NCBI GenBank assembly: GCA_018806915.1 | Contig: JAGKQI010000070.1 | Coordinates: forward strand, 1-64,000 | DNA length: 64,000 nt | Direction: 5' to 3' | Source: Phytophthora colocasiae | Lineage: Eukaryota > Oomycota > Peronosporomycetes > Peronosporales > Peronosporaceae | Shown here: positions 1 through 64,000 of the stretch, in pieces | Layout of the letters: each line of letters starts with the position of its first letter | Position numbering within the stretch: the first letter of the stretch is position 1 | Translations under genes and position numbers: made by a program | The notes under the pieces: model-generated | The model's database searches: none | Told to the model about the DNA's origin: nothing | What the model saw: only the letters and a program-made list of their open reading frames with translations

Positions 1-3000
1 TGAAGATAGGACGGGGCGGAATGCCTGCTAGCAGCCACCGCCAATGCGCGTGATCCAGCGGCCGCACCATTATCGCTCAGTGATCACGGACAGCCGTCAG
101 CGCCACTGTAAGATATCGATGTCCGGTTCATCGCGCGCGCATCAGCGACAGATCATAGTTCATACATATCGACGCGTCGCTCGTAGCCAATCAGCGCTCC
201 GCAACTGCAGTACCATCGAAAGCATCAGTCGCGGAACTCTCGCGTGTATACGCCATCGGTAGACTCCGCCATAGATCCCTGTAATCAGTGCCGATACACT
301 ATCAGGTTTTGCTCTCGCCCCGTATCGTAACCTTAACAGTTTTGGGCACGATATCTGGGTTTTGACTTCAGACACCAGCCAGCTGAAATTCGAATAGCCA
401 CTGCAAGATATCGATGTTCACACTATGCATAGAAGGGCGTACAATCAATCAGCGATTAGATCGGTAAAGATACGGGACTCAGAACAGCGGATAGCAAATC
501 AGCGAGAAGCGATACGGAATAGACGCAGCATATATTACGCGGGCAGGACAGTGCAGCTTCGCGCATGATACGCCATCTTCGCCAGCATATTACATGCCAC
601 GGTACGACGATCCAGAGATTTGCGCGATTTCGCTAAGGTTAACGTTCGATTCGGCGCATAGCAGCGATACACGTATCATAGACAAGCCAATATTTTAGAG
701 TTTTGACGCTTTCGTGAAAAACAGCCACTGTAAGATATCGATGCACATGGTTCACTATGAGAATGACCACAGCGATTGCAGCATTCTGCGCAAGTCTTGC
801 ATGGAATCTCGACCACAGACAGCCGTTTTATCGCGCTCGTAGCACCAGCGATAAGAAAAGCACGACACGGAATAGCACGCTGGTTGATACATGCCTGCGC
901 AATACAAACAGGGTGGCATATGGTCGGCGCATTCCAGAAGCGGAAAGCGTGCCGCCGTTCTCTCCACGCGTGTTCGCGCGCATTGTATACGCCATCTTTG
1001 GCATAGATAATGGTCATATACAGCCGACCGCCACCGGTACACTGACGCGCCTGCAGATGGATTTTGCGCCGCGCTGGCTACCGCCAACTGCTAACGCACA
1101 CAGTCGTCTCAAAAAGTATTACCTCTACGATGGCGCAATCCTTATATATATAGCCAGCCGATTACACGCGTATCGGCGGGGGTCTCGGTTTTGCTCTTCG
1201 TCGGGGGTCTCTTTCGCCCTGTATCGTAATCTTCAACCCAAAGCCAATATTTGGCTGATATTTGGGTTTTGAACCCTTCGCCAGATAGTCAGAGGTTGTT
1301 GCGTAAATTCGCGCGAAAATAGCCACTCGCAAGATATCGATGTCTACATTTGAATAATATAAACGGATATGCGTATACACGCGGCTACTTTAATCAGCGA
1401 TTAGATTAATACTGCAGCGGGGTCTCATAGATCGGCGGCTCGAAATTCGCGCAAGGGTGTCTTGACCATTACGAATCCGAATTATAAACCACGGCGACAG
1501 CTGTTTTATGCTCGCCGTAGCTAATCAGTGATAGAGCTAGTTCGCACAACATACAAAGCGGCTATTACACTCGCGATTAAAGCACGCATAGCATACATGT
1601 TCTTCGCGCAATAATGAGCGTATGATATTGGTTAATATCCTGTAGCGAAGCGTACGTTTGTTTCTCCACGCAAATCAGCGCATTATACGCCATCTTTACT
1701 GGGCGGAATGGCTGCGCACAGGTGACCCAAGCCATCATTACTCAACGCAAATTTGATCCAGATACGATTTGCCAGACACCGCCTGCAATGCCAACTGGCA
1801 ACGCACGTCTCGTCTCAAAGAACTTCGGTTCGGCGCAATTCATATATATACAGCCGATACACGCGTATCGTAGGTTCGGGGTCTTCAATCAGGTTTTGCC
1901 CTTCAAATGTAAATTTCTGGCCCCGTATCGTGGGGTTTCAAATTAAAGCCGGGTTTTAAGTACCTGATAGGTTTTGAACCTTCGCCAGTAGAATAGGAGG
2001 GTTGTTGCGTACTGCGCAAAACAGCGCCACTGCAAGATACTCACCATGGTTCACTATGAGAATGGACAGTCGCAATACCAATCAGCGATTAGACAAATAT
2101 CAGCAGCAAACTGTTAGATTCGGCGGGCCCGAAATTCGCGGCGTCTTTGACATACCTGGACTACAGTCCACAAGACAGCTTCGTTTTATGTCGTTTCAAA
2201 TCATGATGAGCAAGGTCAACAACATTGCTGCGGCCAACACGCACGCCAGCATGCTCGCTGCGCACAAACAGGTATACGCATATGGCGATAGTCGGCGCAC
2301 ATCTCAGAAGCGAAAGTCGTCTGTTTCTCCCACGCGTGCGTTCGCGCGCATTGCATACGCCATCTACATAGACGGGGGCGTGAATGGCTGCTAATATTAT
2401 TTATTCCGTGGTACTCGACATGCCTTTGATCCGTAGATAGGATGGTGCCAGTGATTTCAGCCTGCCGGGCACACAAATCCAAACTCAAACTCACCACGAT
2501 CCGGCGCAACCCCATATATATAGCCAGCCGATACACGCGTATCGGTGCGGTCCGGGGTCTTCAACCGGTTCTCTGTCGGGGTCTGCGTCAGATCAGGTCT
2601 CAACCCAAAGCCGGTCAGTTTGGGTTAGCACCGATTATCACTATATCCTCTTCAAGCCAGACAGAAGAAGCTCAGGAGAAGGCTTGGCGAAATTCAGCGA
2701 AATAGCCACTCGTAAGATATCGATGTTCACATGGTTCATCATGAGAATGGACATAGAAGGGCGTGCATACACGCAATGTTTCTCAATCAGCGATTAGATT
2801 GTAATGCGGTAATCACTATGGGCCTGAAATTTCAGTAAGGGCAAATCTTTGACATTACGACAGCCGTTTTATAGTGCTAGAAGCAGCCTGCAACAACACA
2901 GAGTGGCTACTAGTACACTCGCGGATAATGACATCGGGATTTCACGCAGCATACATGCTCGGTGCCTTCGCGCATCAGAAACAGGCGGCATACGCATTAT

Positions 3001-6000
3001 GGATATGCCGGCGCATCCTGTGAAGCGGAAAGTGCGTCGCTCTACTTCCGTTCCGCGCGCATTGTATGTCGCCAATTTTAGACGATAGCGGAATGGTTGC
3101 GCATGCTAAGATGACTGATCTGATATGATTTGCGCCGCGACTTGCTCAAGCAATAGTTACATAATCAATAATAGTCTCGTTCAAAGTTTCCGGCGTCCTT
3201 ATATAAACTCAGCCGATTACACGCGTGAAATCCAAGCCACCGGTTTTGCCTCTGTCGGGGTCCTCGTATCGTAAATTTCAACCCAAAGCTGCCGATATTT
3301 CAGCCTAGGTTTTGCCCTTCGCCAGACAGAAGCTCAGAGCGGCCAGCTGGCGCAGTAATTCGCGCGAAAAATAGCAGCCGTAAGATATCGATGTTCAGCA
3401 TGGTTCACCATGAGAACGGATATAGCGCGTGCATAATACGCAATACCAATCAGCGACAGATTGTAATGCGCAGCAATCCGTTGCACTGGCGGGCCCGAGC
3501 TGCAGCGGGTGTCTTTGACCACATTTAGCCGAATCTTCGACTATAAACGCCAGATGTTGCCGTTATGTCGTACCGCTCAGGCTTAATCAGCGGATAGAGC
3601 AAAGCCTGCACAAATATTTGTATTGCTAGTACACTCGCGATAGCATGATTACGGTCAGATTAATGCTAGTATACATGCTCGATGCGCATCGCAGGTATAT
3701 GCAGGCGATTAGCCGCGCATCCAGAAGCGGCAGCGTGTCGTTTGTCTTCCATGCGTAGTTCAGTGCACAGGATACTTACTATATGACTCCGCCATCGGTA
3801 AATACTGACGCGCCTTTCGAGGTGATTGATTTTGCGCCGCGACTTGCCCCGCTACCGCCAATCCGTCACAAACGTCCACGATCATATATGTTTCAGCCGA
3901 TACACGCGTATCGGCGGGGTTTTCTCTGTCGGGGTCTCGCCCCGTATCGTAACTTCAACCCAAAGCCGTCAGCTCGCACTCGATCAATTTAGTTTGGGTT
4001 TTGAATCGCTTCGCCTTCAGAGGCTGGCACTCGCGCGAAAAATGAGCCACTGTAAGATATCGATGTTAATTATGAGAATGCGGATATAGCGGTGCGGCAT
4101 GCATTCACGTTGTCACCAATCAGCGATTAGATTGTAATACTGGAGGGCCTGAAATTCGCAGCGGGCGTCTTACTGAATCCGACTCATTGTATTAGTCAAG
4201 TAACAACATCATTACAGGGCTGCCAGTACACTCGCGGATAGAGCACGATCATCGGAATACACGCAGAAGGAAGCACGCCTTCGGTTTCGCGCATAAACAG
4301 GCGGCATGCATATAGTTGGTGCACACGCAGAAGCGAGCGCAAACGTTTGTCTCTCCACGCGCAAATTCGCGCATTGCATACGCCATCTTTACATAGACGG
4401 GCGGAATGGTTGTTATCATTAGCGACTGCCACTCGGTAAATATCGACGCGCTCTGGATCCGCAGATTACGATTTGCCGCGATTTCGCTGCCGCCACCATG
4501 TCAGTTCGTCTCAGTTTGTTCTGGTCACCATGGCGCAACCCTATATATAGCCTTCAGCCGATACACGTATCGTATGGAAGAATCCGCCTTAATTGTCAGG
4601 GTCTCTCTCGCCTGTATCGCGGGGTCTTCAACGCCAACAGGTTTTGGGCACCTTCGATAATACTAGCTTAGGTTCTTACCTTCCGCCAGACAGAAGAAGC
4701 CAGGACATTACCGCGAAAAACACACTGCAAGATATCGATGTTCAAGATACGGTTCACTATGAGAATGGACATAGCGGCGCGTGCATACACGCAATACCAA
4801 TCAGCGATTAGATTGTAATGCTAACTGCATCTGGCGCTCCAGCCAGTAGTGATCATACTGAATCCGACTATAAACCATTAAGACAGTTTCGTTTTATGTC
4901 AGTGCTCGTAGCCAATCAGCGGATAGAAAGCAACATTACTGAGTATTACTATACACTCGCGGATAGAAAGCATCATCACACGCAGCATACATACTTCGGT
5001 GCTCGCGCAAACAGGCGGCATATGCATATAGAGATCGGCGCACATCCAAGCGGTATGTCGTTTGTTTCATGCGCGCATTGTATACGCCATCTTTACATAT
5101 CAGTTGCGTAATATTATACGATTCCGCCACTGGTACATTGATCGCCTTCGATAGATTGATTTGCGCCAGTACGCCACTGGTTAACGCGTCATAGTCTTCG
5201 TCTCGTGCTTTGGTCCACTCGATTCGGCGCAACTTCTTATAGTAAATTTCAGCCGATTTAATCGCGTATTCAATCCTTTGTTCAAATGTAAAGCGCCCTC
5301 CTGCATCGTGGGTGTCTCAACTCAAGCTTCAACATTTGGGCACTCTATTTGTCGGACTCTTTCAGGATAGAAGAGCTCAGAGGCCAGGCTGGTACCTCGC
5401 GCGAAACAGCCACTGCAAGATCGCCAAACACGGTTCATCATGAGAATGGACAGGCGACGCAATAACCAGCGATCAGATTTGTAATACGCTGGTTAGACTA
5501 CCGATCCCGCAAGGGGCAACCTGACATTCGAACTTCGATCATAAATCCATAGTGATCGTTTCTCTCGCCGTTTATGTCGTTCGTATTAATCAGCTGATAG
5601 AGCTAATTCGCAACACATCATTAGCGGCTTCATTTCAGTATATTCGCGGATTTAGGAAGCATGACATGACGTACTGGTGCACAGGTGGTGCGGCATTACT
5701 GCATATACAGTCATGCTAATATCCTGCTGAAAGGTGTCGTTTGCCTCTCCCACGCGCGTACCCGCGCGCATTGCTTCATCCTTTCATTATAGATCGGGGC
5801 GGAATGGTTGCGCATATCACTGATCGCGCCTTCGATCCGCAGATGAGGATTTGCGCCGCGACAGCCTGCTGTCAGCCACATAACGCACATTGTGTCTCGT
5901 CTCAGTTTGTCTTCATATCTTGCTGACTGGCGCGCATTTAGGCATGGAAATTGTGCGCCGATACACGTACCGGCGGTCCGGGGCCTTCACCCGGTTTTGC

Positions 6001-9000
6001 CTCTCTGCCGGGGTCTCTTCACCTGCATCGTGGGGTCTCAACCTAAAGCCAATATTTTAGCACTCGATATCATTAGTTTGGTTTTTCTCGCCAGTATTAG
6101 AAGAGCTCAGAGGCTTGTTATGCAAATTTCGCGCCGAAAAATAGCCACTGTAAGATATCGATGTCTACATCGAATTCAATTATGAGAATGGGATAGAAGG
6201 GGCGTAAGTGTATATCGCAATACCACCAGCGATTAGATTTGTAATACTGCAGCAACTTGGCCAGAAATTTCAGCAAGGTGTTCACATACTGAACAAACAC
6301 ATACAGCCGTTTTATCAAGTTCGTATTAATCAAAGGATAGGAAGCAGCTCCGCAACAAGATTGCGAAGCGGTTACTGCGGCACTCGCGGATAGAAAGACG
6401 ATTATACGGAATGCAGCATATGCCTGGCTCTGCGCACAAACAGGTGGTATACGCATATGGCATAGTCGGCGCACATAACTTAGAAGCGGAAAGCGTGCCT
6501 GTTTCACGCGCGTGTTCGCGCGTATTGCATACGCCATCTCATAGATAATGGTTGTAATATTGGCATGATCGCCGTCATCGGTACATGATCTGCCTGATCC
6601 AGGATTACCTGCTTGGTTACCGCCAATATTAACGCAGAATATTAAAGTTCAGTCTCAGTTTGTTCTGGCCCACGATCTACAGCAACCTCTATATATAGCC
6701 GATTATCGTGTGAAGTAGTCCGGGGCTTCTTCGTCCGGTTTTTACTTCTGTCGGGGCCTTGCTCTGGTCGTAATTTCAACCCAAAGTTAATAGTTTTAGC
6801 ACTTTCGATATCATTTAGTTTGTTTTGAAGGCCAGAAATAGAAGAGTTCAGAGGCCTGCTGGCGGGGGAATTCCGCGCGAAAACATACACTGCAAGATAT
6901 CGATGTCTACATGGTTCAATTATGAGAATGGATAGAGCTGGCGTATAATATCGCAATAATAATCAGCGATTAGATCAATACTGCAAAGGTTCAGCGACTG
7001 GTGGCCTGAAATTTCGCAAGGGCAAAATCTTTTACCATACCGGAACTGACTACAAACCACGGGCACGCCGCCGGTCGCTCGTAGCCAATCAGCGGATAGA
7101 AGGTTCGCAACAATATTACAGCGGCTACTAGACTCGCGATAGCACGATCACGGAATTAATGCAGCAGCTACATGCTCGCTCTCGTCACAAACAGGTATAC
7201 GCATATATGGATCGGCGCACAATCCGCAGAAGCGGAAAGCAAGAATTTCCTCTCTCCACGCGTGTTCGGGCGCGCATTGCATACGCCATCTCATAGACGG
7301 GGCGGACGTTGCGCATTATTACATGACTGCCATCAAGTACTACTTCGACGCGCCTTGATCCGTAGATTGAGGATTTAGGCTGCCACCGCCAACTGCGCTA
7401 ACGCACAATAAACTTCGTCTCAAAGTTTTGTCCTTCACCACGATTCGGCGCAACCCTATATATATAGCGCCGATACACGTGTATCGGTGGGCCCGGGTGT
7501 CTCAACTGTTTCTTACTTTCGTCGGGTTTTCGTTCGTGAATGCGGGTCTCAACTCAAAGTTAATATTTTGGGCAATTCCGACATTACTAGTTTGGGGTTT
7601 TGACTCTTTCGCCAGACAGAAGAAGTCTATTAGTTGTCGTAACAGCCACTCGTAAGATATCGATGTCTACATGGTTCAATTATGAGAATGATCATAGAAG
7701 GGCGTAGTATAGACAGCAATAATCAGCGATTAGATTGTACTGCAAAGTAAATTGTTAGACTTCCATATTCTCGCAAGGGTGTCTACCATTGTCTGAATTC
7801 GACTAAACTGATGTTTAATCAGCTGGATAGAGCGTTCGCAAACAACATTACAGCGGTTACTAGTATAATACTCGCGAGGCTAGTATGATATGAATATGTT
7901 GCGCATACATGCTTGGTTTCGCGCGCACATAAACAGGTGGTAATGCAGTATAGCCGGTGCATTATTCTGGAAGCGGAAAAATGTCGTTTGTTTCTCCACG
8001 TGCAAAAATCGCGCGCATTGTATACGTTACGGGCGGAAGGGCGCTGCGCATTATACATGACCTTCGATGCCTTTGACCCGTAGATTACGAATTTATGCCG
8101 TGATTTGCCTGCACGCATTACAGTCTCGTCAAACTTATTCATGATTCGGCGCAAATTTCTATATATATAATTCTTCAGCCGATACATGCGTATTGGTAAC
8201 TGGGGCTTCACCGGTCTTGCCTCTGTCGGGCGTCTCAGCCGGTCCCAACCCAGTTGTCAAAGTTTACCTTCGATATCGTTCAGTTTCCAAGAATCCCTTC
8301 GCCAGAGATTCAGGCGGCCAGTTGGCGCAAAATGCGAAAAACAGCCACTCGTAAGATATCGATGTCTACATGGTTCACTATGAGAATGACAGAAGGCGGT
8401 GCATACATGCTACACCAATCAGCGATTGCCACGTGTAAATCTGCAGACGGAAATTCGGAATCTGCAAGGGCGTCTTGACTGAATCTCACCATAAACCATT
8501 AGACGTTGCCTTTATGTTCGCGCCTCGTAAAGTTTCAATCAGCGATTAGGCACGCAACACATTAGCAGTGGCTTGGTTGCTCGTGATGGAGCACGATCAC
8601 GGAATCATTGACGCAAAGGAATACTGATGCCTGGTTTCCGCGCACAACAGGTGGCATACGCATATAGAGAATGCAAGATCTGTAGCGGAAAGCGTGTCGT
8701 TTGTCTCTCCACGTAAAATTCGCGCGCATTGTATACGCCATCTTTCAAGATAGGGGGGATCGGGCGAATATTGTGCATATTATTACTGACTCGCCACTCG
8801 GTATTACTGACGCGCCTTTATCCGTAGATAGATTTGCGCCAGCGATTGCCTGGCTACTGCCACCAAGGACGCAATAGTCTGTTCACTCTGGTCTCATTGA
8901 TCCGGCGCAAATTCTATATTTCTGTGCCGATACACGCGTATCGGCGTCCGGGGTCGGTTTTGTTTCTGTCAACTCCCGTATCGTAAACTCCTCTAACCAG

Positions 9001-12000
9001 TTAACAGTTTTAGCACTGATATCATTCAGTTTAAATTTTACTCTTCGCCAGAAGGTGAGGGTTGCTGGTGTAAATTCGCGCGAAAAAAATAGCCACTGTA
9101 AGATATCTGATAGCCCATATGGTTCACTATGAGAATGGACAGCTGGTGTTAATCAGCGATTAGAATATCGCAGTTAGTCTCAGATTTCGGCGTGTGGCGT
9201 GGTTCTGAATTCGCGCGGGCAAACCTTTGATCATGGTTCCGTATGTGCATGTAGCCAATCGGAGCGCTAGAGCGTTCGCAACATTGGCAGTGGCTTCAGT
9301 ATACTGCGGATACGCAATTGTTGGGCATGCCTGGTTCGCGCACACAAACAGGCGGTGGTTACGCAGCTAGCAGAATGGTCAACTTGCTGAGTGTGTCGTT
9401 TGTTCTCCACGCGTGTTCGCGCGCATAGGTACGCCATCTTTACATAGACGGGCGTAATGGTCGCACATATACGACTCTGCCTTGATCCAGGATTGAGACT
9501 GCCGATTTCGCTGCCAATATCCACGCACATGTCTCAAACCAGTAAAGCCGCATCCTTCACTATACCCTATTTGACACGTGAACTAAACTCTCTCAACCGG
9601 TTCTGTTCTGAACGGGGGTCTCGCCCCGTATCGTAACTCAACCCAAAGTTGGTCAGTTTTGGGGCTCGATATCATTATTTCAGTTTGAACTCTTCGCCAG
9701 ACAGAGAAGCCAGAGGCCAGCCGGTGACTGCGCGAAAAACAGCCACTCGTAAGATACTGATAAATTACATTTGTTCACCATGGAGAACGGATTAGCTGGG
9801 CGTGCATACACAGCAATAATAATCAGCGATTAGATTGTAATATCAAAGTAGAATCCAGGGCCTGAAATTTTCAAGGGCGTCTTGACCATACGAATCCGAC
9901 TATTAAACCACATTGTTGCCTTTATGCCTGTTCGTAGCCAATCAGCGGATAGCCATAGCGGCTACTAGTATATTCCGCGGATTAGAAAGCACGACATTTG
10001 GTCACATGCAGCATAAGCATACTGGTTTCGCACACAAACAGGTGGCAGTTACGCATATGCCGGCGCACATCCAGAAGCGGAGTGTTTCGTAATTCGCGCG
10101 TATTGTATACGCCATCTTTATTATAGATGGGGCGGAATGGTTGTGCATTATGACGCCGCCATCACTCGATTTCGATCCGTAGATAGATTATGCCGCGACT
10201 CGCTCCGCTACCGCTATCCAGCTACGCACAGGACAGTCTGTCTCAGCTACGGCGCAAATCTCATATATATTCAGCCGATACACGCGTATCGGCGTCCGGG
10301 GCTTTCAAATCGGTTTTATTCTCTCTGTCGGGTCTCGCCCCGTATCGCGGGGTCTCTCAACTCCAAAGCCAATGTTTGGGCACTCGATATCGATTTGATT
10401 ACTTTCGCCAGACAGAAGAGCTCAGAAGGGCCAAGCTGGCGTGGACGCATGAAAAACAGCCACTCGTAAGATATCGATGTCTACATGGTTCACTATGCAT
10501 CGACATAGAAGTAGCGTGCATACACGCAGGTCAACAGCGATTAGATTGTAGCTAAATAGATCTGGAATTTAGCGGTGTCTTCGGCTACGGAACTTGACGG
10601 CAAATTCATATGTCGTTCGTAATCAGCGGATAGAAGAGTTCGCAAATCAACATCATGGCTACTATGCATCTTCGCGGATAGGAAGCACGATTACGGGCGT
10701 CAAGCACGCAGCATTAGCATGCTCGGTTTCGCGCACAGCAAATAGGTGGGTATACGGGCGCACATCCCAGAAGCGGAAAGGTGTCGTTTTTTCCTCCATG
10801 CGTGTTCATGCAGATTGTATACGCCACCTTACATAGACGGGCGGAATGGTTGGGTGCATTACGACTTCCGCCATCGATTTGCCGATACGCTTAACTGTAT
10901 CGCACGAATAGTCTTCGTCCTGGCGCGGCGAGATAGCCTTCAGCCGATTATCGCGTATCGGCGCCGGTGTTCTGCCCTCCGTCGTCTCGTCCGTATCGTG
11001 GTCTCCCAACCCAAAGCTGGTCATTTAGCACCCGATTATCATATTTACGCCAGACAGAAAGAGCTCAGGCGGGCCAGCTTCGCGTACCGCGCGAAAAACA
11101 GCCACTGCAAGATATCGATGTCGACATCGTTCACTATGAGAACGGACATAGAATGTAAGTGCGCATAACACGCAATAAATAACAGATGATCAGATCAAAT
11201 ACGCAGTAATTGTTATCTGAAAAAATTCTGAAATCTCCTCGCAAGGGCAAATCTTTGACCATTAATGGTCCGACTGAGCAAACCATAGATTGTTTCGCCT
11301 TATGTCGTTCGTAGCCAATCAGCGGATAGAGCATTCGCAACAACATTTCATAGCGGCTACCAATACTCGCGATAGAAGCACGAGACGGAATACATGCCGG
11401 TTCGCGCACACAAACAGGCGGCATACGGCATATGATAGTCGGCACACTTAGAAGCGGAAAAGTGTGCTCGTTTACTTCCACGCGTGCGTTCGCGCGATTG
11501 AAGCTACGCTATCTCAGACGGGGCGGAATGCGTATTATTATTTATTCGCTTGTCGGTACATTTCGAGGCGCCTTTACCCGTAGATTAGATTTGCGCCGCG
11601 ATGCTACGTCTTCATTAACGCAATGTTGTCTTCGTCTCTCAAAGTTTGTCCTGGTCGCCCGGCGCAACTCTATATATAGTCTTCAGCTGATACACGCGTA
11701 TCGGCGGGTCCTGGAATTTTTGCCCCCTTCCGTCGGGGTCTCTCCCTGGGTCCTGTATCGTCTCCAACCCAAAGTTGAATATTTGGGCAATCCGATATCA
11801 TTAGTCTTAGTTTCCAGACTCAGAGGGCTGGCGCAAAATTCGCGCGAAATATTAATTGCAAGATATCGATGTCTACATGGTTCAATTATATATCGGATAC
11901 AGAGCTGGCGCATTGGCCATACACGCAATCAGCGATTAGATCAGAATACGCAGCAACTACAGATTCAGCGGTTCGGGATGCTAGCGGGCGCTTGATCATC

Positions 12001-15000
12001 GAATCCACTATGTTCAGACAAGCCGTCTTATGCCAAGGTAGTTAATCAGCGATAGAAGCATTCGCGTCAAGATTACAGCGGCTACTTAAAAGTACACTCG
12101 CGGATTAGGAGTACGACATACGGAATCACAGGCAGCAGTTACATGCTCTGGTGCCTCGCGCACATTAAACAGGTGGCATAATGGCAGCATCGGCGCACAT
12201 CCGAAGCTGAGCGTATCGTCGGCGACGCGCAGTTCGCGCGCATTATACGACGGGCGATATATGATTCCGCCATCGGTACATTGATGCGCCTTCGATCCAG
12301 ATTGAGATTATCGCATCTCGGCTACCGCCAACTACACGCACAAATCCGTCCCGCAAGTCTCGGTTCAGCGATCTTCGGCGCAATTTAGCATATATACTTC
12401 AGCCGATACATGTACAGTGGGGTCCGGGTCTTCACTGGTTTTGCCCTCTGTCGGGGGTCTCTCTGCCTCTGTGAATCGTGGGTCCCCAACCCAAAGCCAC
12501 ATTTAGCACTATTTGGGTTTCCTGATTTTCGCCAGAGCAGAGTTATTGCGAATTCGCGCCGAAAAACAGCCACTGCAAGATAATGATGTTCATACGGTTC
12601 ACTATGAGAATGGATATAGAAGGGTGTGTATTGGTTATCGCAATAATAATCAAAGATTAGATTGTGGGTTAATGCGCAGTTCAGCAGACTGATGGAATTC
12701 CTGCAAGGGTGTTCTTTGATCATTACCCGACTCATACAGACAAGCCGTTTTATGTCGCTCGTAGCCAATCAGCGGATAAGGTTTCATCAACATTGCAGTG
12801 CGGTTACTTCACCGCGGATAGGAATTTATCACGGAATGGCCGTCGCATATGCTGGCTCTTCGCGCATTATTAAACAGGCGGCAGCGCGAGCATATCGCCC
12901 CCATGCGTGAGTTCGCGCTGTATACGCCAGATAGATTTAGCGGAATAGCCAGCAATATTACACGCCACTCGACGCGCCTTGATCCAGGATACGATATTAA
13001 GCCGCGATTTCATTTCGCTACCGCTGTCTCAAAGCTTGTCCGGTTCACGACCGGCGCAACCTCTATAAGAATATATTTCAGCCGATAAAGACGTGTATCG
13101 GCGGGGTCCGCCACCGGCTTTGCCTCTGTCGTCCAGTTCCCCAACTCAGTTGAAGATAAAGTATTCGATTAACATTTCGGTTTCAGGTTTTGAATCTTCC
13201 TTCGCCGAAGAAGCGCTCAGTTGGCGCAAATCTTGTTCAGCCACGCGATATCGATGTTCATTACGGTTCACTACAGAATGGATATATGGCGTGTAATACC
13301 ACGCAATGGGTTCACAAGCGATTAGATTGTAATATCAGCACCTGTTAGACAGGCTCCGCCCTGCGAAGGGTACTTTACCATATTGAATCCGACTATAAAC
13401 CATAGACAAGCCGTTTCATACAGCTCGTAGCCACAGCGGATAGAGTAGCCTCGCAATCGTCATTGCTGAGTGGCTCAGTGTGGCACTCGCGGAGGCTGGG
13501 AGCATGACTATACGCAGTATAGCATGCTCGGCTTCCGCGCACATAAACAGGCGGTATACGCAGCAGGCGATATCGGCGCATCATCCCAGAAGCGGAGTGC
13601 GTCGTTTGCTCTTCCACGCAAACCCGCGCGCATTGTATACGCCATCTTTGAAGATAGACGGGCGGAATGGTTGCGCACAGAGATACTCGCCACTGGTACA
13701 TTGACAGCTGATCCGTAGAGATTTGCGCCGCGACTGCCTGCCAAATGCCAACTAAGTACACAGTCTTCGTCCAAAGTTTGTTCCCACTCACGAGCATATA
13801 AATTTCAGCCGATACACGTGAATCGGTGGTCCGGTCTCACCGAGCCTTGTGCCCCCGCTTTGCTCCCGTATCAACTCAAATCTAAAGCTTGGTCATTTAG
13901 CACTGATCATTAGCCTGGGGTTTGAACTCCTTCGCCGAAGAAAGTGAGGTCGTTGGCGCAGTACTGCAGCGAAAAACAGCCACTGCGGCTACATACTTCA
14001 CCATGCAACGACATATTGCGTGCATAATACGCAATAATAATCAGCGATTAGATTAATACGCAGCAAATTACAGACTCCGGCGGGCTATTCGAAATTTCGC
14101 GCGGTCTTTGACATACCGAATCGATTGCAAACCATTAAGCTCGTGCCAATCAGCGATGTGAGCTATTCGCAACAACATCATAAGCGGGCTACTAGTACAC
14201 ACCCTGGCGATGACGGAATAATGTATATACGCTCGGTTTCTGCGCACACAAACAGGCGGCATACGCATATGCACGCGCGTGTCACACGCGGTTCGTGCGG
14301 ATATATTTATCTTTGATGGGCGGAATGGTTGTGCACATAGCGATGACTCCGCCACACTGGTACAATGATCGCGCCAGGTGATATGATTTGCGCCGCGATT
14401 TGCCGTTATCGCCAACTGTTAACGCACACATTCGTTCAAAGTTTAACCTCCGGCCCCATATTTGCTGATTATCGGCGTGGTTCAAATGTTTGCTTTCCAA
14501 ACGGGGGCTCGTCTTCAACCTGCTTAATATTTTGGGCGAATTCCTCGATATCACTTCAGCTTGTAATTGAAGTTTCGCCAGATTTGTTATTTAGTGGTTG
14601 CTGGCGCAAATTCAGCGCGAAAAATAGCCACTGTAAGATATCGATAAAAATTCATGTAATTCACCATGGCGAACGGACATGGCGCAATAATTAATCAGCG
14701 ATTAGATTACACAGTAAGGTAGCCCGGAATTTCGCAAAGGGCGTCTTCGCTGAATCCGACATAAATTCATAGACAGCCGTTTATGTCGTTCACCAGCGGA
14801 TATAAAGTACTACTTAGTACACGCGGATAGGAAAGGTCGACACGGAATACGTCGCAGCATACATGCTGCCTGCGCACACAAACAGGTGTAGTATCGCAGG
14901 CATAGTCGCAGCATATCCCAGAAGGAAAGTGCGTTTCTCCCCATGCGTAACGCGTACGCCATCTGTTATTGTGACGGGGGCGGAATGCCAGCATTACTTA

Positions 15001-15310
15001 TTCCGCCACGGCGCTGACGCGCCTGATCCAGGTGATTACTACCGCCAGCTAACGCACAATAGTTGTTCGTTTGTTCTTCATCCATCGATCCGGCGCAACC
15101 CTTATATTATATACTCTTCAGCTGATACACACAGCGGGGCTGGGTCCGGTTTTTGCTCTCTGTCGGGGTCTCTTTGCTCCTGTACTCGTAACTCAACTAA
15201 AGTTGGTCAGTTTCAGCACCCGATAATCAATTGTGGTCTGAATCTTCGCCAGACAGAAGAAGCTCAGGAGTGCCCGCGCTTAAAAACAGCCACTGCGAAG
15301 ATATCCGATT
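1..15310 (-). repeat. Noisy inverted block of the 830-bp satellite
   Basis: The whole stretch is the reverse complement of the clean satellite at 15371-35683. Landmarks recur in order: the poly-A/cagccact block, the gatatcgatg block, the aatcagcgattagatt block, the cagcggatag block, the cgccatcttta block and the cgatacacgcgtatcgg block. The aatcagcgattagatt landmark recurs at about 445, 1393, 2085, 2790, 4120, 4800, 6225, 6961, 7723, 8417, 9153, 9820, 11930, 14041 and 14695, a mean spacing of about 710 bp against about 830 bp in the clean array. Copies are riddled with indels and net deletions. No open frame is conserved between copies, so the small ORFs here are not genes. The simplest reading is uncorrected long-read sequence; genuinely decayed satellite is the alternative. 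Confidence 0.85.
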
Positions 15311-15375
15311 GTTCATTATTTGCTGCAGTATTACAATCTAATCGAGAATGGACATGTAGCGCGCGCATACACGCC
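15300..15375. other. Satellite orientation switch (fold-back junction)
   Basis: Minus-orientation satellite runs up to about 15320. About 27 bases of plus-orientation sequence follow (tgctgcagtattacaatct block), then about 30 bases of minus-orientation sequence again (gagaatggacat block), and from about 15366 the plus orientation continues for 20 kb. The last switch falls in the unit's own palindrome gcgtgtatacacgc. This is a head-to-head inversion with micro-switches, of the kind produced by hairpin-primed template switching or by a fold-back read. Confidence 0.75.
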
Positions 15376-18300
15376 CTTCTATGTCCATTCTCATAGTGAA
15401 CCATGTAGTATCGATATCTTACGAGTGGCTGTTTTTTTTTTCGCGCGAATTTCTTGCAACCAACTATTGGCCTCCTGAGCTTCTTCTTCATCTGGCGAAG
15501 GAGTTCAAAACCCCAAACTAGTGGATATTCGAGGTGCCCAAAACTGTTAATCTTAAGGTTGGGGGACCTGAACACGATACAGGGCAAAGGGGACCCCGAC
15601 AGAGGGGCAAAACCGGCTGAGTGGGGACTCCTGACCCCGCCGATACACGTGTATCGGCTGAAACATATATATAGGGTTGCGCTGGATCAAAATGGGGCCG
15701 GAGGACAAACTTTGGAGGGACGAGACTGGTGGCGCGTTGTAGTTGGCGGGTAGCGGGCAAGTCGCGGTATACGCAAACTCGTATTTCTACGGATCAAGGC
15801 GCGTCGAAGTGGTACCGGTGGCGGGTCATGTATGTGCAACAAACCATTCCGCCCTGTCTATGTAAAGATGGCGTATACAATGCATCGCGAACACGCACGT
15901 GGGAGTGCGAAACAAACGACACACACTTTTTCCGCTTCTAGGATGTGCAACCGAACCTATGTATATACGTATACCACCTGTTTGGGTAGCATCGAAACCG
16001 AGCATGTATGCTGCGTGTATTCCGTGTCGTGCTTTCTATCCGCGAGTGTACTTTAGTAGCCACTGTAATATTGTTGCAGGCTGCTTCTATCCAGCTGATT
16101 GGCTACGAACTTGACATAAAACGGCTGGTCTGTGGTTTGTAGCCTTCGGATTCAGTATGGTCAAAAAGACACCTTTGCGAAATTTCAGGCCCGCCAAGTA
16201 GGGTCTGTAGTTGCTGCCAGTATTACAACCTAGATCGCTGATTGGTATATTGCGTATACACCTTCTATGTCCATTCTCATAGTGAAACCATAGTGAGACA
16301 TCGATATTCTTAACGAGTGGCTGTTTTTTTTCGCGCAAAAAAGAATTTTAATGTGCACCAACTTGGCCCTCCTGAGCTTCTTCTGTCTGGCGAAGGAGTT
16401 CAAAACCCCAAACTAGTGATATCGAGGTGCCCAAAACTGTTAACTTTGGGTTGGGGACCCCACGATACAGGGCAAAGGGGACCCCGACAGAGGGGCAAAC
16501 CGGTTGAGGGGGACTGGACCCCGCCGATACACGTGTATCGGCTGAAACATATATAGGGTTGCGCCGGATCGTGGGGCCGGAGGACAAACTTTGAGACGAG
16601 ACTGTGTGCGTTGTAGTTGGCGGTAGCGGGCGTCGCGGCGCAAATCGTATCTACGGATCAAGGCGCGTCGAGTGGTACCGGTGGCGGTCATGTATGTGCA
16701 CAACCATTCCGCCCTGTCTATGTAAAGATGGCGTATACAATGCACGCGAACACGCACGTGGGAGGAAACAAACGACACACTTTTCCGCTTCTAGGATGTG
16801 CAACCGACTATGTATATACGTTTACCACCTTTTTTCATCACGAATCCGAGAATGTATGCTGCGTTTATTCCTTGTCGTGCTTTCTTTCCGTGAGTGTACT
16901 ATTATCCACTGTAATGTTTTTGCAGGCTGCTTCTTTCCGCTGATGGGCTACGTTCCTGTCTTAAAACGGCTGTCTGTGGTTTGTAGTCGGATTCGGTATG
17001 GTCAAAAAGACACCCTTGCGAAATTTCAGGCCCGCCAGGTCTGTAGTTGCTGCAGTATTACAATCTAATCGCTGATTGGTTATTGCGTGTATACACGCCC
17101 TTCTATGTCCATTCTCATAGTGAACCATGTAGACATCGATATCTTACGAGTGGCTGTTTTTTTTTCGCGCGAATTTTGCACCAACTTGGCCCTCCTGAGC
17201 TTCTTCTGTCTGGCGAAGGAGTTCAAAACCCCAAACTAGTGATATCGAGGTGCCCAAAACTGTTAACTTTGGGGGACCCCACGATACAGGGCAAAGGGGA
17301 CCCCTGACAGAGGGGCAAACCGGTTGAGGGGGACCTCGACCCCGCCGATACACGTGTATCGGCTGAAACATATATATAGGGTTGCGCCGGATCGTGGGGC
17401 CGGAGGACAAACTTGAGACGAGACTGTGTGCGTTGTAGTTGGCGGTAGCGGGCAAGTCGCGGCGCAAATCGTATCTACGGATCAAGGCGCGTCGAGTGGT
17501 ACCGGTGGCGGGTCATGTATGTGCACAACCATTCCGCCCCGTCTATGTAAAGATGGCGTATACAATGCACGCGAACACGCACGTGGGAGGAAACAAACGA
17601 CACACTTTTCCGCTTCTAGGATGTGCACCGACTATGTATATACGTATACCACCTGTTTGTGTGCACGAAACCGAGCATGTATGCTGCGTGTATTCCGTGT
17701 CGTGCTTTATCCGCGAGTGTACTAGTAGCCACTGTAATGTTGTTGCAGGCTGCTTCTATCCGCTGATTGGCTACGAACTTGACATAAAACGGCTGTCTGT
17801 GGTTTGTAGTCGGATTCGGTATGGTCAAAAGACACCCTTGCGAAATTTCAGGCCCGCCAGGTCTGTAGTTGCTGCAGTATTACAATCTAATCGCTGATTG
17901 GTTATTGCGTGTATACACGCCCTTCTATGTCCATTCTCATAGTGAACCATGTAGACATCGATATCTTACGAGTGGCTGCGTTTTTTCGCGCGAATTTTGC
18001 ACCAACTTGGCCCTCCTGAGCTTCTTCTGTCTGGCGAAGGAGTTCAAAACCCCAAACTAGTGATATCGAGGTGCCCAAAACTGTTAACTTTGGGTTGGGG
18101 GACCACGATACAGGGCAAAGGGGACCCTGACAGAGGGGCAAACCGGTTGAGGGGGACCTGACCCCGCCGATACACGTGTATCGGCTGAAACATATATAGG
18201 GTTGCGCCGGATCGTGGGGCCGGAGGACAAACTTTGAGACGAGACTGTGTGCGTTGTAGTTGGCGGTAGCGGGCAAGTCGCGGCGCAAATCGTATCTACG

Positions 18301-21300
18301 GATCAAGGCGCGTCGAGTGGTACCGGTGGCGGGTCATGTATGTGCACAACCATTCCGCCCCGTCTATGTAAAGATGGCGTATACAATGCACGCGAACACG
18401 CACGTGGGAGGAAACAAACGACACACTTTTCCGCTTCTAGGATGTGCACCGACTATGTATATACGTATACCACCTGTTTGCAGCACGAAACCGAGCATGT
18501 ATGCTGCGTGTATTCCGTGTCGTGCTTTCTATCCGCGAGTGTACTAGTAGCCACTGTAATGTTGTTGCAGGCTGCTTCTATCCGCTGATTGGCTACGAAC
18601 TTGACATAAAACGGCTGTCTGTGGTTTGTAGTCGGATTCGGTATGGTCAAAAAGACACCCTTGCGAAATTTCAGGCCCGCCAGGTCTGTAGTTGCTGCAG
18701 TATTACAATCTAATCGCTGATTGGTTATTGCGTGTATACACGCCCTTCTATGTCCATTCTCATAGTGAACCATGTAGACATCGATATCTTACGAGTGGCT
18801 GTTTTTTTCGCGCGAATTTTGCACCAACTTGGCCCTCCTGAGCTTCTTCTGTCTGGCGAAGGAGTTCAAAACCCCAAACTAGTGATATCAGAGGTGCCCA
18901 AAACTGTTAACTTTGGGTTGGGGACCCCACGATACAGGGCAAAGGGGACCCCTGACAGAGGGCAAACCGGTTGAGGGGGACTCGGGACCCCGCCGATACA
19001 CGTGTATCGGCTGAAACATATATATAGGGTTGCGCCGGATCGTGGGGCCGGAGGACAAACTTTGAGACGAGACTGTGTGCGTTGTAGTTGGCGGTAGCGG
19101 GCAAGTCGCGGCGCAAATCGTATCTACGGATCAAGGCGCGTCGAGGGTACCGGTGGCGGGTCATGTATGTGCACAAACCATTCCGCCCCGTCTATGTAAA
19201 GATGGCGTATACAATGCACGCGAACACGCACGTGGGAGGAAACAAACGACACACTTTTCCGCTTCTAGGATGTGCACCGACTATGTATATACGTATACCA
19301 CCTGTTTGTGTGCACGAAACCGAGCATGTATGCTGCGTGTATTCCGTGTCGTGCTTTCTATCCGCGAGTGTACTAGTAGCCACTGTAATGTTGTTGCAGG
19401 CTGCTTCTATCCGCTGATTGGCTACGAACTTGACATAAAACGGCTGTCTGTGGTTTGTAGTCGGATTCGGTATGGTCAAAAAGACACCCTTGCGAAATTT
19501 CAGGCCCGCCAGGTCTGTAGTTGCTGCAGTATTACAATCTAATCGCTGATTGGTTATTGCGTGTATACACGCCCTTCTATGTCCATTCTCATAGTGAACC
19601 ATGTAGACATCGATATCTTACGAGTGGCTGTTTTTTTTTTCGCGCGAATTTTGCACCAACTTGGCCCTCCTGAGCTTCTTCTGTCTGGCGAAGGAGTTCA
19701 AAACCCCAAACTAGTGATATCGAGGTGCCCAAAACTGTTAACTTTGGGTTGGGGGACCCCACGATACAGGGCAAAGGGGACCCCCCGACAGAGGGGCAAA
19801 ACCGGCTGAGGGGGACCTCTGACCCTGCCGATACACGTGTATCGGCTGAAACATATATATAGGGTTGCGCCGGATCGTGGGGCCGGAGGACAAACTTGAG
19901 ACGAGACTGTGTGCGTTGTAGTTGGCGGTAGCGGGCAAGTCGCGGCGCAAATCGTATCTACGGATCAAGGCGCGTCGAGTGGTACCGGTGGCGGGTCATG
20001 TATGTGCACAACCATTCCGCCCCGTCTATGTAAAGATGGCGTATACAATGCACGCGAACACGCACGTGGGAGGAAACAAACGACACACTTTTCCGCTTCT
20101 AGGATGTGCACCGACTATGTATATACGTATACCACCTGTTTGTGTGCACGAAACCGAGCATGTATGCTGCGTGTATTCCGTGTCGTGCTTTCTATCCGCG
20201 AGTGTACCTAGTAGCCACTGTAATGTTGTTGCAGGCTGCTTCTATCCGCTGATTGGCTACGAACTTGACATAAAACGGCTGTCTGTGGTTTGTAGTCGGA
20301 TTCGGTATGGTCAAAAAGACACCCTTGCGAAATTTCAGGCCCGCCAGGTCTGTAGTTGCTGCAGTATTACAATCTAATCGCTGATTGGTTATTGCGTGTA
20401 TACACGCCCTTCTATGTCCATTCTCATAGTGAACCATGTAGACATCGATATCTTACGAGTGGCTGTTTTTTTTTCGCGCGAATTTTGCACCAACTTGGCC
20501 CTCCTGAGCTTCTTCTGTCTGGCGAAGGAGTTCAAAACCCCAAACTAGTGATATCGAGGTGCCCAAAACTGTTAACTTTGGGTTGGGGACCCCACGATAC
20601 AGGGCAAAGGGGACCCTGACAGAGGGCAAACCGGCTGAGGGGGACCCCTCGGACCCCGCCGATACACGTGTATCGGCTGAAACATATATATAGGGTTGCG
20701 CCGGGATCGTGGGGCCGGAGGACAAACTTTGAGACGAGACTGTGTGCGTTGTAGTTGGCGGTAGCGGGCAAGTCGCGGCGCAAATCGTATCTACGGATCA
20801 AGGCGCGTCGAGTGGTACCGGTGGCGGGTCATGTATGTGCACAACCATTCCGCCCTGTCTATGTAAAGATGGCGTATACAATGCACGCGAACACGCACGT
20901 GGGAGGAAACAAACGACACACTTTTCCGCTTCTAGGATGTGCACCGACTATGTATATACGTATACCACCTGTTTGTGTGCACGAAACCGAGCATGTATGC
21001 TGCGTGTATTCCGTGTCGTGCTTTCTATCCGCGAGTGTACTAGTAGCCACTGTAATGTTGTTGCAGGCTGCTTCTATCCGCTGATTGGCTACGAACTTGA
21101 CATAAAACGGCTGTCTGTGGTTTGTAGTCGGATTCGGTATGGTCAAACAGACACCCTTGCGAAATTTCAGGCCCGCCAGGTCTGTAGTTGCTGCAGTATT
21201 ACAATCTAATCGCTGATTGGTTATTGCGTGTATACACGCCCTTCTATGTCCATTCTCATAGTGAACCATGTAGACATCGATATCTTACGAGTGGCTGTTT

Positions 21301-24300
21301 TTTTCGCGCGAATTTTGCACCAACTTGGCCCTCCTGAGCTTCTTCTGTCTGGCGAAGGAGTTCAAAACCCCAAACTAGTGATATCGAGGTGCCCAAAACT
21401 GTTAACTTTGGGTTGGGGACCCCACGATACAGGGCAAAGGGGACCCCTGACAGAGGGGCAAACCGGCTGAGGGGGACCCTGACTCCGCCGATACACGTGT
21501 ATCGGCTGAAACATATATATAGGGTTGCGCCGGATCGTGGGGCCGGAGGACAAACTTTGAGACGAGACTGTGTGCGTTGTAGTTGGCGGTAGCGGGCAAG
21601 TCGCGGCGCAAATCGTATCTACGGATCAAGGCGCGTCGAGTGGTACCGGTGGCGGGTCATGTATGTGCACAACCATTCCGCCCCGTCTATGTAAAGATGG
21701 CGTATACAATGCACGCGAACACGCACGTGGGAGGAAACAAACGACACACTTTTCCGCTTCTAGGATGTGCACCGACTATGTATATACGTATACCACCTGT
21801 TTGTGTGCACGAAACCGAGCATGTATGCTGCGTGTATTCCGTGTCGTGCTTTCTATCCGCGAGTGTACTAGTAGCCACTGTAATGTTGTTGCAGGCTGCT
21901 TCTATCCGCTGATTGGCTACGAATCTTGACATAAAACGGCTGTCTGTGGTTTGTAGTCGGATTCGGTATGGTCAAAAAGACACCCTTGCGAAATTTCAGG
22001 CCCGCCAGGTCTGTAGTTGCTGCAGTATTACAATCTAATCGCTGATTGGTTATTGCGTGTATACACGCCCTTCTATGTCCATTCTCATAGTGAACCATGT
22101 AGACATCGATATCTTACGAGTGGCTGTTTTTTTTCGCGCGAATTTTGCACCAACTTGGCCCTCCTGAGCTTCTTCTGTCTGGCGAAGGAGTTCAAAACCC
22201 CAAACTAGTGATATCGAGGTGCCCAAAACTGTTAACTTTGGGTTGGGGGACCCCACGATACAGGGCAAAGGGGACCCTGACAGAGGGGCAAACCGGCTGA
22301 GGGGACTCCGGACTCCGCCGATACACGTGTATCGGCTGAAACATATATATAGGGTTGCGCCGGATCGTGGGGCCGGAGGACAAACTTTGAGACGAGACTG
22401 TGTGCGTTGTAGTTGGCGGTAGCGGGCAAGTCGCGGCGCAAATCGTATCTACGGATCAAGGCGCGTCGAGTGGTACCGGTGGCGGGTCATGTATGTGCAC
22501 AACCATTCCGCCCCGTCTATGTAAAGATGGCGTATACAATGCACGCGAACACGCACGTGGAGGAAACAAACGACACACTTTTCCGCTTCTAGGATGTGCA
22601 CCGACTATGTATATATACGTATACCACTCTGTTTGCAGCACGAAACCGAGCATGTATGCTGCGTGTATTCCGTGTCGTGCTTTCTATCCGCGAGTGTACT
22701 AGTAGCCACTGTAATGTTGTTGCAGGCTGCTTCTATCCGCTGATTGGCTACGAACTTGACATAAAACGGCTGTCTGTGGTTTGTAGTCGGATTCGGTATG
22801 GTCAAAAAGACACCCTTGCGAAATTTCAGGCCCGCCAGGTCTGTAGTTGCTGCAGTATTACAATCTAATCGCTGATTGGTTATTGCGTGTATACACGCCC
22901 TTCTATGTCCATTCTCATAGTGAACCATGTAGACATCGATATCTTACGAGTGGCTGTTTTTTTCGCGCGAATTTTGCACCAACTTGGCCCTCCTGAGCTT
23001 CTTCTGTCTGGCGAAGGAGTTCAAAACCCCAAACTAGTGATATCGAGGTGCCCAAAACTGTTAACTTTGGGTTGGGGACCCCACGATACAGGGCAAAGGG
23101 GACCCCTGACAGAGGGGCAAACCGGCTGAGGGGGACCCTGACCCCGCCGATACACGTGTATCGGCTGAAACATATATATAGGGTTGCGCCGGATCGGGCC
23201 GGAGGACAAACTTTGAGACGAGACTGTGTGCGTTGTAGTTGGCGGTAGCGGGCAAGTCGCGGCGCAAATCGTATCTACGGATCAAGGCGCGTCGAGTGGT
23301 ACCGGTGGCGGGTCATGTATGTGCACAACCATTCCGCCCCGTCTATGTAAAGATGGCGTATACAATGCACGCGAACACGCACGTGGAGGAAACAAACGAC
23401 ACACTTTTCCGCTTCTAGGATGTGCACCGACTATGTATATACGTATACCACCTGTTTGTGCAGCACGAAACCGAGCATGTATGCTGCGTGTATTCCGTGT
23501 CGTGCTTTCTATCCGCGAGTGTACTAGTAGCCACTGTAATGTTGTTGCAGGCTGCTTCTATCCGCTGATTGGCTACGAACTTGACATAAAACGGCTGTCT
23601 GTGGTTTGTAGTCGGATTCGGTATGGTCAAAAAGACACCCTTGCGAAATTTCAGGCCCGCCAGGTCTGTAGTTGCTGCAGTATTACAATCTAATCGCTGA
23701 TTGGTTATTGCGTGTATACACGCCCTTCTATGTCCATTCTCATAGTGAACCATGTAGACATCGATATCTTACGAGTGGCTGTTTTTTTTTTTCGCGCGAA
23801 TTTTGCACCAACTTGGCCCTCCTGAGCTTCTTCTGTCTGGCGAAGGAGTTCAAAACCCCAAACTAGTGATATCGAGGTGCCCAAAACTGTTAACTTTGGG
23901 TTGGGGGACCCCACGATACAGGGCAAAGGGGACCCCCGACAGAGGGCAAAACCGGCTGAGGGGGACTCCTGACCCCGCCGATACACGTGTATCGGCTGAA
24001 ACATATATAGGGTTGCGCCGGATCGTAGGGCCGGAGGACAAACTTTGAGACGAGACTGTGTGCGTTGTAGTTGGCGGTAGCGGGCAAGTCGCGGCGCAAA
24101 TCGTATCTACGGATCAAGGCGCGTCGAGTGGTACCGGTGGCGGGTCATGTATGTGCACAACCATTCCGCCCCGTCTATGTAAAGATGGCGTATACAATGC
24201 ACGCGAACACGCACGTGGGAGGAAACAAACGACACACTTTTCCGCTTCTAGGATGTGCACCGACTATGTATATACGTATACCACCTGTTTGTGTGCACGA

Positions 24301-25299
24301 AACCGAGCATGTATGCTGCGTGTATTCCGTGTCGTGCTTTCTATCCGCGAGTGTACTAGTAGCCACTGTAATGTTGTTGCAGGCTGCTTCTATCCGCTGA
24401 TTGGCTACGAACTTGACATAAAACGGCTGTCTGTGGTTTGTAGTCGGATTCGGTATGGTCAAAAAGACACCCTTGCGAAATTTCAGGCCCGCCAGGTCTG
24501 TAGTTGCTGCAGTATTACAATCTAATCGCTGATTGGTTATTGCGTGTATACACGCCCTTCTATGTCCATTCTCATAGTGAACCATGTAGACATCGATATC
24601 TTACGAGTGGCTGTTTTTTTTCGCGCGAATTTTGCACCAACTTGGCCCTCCTGAGCTTCTTCTGTCTGGCGAAGGAGTTCAAAACCCCAAACTAGTGATA
24701 TCGAGGTGCCCAAAACTGTTAATTTTGGGTTGGGGGACCCCACGATACAGGGCAAAGGGGACCCTGACAGAGGGGCAAACCGGCTGAGGGGGACTCCTGA
24801 CCCCGCCGATACACGTGTATCGGCTGAAACATATATATAGGGTTGCGCCGGATCGTGGGGCCGGAGGACAAACTTTGAGACGAGACTGTGTGCGTTGTAG
24901 CTGGCGGTAGCGGGCAAGTCGCGGCGCAAATCGTATCTACGGATCAAGGCGCGTCGAGTGGTACCGGTGGCGGGTCATGTATGTGCACAACCATTCCGCC
25001 CCGTCTATGTAAAGATGGCGTATACAATGCACGCGAACACGCACGTGGGAGGAAACAAACGACACACTTTTCCGCTTCTAGGATGTGCACCGACTATGTA
25101 TATACGTATACCACCTGTTTGTGTGCACGAAACCGAGCATGTATGCTGCGTGTATTCCGTGTCGTGCTTTCTATCCGCGAGTGTACTAGTAGCCACTGTA
25201 ATGTTGTTGCAGGCTGCTTCTATCCGCTGATTGGCTACGAACTTGACATAAAACGGCTGTCTGTGGTTTGTAGTCGGATTCGGTATGGTCAAAAAGACA

Positions 25300-25385
25300 C
25301 CCTTGCGATATCTTCCAGGCCCGCCAGGTCTGTTTTTGCTGCAGTATGACTTTCTAATCTCTTATTGTTTATTGCGAGTTTACAC
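25300..25385 (+). repeat. Mutation cluster in one satellite copy
   Basis: Within an otherwise almost identical unit, this patch carries a dense run of substitutions and small indels (for example gcgatatcttccagg for gcgaaatttcagg, and tctcttattgtttattgcgag for the usual block). Neighbouring sequence on both sides is normal. A second cluster lies at 27115-27275. Confidence 0.7.
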
Positions 25386-27114
25386 GCCCTTCTATGTCCA
25401 TTCTCATAGTGAACCATGTAGACATCGATATCTTACGAGTGGCTGTTTTTATCGCGCGAATTTTGCACCAACTTGGCCCTCCTGAGCTTCTTCTGTCTGG
25501 CGAAGGAGTTCAAAACCCCAAACTAGTGATATCGAGGTGCCCAAAACTGTTAACTTTGGGTTGGGGGACCCCACGATACAGGGCAAAGGGGACCCCCGAC
25601 AGAGGGGCAAAACCGGTTGAGGGGGACCCCCGGACTCCGCCGATACACGTGTATCGGCTGAAACATATATATAGGGTTGCGCCGGATCGTGGGGCCGGAG
25701 GACAAACTTTGAGACGAGACTGTGTGCGTTGTAGTTGGCGGTAGCGGGCAAGTCGCGGCGCAAATCGTATCTACGGATCAAGGCGCGTCGAGTGGTACCG
25801 GTGGCGGGTCATGTATGTGCACAACCATTCCGCCCCGTCTATGTAAAGATGGCGTATACAATGCACGCGAACACGCACGTGGGAGGAAACAAACGACACA
25901 CTTTTCCGCTTCTAGGATGTGCACCGACTATGTATATACGTATACCACCTGTTTGTGTGCACGAAACCGAGCATGTATGCTGCGTGTATTCCGTGTCGTG
26001 CTTTCTATCCGCGAGTGTACTAGTAGCCACTGTAATGTTGTTGCAGGCTGCTTCTATCCGCTGATTGGCTACGAACTTGACATAAAACGGCTGTCTGTGG
26101 TTTGTAGTCGGATTCGGTATGGTCAAAAAGACACCCTTGCGAAATTTCAGGCCCGCCAGGTCTGTAGTTGCTGCAGTATTACAATCTAATCGCTGATTGG
26201 TTATTGCGTGTATACACGCCCTTCTATGTCCATTCTCATAGTGAACCATGTAGACATCGATATCTTACGAGTGGCTGTTTTTTTTTCGCGCGAATTTTGC
26301 ACCAACTTGGCCCTCCTGAGCTTCTTCTGTCTGGCGAAGGAGTTCAAAACCCCAAACTAGTGATATCGAGGTGCCCAAAACTGTTAACTTTGGGTTGGGG
26401 GACCCCACGATACAGGGCAAAGGGGACCCTGACAGAGGGGCAAACCGGCTGAGGGGGGACTCGACCCCGCCGATACACGTGTATCGGCTGAAACATATAT
26501 ATAGGGTTGCGCCGGATCGTGGGGCCGGAGGACAAACTTTGAGACGAGACTGTGTGCGTTGTAGTTGGCGGTAGCGGGCAAGTCGCGGCGCAAATCGTAT
26601 CTACGGATCAAGGCGCGTCGAGTGGTACCGGTGGCGGGTCATGTATGTGCACAACCATTCCGCCCCGTCTATGTAAAGATGGCGTATACAATGCACGCGA
26701 ACACGCACGTGGGAGGAAACAAACGACACACTTTTCCGCTTCTAGGATGTGCACCGACTATGTATATACGTATACCACCTGTTTGTGTGCACGAAACCGA
26801 GCATGTATGCTGCGTGTATTCCGTGTCGTGCTTTCTATCCGCGAGTGTACTAGTAGCCACTGTAATGTTGTTGCAGGCTGCTTCTATCCGCTGATTGGCT
26901 ACGAACTTGACATAAAACGGCTGTCTGTGGTTTGTAGTCGGATTCGGTATGGTCAAAAAGACACCCTTGCGGAAATTTCAGGCCCGCCAGGTCTGTAGTT
27001 GCTGGCAGTATTACAATCTAATCGCTGATAGGTTATTGCGTGTATACACGCCCTTCTATGTCCATTCTCATAGTGAACCATGTAGACATCGATATCTTAC
27101 GAGTGGCTGTTTTT

Positions 27115-27275
27115 TTTTAGCGCGAAATTTGCACCAAAATTGCCCACCAGAGCTTATTCTGTCTGGCGAAGGAGTTCAAAAACCCAAAAAAGTGATATAG
27201 AGGTGCCCAAAAAAGTTAACATTTGGTTGGGGGACCCCACGCTACAGGGCAAAGGGGCCCCCCGACACAGGGGCA
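27115..27275 (+). repeat. Second mutation cluster, biased towards A
   Basis: About twenty differences from the array consensus lie in 160 bp, and most change a base to A (ccaacttggccc to ccaaaattgccc, ctagtgatatcg to aaagtgatatag). The unit resumes the consensus sharply at about 27285. Such bias looks more like poorly polished consensus than random divergence. Confidence 0.65.
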
Positions 27276-30200
27276 AAACCGGTTGAGGGGGACTCCTGAC
27301 CCCGCCGATACACGTGTATCGGCTGAAACATATATATAGGGTTGCGCCGGATCGTGGGGCCGGAGGACAAACTTTGAGACGAGACTGTGTGCGTTGTAGT
27401 TGGCGGTAGCGGGCAAGTCGCGGCGCAAATCGTATCTACGGATCAAGGCGCGTCGAGTGGTACCGGTGGCGGGTCATGTATGTGCACAACCATTCCGCCC
27501 CGTCTATGTAAAGATGGCGTATACAATGCACGCGAACACGCACGTGGGAGGAAACAAACGACACACTTTTCCGCTTCTAGGATGTGCACCGACTATGTAT
27601 ATACGTATACCACCTGTTTGTGTGCACGAAACCGAGCATGTATGCTGCGTGTATTCCGTGTCGTGCTTTCTATCCGCGAGTGTACTAGGGGTAGCCACTG
27701 TAATGTTGTTGCAGGCTGCTTCTATCCGCTGATTGGCTACGAACTTGACATAAAACGGCTGTCTGTGGTTTGTAGTCGGATTCGGTATGGTCAAAAAGAC
27801 ACCCTTGCGAAATTTCAGGCCCGCCAGGTCTGTAGTTGCTGCAGTATTACAATCTAATCGCTGATTGGTTATTGCGTGTATACACGCCCTTCTATGTCCA
27901 TTCTCATAGTGAACCATGTAGACATCGATATCTTACGAGTGGCTGTTTTTTTCGCGCGAATTTTGCACCAACTTGGCCCTCCTGAGCTTCTTTCTGTCTG
28001 GCGAAGGAGTTCAAAACCCCAAACTAGTGATATCGAGGTGCCCAAAACTGTTAACTTTGGGTTGGGGACCCCACGATACAGGGCAAAGGGGACCCCTGAC
28101 AGAGGGGCAAACCGGCTGAGGGGGACTCCTGACCCCGCCGATACACGTGTATCGGCTGAAACATATATATAGGGTTGCGCCGGATCGTGGGGCCGGAGGA
28201 CAAACTTTGAGACGAGACTGTGTGGCGTTGTAGTTGGCGGTAGCGGGCAAGTCGCGGCGCAAATCGTATCTACGGATCAAGGCGCGTCGAGTGGTACCGG
28301 TGGCGGGTCATGTATGTGCACAACCATTCCGCCCCGTCTATGTAAAGATGGCGTATACAATGCACGCGAACACGCACGTGGGAGGAAACAAACGACACAC
28401 TTTTCCGCTTCTAGGATGTGCACCGACTATGTATATACGTATACCACCTGTTTGTGTGCACGAAACCGAGCATGTATGCTGCGTGTATTCCGTGTCGTGC
28501 TTTCTATCCGCGAGTGTACTAGTAGCCACTGTAATGTTGTTGCAGGCTGCTTCTATCCGCTGATTGGCTACGAACTTGACATAAAACGGCTGTCTGTGGT
28601 TTGTAGTCGGATTCGGTATGGTCAAAAGACACCCTTGCGAAATTTCAGGCCCGCCAGGTCTGTAGTTGCTGCAGTATTACAATCTAATCGCTGATTGGTT
28701 ATTGCGTGTATACACGCCCTTCTATGTCCATTCTCATAGTGAACCATGTAGACATCGATATCTTACGAGTGGCTGTTTTTTTTTTCGCGCGAATTTTGCA
28801 CCAACTTGGCCCTCCTGAGCTTCTTCTGTCTGGCGAAGGAGTTCAAAACCCCAAACTAGTGATATCGAGGTGCCCAAAACTGTTAACTTTGGGTTGGGGA
28901 CCCCACGATACAGGGCAAAGGGGACCCCGACAGAGGGGCAAACCGGCTGAGGGGGACTCGACCCCGCCGATACACGTGTATCGGCTGAAACATATATAGG
29001 GTTGCGCCGGATCGTGGGGCCGGAGGACAAACTTTGAGACGAGACTGTGTGCGTTGTAGTTGGCGGTAGCGGGCAAGTCGCGGCGCAAATCGTATCTACG
29101 GATCAAGGCGCGTCGAGTGGTACCGGTGGCGGGTCATGTATGTGCACAACCATTCCGCCCAGTCTATGTAAAGATGGCGTATACAATGCACGCGAACACG
29201 CACGTGGGAGGAAACAAACGACACACTTTTCCGCTTCTAGGATGTGCACCGACTATGTATATACGTATACCACCTGTTTGTGTGCACGAAACCGAGCATG
29301 TATGCTGCGTGTATTCCGTGTCGTGCTTTCTATCCGCGAGTGTACTAGTAGCCACTGTAATGTTGTTGCAGGCTGCTTCTATCCGCTGATTGGCTACGAA
29401 CTTGACATAAAACGGCTGTCTGTGGTTTGTAGTCGGATTCGGTATGGTCAAAAAGACACCCTTGCGAAATTTCAGGCCCGCCAGGTCTGTAGTTGCTGCA
29501 GTATTACAATCTAATCGCTGATTGGTTATTGCGTGTATACACGCCCTTCTATGTCCATTCTCATAGTGAACCATGTAGACATCGATATCTTACGAGTGGC
29601 TGTTTTTTTCGCGCGAATTTTGCACCAACTTGGCCCTCCTGAGCTTCTTCTGTCTGGCGAAGGAGTTCAAAACCCCAAACTAGTGATATCGAGGTGCCCA
29701 AAACTGTTAACTTTGGGTTGGGGGACCCCACGATACAGGGCAAAGGGGACCCTGACAGAGGGCAAACCGGTTGAGGGGGACCCCCTGACCCCGCCGATAC
29801 ACGTGTATCGGCTGAAACATATATATAGGGTTGCGCCGGATCGTGGGGCCGGAGGACAAACTTTGAGACGAGACTGTGTGCGTTGTAGTTGGCGGTAGCG
29901 GGCAAGTCGCGGCGCAAATCGTATCTACGGATCAAGGCGCGTCGAGTGGTACCGGTGGCGGGTCATGTATGTGCACAACCATTCCGCCCCGTCTATGTAA
30001 AGATGGCGTATACAATGCACGCGAACACGCACGTGGGAGGAAACAAACGACACACTTTTCCGCTTCTAGGATGTGCACCGACTATGTATATACGTATACC
30101 ACCTGTTTGTGTGCACGAAACCGAGCATGTATGCTGCGTGTATTCCGTGTCGTGCTTTCTATCCGCGAGTGTACTAGTAGCCACTGTAATGTTGTTGCAG

Positions 30201-30358
30201 GCTGCTTCTATCCGCTGATTGGCTACGAACTTGACATAAAACGGCTGTCTGTGGTTTGTAGTCGGATTCGGTATGGTCAAAAGACACCCTTGCGAAATTT
30301 CAGGCCCGCCAGGTCTGTAGTTGCTGCAGTATTACAATCTAATCGCTGATTGGTTATT

Positions 30359-30372
30359 GCGTGTATACACGC
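30359..30372. repeat. 14-bp palindrome of the satellite unit
   Basis: GCGTGTATACACGC is a perfect palindrome present once in each unit, upstream of the invariant cccttctatgtccattctc block. The array orientation switch at about 15366 falls on the copy of this palindrome at the junction. Confidence 0.8.
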
Positions 30373-30625
30373 CCTTCTATGTCCATTCTCATAGTGAACC
30401 ATGTAGACATCGATATCTTACGAGTGGCTGTTTTTTTTCGCGCGAATTTTGCACCAACTTGGCCCTCCTGAGCTTCTTCTGTCTGGCGAAGGAGTTCAAA
30501 ACCCCAAACTAGTGATATCGAGGTGCCCAAAACTGTTAACTTTGGGTTGGGGGACCCCACGATACAGGGCAAAGGGGACCCCCGACAGAGGGGCAAAACC
30601 GGTTGAGGGGGACCCCCGGACCCCG

Positions 30626-30662
30626 CCGATACACGTGTATCGGCTGAAACATATATATAGGG
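30626..30662 (+). promoter_or_regulatory. Palindrome plus TATA-like motif of the satellite unit
   Basis: Representative copy. CCGATACACGTGTATCGG (30626-30643) is a perfect 18-bp palindrome with a CACGTG core. Seven bases later comes the run atatatatagg. The pair recurs at the same spacing in nearly all clean units (only one or two TA repeats vary) and is recognisable in the noisy block. A palindromic factor site next to a TATA box would suit a promoter inside each unit. That function is inference only. Confidence 0.4.
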
Positions 30663-33600
30663 TTGCGCCGGATCGTGGGGCCGGAGGACAAACTTTGAGA
30701 CGAGACTGTGTGCGTTGTAGTTGGCGGTAGCGGGCAAGTCGCGGCGCAAATCGTATCTACGGATCAAGGCGCGTCGAGTGGTACCGGTGGCGGGTCATGT
30801 ATGTGCACAACCATTCCGCCCCGTCTATGTAAAGATGGCGTATACAATGCACGCGAACACGCACGTGGGAGGAAACAAACGACACACTTTTCCGCTTCTA
30901 GGATGTGCACCGACTATGTATATACGTATACCACCTGTTTGTGTGCACGAAACCGAGCATGTATGCTGCGTGTATTCCGTGTCGTGCTTTCTATCCGCGA
31001 GTGTACTAGTAGCCACTGTAATGTTGTTGCAGGCTGCTTCTATCCGCTGATTGGCTACGAACTTGACATAAAACGGCTGTCTGTGGTTTGTAGTCGGATT
31101 CGGTATGGTCAAAAAGACACCCTTGCGAAATTTCAGGCCCGCCAGGTCTGTAGTTGCTGCAGTATTACAATCTAATCGCTGATTGGTTATTGCGTGTATA
31201 CACGCCCTTCTATGTCCATTCTCATAGTGAACCATGTAGACATCGATATCTTACGAGTGGCTGTTTTTTTTTCGCGCGAATTTTGCACCAACTTGGCCCT
31301 CCTGAGCTTCTTCTGTCTGGCGAAGGAGTTCAAAACCCCAAACTAGTGATATCGAGGTGCCCAAAACTGTTAACTTTGGGTTGGGGGACCGACCCCACGA
31401 TACAGGGCAAAGGGGACCCCCGACAGAGGGGCAAAACCGGTTGAGGGGGACCCCCGGACCCCGCCGATACACGTGTATCGGCGGAAACATATATATAGGG
31501 TTGCGCCGGATCGTGGGGCCGGAGGACAAACTTTGAGACGAGACTGTGTGCGTTGTAGTTGGCGGTAGCGGGCAAGTCGCGGCGCAAATCGTATCTACGG
31601 ATCAAGGCGCGTCGAGTGGTACCGGTGGCGGGTCATGTATGTGCACAACCATTCCGCCCCGTCTATGTAAAGATGGCGTATACAATGCACGCGAACACGC
31701 ACGTGGGAGGAAACAAACGACACACTTTTCCGCTTCTAGGATGTGCACCGACTATGTATATACGTATACCACCTGTTTGTGTGCACGAAACCGAGCATGT
31801 ATGCTGCGTGTATTCCGTGTCGTGCTTTCTATCCGCGAGTGTACTAGTAGCCACTGTAATGTTGTTGCAGGCTGCTTCTATCCGCTGATTGGCTACGAAC
31901 TTGACATAAAACGGCTGTCTGTGGTTTGTAGTCGGATTCGGTATGGTCAAAAAGACACCCTTGCGAAATTTCAGGCCCGCCAGGTCTGTAGTTGCTGCAG
32001 TATTACAATCTAATCGCTGATTGGTTATTGCGTGTATACACGCCCTTCTATGTCCATTCTCATAGTGAACCATGTAGACATCGATATCTTACGAGTGGCT
32101 GTTTTTTTTTCGCGCGAATTTTGCACCAACTTTTTTGCACCAACTTGGCCCTCCTGAGCTTCTTCTGTCTGGCGAAGGAGTTCAAAACCCCAAACTAGTG
32201 ATATCGAGGTGCCCAAAACTGTTAACTTTGGGTTGGGGGACCCCACGATACAGGGCAAAGGGGACCCCCGACAGAGGGGCAAAACCGGTTGAGGGGGACC
32301 CCCGGACCCCGCCGATACACGTGTATCGGCTGAAACATATATATAGGGTTGCGCCGGATCGTGGGGCCGGAGGACAAACTTTGAGACGAGACTGTGTGCG
32401 TTGTAGTTGGCGGTAGCGGGCAAGTCGCGGCGCAAATCGTATCTACGGATCAAGGCGCGTCGAGTGGTACCGGTGGCGGGTCATGTATGTGCACAACCAT
32501 TCCGCCCCGTCTATGTAAAGATGGCGTATACAATGCACGCGAACACGCACGTGGGAGGAAACAAACGACACACTTTTCCGCTTCTAGGATGTGCACCGAC
32601 TATGTATATACGTATACCACCTGTTTGTGTGCACGAAACCGAGCATGTATGCTGCGTGTATTCCGTGTCGTGCTTTCTATCCGCGAGTGTACTAGTAGCC
32701 ACTGTAATGTTGTTGCAGGCTGCTTCTATCCGCTGATTGGCTACGAACTTGACATAAAACGGCTGTATGTGGTTTGTAGTCGGATTCGGTATGGTCAAAA
32801 AGACACCCTTGCGAAATTTCAGGCCCGCCAGGTCTGTAGTTGCTGCAGTATTACAATCTAATCGCTGATTGGTTATTGCGTGTATACACGCCCTTCTATG
32901 TCCATTCTCATAGTGAACCATGTAGACATCGATATCTTACGAGTGGCTGTTTTTTTTTCGCGCGAATTTTGCACCAACTTGGCCCTCCTGAGCTTCTTCT
33001 GTCTGGCGAAGGAGTTCAAAACCCCAAACTAGTGATATCGAGGTGCCCAAAACTGTTAACTTTGGGTTGGGGGACCCCACGATACAGGGCAAAGGGGACC
33101 CTGACAGAGGGGCAAACCGGTTGAGGGGGGGACTCCGGACTCCGCCGATACACGTGTATCGGCTGAAACATATATATAGGGTTGCGCCGGATCGTGGGGC
33201 CGGAGGACAAACTTTGAGACGAGACTGTGTGCGTTGTAGTTGGCGGTAGCGGGCAAGTCGCGGCGCAAATCGTATCTACGGATCAAGGCGCGTCGAGTGG
33301 TACCGGTGGCGGGTCATGTATGTGCACAACCATTCCGCCCCGTCTATGTAAAGATGGCGTATACAATGCACGAGAACACGCACGTGGGAGGAAACAAACG
33401 ACACACTTTTCCGCTTCTAGGATGTGCACCGACTATGTATATACGTATACCACCTGTTTGTGTGCACGAAACCGAGCATGTATGCTGCGTGTATTCCGTG
33501 TCGTGCTTTCTATCCGCGAGTGTACTAGTAGCCACTGTAATGTTGTTGCAGGCTGCTTCTATCCGCTGATTGGCTACGAACTTGACATAAAACGGCTGTC

Positions 33601-35683
33601 TGTGGTTTGTAGTCGGATTCGGTATGGTCAAAAAGACACCCTTGCGAAATTTCAGGCCCGCCAGGTCTGTAGTTGCTGCAGTATTACAATCTAATCGCTG
33701 ATTGGTTATTGCGTGTATACACGCCCTTCTATGTCCATTCTCATAGTGAACCATGTAGACATCGATATCTTACGAGTGGCTGTTTTTTCGCGCGAATTTT
33801 GCACCAACTTGGCCCTCCTGAGCTTCTTCTGTCTGGCGAAGGAGTTCAAAACCCCAAACTAGTGATATCGAGGTGCCCAAAACTGTTAACTTTGGGTTGG
33901 GGACCCCACGATACAGGGCAAAGGGGACCCCCGACAGAGGGGCAAAACCGGTTGAGGGGGACCCCCGGACCCCGCCGATACACGTGTATCGGCTGAAACA
34001 TATATATAGGGTTGCGCCGGATCGTGGGGCCGGAGGACAAACTTTGAGACGAGACTGTGTGCGTTGTAGTTGGCGGTAGCGGGCAAGTCGCGGCGCAAAT
34101 CGTATCTACGGATCAAGGCGCGTCGAGTGGTACCGGTGGCGGGTCATGTATGTGCACAACCATTCCGCCCCGTCTATGTAAAGATGGCGTATACAATGCA
34201 CGCGAACACGCACGTGGGAGGAAACAAACGACACACTTTTCCGCTTCTAGGATGTGCACCGACTATGTATATACGTATACCACCTGTTTGTGTGCACGAA
34301 ACCGAGCATGTATGCTGCGTGTATTCCGTGTCGTGCTTTCTATCCGCGAGTGTACTAGTAGCCACTGTAATGTTGTTGCAGGCTGCTTCTATCCGCTGAT
34401 TGGCTACGAACTTGACATAAAACGGCTGTCTGTGGTTTGTAGTCGGATTCGGTATGGTCAAAAAGACACCCTTGCGAAATTTCAGGCCCGCCAGGTCTGT
34501 AGTTGCTGCAGTATTACAATCTAATCGCTGATTGGTTATTGCGTGTATACACGCCCTTCTATGTCCATTCTCATAGTGAACCATGTAGACATCGATATCT
34601 TACGAGTGGCTGTTTTTTTTTCGCGCGAATTTTGCACCAACTTGGCCCTCCTGAGCTTCTTCTGTCTGGCGAAGGAGTTCAAAACCCCAAACTAGTGATA
34701 TCGAGGTGCCCAAAACTGTTAACTTTGGGTTGGGGGACCGACCCCACGATACAGGGCAAAGGGGACCCCCGACAGAGGGGCAAAACCGGTTGAGGGGGAC
34801 CCCCGGACCCCGCCGATACACGTGTATCGGCTGAAACATATATATAGGGTTGCGCCGGATCGTGGGGCCGGAGGACAAACTTTGAGACGAGACTGTGTGC
34901 GTTGTAGTTGGCGGTAGCGGGCAAGTCGCGGCGCAAATCGTATCTACGGATCAAGGCGCGTCGAGTGGTACCGGTGGCGGGTCATGTATGTGCACAACCA
35001 TTCCGCCCCGTCTATGTAAAGATGGCGTATACAATGCACGCGAACACGCACGTGGGAGGAAACAAACGACACACTTTTTCCGCTTCTAGGATGTGCACCG
35101 ACTATGTATATACGTATACCACCTGTTTGTGTGCACGAAACCGAGCATGTATGCTGCGTGTATTCCGTGTCGTGCTTTCTATCCGCGAGTGTACTAGTAG
35201 CCACTGTAATGTTGTTGCAGGCTGCTTCTATCCGCTGATTGGCTACGAACTTGACATAAAACGGCTGTCTGTGGTTTGTAGTCGGATTCGGTATGGTCAA
35301 AAAGACACCCTTGCGAAATTTCAGGCCCGCCAGGTCTGTAGTTGCTGCAGTATTACAATCTAATCGCTGATTGGTTATTGCGTGTATACACGCCCTTCTA
35401 TGTCCATTCTCATAGTGAACCATGTAGACATCGATATCTTACGAGTGGCTGTTTTTTTTTCGCGCGAATTTTGCACCAACTTGGCCCTCCTGAGCTTCTT
35501 CTGTCTGGCGAAGGAGTTCAAAACCCCAAACTAGTGATATCGAGGTGCCCAAAACTGTTAACTTTGGGTTGGGGGACCCCACGATACAGGGCAAAGGGGA
35601 CCCCCGACAGAGGGGCAAAACCGGTTGAGGGGGACCCCCGGACCCCGCCGATACACGTGTATCGGCTGAAACATATATATAGG

Positions 35684-36280
35684 TGTTAAAGTTAATTTTC
35701 AAAATTTCACCTTTGACTAGACATAAGTATACTTAGACTTAATGTCTGCTCGTTACACTTAGATGGATTCAATGTAGAATTTTACGCGCTATACGATCAT
35801 ACTAAGAAGTATTTCCATATGTTAAGTCTTCGCAAAGTTATTTACGTTTAAAGTCAAATTACTTACTTTCTACTTATCTATACTCACTCTTTCTAAAGTT
35901 TCACTGTTTCTGCTCTAACTTCGGCTGTTCTTGCACTTAGGCGACACTTTTTTTATGTACCTAACGTAGTTTCTGACGCTCTACACGACTGTTCTTGGTA
36001 GCACTCCCAAATCTTATTTTTGTAAAAGTTATTAAGTTTTAAAGTGAATTTTCAAAATTTCATCTTTGACTGGACATAACTATACTTAGACTTAATGTCT
36101 GCTCGTTCTACTTAGGTTAATTCAATGTAAAATTTAACGCGCTATACGATCATACTAAGTAGCATTTCCATATGTTAAGTCTTCGTAAAGTTATTCAAGT
36201 TTAAAGGCAAACTCACTCAAACTTACTACACATTGACACCACCAAACGCCCACTAATCTCGACATAAGTTTGGCTGTACT
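35684..36280 (+). mobile_element. Two direct copies of a DNA-transposon end, first truncated
   Basis: The satellite stops abruptly at 35683 and AT-rich transposon-end sequence starts. A block containing caaaatttcacctttgact, gcgctatacgatcatactaag and atttccatatgttaagtcttcg occurs at 35691-35860 and again, same orientation, at 36040-36215. The second copy has a complete tip (cacttaggcgacac from 35934, then gtttctgacgctctacacga and ggtagcactcccaaat). That tip matches, inverted, the one ending at 44055, so 35934 and 44055 are candidate opposing ends of one 8.1-kb element ('B'). The first copy has lost its tip at the satellite boundary. No coding capacity is seen. Confidence 0.7.
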
Positions 36281-36289
36281 CACACGTTA

Positions 36290-36700
36290 TCAAAATTTCT
36301 TAGGTGGATTTAACGTACTTTTTTATGCTCTTTCCGATGGTACTTCGTGTGTCTGCCAGATTTAATATCTCAAGTCAGTATTAGCGTATACAGGCATTTT
36401 TAAAAACCAAGACGTTTCTTGCTCTATTATTGGCTATATCTACAGTGTCCCTTTCTTACGCACATGGAAACAATGTACTTTTCCATGCTCTTTCCAATGG
36501 TACTTCGTGTGTCGGCCATATTTAATATCTCAAGTCAGTATTAGCTTGTACAGGCATTTTTCAAAACCAAGACGTTTCTTGCTCTATTATTGGCTATATC
36601 TACAGTGTACCTTTCTTACGCACATGGAAACAATGTACTTTTACATGCTCTTTCGGATGGTATCTCGTCTGTCAACCAAATTTAATATCCCAAGTCAGTA
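36290..36700 (+). repeat. 159-bp subterminal tandem repeats of element B
   Basis: The landmark atgctctttcc(g/a)atgg occurs at about 36327, 36485 and 36645, giving spacings of 158 and 160 bp. Each unit also holds tatttaatatctcaagtcagtatt and ggctatatctacagtgt. The same unit appears singly in elements A and B elsewhere in the window, so it belongs to this transposon group's ends. Confidence 0.85.
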
Positions 36701-36764
36701 TTCGCTTCTACAAGGAGTTTTTAACATGAAGATGTTATACGTGTGTTCGGCCTGTTTATGCTAC

Positions 36765-37024
36765 ATGGGAGTCTTACCATCATCTTCCCCGTATCAAAAA
36801 ACCTCACCTCACATGTTTTCGTATAGTAAAGTTAAGTATTAAGAAAGTTTCAAAAACTGGCCGGTTGGCCGGTCTATGTCTCATGTGAATCCTACCATCA
36901 TCTTCCCCGTGTCGAAATACCCCACCTCACAAGTTTTCATATAGTAAAGTTAAGTATTAAGAAAGTTTCAAAAACTGGCCGATTGGCCCGTCTATGTCTC
37001 ATGCGAATCCCACCATCATCTTCC
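36765..37024 (+). repeat. 117-bp subterminal tandem repeats
   Basis: The landmark ccatcatcttccc occurs at about 36777, 36895 and 37011. Units contain accccacctcacaagttttc and a gactggccgattggcccgtctatg block. The array ends exactly where the large inverted duplication begins (about 37025). The gag-like reading frame runs across that boundary into this repeat before stopping at 36937. Confidence 0.8.
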
Positions 37025-38283
37025 CAATGGTGAGGGCGTACGAAGTACACCATAACTTCCAGGGGTAAGCCCTGCACGAGGAGTGCTGTGGCTGACCGCA
37101 GCACTCGGAGCTTCGCGTGGCACAATACGACCACGGAGCTCCTTGATGTAATCGGGTACACGGACGACCGTGTACCCCAGGAGATCACTTTCGGTGAGAC
37201 GTGTTGCCAAGGGTTGGCAACACGGGCAGGGTGTTCAAAGAGAACGGCACATGGGATCCCCGCTTCCATGGACTGATCATGGAGGCGTTCACACTTACCA
37301 CGTGTAGTGTAAGTGTAGTAGCGATCGCGAGCCGCAGCAACGCGCTCGCGGTATGCCTTCGGGTCTTTGTTAAAGTTCTCAACAAAGGCGTTCCACGACT
37401 GACAAAGTGCCTGCCACTCTGGCACTTTGCTCTTGCGCGAAGTCTTCTTCGCTGCATAGTATCGGAGCTCATGGAAGAGCCCAATATAGTAGTCGCGTCT
37501 TTGAGTCTCGGACTCAAAGACAACCTCAGCGGCGACGTCGTCGTCGTTGATACTGTTGCATGCGTACAACAGTATCGGGTTCGGTGGTGAACTAGCACCG
37601 AACCGGTCATGGATCTCTGCCTCAGTAGGCATCCATGGTGCGCGCACTGGCGGATCAGTGCGCGGGGCAGTGAGCGCCCTCGACATGGGGGACGCTTCGT
37701 CATCAGTGCACGGACGCTTCGAGCTTGAAGCGTCCGAGGCCTCATCACGGGTGGGTCTGGCGTGTCTTCGTCCCGAAGACACGGAAGCGGGATGCTTGAC
37801 AACAAGCTCTCCCTCCTCGACATCATCGTTGTCGTAGTCGACAATGTCTTCGTAGTCCTCTCCAAAGAGTTCTTTGAGAGGGACAGCAGGATTCTTAATC
37901 TCTGCTAGAGAAGAAGACTTCTTCTTCTCATGCTTCGCCTTGTGGAGAGCATGGTACTCGGTGACAGAGAGCTTCTCTGTCTGGCCGCTGGAAGCAGCAG
38001 TGCTAGTGGACACTGCTGAGGTTGTTGTTCCTGCTGCAGAGGCAGCAGGGGAGGCTTGCGCGTCCGCAGTAGCGGACGGAGACGCAGAATGAACTCGGAT
38101 TTCTCTCGGGAACTTGACGGCCCTGTCAAGTTCTGTCAATTGACGTGTCGAGCCCGATACGTCGAATCTTAATTGGGGCCAGTCCAACGACTTCGATCCT
38201 TCAATTGGCCTGATCCTGATTCCCCGGAGCGCCTCAGACCTTGGTGTGCTGTACACACCAATGGCTACATGGGAGAACCACAT
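37025..38283 (-). pseudogene. Gag-like ORF, left copy (truncated 3' end)
   Basis: A retroelement gag-like protein that I cannot assign to a named family. The conceptual product has a low-complexity Ala/Ser/Thr stretch, a basic KHEKKK segment, an acidic stretch (EDYEDIVDYDNDDVEEGE), and a compositionally normal Arg/Tyr-rich region ending near a HVSPK motif. It lacks the 7-residue segment MNSPTPT found in the right copy. The frame runs past the duplication breakpoint into 117-bp repeats and stops at 36937, so the C-terminus is chimeric. As in the right copy, a second frame (37016-37210, DLLGYTVVRVPDYIKELRG) looks like the true continuation, implying a -1 shift near 37205. No zinc knuckle is visible. 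The DNA is part of the hairpin-tiled segment. Confidence 0.5.
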
Positions 38284-38445
38284 TATTTGGTGGTTCGTGT
38301 GAATTTGTGCATGCCATTGGTAGAAAGTAACGGATTTCTACCATCACAGAGCAGAGTTTCTGCCAACCACACGTTGGTAGACCCTTTAGAAATAGATAAC
38401 AACAGTTTTAGGAGGTCCATAATTGGCTTTGTGCCAAATTCAATA
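37025..38445. repeat. Hairpin-tiled retroelement segment (left copy)
   Basis: Mirror of 61270-62715. Independently checked hairpins include 37908-37929 (stem 10, loop 2), 38030-38049 (8/4) and 38061-38078 (7/4). Some stems differ from the right copy: the one equivalent to 62355-62377 has one arm changed from tcaacaaag to ttaacaaag, a change that keeps a G-U pair in RNA. Confidence 0.85.
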
Positions 38446-38758
38446 ACAGTTCTCATTTTACGGTATTTTTGCAGTTTGATTGCTTATATTTGATTTAATT
38501 ATACTGATTTAAATAAGTATACTTAAATTAAGTCTATTCTAATTGCACGCTTCCTCATACACGTAAGGTGGATGTGTTATCTAATAGGTCTAAGCAGGCC
38601 AATTACAGTACTTGTGCCTCCAGTATGTAATACACGCCAAGTAAATGAGTGGTAGCTGCAGTTCTACACGGGAACTTTGACTACTTCATACTAGAATCTA
38701 ATGAACCTCAGCGGTCCTAAGCAAACTAACCTTACATCTACTTCACCCCGTCTTCTTC
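38446..38758. other. Non-coding AT-rich spacer (left)
   Basis: Between the hairpin-tiled segment and element A. It has AT-rich runs (atttaaataagtatacttaaat is a near palindrome at about 38508-38530) and no ORF of note. I see no gene or recognised regulatory site. Confidence 0.6.
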
Positions 38759-39586
38759 AAGTCCTTTGACCAACAAGCGCAAATACCCCTACATCAACAA
38801 ACCTAATTCTGCTATTGGGGTATTTTCAATGAAAAATTTGTCTGTTCAAACTTCAACTATCCTTTGCCGTTGACAATACTACGTAGATGTCCGTAACGTG
38901 TCATTTCCACGCTCTACACGATGGTACTTGGTAGCACTCCCAAAATATTATTTTTTGAAAAATTTATTAAATGTCTAAGTGAATTCTCAAAATTTCACCT
39001 TTGACTGACCATAACTATACTTAGAGTTGCAGTCTCCTCGCTCTACTAGATGGATTGACTGTACAATTCGACGCGCTACGTTATCGTACTAAAAGAATTT
39101 CTATATGCCAAGTCTTCGTAAAGTTATCCAAGTTTAAAGGCAAACACACTCAAACTTACTACACATTAATATCACACCAAAACGCCGACTAATCTCGTCA
39201 TCCGTTTGGCTATCAAAATTTCTTAGACTGATTTAACGTACTTTCTCATGTTCTTTCCGATGGTATCTCGTGTGTCACTCAGATTTAATATCTGAATTTA
39301 ATATTCGCTTATACAGGCATTTTTTTAAAAAATTGGACGTTTCTTACGCTATCATTGGCTATATCTACAATGTCCCTTTCTTACGCACATGGAAAAAATG
39401 CCATTTGTCTTGCTCTTTCCGGTATAGTGAAGCATATCCACGCTACCTCAAACCCCTGCGTCACACAAGACCTTATTCTTCGCCAACAAGACCTCTTCAG
39501 AAGTCACCTGGAAGAGTAACCCACCTACCGACGGGTACACAAGGTGAATCACATACAGCTAGATCACGGATCATCATTTTGACGAG

Positions 39587-40346
39587 GTGACAGATGAGTT
39601 CAAGCACGTAACGGTGGAGCTCGCGCGCATGGGGCAGCGGTTCGAACGACAGCGAGAGAGGGATCGAAGAATGGTGTCGTCCAACCTGAGGGAGCTTATG
39701 GCGCTTCACAGTCGAGAAATGCGCGAGCTGCTCGCGTTCAAGCGAGCTTCAATGAAGACACTTCAAGCCCAATCCAACATCTTTAGCAGTCTTCCAGTTC
39801 GACCGGACGACTCGCCACAGATGCGAGAGATTAAGCAGCTATTGGCGCGACGCGAAAACGAGAGACAAATCACGGAGATCAAGATTTTCCACGCGCAAAA
39901 CCCAAAGCGGAAGTGCGCAACAGTCCAAGCCAAGACAGATGCGAGCATCGCCGACCTGATTGCGACGACCCGTGCTGAAGTCGACAAGAAGCTGGACGAT
40001 CTCGACGAGGTATGCGCTTCAGCTTTTGTTTTCATCTTGCGGACTAATAGTCATGTTCCAGGGCAGCCACGACCAAAAATCATTTATCTCAGACGCACAA
40101 TCAAAACGAGGAAGCATCCGGCGGTCGATAAGATCCTCATCGAGACTCTCCGGAGAGTCCTCGACAAAGAAGCGCAAGCTGAGCACGACGACATCTTCGT
40201 CAAATACTGCTGCGATCTCATTGTTGATCCACTCATGTCGAGTTTTGATATCCCAGGGTATACTAGACAATAGAGATTTTTGTTTTTGCCTCGTTAACGA
40301 CTTTGTTCCTACTCCTTTTCATCCACACCAACGCGACGCTTCTTAA
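39587..40346 (+). CDS. Unidentified coiled-coil protein of element A, one likely intron (left)
   Basis: Not recognised. The ORF from 39587 begins with GTG; no upstream ATG is in frame (a TAG lies just before), so the real start may be ATG 39629 or an unseen exon. The first 140 residues are Arg/Glu/Gln/Leu-rich and helical (RMGQRFERQRERDRR, EMRELLAFKRASMKTLQAQS, REIKQLLARRENERQITEIK), consistent with coiled coil. A 52-nt GT-AG intron fits at 40010-40061 (gtatgc donor, gactaat branch-like site, ttccag acceptor). Splicing joins DDLDE to GSHDQKSFISD and a Ser-rich tail with KKRK, a possible nuclear signal, ending at 40346. Unspliced, the frame continues to 40273. It lies inside element A, so it may be a transposon accessory or captured protein. 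Confidence 0.5.
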
Positions 40347-40882
40347 GCCGTCATGTCCACGACCTCGCCGGTCGTCGCGCCACAGCTTTCACCGCTGCTC
40401 GCGTCCGTCTCGTAATTTTTTTTACTGCCCTTCGCGGCGTCGTTCTCGTCGTTCTCGGTGTCCTTGGCGTGCTTGCGGGCTTCTTGGCGAGGTGTACCCC
40501 CGTACTCGCAGCAACTGCTTGCGTCAATCATCGTCCACGTTCCTTGATACAATAATCCTTGAAATACAGGACTGGGCAGACTCCATACGAAGACGAAGAA
40601 ACAGAACGTCGCGGCGATCAAGCTGCTCAAGTTTTTCCCCAAGGCCGACATGATGCAGCTCGGGCAAGTCCTGGATTTCAAGGATTCTTGGATCAAGGAA
40701 GGCGGACGACGATTGACGCAAGCAGTTGCTGCGATCTTTGACGGTTGACTTCGGGTCAGGCCGTTGTCCGAGTCGCTCAAAGGCCACATGTCGCGAAGCA
40801 ATTGCGGAGGTTCATCCTCGGGTGCAAGCAAAAGAGTTATGGCTTGTTGAAGGTCTTGAGCAGCCGGCAGCAACGAGCGCAA
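40343..40882 (-). CDS. Hypothetical ORF of element A (left)
   Basis: A 179-codon ORF, not recognised. The C-terminal 50 residues (EARKHAKDTENDENDAAKGS, ASSGESCGATTGEVVDMTA) have protein-like acidic/polar composition. The central part (IAATFCFFVFVWSLP) reads opposite to a frame that looks better (40563-40748, plus), so the N-terminal two thirds may be shadow. A pair of inverted repeats (40511-40573 and 40665-40731) lies inside it. Confidence 0.3.
   Translation of the reverse strand: MRSLLPAAQDLQQAITLLLAPEDEPPQLLRDMWPLSDSDNGLTRSQPSKIAATACVNRRPPSLIQESLKSRTCPSCIMSALGKNLSSLIAATFCFFVFVWSLPSPVFQGLLYQGTWTMIDASSCCEYGGTPRQEARKHAKDTENDENDAAKGSKKNYETDASSGESCGATTGEVVDMTA
40511..40731. repeat. 63-bp inverted repeat pair with 92-bp spacer
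   Basis: 40511-40573 and 40665-40731 are reverse complements with about eight mismatches (shared core: actgcttgcgtcaatc, ccttgat, atccttgaaat). They could fold into a hairpin. The second arm is part of the KLLKFFPK coding-like frame, and the first is a displaced inverted copy of it. Mirror copy at about 58993-59213. Confidence 0.75.
40563..40748 (+). pseudogene. Coding-like fragment with KLLKFFPKADMM motif (left)
   Basis: A 61-codon open frame without an N-terminal Met. The peptide (NVAAIKLLKFFPKADMM, GQVLDFKDSWIKEGGRRLTQ, AVAAIFDG and stop) has the composition of a real helical protein. It is not recognised. It begins just after an inverted partial copy of its own 3' part, so it is probably a rearranged gene fragment captured by element A. 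Mirror copy at 58976-59161, minus. Confidence 0.3.
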
Positions 40883-40924
40883 GCGTCACGCAGACGTTTG
40901 ACGCGAACAGATCATCTTGAAAAT

Positions 40925-41290
40925 GCATGACTGTACTCTCATGTCGTATAGACGGGCCAATCAGCCAGTTTTTTTAAAACAATATTCGTCAATATTTTAC
41001 TTCACTATTCAAAAACTTGTGAGGTGGGTATTTCGACACGGAAGAAATAATGGTGAGATCCTATGTGACATAGACAGTCCATTCAGCCGTTTTTCAGAAC
41101 TTTCTCAATATTGCACTTCACTATACGAAAACTTGTGAGGTGGTGTATTTCAACAGGGGAAGATGCTGGTTAGACCCCCATATGACATAGACGGACCAAT
41201 CAACCGGTTTTTAGAACTTTCACTTCATTACACAAAAATTAGAGTAGTAGGGTATTTCGACACAACGAATATGATGGTAATACTCCTATG
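40925..41290 (-). repeat. 117-bp subterminal repeats inside element A (left)
   Basis: Three degenerate units, reverse orientation to those at 36765-37024: gacgggccaatcagccag, gacagtccattcagccg and gacggaccaatcaaccgg at about 40950, 41070 and 41190, each followed by acttgtgaggtgg-like sequence in the first two. Mirror at 58433-58800. Confidence 0.7.
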
Positions 41291-42047
41291 TAGCATAGAC
41301 AGGACGAACACCCGTATAACATCTCCACGATAAAACCTCCTTGGATAAGCAAATACGGACTTGAGATATAAGACCCAACAGACGCACAACGTACCATCGG
41401 AAAGAGCAAGATAAATGACATTGTTTCCATGTGCGTAAGAAAGGGACATTGTAGATATAGCCAATGATAGCGTAAGAAACGTCCAATTTTTTAAAAAAAT
41501 GCCTGTATAAGCGAATATTAAATTCAGATATTAAATCTGGGTGACACACGAGATACCATCGGAAAGAACATGAAAAAGTACGTTAAATCAGTCTAAGAAA
41601 TTTTGATAGCCAAACGGATGACGAGATTAGTCGGCGTTTTGGTGTGATATTAATGTGTAGTAAGTTTGAGTGTGTTTGCCTTTAAACTTGGATAACTTTA
41701 CGAAGACTTGGCATATAGAAATTCTTTTTAGTACGATAACGTAGCGCGTCGAATTGTACAGTCAATCCATCTAGTAGAGCGAGGAGACTGCAACTCTAAG
41801 TATAGTTATGGTCAGTCAAAGGTGAAATTTTGAGAATTCACTTAGACATTTAATAAATTTTTCAAAAAATAATATTTGGGAGTGCTACCAAGTACCATCG
41901 TGTAGAGCGTGAAATGACACGTTACGGACATCTACGTAGTATTGTCAACGGCAAAGGATAGTTGAAGTTTGAACAGACAAATTTTTCATTGAAAATACCC
42001 CAATAGCAGAATTAGGTTTGTTGATGTAGGGGTATTTGCGCTTGTTG

Positions 42048-43135
42048 GTCAAAGGACTTAAAGACCATCGAGATTGAAGAAGTGGAACGGCCCCAGCCAT
42101 TTGCACCTGAACCAATGTTTTGTCCTGCAACAGACGACAATGTCCACCGAGCACCTCAGCGAAGGAATCTCCTCACAGGTCGCTGCAAGAAATTTCTCGA
42201 CTGGTACAAAGACCCAAATTCGCTTCAAAACCATAAACGAGGCACGAGTTCACCAGACCATGAGAACAAGTTTCGCGCAACTCTGGGAAAATTGCTGCAG
42301 TCTGGAAAAAATCTGGCTGAAGTGTTGCGATACACAAGCTGGACTCGCAAAGATTTTTGCTCCTAGTGTATTGGATGAGGTTATCGGTCATTTTGGAAAA
42401 CCGGAAGTTGGTACCGAGCTCTCTGCAACAACCCGGTACAACCAACTGAAATCGTTGGTCAAATTTTTCGATTTTTTTTGTGAAAATGGAGCAGTTTTCG
42501 AGTTTGTCTAATCAGTACACGATACTGAAAGAAACATCAATCAAGGTGTCTAAGTAGCGGAAACAAGAAATAATGGAAGATAAAGCTAACCGCATCGCAG
42601 GCATGCCAACACTTGCTGAATTTCAATCGTGGGTTAAGGGTGATCTCAAAACGAAGTTTGAAGCTCAAATTGCACGGAGACAAAATGAACAATTCGACGC
42701 GGACATGTACGTGGCTGTGCGAGATTATATTGTAGTACTTTTTTGGTTGCAACACCTCCACAACGTCTTCAGCGTCTTCAGCAGATGTCTATTGAAAATG
42801 TGGAGAAAACAAACGAGATCACTACTTTCTTCTTCCATGCCATAAGACACAACACATCTACGACCCGGCGATGATGTGTGTGCCAAAACAGTACGAGCTT
42901 TTGTTTTCAACATTTCTGGACTTTCGACTCGAGCTGTTGAAGCAACATGCACTCGCGTCGGATAAACCAGACTTGGAGAAAGAAGCCGAACTATTTGTCA
43001 AGTGTATTGGGTGTCCCTGACAAAGTGCCTTACGCAAGAAGCTGGTTGACGACAAAAAAAAATTAAAAAAAGAGCATGTAACTATTCCAGACTGCCGAAG
43101 TATTTACGTGACGCATGTCCACCGCGCTAGAGTGT
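42048..43135 (+). pseudogene. Broken unidentified gene, perhaps tyrosine-recombinase-like (left)
   Basis: Pieces of one polypeptide lie in changing frames. First SKDLKTIEIEEVERPQPFAP and RCKKFLDWYKDPNSLQ to GKLLQSGKNLAEVL (42050-42330). Then AGLAKIFAPSVLDEVIGHFG to KSLVKFFDFF (about 42340-42480). Then MPTLAEFQSWVKGDLKTKFE to AVRDYIVVLF (42573-42740), a shifted TPPQRLQRLQQMSIENVEK, and AMMCVPKQYELLFSTFLDFR to KCIG (42870-43015). The helical N-terminus and a RDYIVVL...TPPQR stretch faintly recall the core-binding and R-box region of eukaryotic (Crypton-type) tyrosine recombinases. No complete R-H-R-Y set can be seen, so this is a weak suggestion. The first piece runs into the tip of element A, which may have cut the gene. 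Several frame changes make it a pseudogene. Confidence 0.35.
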
Positions 43136-43149
43136 CTGATGGTGGATTT

Positions 43150-44055
43150 ATTACCGTGCGTCGTAGACGGTCCAATCAGCCAGTTTTCAAAACTTCGTCA
43201 ATACTTCACTTCCTATACGAAAATTTGTGAGGTGGGGTATTTCTACACAGCAACGCTATGGTAAGACTCCCATGTAGCATAGACAAGCCGAACACCCGTA
43301 TAACATCTCCACGTTGAAAACTCTTTGTTTAAGCAAATACTGACTTGACATATACGATATGGCAGACGCGAGGTACCATCGGAAAGAGCATGAAAAAGTA
43401 CATTGTTTAGATGTGCGTAAGAAAGGGACACTGTAGATATAGCAAATGGTAGAGTAAAACGTCTGTACTATAAAAACGCTTTGTAGAAACTAATACTGAA
43501 TTCAGACATTAAATATGGCAAACACACGATGCACCGTCGGAAAGAGCGTGAAAAGGTAGATTGTTTCCATGAATGGGACACGGTAGATATAGCCAATGAA
43601 AAAGAAAGAAACGACATATTTTTTAAAAAATACCTGTATAAGCTAATAATAATGACTTCATATATTAAATTTGGGTGACGTTAAATCGATCTAAGAAGAT
43701 TTGATAGGGTGTAAGTATAGCCAAACTTATGACGAGATTAGTGGGCGTTTTGGTAATCATAAGTATATATATTTAAACTTGAATAACTTTATGGATGCTT
43801 AACATATGGAAATGCTACTTAGTACGATCATGTAGCCCGTCAAGTTCTAAATTGAATCCATCTATGTAGAACGAGGAGACTTCATGTCGAAGTGGAGTTA
43901 TAATCAATCATAGGCGAAATTTTGACGACACACAAAAATCAACTTTATCATTTAATAACTTTGTCAAAAAAAAAAGATTTGGGAGTGCTACCAAGTACCA
44001 TCGTGTAGAGCGTCAGAAACTACGTTGCGTACATTAAAATAGCGTCGCCTAAGTG
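43150..44055 (-). mobile_element. Element B inverted end (left arm)
   Basis: Reading inward from the tip at 44055 (cacttaggcgacgc on the minus strand): gtttctgacgctctacacga, gtagcactcccaaatc, an AT-rich block with tccatatgttaagcatcc, one or two 159-bp-type units around 43380-43580, and a 117-bp-type unit at 43158-43290. This is the same order as at 35934-37024, inverted. Together they could bound an 8.1-kb composite containing the gag-like segment, element A and the broken recombinase-like gene. Confidence 0.65.
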
Positions 44056-44063
44056 CAGAAGGA

Positions 44064-44243
44064 ATGGAGATCGTCCATTTGCTGAACGCAGACGACGACG
44101 GAGAGAACTGGGCGTTCGAGCTCTCTGACACAGAGGGGAGGAGGAAGGATCTGGTGACGGGACGAAGGCACAAACGAGACACAGACGGCACCACATCCTT
44201 TGCCCACTGGGAACGCATATATCGATGGTATTATGCGCGATAG
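44064..44243 (+). CDS. Small coding-like ORF, 59 aa (left)
   Basis: ATG-initiated (MEIVHLLNADDDGENWAFEL, later TTSFAHWERIYRWYYAR and stop), immediately inside the outer tip of element B. The acidic N-terminus followed by a basic/aromatic end is protein-like, and the frame is kept in both arms with one substitution (HWERIY here, HWQRIY right). Not recognised; possibly the first exon or a remnant of a transposon gene. Confidence 0.35.
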   Translation: MEIVHLLNADDDGENWAFELSDTEGRRKDLVTGRRHKRDTDGTTSFAHWERIYRWYYAR

Positions 44244-44331
44244 CGGGCACCATATTGCGCGCGAGGGGGAAGCAAGAGCTTCAGTAATAAAGATCATTGT
44301 GTACCTAACAGTGCCGTTGAGATGCCTGATG

Positions 44332-44589
44332 TCATTCTCCACAATGCGGCAGGTAGATAAGCAACGGCATGCTCAAGCAGCCGTTTCTCTTATAGTAGTA
44401 CAGCTGGGAGAGCGCCGCCTTCACGCGCCGAGCGGTAAGACGCTTGTAGCCGCGGGCTACCATCCGCAGCCTGCTCCCATTGATCTCGTTCTGGAATTGC
44501 ACCCATTCCTGCGGAGCCTCTCCGCGGTAGCCACACGCGATGTTTTTGGTTGGCTTGAATTTTTGTATTTGCAGCTCTACCTTTACCAT
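44332..44589 (-). CDS. Hypothetical ORF, 85 aa (left)
   Basis: Starts at the GTG/ATG near 44589 (MVKVELQIQKFKPTKN), continues with CGYRGEAPQEWVQFQNEING, MVARGYKRLTARRVKAALSQ and LYYYKRNGCL. The basic, aromatic composition looks like real protein, perhaps a DNA-binding fragment. The copy in the right arm is identical at the protein level. Not recognised. Confidence 0.4.
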   Translation of the reverse strand: MVKVELQIQKFKPTKNIACGYRGEAPQEWVQFQNEINGSRLRMVARGYKRLTARRVKAALSQLYYYKRNGCLSMPLLIYLPHCGE

Positions 44590-44613
44590 ACCGTTAGTGG
44601 CGTCGAAATTTGA

Positions 44614-45167
44614 ATTTGTAACAGAATTTGGTGTAAATAAAAGGATTTAGAACCATTGTAGTACAATAGAAGAGTAGCATACTGTCTGATCAGCATTGTA
44701 GACTTCTACGCACTGGGTTTTGGACTACGGTCTGTTTTACTAGTGCTCGTAGGATGCATCTAAACAAGTGTATCAACATCCCACCAATCGTTTCGAAACG
44801 AACGCGCTAGATTTAGTTTAGGATTGGAACGTGTGAAAACGTGCATCTCACACCAACTATCAGTGAGCGTAGTACATGCAGATACGTGGATCAATGTTAG
44901 TCAAAAGGTAACACATATACGATAAGGCCGCATATTATGCAGATTACTAACAGCCAAATATGCAGCCTAGCATCTACGGACTTGTGCAGCGCTTTTGCGC
45001 AAAACAGGAGTACCAGGAGCCGATGGCAGCTCGGAAGCCGTGCCGTATGGGGGAAGCCATATCAGCCGCCTTCCGACGGATACGGATTGACTTTGTGCTC
45101 TGGGATCAATTGTCCATTTGACCACTCGTTGTGCCATATATCCCAGCACGTTATTGTGGAGCGATTT
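44614..45167. other. No clear gene (left)
   Basis: No convincing gene. A minus-strand stretch of about 70 codons (NNVLGYMAQRVVKWTIDPRA) and another frame with PEHKVNPYPSEGG look partly coding but are interrupted. Mirror at 54561-55139. Confidence 0.4.
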
Positions 45168-45546
45168 TTTTGGGGTCAAACTCTGCACAGGCCAACTCGT
45201 GCGCGGGTCAACTTCTGCGCAACTCCTGTGCAGAGGTTGACCCTTGAAGAGGTCATTATTATATCAAGTAATAAAACTGTAACAAATTATTTTTCTTCCA
45301 CCTGATATTTTTATTTGTTTTTTAGGTGCAAGTTAAAATATATCTTGCTTGCTAGGCAGGGTCAAGAGTACTGACCATTTTCAAAGTGATGCAGCAGTTT
45401 GGACTGCGGACGATGTGAGTACTTCACGTCGCACAAAAAGCAAATGAATTATTGCATTACAAGTACTCAAGTACTAGTCAATCGATCTCGATAAAAAGAG
45501 AGTTGCGCACGAGTTGACCTGCGCAGAGTTTGACCCCCCAAAAAGG
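45168..45546. mobile_element. MITE-like element, about 380 bp (left)
   Basis: Ends are imperfect inverted repeats: ggtcaaactctgcacagg then ccaactcgtgcgc at 45176-45208, and its inverse (gcgcacgagttgacctgcgc, agagtttgacc) at 45505-45540. The outer TTTTTTGGGG/CCCCAAAAAGG is also shared. The left end has a second internal palindromic copy (gtcaacttctgcgcaactcctgtgcagaggttgac). No coding sequence of its own. It lies at the 3' end of the piggyBac pseudogene, and its end supplies that gene's last codons and stop. Confidence 0.6.
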
Positions 45547-48500
45547 ATATCGTCATTGTAAGTGCGCGGACTTGTCGGCGACCTTTCATGCAGAGAAATA
45601 CCGGTCCCATCTGACTGCAGTCACCGCAGAAGTACGACGTCGTTGACACACGCTTGTTGTCGGTGCGCAAGGCAGAACAGACTTTGCACGCTCGTTGACG
45701 TCTCTTGCCTTGTTTGTCCTGATCGCGCCACTCATCGATCTGCCGTGCAGCGTGCTTAGATTGTTGGCTGGGACCAGTTGGCACAGTAGTGTACGCTGGC
45801 GCACTGACATGGACTTGCGAACCGAAGGTGTTTCCTTCGAAGATGTCTGCAGCGCGAAGTTGTGTCAGCTGGCGATGGAGCTTGATCATGTAGCTTAACG
45901 TGCGTCAAGGGCTTCGAGGTCTTGTTCTTGTGGTAGGCCTTGTTGACAATGTAGCTGTTTATAATCGCCAAGTCGATCAGACCAAGCGCTAACGACTTGT
46001 AGTACTTCCGAAAACGGAGTGAGCGCTGGAGAGAGTAGGGTTGCAGCCTTAGATGGTCGTGGACGTCCACACCACCCATAAAGGCGTGGTAGTCTGTCAC
46101 TACTCTGGGGTATGGGACCTCGACTTTCTCCGCACCACCCTGACTGCCAACTCTGTCAAATTCCGTGCTTCCTCCCGTACACAGGAAATGGACAGTTCGC
46201 GAGTCCCACCAACTAATTGCCGCCATATTTGGGACGTGTTTGACCTAGCAACCTTGAACGATCCCCGCTCGATTGAACTGGGCCGGCTTTTCTTCTTCTC
46301 GACGACCTCGTTGCAGTATCCAAACCGGTTCGTCATTTATTGTACCAACGCAGTAAAACCCCATGAGGAGCAGCTGGATGGCCAGTGCCATCGACATGTA
46401 GATTCGATCAATAACAATCAGCCGCATGCCTTGCTTCCGAGCTTCGGGTCCGAACACCACCAGCAAGTTTCTCACCACCGCAGCTGGACCTGACTTCATA
46501 TCAGCCTTGTGAGCATCACTTGCGTGCTGCTTTTACCCGCAGTAAACTTTAAAGCTGTACATATGCAGCATTGTTTCATGGGAAACATATTAGTAAACCG
46601 CATTACTCAGCATAGAGGGAAGTGGAATCCAAAACAAAAACTCACCGAATGCAGTAGGCGGTGAGGCCTCAACACAGCATAAAGAGCTTCGCGCCCCACT
46701 TGTGGGACTTATCCTTTATGTAGACTCTCATCTTGTTGAAGGGCGACCGACTAGGTAGCGCAACTTCATCAAATGCCAGGTGTGAGAGTGCAACATAACC
46801 ACGAGCAAAGGTCCGTTGCAGCACCTCGACAAGCTTCCTTATCTTCCACACGCGGTCTGTCTGCGCTTGAGGATCATTGTTCGGGTTGAAGTGTATGTTT
46901 CGAGAGATCTCCATGAACCGGTCGCGTGCCAGAACCGAACCAAACAGCCTCGCGAAATCGCACCGACGTCAGTTGTCTTCCAATGGCTTGATAGCTTCTC
47001 GCGGTTTGGAGCAATTGTCCTTGCGACCAGTAAGCCGACAAATTGGCAAAGCTCGCAAGGCATGATAGGCTTCATGGATTCAAGCTCTTGCTGAATGTCT
47101 CGGCGAGTCTTGCCGGGGAAGATCAGTGTTACGCTGTTGCTTTTTCCGGTAACGCAAATGCGCAAATACGCAGCTTCAATCCGTAGTGGCAACATCACCC
47201 GATAATACCCGTTTGAACAGACAGCAATATGTTGCCACAACACAACGGGAAGGAAAAAGAAAAACAGCGCCATTGGAGAGTCACCGTGCCGCAATGCCTC
47301 CGCCGTTGAACCCGAATAGCCTTGACGGAAACTGGGGTGGCTGGTCGCGTTGTTGACCGGGTCGTACGGCGCCATCATGTGCTCGTAGACCTGCCTGCTC
47401 GGCGTCCTCCCAACCGGTTGCCGCCATGTCTTGCAGCACCACATCTTGCAGGTTACCCGCAAGCACTTCATCCCTTCTTCCAAAGCTCTCCAAAACGTGA
47501 TCGGCAAAAAGCACTTCAGCGGCAACTTCCGACTTCGTCTCCTCAGGATCATCCACAATGTCATCTGGCATGCATTGAACCCCTGCGCTCTCATCAGAGT
47601 CGTACTTGCCAGTGTCCACGTCATCGTGTTCAGCCTCATCACCCGACCCAATTGCTCCATACTGTTCTTCGTCTTCATCTGCGGCGACAGTATTCAAACC
47701 GTTGTTGTTGTCTGCTAGTAACTCACTGCCCCGTACGCTCAGATCATCTTCATCGTCTTCACATACCAAACACAGAAACAGACGTCAATACTTCGAATCC
47801 GGAAAAAAAATCAGCTTAGATGCAGCTTATGATGCAGCATAAGATGCTACGTACCATCTTGAACTTCAATCGAAGCGACGGAAGCGCCATCGTCGTCTGA
47901 TGTCGTGACGGAAAGATTATCGCCGGCCGTCGGAACCCATGCTGAGTCATCACCCGCGGTCGCTACCGACGCCAGCGATGACGTATCATCGTCCTCTACA
48001 TCCAGTACGTCACGGTCAATGCGAGGTGACGTCGCTATAAGCGGAGAGACTGGTCGAGACCGCGTTGGGGTGGTCTGCAGACAAGAGATCCGCAGTAATT
48101 TGTCAGCTTTGGCGCTGCGCTAGCTTCATGTTGTACTATACATACAACGACACCTGTGTAAATCACGGTATAGATCACAGATAATGACAGGCTTTACCTT
48201 CGGCTTCAACGGCACAGACAGATGCAATCGCAGCCTCTGCACCAATCCGTGAGCTGCCGCGGTTTCTACAGTGTGGGCAAAGTTTGAACGGCGCTGTTGC
48301 AAAGCTGCAATATCACATGCAATATATCATACGGCATTAGATGCAACATAACAGACAGGGTAATATCCAGCATTGTACGTACATCAGTTGCTAGTCGTCG
48401 ACGGGCAGTCGAAACTTCTTGCACGTAGCGGTCACGCACAGCTTGAACTGAAGCTGAAACTGGAGTGTCGTCACTCCCCAACTGCTCTTCTCGATGACGA

Positions 48501-48830
48501 GTAGAGTGGCTTGACGTTCGTGCCGACGCGGCAGCCCGGCTTCTCATCACTGTAGTAAAAAAAAGCATGTAAAATACTGCAGACCAGCAACGCACTTGAT
48601 AAACGTACCATTCGCGTACTACTCCAGCGCACTCTCCTCGCCCAAATGCCAACCGTCCCGTTCGCATGACCCACTGGTCTGATATACTTGTAGCGGTCGT
48701 CCAAGCTCCGACGTGGCGGTGGCTTCCGCGTCCACCCTCTGCCTTCAGCGCTCTTCCACACAGACTTGAAGGACTTCGCTGTCTCGAAGTATCTTGCCAC
48801 GCACGCTCACCATTTCGTGGGTTGACTTGC
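45470..48830 (-). pseudogene. piggyBac-like transposase pseudogene (left)
   Basis: DDD-type cut-and-paste transposase of the PGBD family. Order on the minus strand: N-terminal FKSVW...GWTRKPPPRRSLDDRYKYIRP (48800-48640); Ser/Thr and acidic segments (48450-47530); core start MAPYDPV and ALFFFFLPVVLWQHIAVCSN (47390-47220); LARDRFMEISRNIHFNPNN; first Asp in LAFDEVALPSRSPFNKMRVY; second in IVIDRIYMSMALAIQLLLMG; third in FMGGVDVHDHLRLQPYSLQ; C-terminal Cys-rich finger (ACKVCSALR, YFCGDCS, FLCMKGR). Lesions shared with the right copy: frameshifts near 47405 and 46957, a missing base at the end of LFMLC, and a TAA at 46534-46536. Private lesions: an extra base near 46337 and another near 45895. The N-terminal FKSVWKSAEGRGW is also shifted here. 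The last codons come from a MITE. Confidence 0.9.
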
Positions 48831-49103
48831 GTCCTCCGCCCGCAAATTCTTGAATGAGGCGGATTTAGAAAATTCGGCGGGGGCTGAGCTTTGGGCCACT
48901 CGTTTGGGCAGGAATGGACCTTCTCCTAAAAAATCATACATATCAGCCGCAGCATCCCAAAGTACCTGTTGACTCTAACTTGTGGTCTTGTTGGCGGACA
49001 GGAACGGAAACAAGGTCTTCTCCAAGCAAGTTCGTTTCAAAATTACTGCTCTGCAACCTCAATAGCTCCGTGTGTAGATACTTGGTACAGTCCTGCTATA
49101 AAG
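48831..49103. other. 5' flank of piggyBac, left
   Basis: Between the piggyBac N-terminus and the Tc1 end. It should contain the promoter or start of the piggyBac gene but no ATG in frame with FKSVW is visible, and no TIR is evident. Mirror at 50620-50900. Confidence 0.5.
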
Positions 49104-50619
49104 TATAGACGCACTTGACTTTTTCTTTTCAGTGATAGAGCTGGTGGTTCTAGCGGACGTTACTCTACCTGATGGTGTCTTATACGAAGCCAAACACATA
49201 ACCGAACAGCATTTTTCATCAGAGCAAGTTTTGCGACCGACAGCGGGAAAGTTGGGATCTGGACCTGTTCTAAACTAGGCTTCAACCTAATTTTCTCGGC
49301 AACTCTTTGCTCTTATTGGCTAAAATTGCGCTAGGGATTTACCTCGCATTAGACGGTAGCTAAACCGAAAGCGCGCTCTCAAAACACGGCGACACGATGC
49401 CTCGCGGCAAGAAACTCACGGAGGAGGAGCGCGGAGCGGTAAAAGCCCTCGACGCAGAAGGAAAAAGCTTCCGCTACATAGCTAGAAAACTCACTCGCAG
49501 CGACCAAGCTATTCGCAACGCCCTGAAGCCTCAAACAGCAAAACGCCCCCCCCCCCCCAAAAAAAAAAAAAAAAGCTCGGGAGACCCCCCAAAATCACTA
49601 ATAGCCTGACGAGGCGTGTGTTTCGGTTGGCAACTGTAAAGAAATACACGTCTAAACGGATCTCTGAGGACCTCGGTCGTATTCTCAAGCCTAGTACGGT
49701 GCGAAAACTACTAAACTCAACTCGTTTGGCCACGTGGATCATGAGAAAACCTTGCCCAGCCATCAAGCCTCATCATAAAGTGGCGCGTGCAGCATTCGCG
49801 GCGAAATATTTGAGCGAAACGTCGATGTGGGAGCGTGTCATCTTCAGTGACGAGAAGAAGTTTAATCTAGACGGACCTGATGGGTATCAGTACTACTGGC
49901 ATGACGTCAGGGCTGAGACCGAGTTGTACTCAAAGCGTGCAAGCGGCGGAGGAAGCGTAATGGTATGGGCGGGCGTGCACGCGCACGGAAAATCTGAGAT
50001 CGCCTTCCTGGAGGGAAGACAGGACTCTGTGTGCTACACCCGCACGCTTAACAATTATTTGGCTCCGTTCATCGAGAACCTTCGCCAGGCCCACGGCATC
50101 CAGGATCCTATTTTCCAACAAGACAATGCTTCCATTCACGAGTCGCGTTTCACTAAGGCGCATATTGAAGCTATGGGTATCAAGAAGCTAAAGTGGCTAG
50201 CCAAAAGCCCCGATCTCAACCTCATTGAGAACGTTTGGGGGCAATTGGCGTGGTCAGTCTACCGCGGAGGACGCCAATTTGATAACAAGGATGAGTTGAA
50301 GGCCCAGATTACCCGAAGCTGGGCGGATATAAGTCAACGCTATCTACGCAATCTCGTTGACAGTATGCCAACTCGAATGGCACAAGACGTGCTGAAAACC
50401 GGCGGCCCAATCGACAAGTGAGCTTGCCAGAGCAAAGTGCGTCTATAGTTTAGAACAAGTCCAGATCCCAACTTTCCCGCTGTCGGTCGCAAAACTTGCT
50501 CTGATGAAAAATGCTGTTCGGTTATGTGTTTGTCTTCGTATAAGACACCATCAGGTAGAGTAACGTCCGCTAGAACCACCAGCTCTATCACTGAAAAGAA
50601 AAAGTCAAGTGCGTCTATA
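49104..50619 (+). mobile_element. Tc1-like element at the palindrome centre, 1.5 kb
   Basis: Bounded by tatagacgcacttgac (49104) and gtcaagtgcgtctata (50604-50619), with TA at each tip as expected for Tc1/mariner targets. The terminal inverted repeats are about 174 bp (49104-49277 and 50446-50619). A further agtgcgtctata at the inner edge of the right TIR (50437-50448) repeats the tip motif, the arrangement of IR/DR-type Tc1 elements where transposase sites lie at both ends of each TIR; the left inner copy is lost. The TIRs merge with the arms of the 12-kb inverted duplication, so the element's true edges cannot be fixed by sequence change alone. Confidence 0.7.
49397..50421 (+). pseudogene. 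Tc1-like DD34E transposase, frameshifted
   Basis: Starts MPRGKKLTEEERGAVKALDA with a helix-turn-helix (SFRYIARKLTRSDQAIRNAL). A C13-A16 homopolymer (49546-49574) breaks the frame; after it, the right frame gives GRPPKITNSLTRRVFRLATV, resembling the GRP(R/P)-type basic linker between the two HTH subdomains, then the second HTH (KRISEDLGRILKPSTVRKLL). The catalytic domain is complete: first Asp in IFSDEKKFNLDG, second in FQQDNASIHES, Glu in SPDLNLIENVWGQ, with exactly 34 residues between the last two (DD34E, Tc1 subgroup). The frame ends GGPIDK at 50421. It is the only large single-copy gene between the two arms. The homopolymer shift could be a sequencing error, in which case the gene is intact. 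Confidence 0.9.
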
Positions 50620-50899
50620 CTTTATAGCAGGACTGTACCAAGTATCTACACACGGAGCTATTGAGGTTGCAGAGCAGTAATTTTGAAACGAACTTGCTTG
50701 GAGAAGACCTTGTTTCCGTTCCTGTCCGCCAACAAGACCACAAGTTAGAGTCAACAGGTACTTTGGGATGCTGCGGCTGATATGTATGATTTTTTAAGGG
50801 AGAAGGTCCATTCCTGCCCAAACGAGTGGCCCAAAGCTCAGCCCCCGCCGAATTTTCTAAATCCGCCTCATTCAAGAATTTGCGGGCGGAGGACGCAAG

Positions 50900-53800
50900 T
50901 CAACCCACGAAATGGTGAGCGTGCGTGGCAAGATACTTCGAGACAGCGAAGTCCTTCAAGTCTGTGTGGAGAGAGCTGAAGGCAGAGGGGTGGACGCGGA
51001 AGCCACCGCCACGTCGGAGCTTGGACGACCGCTACAAGTATATCAGACCAGTGGGTCATGCGAACGGGACGGTTGGCATTTGGGCGAGGAGAGTGCGCTG
51101 GAGTAGTACGCGAATGGTACGTTTATCAAGTGCGTTGCTGGTCTGCAGTATTTTTACATGCTTTTTTTTACTACAGTGATGAGAAGCCGGGCTGCCGCGT
51201 CGGCACGAACGTCAAGCCACTCTACTCGTCATCGAGAAGAGCAGTTGGGGAGTGACGACACTCCAGTTTCAGCTTCAGTTCAAGCTGTGCGTGACCGCTA
51301 CGTGCAAGAAGTTTCGACTGCCCGTCGACGACTAGCAACTGATGTACGTACAATGCTGGATATTACCCTGTCTGTTATGTTGCATCTAATGCCGTATGAT
51401 ATATTGCATGTGATATTGCAGCTTTGCAACAGCGCCGTTCAAACTTTGCCCACACTGTAGAAACCGCGGCAGCTCACGGATTGGTGCAGAGGCTGCGATT
51501 GCATCTGTCTGTGCCGTTGAAGCCGAAGGTAAAGCCTGTCATTATCTGTGATCTATACCGTGATTTACACCAGGTGTCGTTGTATGTATAGTACAACATG
51601 AAGCTAGCGCAGCGCCAAAGCTGACAAATTACTGCGGATCTCTTGTCTGCAGACCACCCCAACGCGGTCTCGACCAGTCTCTCCGCTTATAGCGACGTCA
51701 CCTCGCATTGACCGTGACGTACTGGATGTAGAGGACGATGATACGTCATCGCTGGCGTCGGTAGCGACCGCGGGTGATGACTCAGCATGGGTTCCGACGG
51801 CCGGCGATAATCTTTCCGTCACGACATCAGACGACGATGGCGCTTCCGTCGCTTCGATTGAAGTTCAAGATGGTACGTAGCATCTTATGCTGCATCATAA
51901 GCTGCATCTAAGCTGATTTTTTTTCCGGATTCGAAGTATTGACGTCTGTTTCTGTGTTTGGTATGTGAAGACGATGAAGATGATCTGAGCGTACGGGGCA
52001 GTGAGTTACTAGCAGACAACAACAACGGTTTGAATACTGTCGCCGCAGATGAAGACGAAGAACAGTATGGAGCAATTGGGTCGGGTGATGAGGCTGAACA
52101 CGATGACGTGGACACTGGCAAGTACGACTCTGATGAGAGCGCAGGGGTTCAATGCATGCCAGATGACATTGTGGATGATCCTGAGGAGACGAAGTCGGAA
52201 GTTGCCGCTGAAGTGCTTTTTGCCGATCACGTTTTGGAGAGCTTTGGAAGAAGGGATGAAGTTCTTGCGGGTAACCTGCAAGATGTGGTGCTGCAAGACA
52301 TGGCGGCAACCGGTTGGGAGGACGCCGAGCAGGCAGGTCTACGAGCACATGATGGCGCCGTACGACCCGGTCAACAACGCGACCAGCCACCCCAGTTTCC
52401 GTCAAGGCTATTCGGGTTCAACGGCGGAGGCATTGCGGCACGGTGACTCTCCAATGGCGCTGTTTTTCTTTTTCCTTCCCGTTGTGTTGTGGCAACATAT
52501 TGCTGTCTGTTCAAACGAGTATTATCGGGTGATGTTGCCACTACGGATTGAAGCTGCGTATTTGCGCATTTGCGTTACCGGAAAAAGCAACAGCGTAACA
52601 CTGATCTTCCCCGGCAAGACTCGCCGAGACATTCAGCAAGAGCTTGAATCCATGAAGCCTATCATGCCTTGCGAGCTTTGCCAATTTGTCGGCTTACTGG
52701 TCGCAAGGACAATTGCTCCAAACCGCGAGAAGCTATCAAGCCATTGGAAGACAACTGACGTCGGTGCGATTTCGCGAGGCTGTTTGGTTCGGTTCTGGCA
52801 CGCGACCGGTTCATGGAGATCTCTCGAAACATACACTTCAACCCGAACAATGATCCTCAAGCGCAGACAGACCGCGTGTGGAAGATAAGGAAGCTTGTCG
52901 AGGTGCTGCAACGGACCTTTGCTCGTGGTTATGTTGCACTCTCACACCTGGCATTTGATGAAGTTGCGCTACCTAGTCGGTCGCCCTTCAACAAGATGAG
53001 AGTCTACATAAAGGATAAGTCCCACAAGTGGGGCGCGAAGCTCTTTATGCTGTGTTGAGGCCTCACCGCCTACTGCATTCGGTGAGTTTTTGTTTTGGAT
53101 TCCACTTCCCTCTATGCTGAGTAATGCGGTTTACTAATATGTTTCCCATGAAACAATGCTGCATATGTACAGCTTTAAAGTTTACTGCGGGTAAAAGCAG
53201 CACGCAAGTGATGCTCACAAGGCTGATATGAAGTCAGGTCCAGCTGCGGTGGTGAGAAACTTGCTGGTGGTGTTCGGACCCGAAGCTCGGAAGCAAGGCA
53301 TGCGGCTGATTGTTATTGATCGAATCTACATGTCGATGGCACTGGCCATCCAGCTGCTCCTCATGGGGTTTTACTGCGTTGGTACAATAATGACGAACCG
53401 GCTTGGATACTGCAACGAGGTCGTCGAGAAGAAGAAAAGCCGGCCCAGTTCAATCGAGCGGGGATCGTTCAAGGTTGCTAGGTCAAAACACGTCCCAAAT
53501 ATGGCGGCAATTAGTTAGTGGGACTCGCGAACTGTCCATTTCCTGTGTACGGGAGGAAGCACGGAATTTGACAGAGTTGGCAGTCAGGGTGGTGCGGAGA
53601 AAGTCGAGGTCCCATACCCCAGAGTAGTGAAAGACTACCACGCCTTTATGGGTGGTGTGGACGTCCACGACCATCTAAGGCTGCAACCCTACTCTCTCCA
53701 GCGCTCACTCCGTTTTCGGAAGTACTACAAGTCGTTAGCGCTTGGCCTGATCGACTTGGCGATTATAAACAGCTACATTGTCAACAAGGCCTACCACAAG

Positions 53801-54259
53801 AACAAGACCTCGAAGCCCTTGACGCACGTTAAGTACATGATCAAGCTCCATCGCCAGCTGACACAACTTCGCGCTGCAGACATCTTCGAAGGAAACACCT
53901 TCGGTTCGCAAGTCCATGTCAGTGCGCCAGCGTACACTACTGTGCCAACTGGTCCCAGCCAACAATCTAAGCACGCTGCACGGCAGATCGATGAGTGGCG
54001 CGATCAGGACAAACAAGGCAAGAGACGTCAACGAGCGTGCAAAGTCTGTTCTGCCTTGCGCACCGACAACAAGCGTGTGTCAACGACGTCGTACTTCTGC
54101 GGTGACTGCAGTCAGATGGGACCGGTATTTCTCTGCATGAAAGGTCGCCGACAAGTCCGCGCACTTACAATGACGATATCCTTTTTTGGGGGTCAAACTC
54201 TGCGCAGGTCAACTCGTGCGCAACTCTCTTTTTATCGAGATCGATTGACTAGTACTTGA
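50900..54259 (+). pseudogene. piggyBac-like transposase pseudogene (right)
   Basis: Mirror copy reading outwards. Regions: FKSVWRELKAEGWTRKPPPR (50955-51015); Ser-rich segment; acidic 51652-51873 and 51967-52320; core start 52330-52770; LARDRFMEISRNIHF with first Asp in LAFDEV (52776-53058); a canonical 91-nt intron at 53082-53172 (GGTGAGT donor, TACAG acceptor); second Asp in VIDRIYMS (53310-53345); third Asp in MGGVDVHDH (53648-53674); Cys finger at 54030-54150. Shared lesions: frame changes near 52323 and 52770, a missing base at 53054, TAA at 53192-53194. Private lesions: an extra A near 53487 and TAG at 53516-53518 where the left copy reads ISWWDSR. From 53627 it is open to 54259, where the left copy is shifted. 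All three catalytic Asp codons persist although the gene is dead. Confidence 0.9.
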
Positions 54260-54560
54260 GTACTTGTAATGCAATAATTCATTTGCTTTTTGTGCGACGT
54301 GAAGTACTCACATCGTCCGCAGTCCAAACTGCTGCATCACTTTGAAAAATGGTCAGTACTCTTGACCCTGCCTAGCAAGCAAAATATATTTTAACTTGCA
54401 CCTAAAAAACAAATAAAAATATCAGGTGGAAGAAAAATAATTTGTTACAGTTTTATTACTTGATATAATAATGACCTCTTCAAGGGTCAACCTCTGCACA
54501 GGAGTTGCGCAGAAGTTGACCCGCGCACGAGTTGGCCTGCGCAGAGTTTGACCCCAAAAA
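54182..54560. mobile_element. MITE-like element, mirror copy (right)
   Basis: Mirror of 45168-45546 with the same terminal repeats (ggtcaaactctgcgcagg at 54191 and its inverse at 54530-54553). The piggyBac frame enters it at about 54182 and stops at 54259. Confidence 0.6.
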
Positions 54561-55139
54561 AATCGCTCCACAATAACGTGCTGGGATATATGGCACAACG
54601 AGTGGTCAAATGGACAATTGATCCCAGAGCACAAAGTCAATCCGTATCCGTCGGAAGGCGGCTGATATGGCTTCCCCCCATACGGCACGGCTTCCGAGCT
54701 GCCATCGGCTCCTGGTACTCCTGTTTTGCGCAAAAAGCGCTGCACAAGTCCGTAGATGCTAGGCTGCATATTTGGCTGTTAGTAATCTGCATAATATGCG
54801 GCCTTATCGTATATGTGTTACCTTTTGACTAACATTGATCCACGTATCTGCATGTACTACGCTCACTGATAGTTGGTGTGAGATGCACGTTTTCACACGT
54901 TCCAATCCTAAACTAAATCTAGCGCGTTCGTTTCGAAACGATTGGTGGGATGTTGATACACTTGTTTAGATGCATCCTACGAGCACTGGTAAAACAGACC
55001 GTAGTCCAAAACCCAGTGCGTAGAAGTCTACAATGCTGATCAGACAGTATGCTACTCTTCTATTGTACTACAATGGTTCTAAATCCTTTTATTTACACCA
55101 AATTCTGTTACAAATTCAAATTTCGACGCCACTAACGGT
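54561..55139. other. No clear gene (right)
   Basis: Mirror of 44614-45167. The plus-strand frame 54548-54832 is open for 94 codons here but begins inside the MITE end, so it is probably not a gene. Confidence 0.4.
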
Positions 55140-55397
55140 ATGGTAAAGGTAGAGCTGCAAATACAAAAATTCAAGCCAACCAAAAACATCGCGTGTGGCT
55201 ACCGCGGAGAGGCTCCGCAGGAATGGGTGCAATTCCAGAACGAGATCAATGGGAGCAGGCTGCGGATGGTAGCCCGCGGCTACAAGCGTCTTACCGCTCG
55301 GCGCGTGAAGGCGGCGCTCTCCCAGCTGTACTACTATAAGAGAAACGGCTGCTTGAGCATGCCGTTGCTTATCTACCTGCCGCATTGTGGAGAATGA
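55140..55397 (+). CDS. Hypothetical ORF, 85 aa, mirror copy (right)
   Basis: Same protein as 44332-44589 without any change. Identity here, beside many lesions in the nearby piggyBac copies, is only weak evidence for constraint because the segment is short. Confidence 0.4.
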   Translation: MVKVELQIQKFKPTKNIACGYRGEAPQEWVQFQNEINGSRLRMVARGYKRLTARRVKAALSQLYYYKRNGCLSMPLLIYLPHCGE

Positions 55398-55485
55398 CAT
55401 CAGGCATCTCAACGGCACTGTTAGGTACACAATGATCTTTATTACTGAAGCTCTTGCTTCCCCCTCGCGCGCAATATGGTGCCCG

Positions 55486-55665
55486 CTATCGCGCATAATA
55501 CCATCGATATATGCGTTGCCAGTGGGCAAAGGATGTGGTGCCGTCTGTGTCTCGTTTGTGCCTTCGTCCCGTCACCAGATCCTTCCTCCTCCCCTCTGTG
55601 TCAGAGAGCTCGAACGCCCAGTTCTCTCCGTCGTCGTCTGCGTTCAGCAAATGGACGATCTCCAT
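55486..55665 (-). CDS. Small coding-like ORF, mirror copy (right)
   Basis: Same 59-codon frame as 44064-44243; Glu to Gln change in the HWQRIY motif. No stop or frameshift separates the two copies. Confidence 0.35.
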   Translation of the reverse strand: MEIVHLLNADDDGENWAFELSDTEGRRKDLVTGRRHKRDTDGTTSFAHWQRIYRWYYAR

Positions 55666-55673
55666 TCCTTCTG

Positions 55674-56578
55674 CACTTAGGCGACGCTATTTTAATGTAC
55701 GCAACGTAGTTTCTGACGCTCTACACGATGGTACTTGGTAGCACTCCCAAATCTTTTTTTTTGACAAAGTTATTAAATGATAAAGTGATTTTTGTGTGTG
55801 TCAAAATTTCGCCTATGATTGATTATAACTCCACTTCGACATGAAGTCTCCTCGTTCTACATAGATGGATTCAATTTAGAACTTGACGGACTACATGATC
55901 GTACTAAGTAGCATTTCCATATGTTAAGCATCCATAAAGTTATTCAAGTTTAAATATATATACTTATGATTACCAAAACGCCCACTAATCTCGTCATAAG
56001 TTTGGCTATACTTACACCCTATCAAATCTTCTTAGATCGATTTAACGTCACCCAAATTTAATATATGAAGTCAGTATTAGCTTATACAGGTATTTTAAAA
56101 AATATGTCGTTTCTTTCTTTTTCATTGGCTATATCTACCGTGTCCCATTCATGGAAACAATCTACCTTTTCACGCTCTTTCCGACGGTGCATCGTGTGTT
56201 TGCCAGATTTAATGTCTGAATTCAGTATTAGTTTCTACAAAGCGTTTTTATAGTACAGACGTTTTTACTCTACCATTTGCTATATCTACAGTGTCCCTTT
56301 CTTACGCACATCTAAACAATGTACTTTTTCATGCTCTTTCCGATGGTACCTCGCGTCTGCCATATCGTATATGTCAAGTCAGTATTTGCTTAAACAAAGA
56401 GTTTTCAACGTGGAGATGTTATACGGGTGTTCGGCTTGTCTATGCTACATGGGAGTCTTACCATAGCGTTGCTGTGTAGAAATACCCCACCTCACAAATT
56501 TTCGTATAGGGAAGTGAAGTATTGACGAAGTTTTGAAAACTGGCTGATTGGACCGTCTACGACGCACGGTAATAAATC
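55674..56578 (+). mobile_element. Element B end, mirror copy (right arm)
   Basis: Mirror of 43150-44055 with its tip near 55674. In the right arm no opposing B tip is found outside 62715 within the window, because gypsy sequence continues there. Confidence 0.65.
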
Positions 56579-56592
56579 CACCATCAGACACT

Positions 56593-57674
56593 CTAGCGCG
56601 GTGGACATGCGTCACGTAAATACTTCGGCAGTCTGGAATAGTTACATGCTCTTTTTTTAATTTTTTTTTGTCGTCAACCAGCTTCTTGCGTAAGGCACTT
56701 GTCGGGGACACCCAATACACTGACAAATAGTTCGGCTTCTTTCTCCAAGTCTGGTTTATCCGACGCGAGTGCATGTTGCTTCAACAGCTCGAGTCGAAAG
56801 TCCAGAAATGTTGAAAACAAAAGCTCGTACTGTTTTGGCACACACATCATCGCCGGGTCGTAGATGTGTTGTGTCTTATGGCATGGAAGAAGAAAGTAGT
56901 GATCTCGTTTGTTTTCTCCACATTTTCAATAGACATCTGCTGAAGACGCTGAAGACGTTGTGGAGGTGTTGCAACCAAAAAAGTACTACAATATAATCTC
57001 GCACAGCCACGTACATGTCCGCGTCGAATTGTTCATTTTGTCTCCGTGCAATTTGAGCTTCAAACTTCGTTTTGAGATCACCCTTAACCCACGATTGAAA
57101 TTCAGCAAGTGTTGGCATGCCTGCGATGCGGTTAGCTTTATCTTCCATTATTTCTTGTTTCCGCTACTTAGACACCTTGATTGATGTTTCTTTCAGTATC
57201 GTGTACTGATTAGACAAACTCGAAAACTGCTCCATTTTCACAAAAAAATCGAAAAATTTGACCAACGATTTCAGTTGGTTGTACCGGGTTGTTGCAGAGA
57301 GCTCGGTACCAACTTCCGGTTTTCCAAAATGACCGATAACCTCATCCAATACACTAGGAGCAAAAATCTTTGCGAGTCCAGCTTAATGTAACATCGCAAC
57401 ACTTCAGCCAGATTTTTTCCAGACTGCAGCAATTTTCCCAGAGTTGCGCGAAACTTGTTCTCATGGTCTGGTGAACTCGTGCCTCGTTTATGGTTTTGAA
57501 GCGAATTTGGGTCTTTGTACCAGTCGAGAAATTTCTTGCAGCGACCTGTGAGGAGATTCCTTCGCTGAGGTGCTCGGTGGACATTGTCGTCTGTTGCAGG
57601 ACAAAACATTGGTTCAGGTGCAAATGGCTGGGGCCGTTCCACTTCTTCAATCTCGATGGTCTTTAAGTCCTTTG
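56593..57674 (-). pseudogene. Broken unidentified gene, mirror copy (right)
   Basis: Same pieces as the left copy. It differs by a small indel near 57388 (gatgttacattaagc here, gatacacaagc in the left arm), which changes where the frame breaks: here the first frame reads on through EVLRCYIKLDSQRF. It also reads through its C-terminal end (KCIGVSPTSALRKKLVDDKK) where the left copy has a stop. Neither copy is intact. Confidence 0.35.
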
Positions 57675-58840
57675 ACCAACAAGCGCAAATACCCCTACAT
57701 CAACAAACCTAATTCTGCTATTGGGGTATTTTCAATGAAAAATTTGTCTGTTCAAACTTCAACTATCCTTTGCCGTTGACAATACTACGTAGATGTCCGT
57801 AACGTGTCATTTCACGCTCTACACGATGGTACTTGGTAGCACTCCCAAATATTATTTTTTGAAAAATTTATTAAATGTCTAAGTGAATTCTCAAAATTTC
57901 ACCTTTGACTGACCATAACTATACTTAGAGTTGCAGTCTCCTCGCTCTACTAGATGGATTGACTGTACAATTCGACGCGCTACGTTATCGTACTAAAAGA
58001 ATTTCTATATGCCAAGTCTTCGTAAAGTTATCCAAGTTTAAAGGCAAACACACTCAAACTTACTACACATTAATATCACACCAAAACGCCGACTAATCTC
58101 GTCATCCGTTTGGCTATCAAAATTTCTTAGACTGATTTAACGTACTTTCTCATGTTCTTTCCGATGGTATCTCGTGTGTCACCCAGATTTAATATCTGAA
58201 TTTAATATTCGCTTATACAGGCATTTTTTTAAAAAATTGGACGTTTCTTACGCTATCATTGGCTATATCTACAATGTCCCTTTCTTACGCACATGGAAAC
58301 AATGTCATTTATCTTGCTCTTTCCGATGGTACGTTGTGCGTCTGTTGGGTCTTATATCTCAAGTCCGTATTTGCTTATCCAAGGAGGTTTTATCGTGGAG
58401 ATGTTATACGGGTGTTCGTCCTGTCTATGCTACATAGGAGTATTACCATCATATTCGTTGTGTCGAAATACCCTACTACTCTAATTTTTGTGTAATGAAG
58501 TGAAAGTTCTAAAAACCGGTTGATTGGTCCGTCTATGTCATATGGGGGTCTAACCAGCATCTTCCCCTGTTGAAATACACCACCTCACAAGTTTTCGTAT
58601 AGTGAAGTGCAATATTGAGAAAGTTCTGAAAAACGGCTGAATGGACTGTCTATGTCACATAGGATCTCACCATTATTTCTTCCGTGTCGAAATACCCACC
58701 TCACAAGTTTTTGAATAGTGAAGTAAAATATTGACAAATATTGTTTTAAAAAAACTGGCTGATTGGCCCGTCTATACGACATGAGAGTACAGTCATGCAT
58801 TTTCAAGATGATCTGTTCGCGTCAAACGTCTGCGTGACGC

Positions 58841-59380
58841 TTGCGCTCGTTGCTGCCGGCTGCTCAAGACCTTCAACAAGCCATAACTCTTTTGCTTGCA
58901 CCCGAGGATGAACCTCCGCAATTGCTTCGCGACATGTGGCCTTTGAGCGACTCGGACAACGGCCTGACCCGAAGTCAACCGTCAAAGATCGCAGCAACTG
59001 CTTGCGTCAATCGTCGTCCGCCTTCCTTGATCCAAGAATCCTTGAAATCCAGGACTTGCCCGAGCTGCATCATGTCGGCCTTGGGGAAAAACTTGAGCAG
59101 CTTGATCGCCGCGACGTTCTGTTTCTTCGTCTTCGTATGGAGTCTGCCCAGTCCTGGATTTCAAGGATTATTGTATCAAGGAACGTGGACGATGATTGAC
59201 GCAAGCAGTTGCTGCGAGTACGGGGGTACACCTCGCCAAGAAGCCCGCAAGCACGCCAAGGACACCGAGAACGACGAGAACGACGCCGCGAAGGGCAGTA
59301 AAAAAAATTACGAGACGGACGCGAGCAGCGGTGAAAGCTGTGGCGCGACGACCGGCGAGGTCGTGGACATGACGGCTTAA
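58841..59380 (+). CDS. Hypothetical ORF of element A' (right)
   Basis: Mirror of 40343-40882. One base difference changes a residue in the central WSLPSPxFQG stretch (V left, G right). Same doubts apply about whether the N-terminal part is coding. Confidence 0.3.
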   Translation: MRSLLPAAQDLQQAITLLLAPEDEPPQLLRDMWPLSDSDNGLTRSQPSKIAATACVNRRPPSLIQESLKSRTCPSCIMSALGKNLSSLIAATFCFFVFVWSLPSPGFQGLLYQGTWTMIDASSCCEYGGTPRQEARKHAKDTENDENDAAKGSKKNYETDASSGESCGATTGEVVDMTA

Positions 59381-60136
59381 GAAGCGTCGCGTTGGTGTGG
59401 ATGAAAAGGAGTAGGAACAAAGTCGTTAACGAGGCAAAAACAAAAATCTCTATTGTCTAGTATACCCTGGGATATCAAAACTCGACATGAGTGGATCAAC
59501 AATGAGATCGCAGCAGTATTTGACGAAGATGTCGTCGTGCTCAGCTTGCGCTTCTTTGTCGAGGACTCTCCGGAGAGTCTCGATGAGGATCTTATCGACC
59601 GCCGGATGCTTCCTCGTTTTGATTGTGCGTCTGAGATAAATGATTTTTGGTCGTGGCTGCCCTGGAACATGACTATTAGTCCGCAAGATGAAAACAAAAG
59701 CTGAAGCGCATACCTCGTCGAGATCGTCCAGCTTCTTGTCGACTTCAGCACGGGTCGTCGCAATCAGGTCGGCGATGCTCGCATCTGTCTTGGCTTGGAC
59801 TGTTGCGCACTTCCGCTTTGGGTTTTGCGCGTGGAAAATCTTGATCTCCGTGATTTGTCTCTCGTTTTCGCGTCGCGCCAATAGCTGCTTAATCTCTCGC
59901 ATCTGTGGCGAGTCGTCCGGTCGAACTGGAAGACTGCTAAAGATGTTGGATTGGGCTTGAAGTGTCTTCATTGAAGCTCGCTTGAACGCGAGCAGCTCGC
60001 GCATTTCTCGACTGTGAAGCGCCATAAGCTCCCTCAGGTTGGACGACACCATTCTTCGATCCCTCTCTCGCTGTCGTTCGAACCGCTGCCCCATGCGCGC
60101 GAGCTCCACCGTTACGTGCTTGAACTCATCTGTCAC
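59377..60136 (-). CDS. Unidentified coiled-coil protein of element A' (right)
   Basis: Mirror of 39587-40346 with the same GTG-start problem and the same potential 52-nt intron. The translated sequence is identical in both arms over the compared region, in contrast with the diverged piggyBac copies. This could mean recent duplication or gene conversion. Confidence 0.5.
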
Positions 60137-60963
60137 CTCGTCAAAATGATGATCCGTGATCTAGCTGTATGTGATTCACCTTGTGTACCCGTCGGTAGGT
60201 GGGTTACTCTTCCAGGTGACTTCTGAAGAGGTCTTGTTGGCGAAGAATAAGGTCTTGTGTGACGCAGGGGTTTGAGGTAGCGTGGATATGCTTCACTATA
60301 CCGGAAAGAGCAAGACAAATGACATTGTTTCCATGTGCGTAAGAAAGGGACATTGTAGATATAGCCAATGATAGCGTAAGAAACGTCCAATTTTTTAAAA
60401 AAATGCCTGTATAAGCGAATATTAAATTCAGATATTAAATCTGGGTGACACACGAGATACCATCGGAAAGAACATGAGAAAGTACGTTAAATCAGTCTAA
60501 GAAATTTTGATAGCCAAACGGATGACGAGATTAGTCGGCGTTTTGGTGTGATATTAATGTGTAGTAAGTTTGAGTGTGTTTGCCTTTAAACTTGGATAAC
60601 TTTACGAAGACTTGGCATATAGAAATTCTTTTTAGTACGATAACGTAGCGCGTCGAATTGTACAGTCAATCCATCTAGTAGAGCGAGGAGACTGCAACTC
60701 TAAGTATAGTTATGGTCAGTCAAAGGTGAAATTTTGAGAATTCACTTAGACATTTAATAAATTTTTCAAAAAATAATATTTGGGAGTGCTACCAAGTACC
60801 ATCGTGTAGAGCGTGAAATGACACGTTACGGACATCTACGTAGTATTGTCAACGGCAAAGGATAGTTGAAGTTTGAACAGACAAATTTTTCATTGAAAAT
60901 ACCCCAATAGCAGAATTAGGTTTGTTGATGTAGGGGTATTTGCGCTTGTTGGTCAAAGGACTT

Positions 60964-61269
60964 GAAGAAGACGGGGTGAAGTAGATGTAAGGTTAGTTTG
61001 CTTAGGACCGCTGAGGTTCATTAGATTCTAGTATGAAGTAGTCAAAGTTCCCGTGTAGAACTGCAGCTACCACTCATTTACTTGGCGTGTATTACATACT
61101 GGAGGCACAAGTACTGTAATTGGCCTGCTTAGACCTATTAGATAACACATCCACCTTACGTGTATGAGGAAGCGTGCAATTAGAATAGACTTAATTTAAG
61201 TATACTTATTTAAATCAGTATAATTAAATCAAATATAAGCAATCAAACTGCAAAATACCGTAAAATGAG
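60964..61269. other. Non-coding AT-rich spacer (right)
   Basis: Mirror of the left spacer, lying between element A' and the hairpin-tiled segment. No gene seen. Confidence 0.6.
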
Positions 61270-61437
61270 AACTGTTATTGAATTTGGCACAAAGCCAATT
61301 ATGGACCTCCTAAAACTGTTGTTATCTATTTCTAAAGGGTCTACCAACGTGTGGTTGGCAGAAACTCTGCTCTGTGATGGTAGAAATCCGTTACTTTCTA
61401 CCAATGGCATGCACAAATTCACACGAACCACCAAATA

Positions 61438-62752
61438 ATGTGGTTCTCCCATGTAGCCATTGGTGTGTACAGCACACCAAGGTCTGAGGCGCTCCGGGGA
61501 ATCAGGATCAGGCCAATTGAAGGATCGAAGTCGTTGGACTGGCCCCAATTAAGATTCGACGTATCGGGCTCGACACGTCAATTGACAGAACTTGACAGGG
61601 CCGTCAAGTTCCCGAGAGAAATCCGAGTTCATTCTGCGATGAACTCGCCAACGCCCACGTCTCCGTCCGCTACTGCGGACGCGCAAGCCTCCCCTGCTGC
61701 CTCTGCAGCAGGAACAACAACCTCAGCAGTGTCCACTAGCACTGCTGCTTCCAGCGGTTCGACAGAGAAGCTCTCTGTCACCGAGTACCATGCTCTCCAC
61801 AAGGCGAAGCATGAGAAGAAGAAGTCTTCTTCTCTAGCAGAGATTAAGAATCCTGCTGTCCCTCTCAAAGAACTCTTTGGAGAGGACTACGAAGACATTG
61901 TCGACTACGACAACGATGATGTCGAGGAGGGAGAGCTTGTTGTCAAGCATCCCGCTTCCGGGACTTCGTCCCGAAGACACGCCAGACCCACCCGTGATGA
62001 GGCCTCGGACGCTTCAAGCTCGAAGCGTCCGTGCACTGATGACGAAGCGTCCCCCATGTCGAGGGCGCTCACTGCCCCGCGCACTGATCCGCCAGTGCGC
62101 GCACCATTGATGCCTACTGAGGCAGAAATCCATGACCGGTTCGGTGCTAGTTCACCACCGAACCCGATACTGTTGTACGCATGCAACAGTATCAACGACG
62201 ACGACGTCGCCGCTGAGGTTGTCTTTGAGTCCGAGACTCAAAGACGCGACTACTATATTGGGCTCTTCCATGAGCTCCGATACTATGCAGCGAAGAAGAC
62301 TTCGCGCAAGAGCAAAGTGCCAGAGTGGCAGGCACTTTGTCAGTCGTGGAACGCCTTTGTTGATAACTTCAACAAAGACCCGAAGGCATATCGCGAGCGC
62401 GTTGCTGCGGCTCGCGATCGCTACTACACTTACACTACACGTGGTAAGTGTGAACGCCTCCATGATCAGTCCATGGAAGCGGGGATCCCATGTGCCGTTC
62501 TCTTTGAACACCCTGCCCGTGTTGCCAACCCTTGGCAACACGTCTCACCGAAAGTGATCTCCTGGGGTACACGGTCGTCCGTGTACCCGATTACATCAAG
62601 GAGCTCCGTGGTCGTATTGTGCCACGCGAAGCTCCGAGTGCTGTGGCTGACCGCAGCACTCCTCGTGCAGGGTTTAACCCTGCAAGTTATGGTGGGCTTC
62701 GTACGCCCTCACCATTTCCGGAACGTCCTCCATCAGGACGTTCCGCGGCCCC
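61438..62752 (+). pseudogene. Gag-like ORF, right copy, with two -1 frame changes
   Basis: The best start may be 61639 (MNSPTPTSPS) rather than 61438: the upstream 67 codons look like leader sequence and the 21 bp containing this ATG are missing from the left copy. Order of regions: Ala/Ser/Thr-rich; basic (KHEKKKSS); acidic (DIVDYDNDDVEEGE); a middle region with EIHDRFG and YYIGLFHELRYYAAKK; then RVAAARDRYYTYTTRGKC. The coding quality moves to the -1 frame around 62521-62532 (ATRLTESDLLGYTVVRVPDY) and to another -1 frame around 62745 (62753-63166, coiled coil). Both changes sit beside perfect hairpins. They are shared with the left copy where present, so they predate the duplication. Decay is the default explanation; recoding is possible. 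No homology could be searched. Confidence 0.5.
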
Positions 62753-64000
62753 ATGTATCTCGATGGGGAGGAAATCCTCTCCAACGAATACGAAAACGAA
62801 CCCCTTGAGAGTTCGTTCTCTTATGAGCCACGATCCGCTCCACAATCCAGCGGATCGCTCCACGCGCGTCGCGCAACGGCGGCGGAGGGGGTGGGAACAC
62901 TCCCTCCGCATGGTCAACGCTATGACCATGACGATCGTGCCCTGCACGATCGAGTTGCTGCGCTGGAGCAGACACAGAGCGCTGAGATAGCTGCTCTGAA
63001 GCAGGAGGTTCGTGTCCTCCGTGCTGAGGTCTGCGAGGCAGCTCAGACTGCCTCGAACCTCTCGTCCGGTCTTGGTACGAGAGTGAACCAGTTGATCGAT
63101 CGTGTCGACTGTCTCGAGAAGGCCTTCCAGGCCTCTCGCACTCCTCAGTCGGACTACCAACCCTAGGTAGTCCGTGCTGCACGTACGGCTTCAACCGCCC
63201 GACGTAGAAGGTCGGGTGGAGTCTCATGCTGGACGATATGTCCAGCCGGTACGCGTTGCCGTGCCGTTCAAGTACTTTGAACGGCCCAATGAATCTTGGA
63301 GCAAGCTTGCTTGCTCCAAAGTCAGACACTGCATGTCTAGGTAGGTTTTGTGTAGCTAACAAAACTAATGAACCCTTTTCGAATTCATTTGTGTTGCCTC
63401 TACCAACAGTATCAGCGTTCAGCTTCTGTCGATCGACAGAAGCTGCGATAGCATCCTGGACAAACCGTATGACGGCTTGTCTTCGCTGGACAAAGTCTAG
63501 CGCACCCGAGCTGAATCCTTTCAGCTTGTCGCCCTTGTCAGCAGCAGGCCCTGCCTGCTCGCTATCATCTCTCATGTCTGTGCCCGGCACAGACATCGCG
63601 CGCTCGTTCCTGATAGAACGAGACGTCGCACGCGTCACCGCAGCTGATAGTGTGCTGCTATCAGTTGCATTCTGCGGTTGTTCGGACGCAACCGTAGATC
63701 CTCCCCCACTTAAGGAGGAAGCTACCCCGCCGAGCATGCTCGGCAATCGTGGATGCCTCATGGCGTTCACGTAGAACGGTGTATGCCCTGTCGAGGCATG
63801 CACCGAGTTGTTGATGGCAAACTCTGCCATCGGCAAGCACTCGCTCCAATGCGGGAACGAGTGAGCGTAGCTCTTCAACGTGTCACCCAATACACGGTTG
63901 ACACGTTCGGTCTGTCCGTCCGTCTGCGGATGATCCGCAGTCGACATTGATAACTGCGAACCAAGAAGTGTAAACACTTCTTGCCAGAACCGCGCTGTGA
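62733..64000 (-). CDS. Ty3/gypsy pol C-terminus: integrase and chromodomain (partial)
   Basis: Open from the window edge (frame continues above 63977 as ARFWQEVFTLLGS) down to a stop at 62733. The visible part starts inside the integrase core: HPQTDGQTERVNR carries the Glu of the D,D35E triad, followed by SECLPMAEFAINNSVHASTG and TPFYVN, the usual core end. A long Ser/Thr/Ala linker follows. The GPF/Y module is seen as LAPRFIGPFKVLERHGNAYR, then LHPTFYVGRLKPY. A Pro/Arg/Gln-rich linker leads to a chromodomain (RWIVERIVAHK, FRIRWRGFPPHRDTW) cut short by GRGTS and a stop, so its last helix is missing. Reverse transcriptase, RNase H and the first two acidic residues lie outside the window. The chromodomain targets chromovirus integration to marked chromatin in known families. 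The DNA is heavily hairpin-tiled. Confidence 0.85.
   Translation of the reverse strand, partial: TARFWQEVFTLLGSQLSMSTADHPQTDGQTERVNRVLGDTLKSYAHSFPHWSECLPMAEFAINNSVHASTGHTPFYVNAMRHPRLPSMLGGVASSLSGGGSTVASEQPQNATDSSTLSAAVTRATSRSIRNERAMSVPGTDMRDDSEQAGPAADKGDKLKGFSSGALDFVQRRQAVIRFVQDAIAASVDRQKLNADTVGRGNTNEFEKGSLVLLATQNLPRHAVSDFGASKLAPRFIGPFKVLERHGNAYRLDISSSMRLHPTFYVGRLKPYVQHGLPRVGSPTEECERPGRPSRDSRHDRSTGSLSYQDRTRGSRQSELPRRPQHGGHEPPASEQLSQRSVSAPAQQLDRAGHDRHGHSVDHAEGVFPPPPPPLRDARGAIRWIVERIVAHKRTNSQGVRFRIRWRGFPPHRDTWGRGTS
62753..63166 (+). CDS. Coiled-coil ORF antisense to gypsy pol
   Basis: A 137-codon ORF starting MYLDGEEILSNEYENE. Residues about 64-125 give a credible coiled coil (RVAALEQTQSAEIAALKQEV, then VNQLIDRVDCLEKAF) and the frame stops after SDYQP. 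It lies in the frame that would continue the gag-like protein after a second -1 change, so it may be the C-terminal coiled coil of that protein. It lies entirely opposite the linker and chromodomain of the minus-strand pol ORF, which is recognisable by family. At most one strand is likely to be under strong protein constraint; the hairpin-rich DNA makes both strands look coding. Confidence that it is translated is low to moderate. Confidence 0.35.
   Translation: MYLDGEEILSNEYENEPLESSFSYEPRSAPQSSGSLHARRATAAEGVGTLPPHGQRYDHDDRALHDRVAALEQTQSAEIAALKQEVRVLRAEVCEAAQTASNLSSGLGTRVNQLIDRVDCLEKAFQASRTPQSDYQP

What the first reader, a model, noticed from the sequence alone, without database searches (positions are those of the whole stretch)
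61270..64000. Retroelement sequence tiled end to end by short perfect hairpins
From the leader through the gag-like ORF into gypsy pol, perfect inverted repeats with stems of 7-13 bp and loops of 0-9 nt follow one another about every 25-40 bases. Examples: a loopless 26-bp palindrome at 63420-63445; 11-bp stems at 62221-62245, 62719-62745 and 63574-63596; 10-bp stems at 62565-62588, 63296-63319 and 63962-63983. For stems of 8 bp or more and loops of 0-9, chance expects roughly 10 x 2700/65536, about 0.4; I counted over 20. Neighbouring piggyBac, Tc1 and satellite DNA do not show it. The hairpins cross codon frames, strands and non-coding leader, so protein coding alone cannot cause them. One hypothesis: repeated template switching during reverse transcription converts quasi-palindromes into perfect ones. 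Another: selection for RNA structure in packaging, frameshifting or evasion of silencing.
Basis: partly seen in the sequence, partly recalled or inferred. Interest (0 to 1): 0.9.

Follow-up and report, generated by a model that had tools for sequence, protein, structure and literature searches.

The report
Retrotransposon genome studded with perfect hairpins
A jumping gene in a Phytophthora-like genome carries about a hundred short, perfectly self-pairing hairpins along its length, written into its protein genes by codon choice and apparently kept there by natural selection, which may shield its transcripts or DNA copies from the host.

Summary
Window 61270-64000 has 32 perfect stems of 8 bp or more (loop up to 9) against 0.4 in dinucleotide shuffles. 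The segment is the 3' end of an 8.2-kb chromodomain Ty3/gypsy element on the minus strand; the "gag-like" ORF is an antisense ORF between pol and the 3' LTR. The whole copy carries 102 hairpins (0.97 expected); 19 of 19 copies read show the excess.

Codon choice writes the hairpins: 77 in coding sequence against 2.9 after synonymous-codon shuffling. Synonymous variants seen in one copy are as common in stems as elsewhere; those shared by two or more copies are 2.6-4.2 times rarer in stems, as under purifying selection on pairing. G-U is not tolerated better than A-C, so sense-RNA folding alone is an unlikely target. Ongoing template-switch conversion left no clear trace.

A second gypsy group has similar hairpins at other sites with compensatory changes; a third has 4-6 bp stems with 3-4 nt loops.

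Best reading: selected hairpins that count on both strands. Evasion of silencing is the likeliest purpose, by inference only.

The parts
61107..64000 (-). 3' part of a full-length Ty3/gypsy copy that continues to contig position 69344 (C62), sense on the minus strand
61107..61549 (-). 3' LTR of the copy (edges approximate); 91% identical to its own 5' LTR over 384 bp and without a match to the first ~80 bp of it, unlike other copies
61640..63166 (+).
   Evidence: 564 homologous proteins, 120 listed; no Pfam family above cut-off
62733..63998 (-). C-terminal integrase part of pol with Tf2-1-like SH3 and chromodomain; frame runs on to contig position 64574
61378..63983 (.). Set of 37 perfect hairpins in the window copy (stem >=8, loop <=16): 61378-61403, 61460-61480, 61588-61611, 61624-61647, 61693-61712, 61724-61747, 61761-61779, 61813-61834, 61817-61833, 62006-62031, 62078-62101, 62138-62164, 62166-62193, 62221-62245, 62313-62339, 62355-62377, 62390-62418, 62426-62451, 62518-62542, 62565-62588, 62636-62661, 62666-62684, 62719-62745, 62831-62857, 62882-62909, 62909-62930, 62932-62952, 63034-63055, 63150-63174, 63263-63285, 63296-63319, 63420-63445, 63574-63596, 63729-63744, 63877-63907, 63924-63940, 63962-63983
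63420..63445 (.). Longest hairpin: 13-bp stem, no loop (26-bp palindrome)
62221..62245 (.). Hairpin, 11-bp stem, 3-nt loop
62518..62542 (.). Hairpin, 11-bp stem, 3-nt loop
62719..62745 (.). Hairpin, 11-bp stem, 5-nt loop
63296..63319 (.). Hairpin, 11-bp stem, 2-nt loop
63574..63596 (.). Hairpin, 11-bp stem, 1-nt loop
61813..61834 (.). Hairpin, 10-bp stem, 2-nt loop
62006..62031 (.). Hairpin, 10-bp stem, 6-nt loop
62166..62193 (.). Hairpin, 10-bp stem, 8-nt loop
62565..62588 (.). Hairpin, 10-bp stem, 4-nt loop
63962..63983 (.). Hairpin, 10-bp stem, 2-nt loop
37026..38084 (+). Inverted partial second copy of the element's antisense-ORF region (element sense on plus); the 2 kb from 36000 hold 13 hairpins

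Best explanation
A canonical chromodomain Ty3/gypsy retrotransposon family whose nucleic acid is under selection to form many short local hairpins (stem mostly 8-11 bp, span mostly 17-29 nt) along the element. Shown: the hairpins are far beyond chance, are encoded by synonymous codon choice on top of conserved protein, occur in 19 of 19 copies read, and synonymous variants shared between copies are depleted in stems while singletons are not. Shown: wobble pairing is not preferred on the sense strand, so the two strands look alike. Shown: hairpin positions are not kept between related families. Inferred: what matters is self-structure as such, not a motif at a given place. Inferred and only moderately likely (about one in three on its own): because sense and antisense molecules both fold into hairpins too short to be dicing substrates, the element hinders annealing of its sense and antisense transcripts, or the loading and targeting of small RNAs, and so blunts RNA silencing.
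For: 102 hairpins against 0.97 in shuffles; 77 against 2.9 in synonymous-codon shuffles; local folding energy 26.8 (sense) and 27.7 (antisense) standard deviations below 30 synonymous shuffles in PR-RT-RH of L011. Singleton synonymous variants stem/other ratio 0.82-0.96 (not significant), shared ones 0.24-0.38 (p 1.7e-3 to 1.5e-5), with five defining copies drawn from the same 19; with stems pooled over copies, a conservative choice, 0.44 for shared (p 4.8e-4) and 0.95 for singletons. Second group: 12 compensatory variants over 307 pairs against 2, 3, 1, 0, 1, 3 in slid controls. One-mismatch stems with >=9 pairs: 14 A-C, 6 G-U, 10 other; no G-U excess at stem ends. Gypsy-matching small RNAs in both orientations in P. 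infestans (passages of PMC3522703). 21- and 25-mers of both strands are more self-structured than in 5 shuffles.
Against: Within this family compensatory double changes are rare (2 shared and 1 single against 56 shared one-sided variants). Lower reverse-transcription error in stems could mimic the depletion; p values count weighted opportunities and ignore phylogeny and recombination. Nonsynonymous singletons are also somewhat fewer in stems (0.72-0.79). In the second group stem columns vary only slightly less than others (0.175 against 0.205). Spacing is near random, so coverage is not even. In P. infestans the Northern signals for Gypsy Pi-1a were 35 and 40 nt, not 21-26. No expression, structure-probing or silencing data exist here; the silencing step is untested.
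Confidence: 0.5

Rival explanations
1. Mutational origin: reverse transcriptase (or a host polymerase) repeatedly switches template at quasi-palindromes, copying one arm onto the other, so perfect hairpins accumulate without a function.
For: Stems are strictly Watson-Crick, positions turn over, spacing is near random. The mechanism is known for quasi-palindromes in yeast (abstract of PMC3820800) and is proposed for nematomorph mitochondria (discussion of PMC6649704). Two of 9 rare hairpins come with clusters of changes. In L030 the arms differ somewhat more than the null (0.211 against 0.176, 5' arm more derived in 13 of 18).
Against: Shared synonymous variants are depleted in stems while singletons are not; mismatches are mended at about chance rate (7 of 17); many one-mismatch stems persist (30 with >=9 pairs, about 1.2 expected); loop inversions 2 of 118; no arm asymmetry in this family or in L031 and L033.
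Confidence: 0.2
2. Selection on the sense genomic RNA only: packaging, compaction or innate-sensor evasion as in viral genome-scale ordered RNA structure.
For: Predicted folding far below shuffles; depletion of variants in stems; analogy with PMC3950689 (abstract).
Against: G-U, which pairs in RNA, is tolerated no better than A-C: 6 against 14, 24 against 20 among shared variants, 15 against 23 in the second group; no G-U excess at stem ends; no excess of pairs with loops beyond about 16 nt.
Confidence: 0.15
3. Selection at DNA level: hairpins form in single-stranded cDNA or as cruciforms and help reverse transcription, strand transfer, protection of cDNA or chromatin state.
For: Strand-symmetric, Watson-Crick only, short span.
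Against: No direct evidence; it does not say why DNA transposons next door lack the excess unless the cDNA stage is meant.
Confidence: 0.14
4. Chance, codon bias or an assembly artefact.
For: None found.
Against: Dinucleotide and synonymous shuffles; the excess in 19 copies on many contigs; long open frames in L011.
Confidence: 0.01

Closest known systems
[quoted passage not shown] abstract read)
   Same: Structure throughout a genome, far beyond shuffled controls.
   Different: Here perfect Watson-Crick hairpins of short span, no wobble preference, equal on both strands, in a retrotransposon.
Coding palindromes in mitochondrial genes of Nematomorpha (PMC6649704; abstract and discussion read)
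   Same: Perfect inverted repeats inside protein genes, both arms coding conserved residues, gained and lost between relatives.
   Different: Here much shorter (longest stem 13 bp against repeats up to 284 bp) and about 12 per kb; a clear excess of imperfect stems, which that paper says is missing there; variation among copies points to selection on pairing.
Ty3/gypsy chromodomain LTR retrotransposons (class label from Pfam hits and recall)
   Same: LTRs, gag with CCHC, protease, RT, RNase H, integrase, SH3, chromodomain.
   Different: Hairpins written throughout; antisense ORF before the 3' LTR.
Antisense additional ORFs of plant elements such as Grande, RIRE2, Retand (PMC7264820; abstract read)
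   Same: ORF antisense to gag-pol between pol and the 3' LTR.
   Different: Other host lineage and a chromodomain element; homology to plant ORFs not tested.
Quasi-palindrome template switching (PMC3820800; abstract read)
   Same: Would yield perfect inverted repeats from imperfect ones.
   Different: Expected signatures not clearly seen among copies.

Membership tests
Ty3/gypsy chromodomain LTR retrotransposon | Gag with zinc knuckle | tested here: met
   Retrotrans_gag, Ty3_capsid, zf-CCHC in L011
Ty3/gypsy chromodomain LTR retrotransposon | Protease, RT, RNase H, then integrase and chromodomain | tested here: met
   RVP_2, RVT_1, RT_RNaseH, rve, SH3_Tf2-1, Chromo above cut-offs
Ty3/gypsy chromodomain LTR retrotransposon | Two LTRs | tested here: met
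   About 460 bp; window copy's pair aligns over 384 bp at 91%
Ty3/gypsy chromodomain LTR retrotransposon | tRNA primer binding site, target-site duplication | not tested
   LTR edges were printed but no PBS or TSD test was made
Genome-scale ordered RNA structure | Folding energy of the genome far below shuffled controls | tested here: met
   z -26.8 sense, PR-RT-RH of L011, 30 synonymous shuffles; other parts not folded
Genome-scale ordered RNA structure | Structure acts as RNA (my expectation: G-U tolerated better than A-C on the genomic strand) | tested here: not met
Genome-scale ordered RNA structure | Association with persistence or evasion of host sensing | not testable with these tools
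   Needs experiments
Nematomorph-type coding palindromes | Both arms code conserved residues, perfect repeats | tested here: met
Nematomorph-type coding palindromes | No excess of imperfect repeats | tested here: not met
   30 one-mismatch stems with >=9 pairs, about 1.2 expected
Nematomorph-type coding palindromes | Long repeats (up to 284 bp) | tested here: not met
   Longest stem 13 bp
Quasi-palindrome template switching | Mismatches mended to the other arm; clustered one-arm changes | tested here: not met
   7 of 17 changes to Watson-Crick; 7 of 9 rare hairpins by one substitution; arms not asymmetric except a hint in L030
Retand/Grande/RIRE2-type antisense additional ORF | ORF antisense to gag-pol between pol and 3' LTR | tested here: met
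Retand/Grande/RIRE2-type antisense additional ORF | Sequence homology to plant antisense ORFs | not tested
   No plant sequence compared

The most novel reading that the evidence does not exclude
A lineage of retrotransposons has evolved a generic 'hairpin armour': its sequence, on both strands, is recoded by synonymous choice so that sense RNA, antisense RNA, cDNA and any small RNA cut from either strand fold onto themselves in units of about 23 nt, too short for Dicer but enough to block annealing and guide loading. Each family rebuilds the armour at new positions and with its own hairpin size.
Probability: 0.25. Interest if true: 0.95.

Novelty: new variant of a known kind. Interest (0 to 1): 0.8.

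Why it matters
If selection writes a hairpin about every 80 bases into a transposon through codon choice, on both strands alike, then transposons can resist host recognition by the physical form of their nucleic acid and not only by proteins. This can be tested in an organism group whose small RNAs against Gypsy elements are already documented (PMC3522703). It also means that synonymous sites in such transposons are not neutral, which affects dating by synonymous divergence. Even if the function proves different, related families with different hairpin sizes in one genome are a natural experiment on why genomes acquire structure.

Tried and rejected
Chance and codon bias: rejected by shuffles. 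Local oddity of one copy: rejected, 19 of 19 copies read have it. Loop flip-flop inversion: 2 of 118 loop variants. One arm overwritten: no asymmetry in this family (33 hairpins, 0.154 against null 0.149), L031 or L033, but a hint in L030. Regular tiling: spacing close to random, one of six tests at p 0.02. A fixed-span 'ruler': stem and loop length are negatively correlated, but inward extension by chance pairs (stem +1, loop -2) creates such a correlation by itself, so I do not use it. Lower divergence of stems in two-copy comparisons and the raw 1.2% against 3.3% are inflated by defining stems in one copy; I rely on the matched test. For the third family (C) the two-fold lower stem divergence is within that bias, so no selection is claimed for it. 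Codon-phase preference of hairpins: no consistent pattern, not used.

I had no collection with DNA of named Phytophthora species. Copia and random-genome stretches could not be fetched; LINEs were not tried. Literature: the searches listed no paper on hairpin-studded retrotransposons that I could recognise from title and abstract start; only open-licence papers are held.
Full report
What was checked. The window is G000:C62:1-64000 of a 92.5-Mb assembly in 105 contigs. In 61270-64000 there are 32 perfect inverted repeats with stem >=8 bp and loop 0-9; 100 dinucleotide shuffles give 0.4 on average and 2 at most.

What it is. The stretch belongs to a full-length element at C62:61107-69344 whose pol is on the minus strand. 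In a better-preserved copy (L011) the order is gag with CCHC, protease, RT, RNase H, integrase, SH3, chromodomain, with LTRs of about 460 bp. It has 564 homologous proteins at E <= 0.001, of which 120 were listed, and no Pfam family above its cut-off in the frames and homologues scanned. Antisense additional ORFs at this place are known in plant elements (abstract of PMC7264820).

Extent. In this copy 102 hairpins (stem >=8, loop <=9) were found against 0.97 in shuffles, and 37 with stem >=10 against 0 in 20 shuffles. The genome search scored 40 of 312 candidates and listed 44 matches, of which 40 are long, two of them in the window. I read 19 copies (L009, L011-L028). Each carries the excess; it falls off at the element's ends, except where further partial copies lie alongside. 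Excess pairs have loops of 0 to about 16 nt; beyond that counts are near expectation. The DNA-transposon part of the window has no excess of stems >=8 (3, about 4.4 expected); the first 16 kb has 8 with about 3.4 expected, and L010 (the 10 kb from 70 kb) 10 with about 1.2 expected, a mild excess of unknown source.

How it is written. In the coding sequence of L011 there are 9, 52 and 16 hairpins (loop <=16) in gag, PR-RT-RH and integrase up to the antisense overlap, against 0.3, 2.0 and 0.6 when synonymous codons are shuffled (200 shuffles). Predicted local folding energy in PR-RT-RH is 26.8 (sense) and 27.7 (antisense) standard deviations below 30 synonymous shuffles; for one locus of each other group the values are -3.0/-3.5 (L032) and -6.7/-8.1 (L033), both stretches containing stops. 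Stems lie in sequence as similar to other families as the rest (0.627 against 0.622, 33 hairpins).

Selection. I compared variants among the 19 copies at coding sites covered by at least ten, always requiring that the copy used to define hairpins carries the commonest base, so that stems and other sites are treated alike. With five defining copies in turn (not independent, as they come from the same 19), synonymous variants found once are as frequent in stems as elsewhere (ratio 0.82-0.96, none significant). Synonymous variants shared by two or more copies are depleted (ratio 0.24-0.38, p between 1.7e-3 and 1.5e-5), and against the adjacent loop and flank sites p is 6e-5 or less. With stems pooled over copies the shared ratio is 0.44 (p 4.8e-4) and the singleton ratio 0.95. 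Nonsynonymous singletons are slightly fewer in stems (0.72-0.79) and shared ones 0.51-0.72. Mutations thus reach stems but rarely survive retrotransposition there. Caveats: reverse transcriptase might err less often in stems, and nothing was corrected for phylogeny or recombination.

Which molecule. Stems show no wobble preference. Among stems with one mismatch and >=9 Watson-Crick pairs there are 14 A-C, 6 G-U and 10 other. Among shared one-sided stem variants in this family there are 20 A-C, 24 G-U and 12 other; in the second group 23 A-C, 15 G-U and 13 other. Stem ends show no G-U excess. Since sense G-U is antisense A-C, this symmetry speaks for both strands or for DNA, not for sense RNA alone.

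Template switching. Quasi-palindrome conversion predicts mended mismatches, one overwritten arm and clustered changes. Mismatches carried by the majority of copies at 47 sites changed to a Watson-Crick pair in 7 of 17 changes, about chance. Loop variants are inversions in 2 of 118. Of 146 hairpin centres, 9 occur in at most 10% of copies; 7 of these arose from one substitution and 2 come with several changes. Arms are not asymmetric in this family; in L030 there is a hint. Compensatory double changes within this family are few: 2 shared and 1 single. Conversion in the deeper past is not excluded.

Other families. Eight copies of a second gypsy group (85-100% identical) have 44 distinct hairpin centres (stem >=7) and 12 compensatory variants over 307 pairs, against 2, 3, 1, 0, 1 and 3 in six slid controls; stem columns vary only slightly less than others there (0.175 against 0.205). 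Eleven loci of this group (L030-L032, L037-L044) have 2.4-3.8 hairpins per kb. A third family (L029, L033, L034, 90-97% identical and so not independent) has few long stems but a strong peak of 4-6 bp stems with 3-4 nt loops: 123 observed against 35 expected for 4 bp/3 nt, and 85 against 9 for 5 bp/3 nt. Between families hairpin places are not kept: of this copy's hairpins that align fully, 1 of 27 is still perfect in L030, 0 of 24 in L031 and 1 of 23 in L033.

Mechanism. Shown: structure beyond chance, codon-encoded, strand-symmetric, short-range, not kept in place between families. Supported by variation: selection on pairing. Inferred: function. P. infestans has small RNAs of several sizes, including 21 and 25/26 nt, and they map along Gypsy elements in both orientations; the Northern signals for Gypsy Pi-1a were 35 and 40 nt (passages of PMC3522703). 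Hairpins of 8-13 bp are, from general knowledge, too short for dicing, and they give both sense and antisense molecules self-structure: 23% of 21-mers of either strand have a folding energy of -5 or below, against 12% in 5 shuffles. I therefore commit to evasion of dsRNA formation or small-RNA action as the likeliest purpose, at roughly one in three, with a DNA/cDNA role next.

Compared with what is known. It works like genome-scale ordered RNA structure (abstract of PMC3950689), but the expected wobble tolerance is missing. It resembles the coding palindromes of nematomorph mitochondria (abstract and discussion of PMC6649704) but differs in size, in the excess of imperfect stems and in the evidence for selection. 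I recognised no paper on it in the listings.

Noticed in passing
37026-49277 and 50446-62716: A large inverted duplication: two arms of about 12 kb, matching piecewise at 98-100% with about 1.2 kb between them, that ends inside the hairpin-rich element.
   Followed up: no
16812-35406: A satellite array with units of about 830 bp, 22 copies per repeat family listed, many at 99-100% identity.
   Followed up: no
L029, L033, L034: A third gypsy family with its own hairpin size class: 4-6 bp stems and 3-4 nt loops, many times expectation.
   Followed up: partly
61640-63166 (+): The antisense ORF belongs to a protein family widespread in Phytophthora records (564 hits, 120 listed) without a Pfam match above cut-off.
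   Followed up: partly
61107-61549: The window copy's 3' LTR is only 91% identical to its 5' LTR over 384 bp and has no match to its first ~80 bp, unlike the other copies looked at; recombination or an older LTR is possible.
   Followed up: no
L035, L036: Contigs CAKZGI010000293.1 and CAKZGI010000417.1 of a bacterial metagenome bin carry Ty3/gypsy pol, which looks like eukaryotic contamination.
   Followed up: no
L010: The 10 kb from 70 kb on the same contig has 10 stems >=8 with about 1.2 expected; the source was not identified.
   Followed up: no
element-wide, window 61107-64000: Loops vary most of all among copies: shared variants at 10% of loop sites against 2% in stems and 4% far from hairpins (stems defined in the window copy).
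   Followed up: partly
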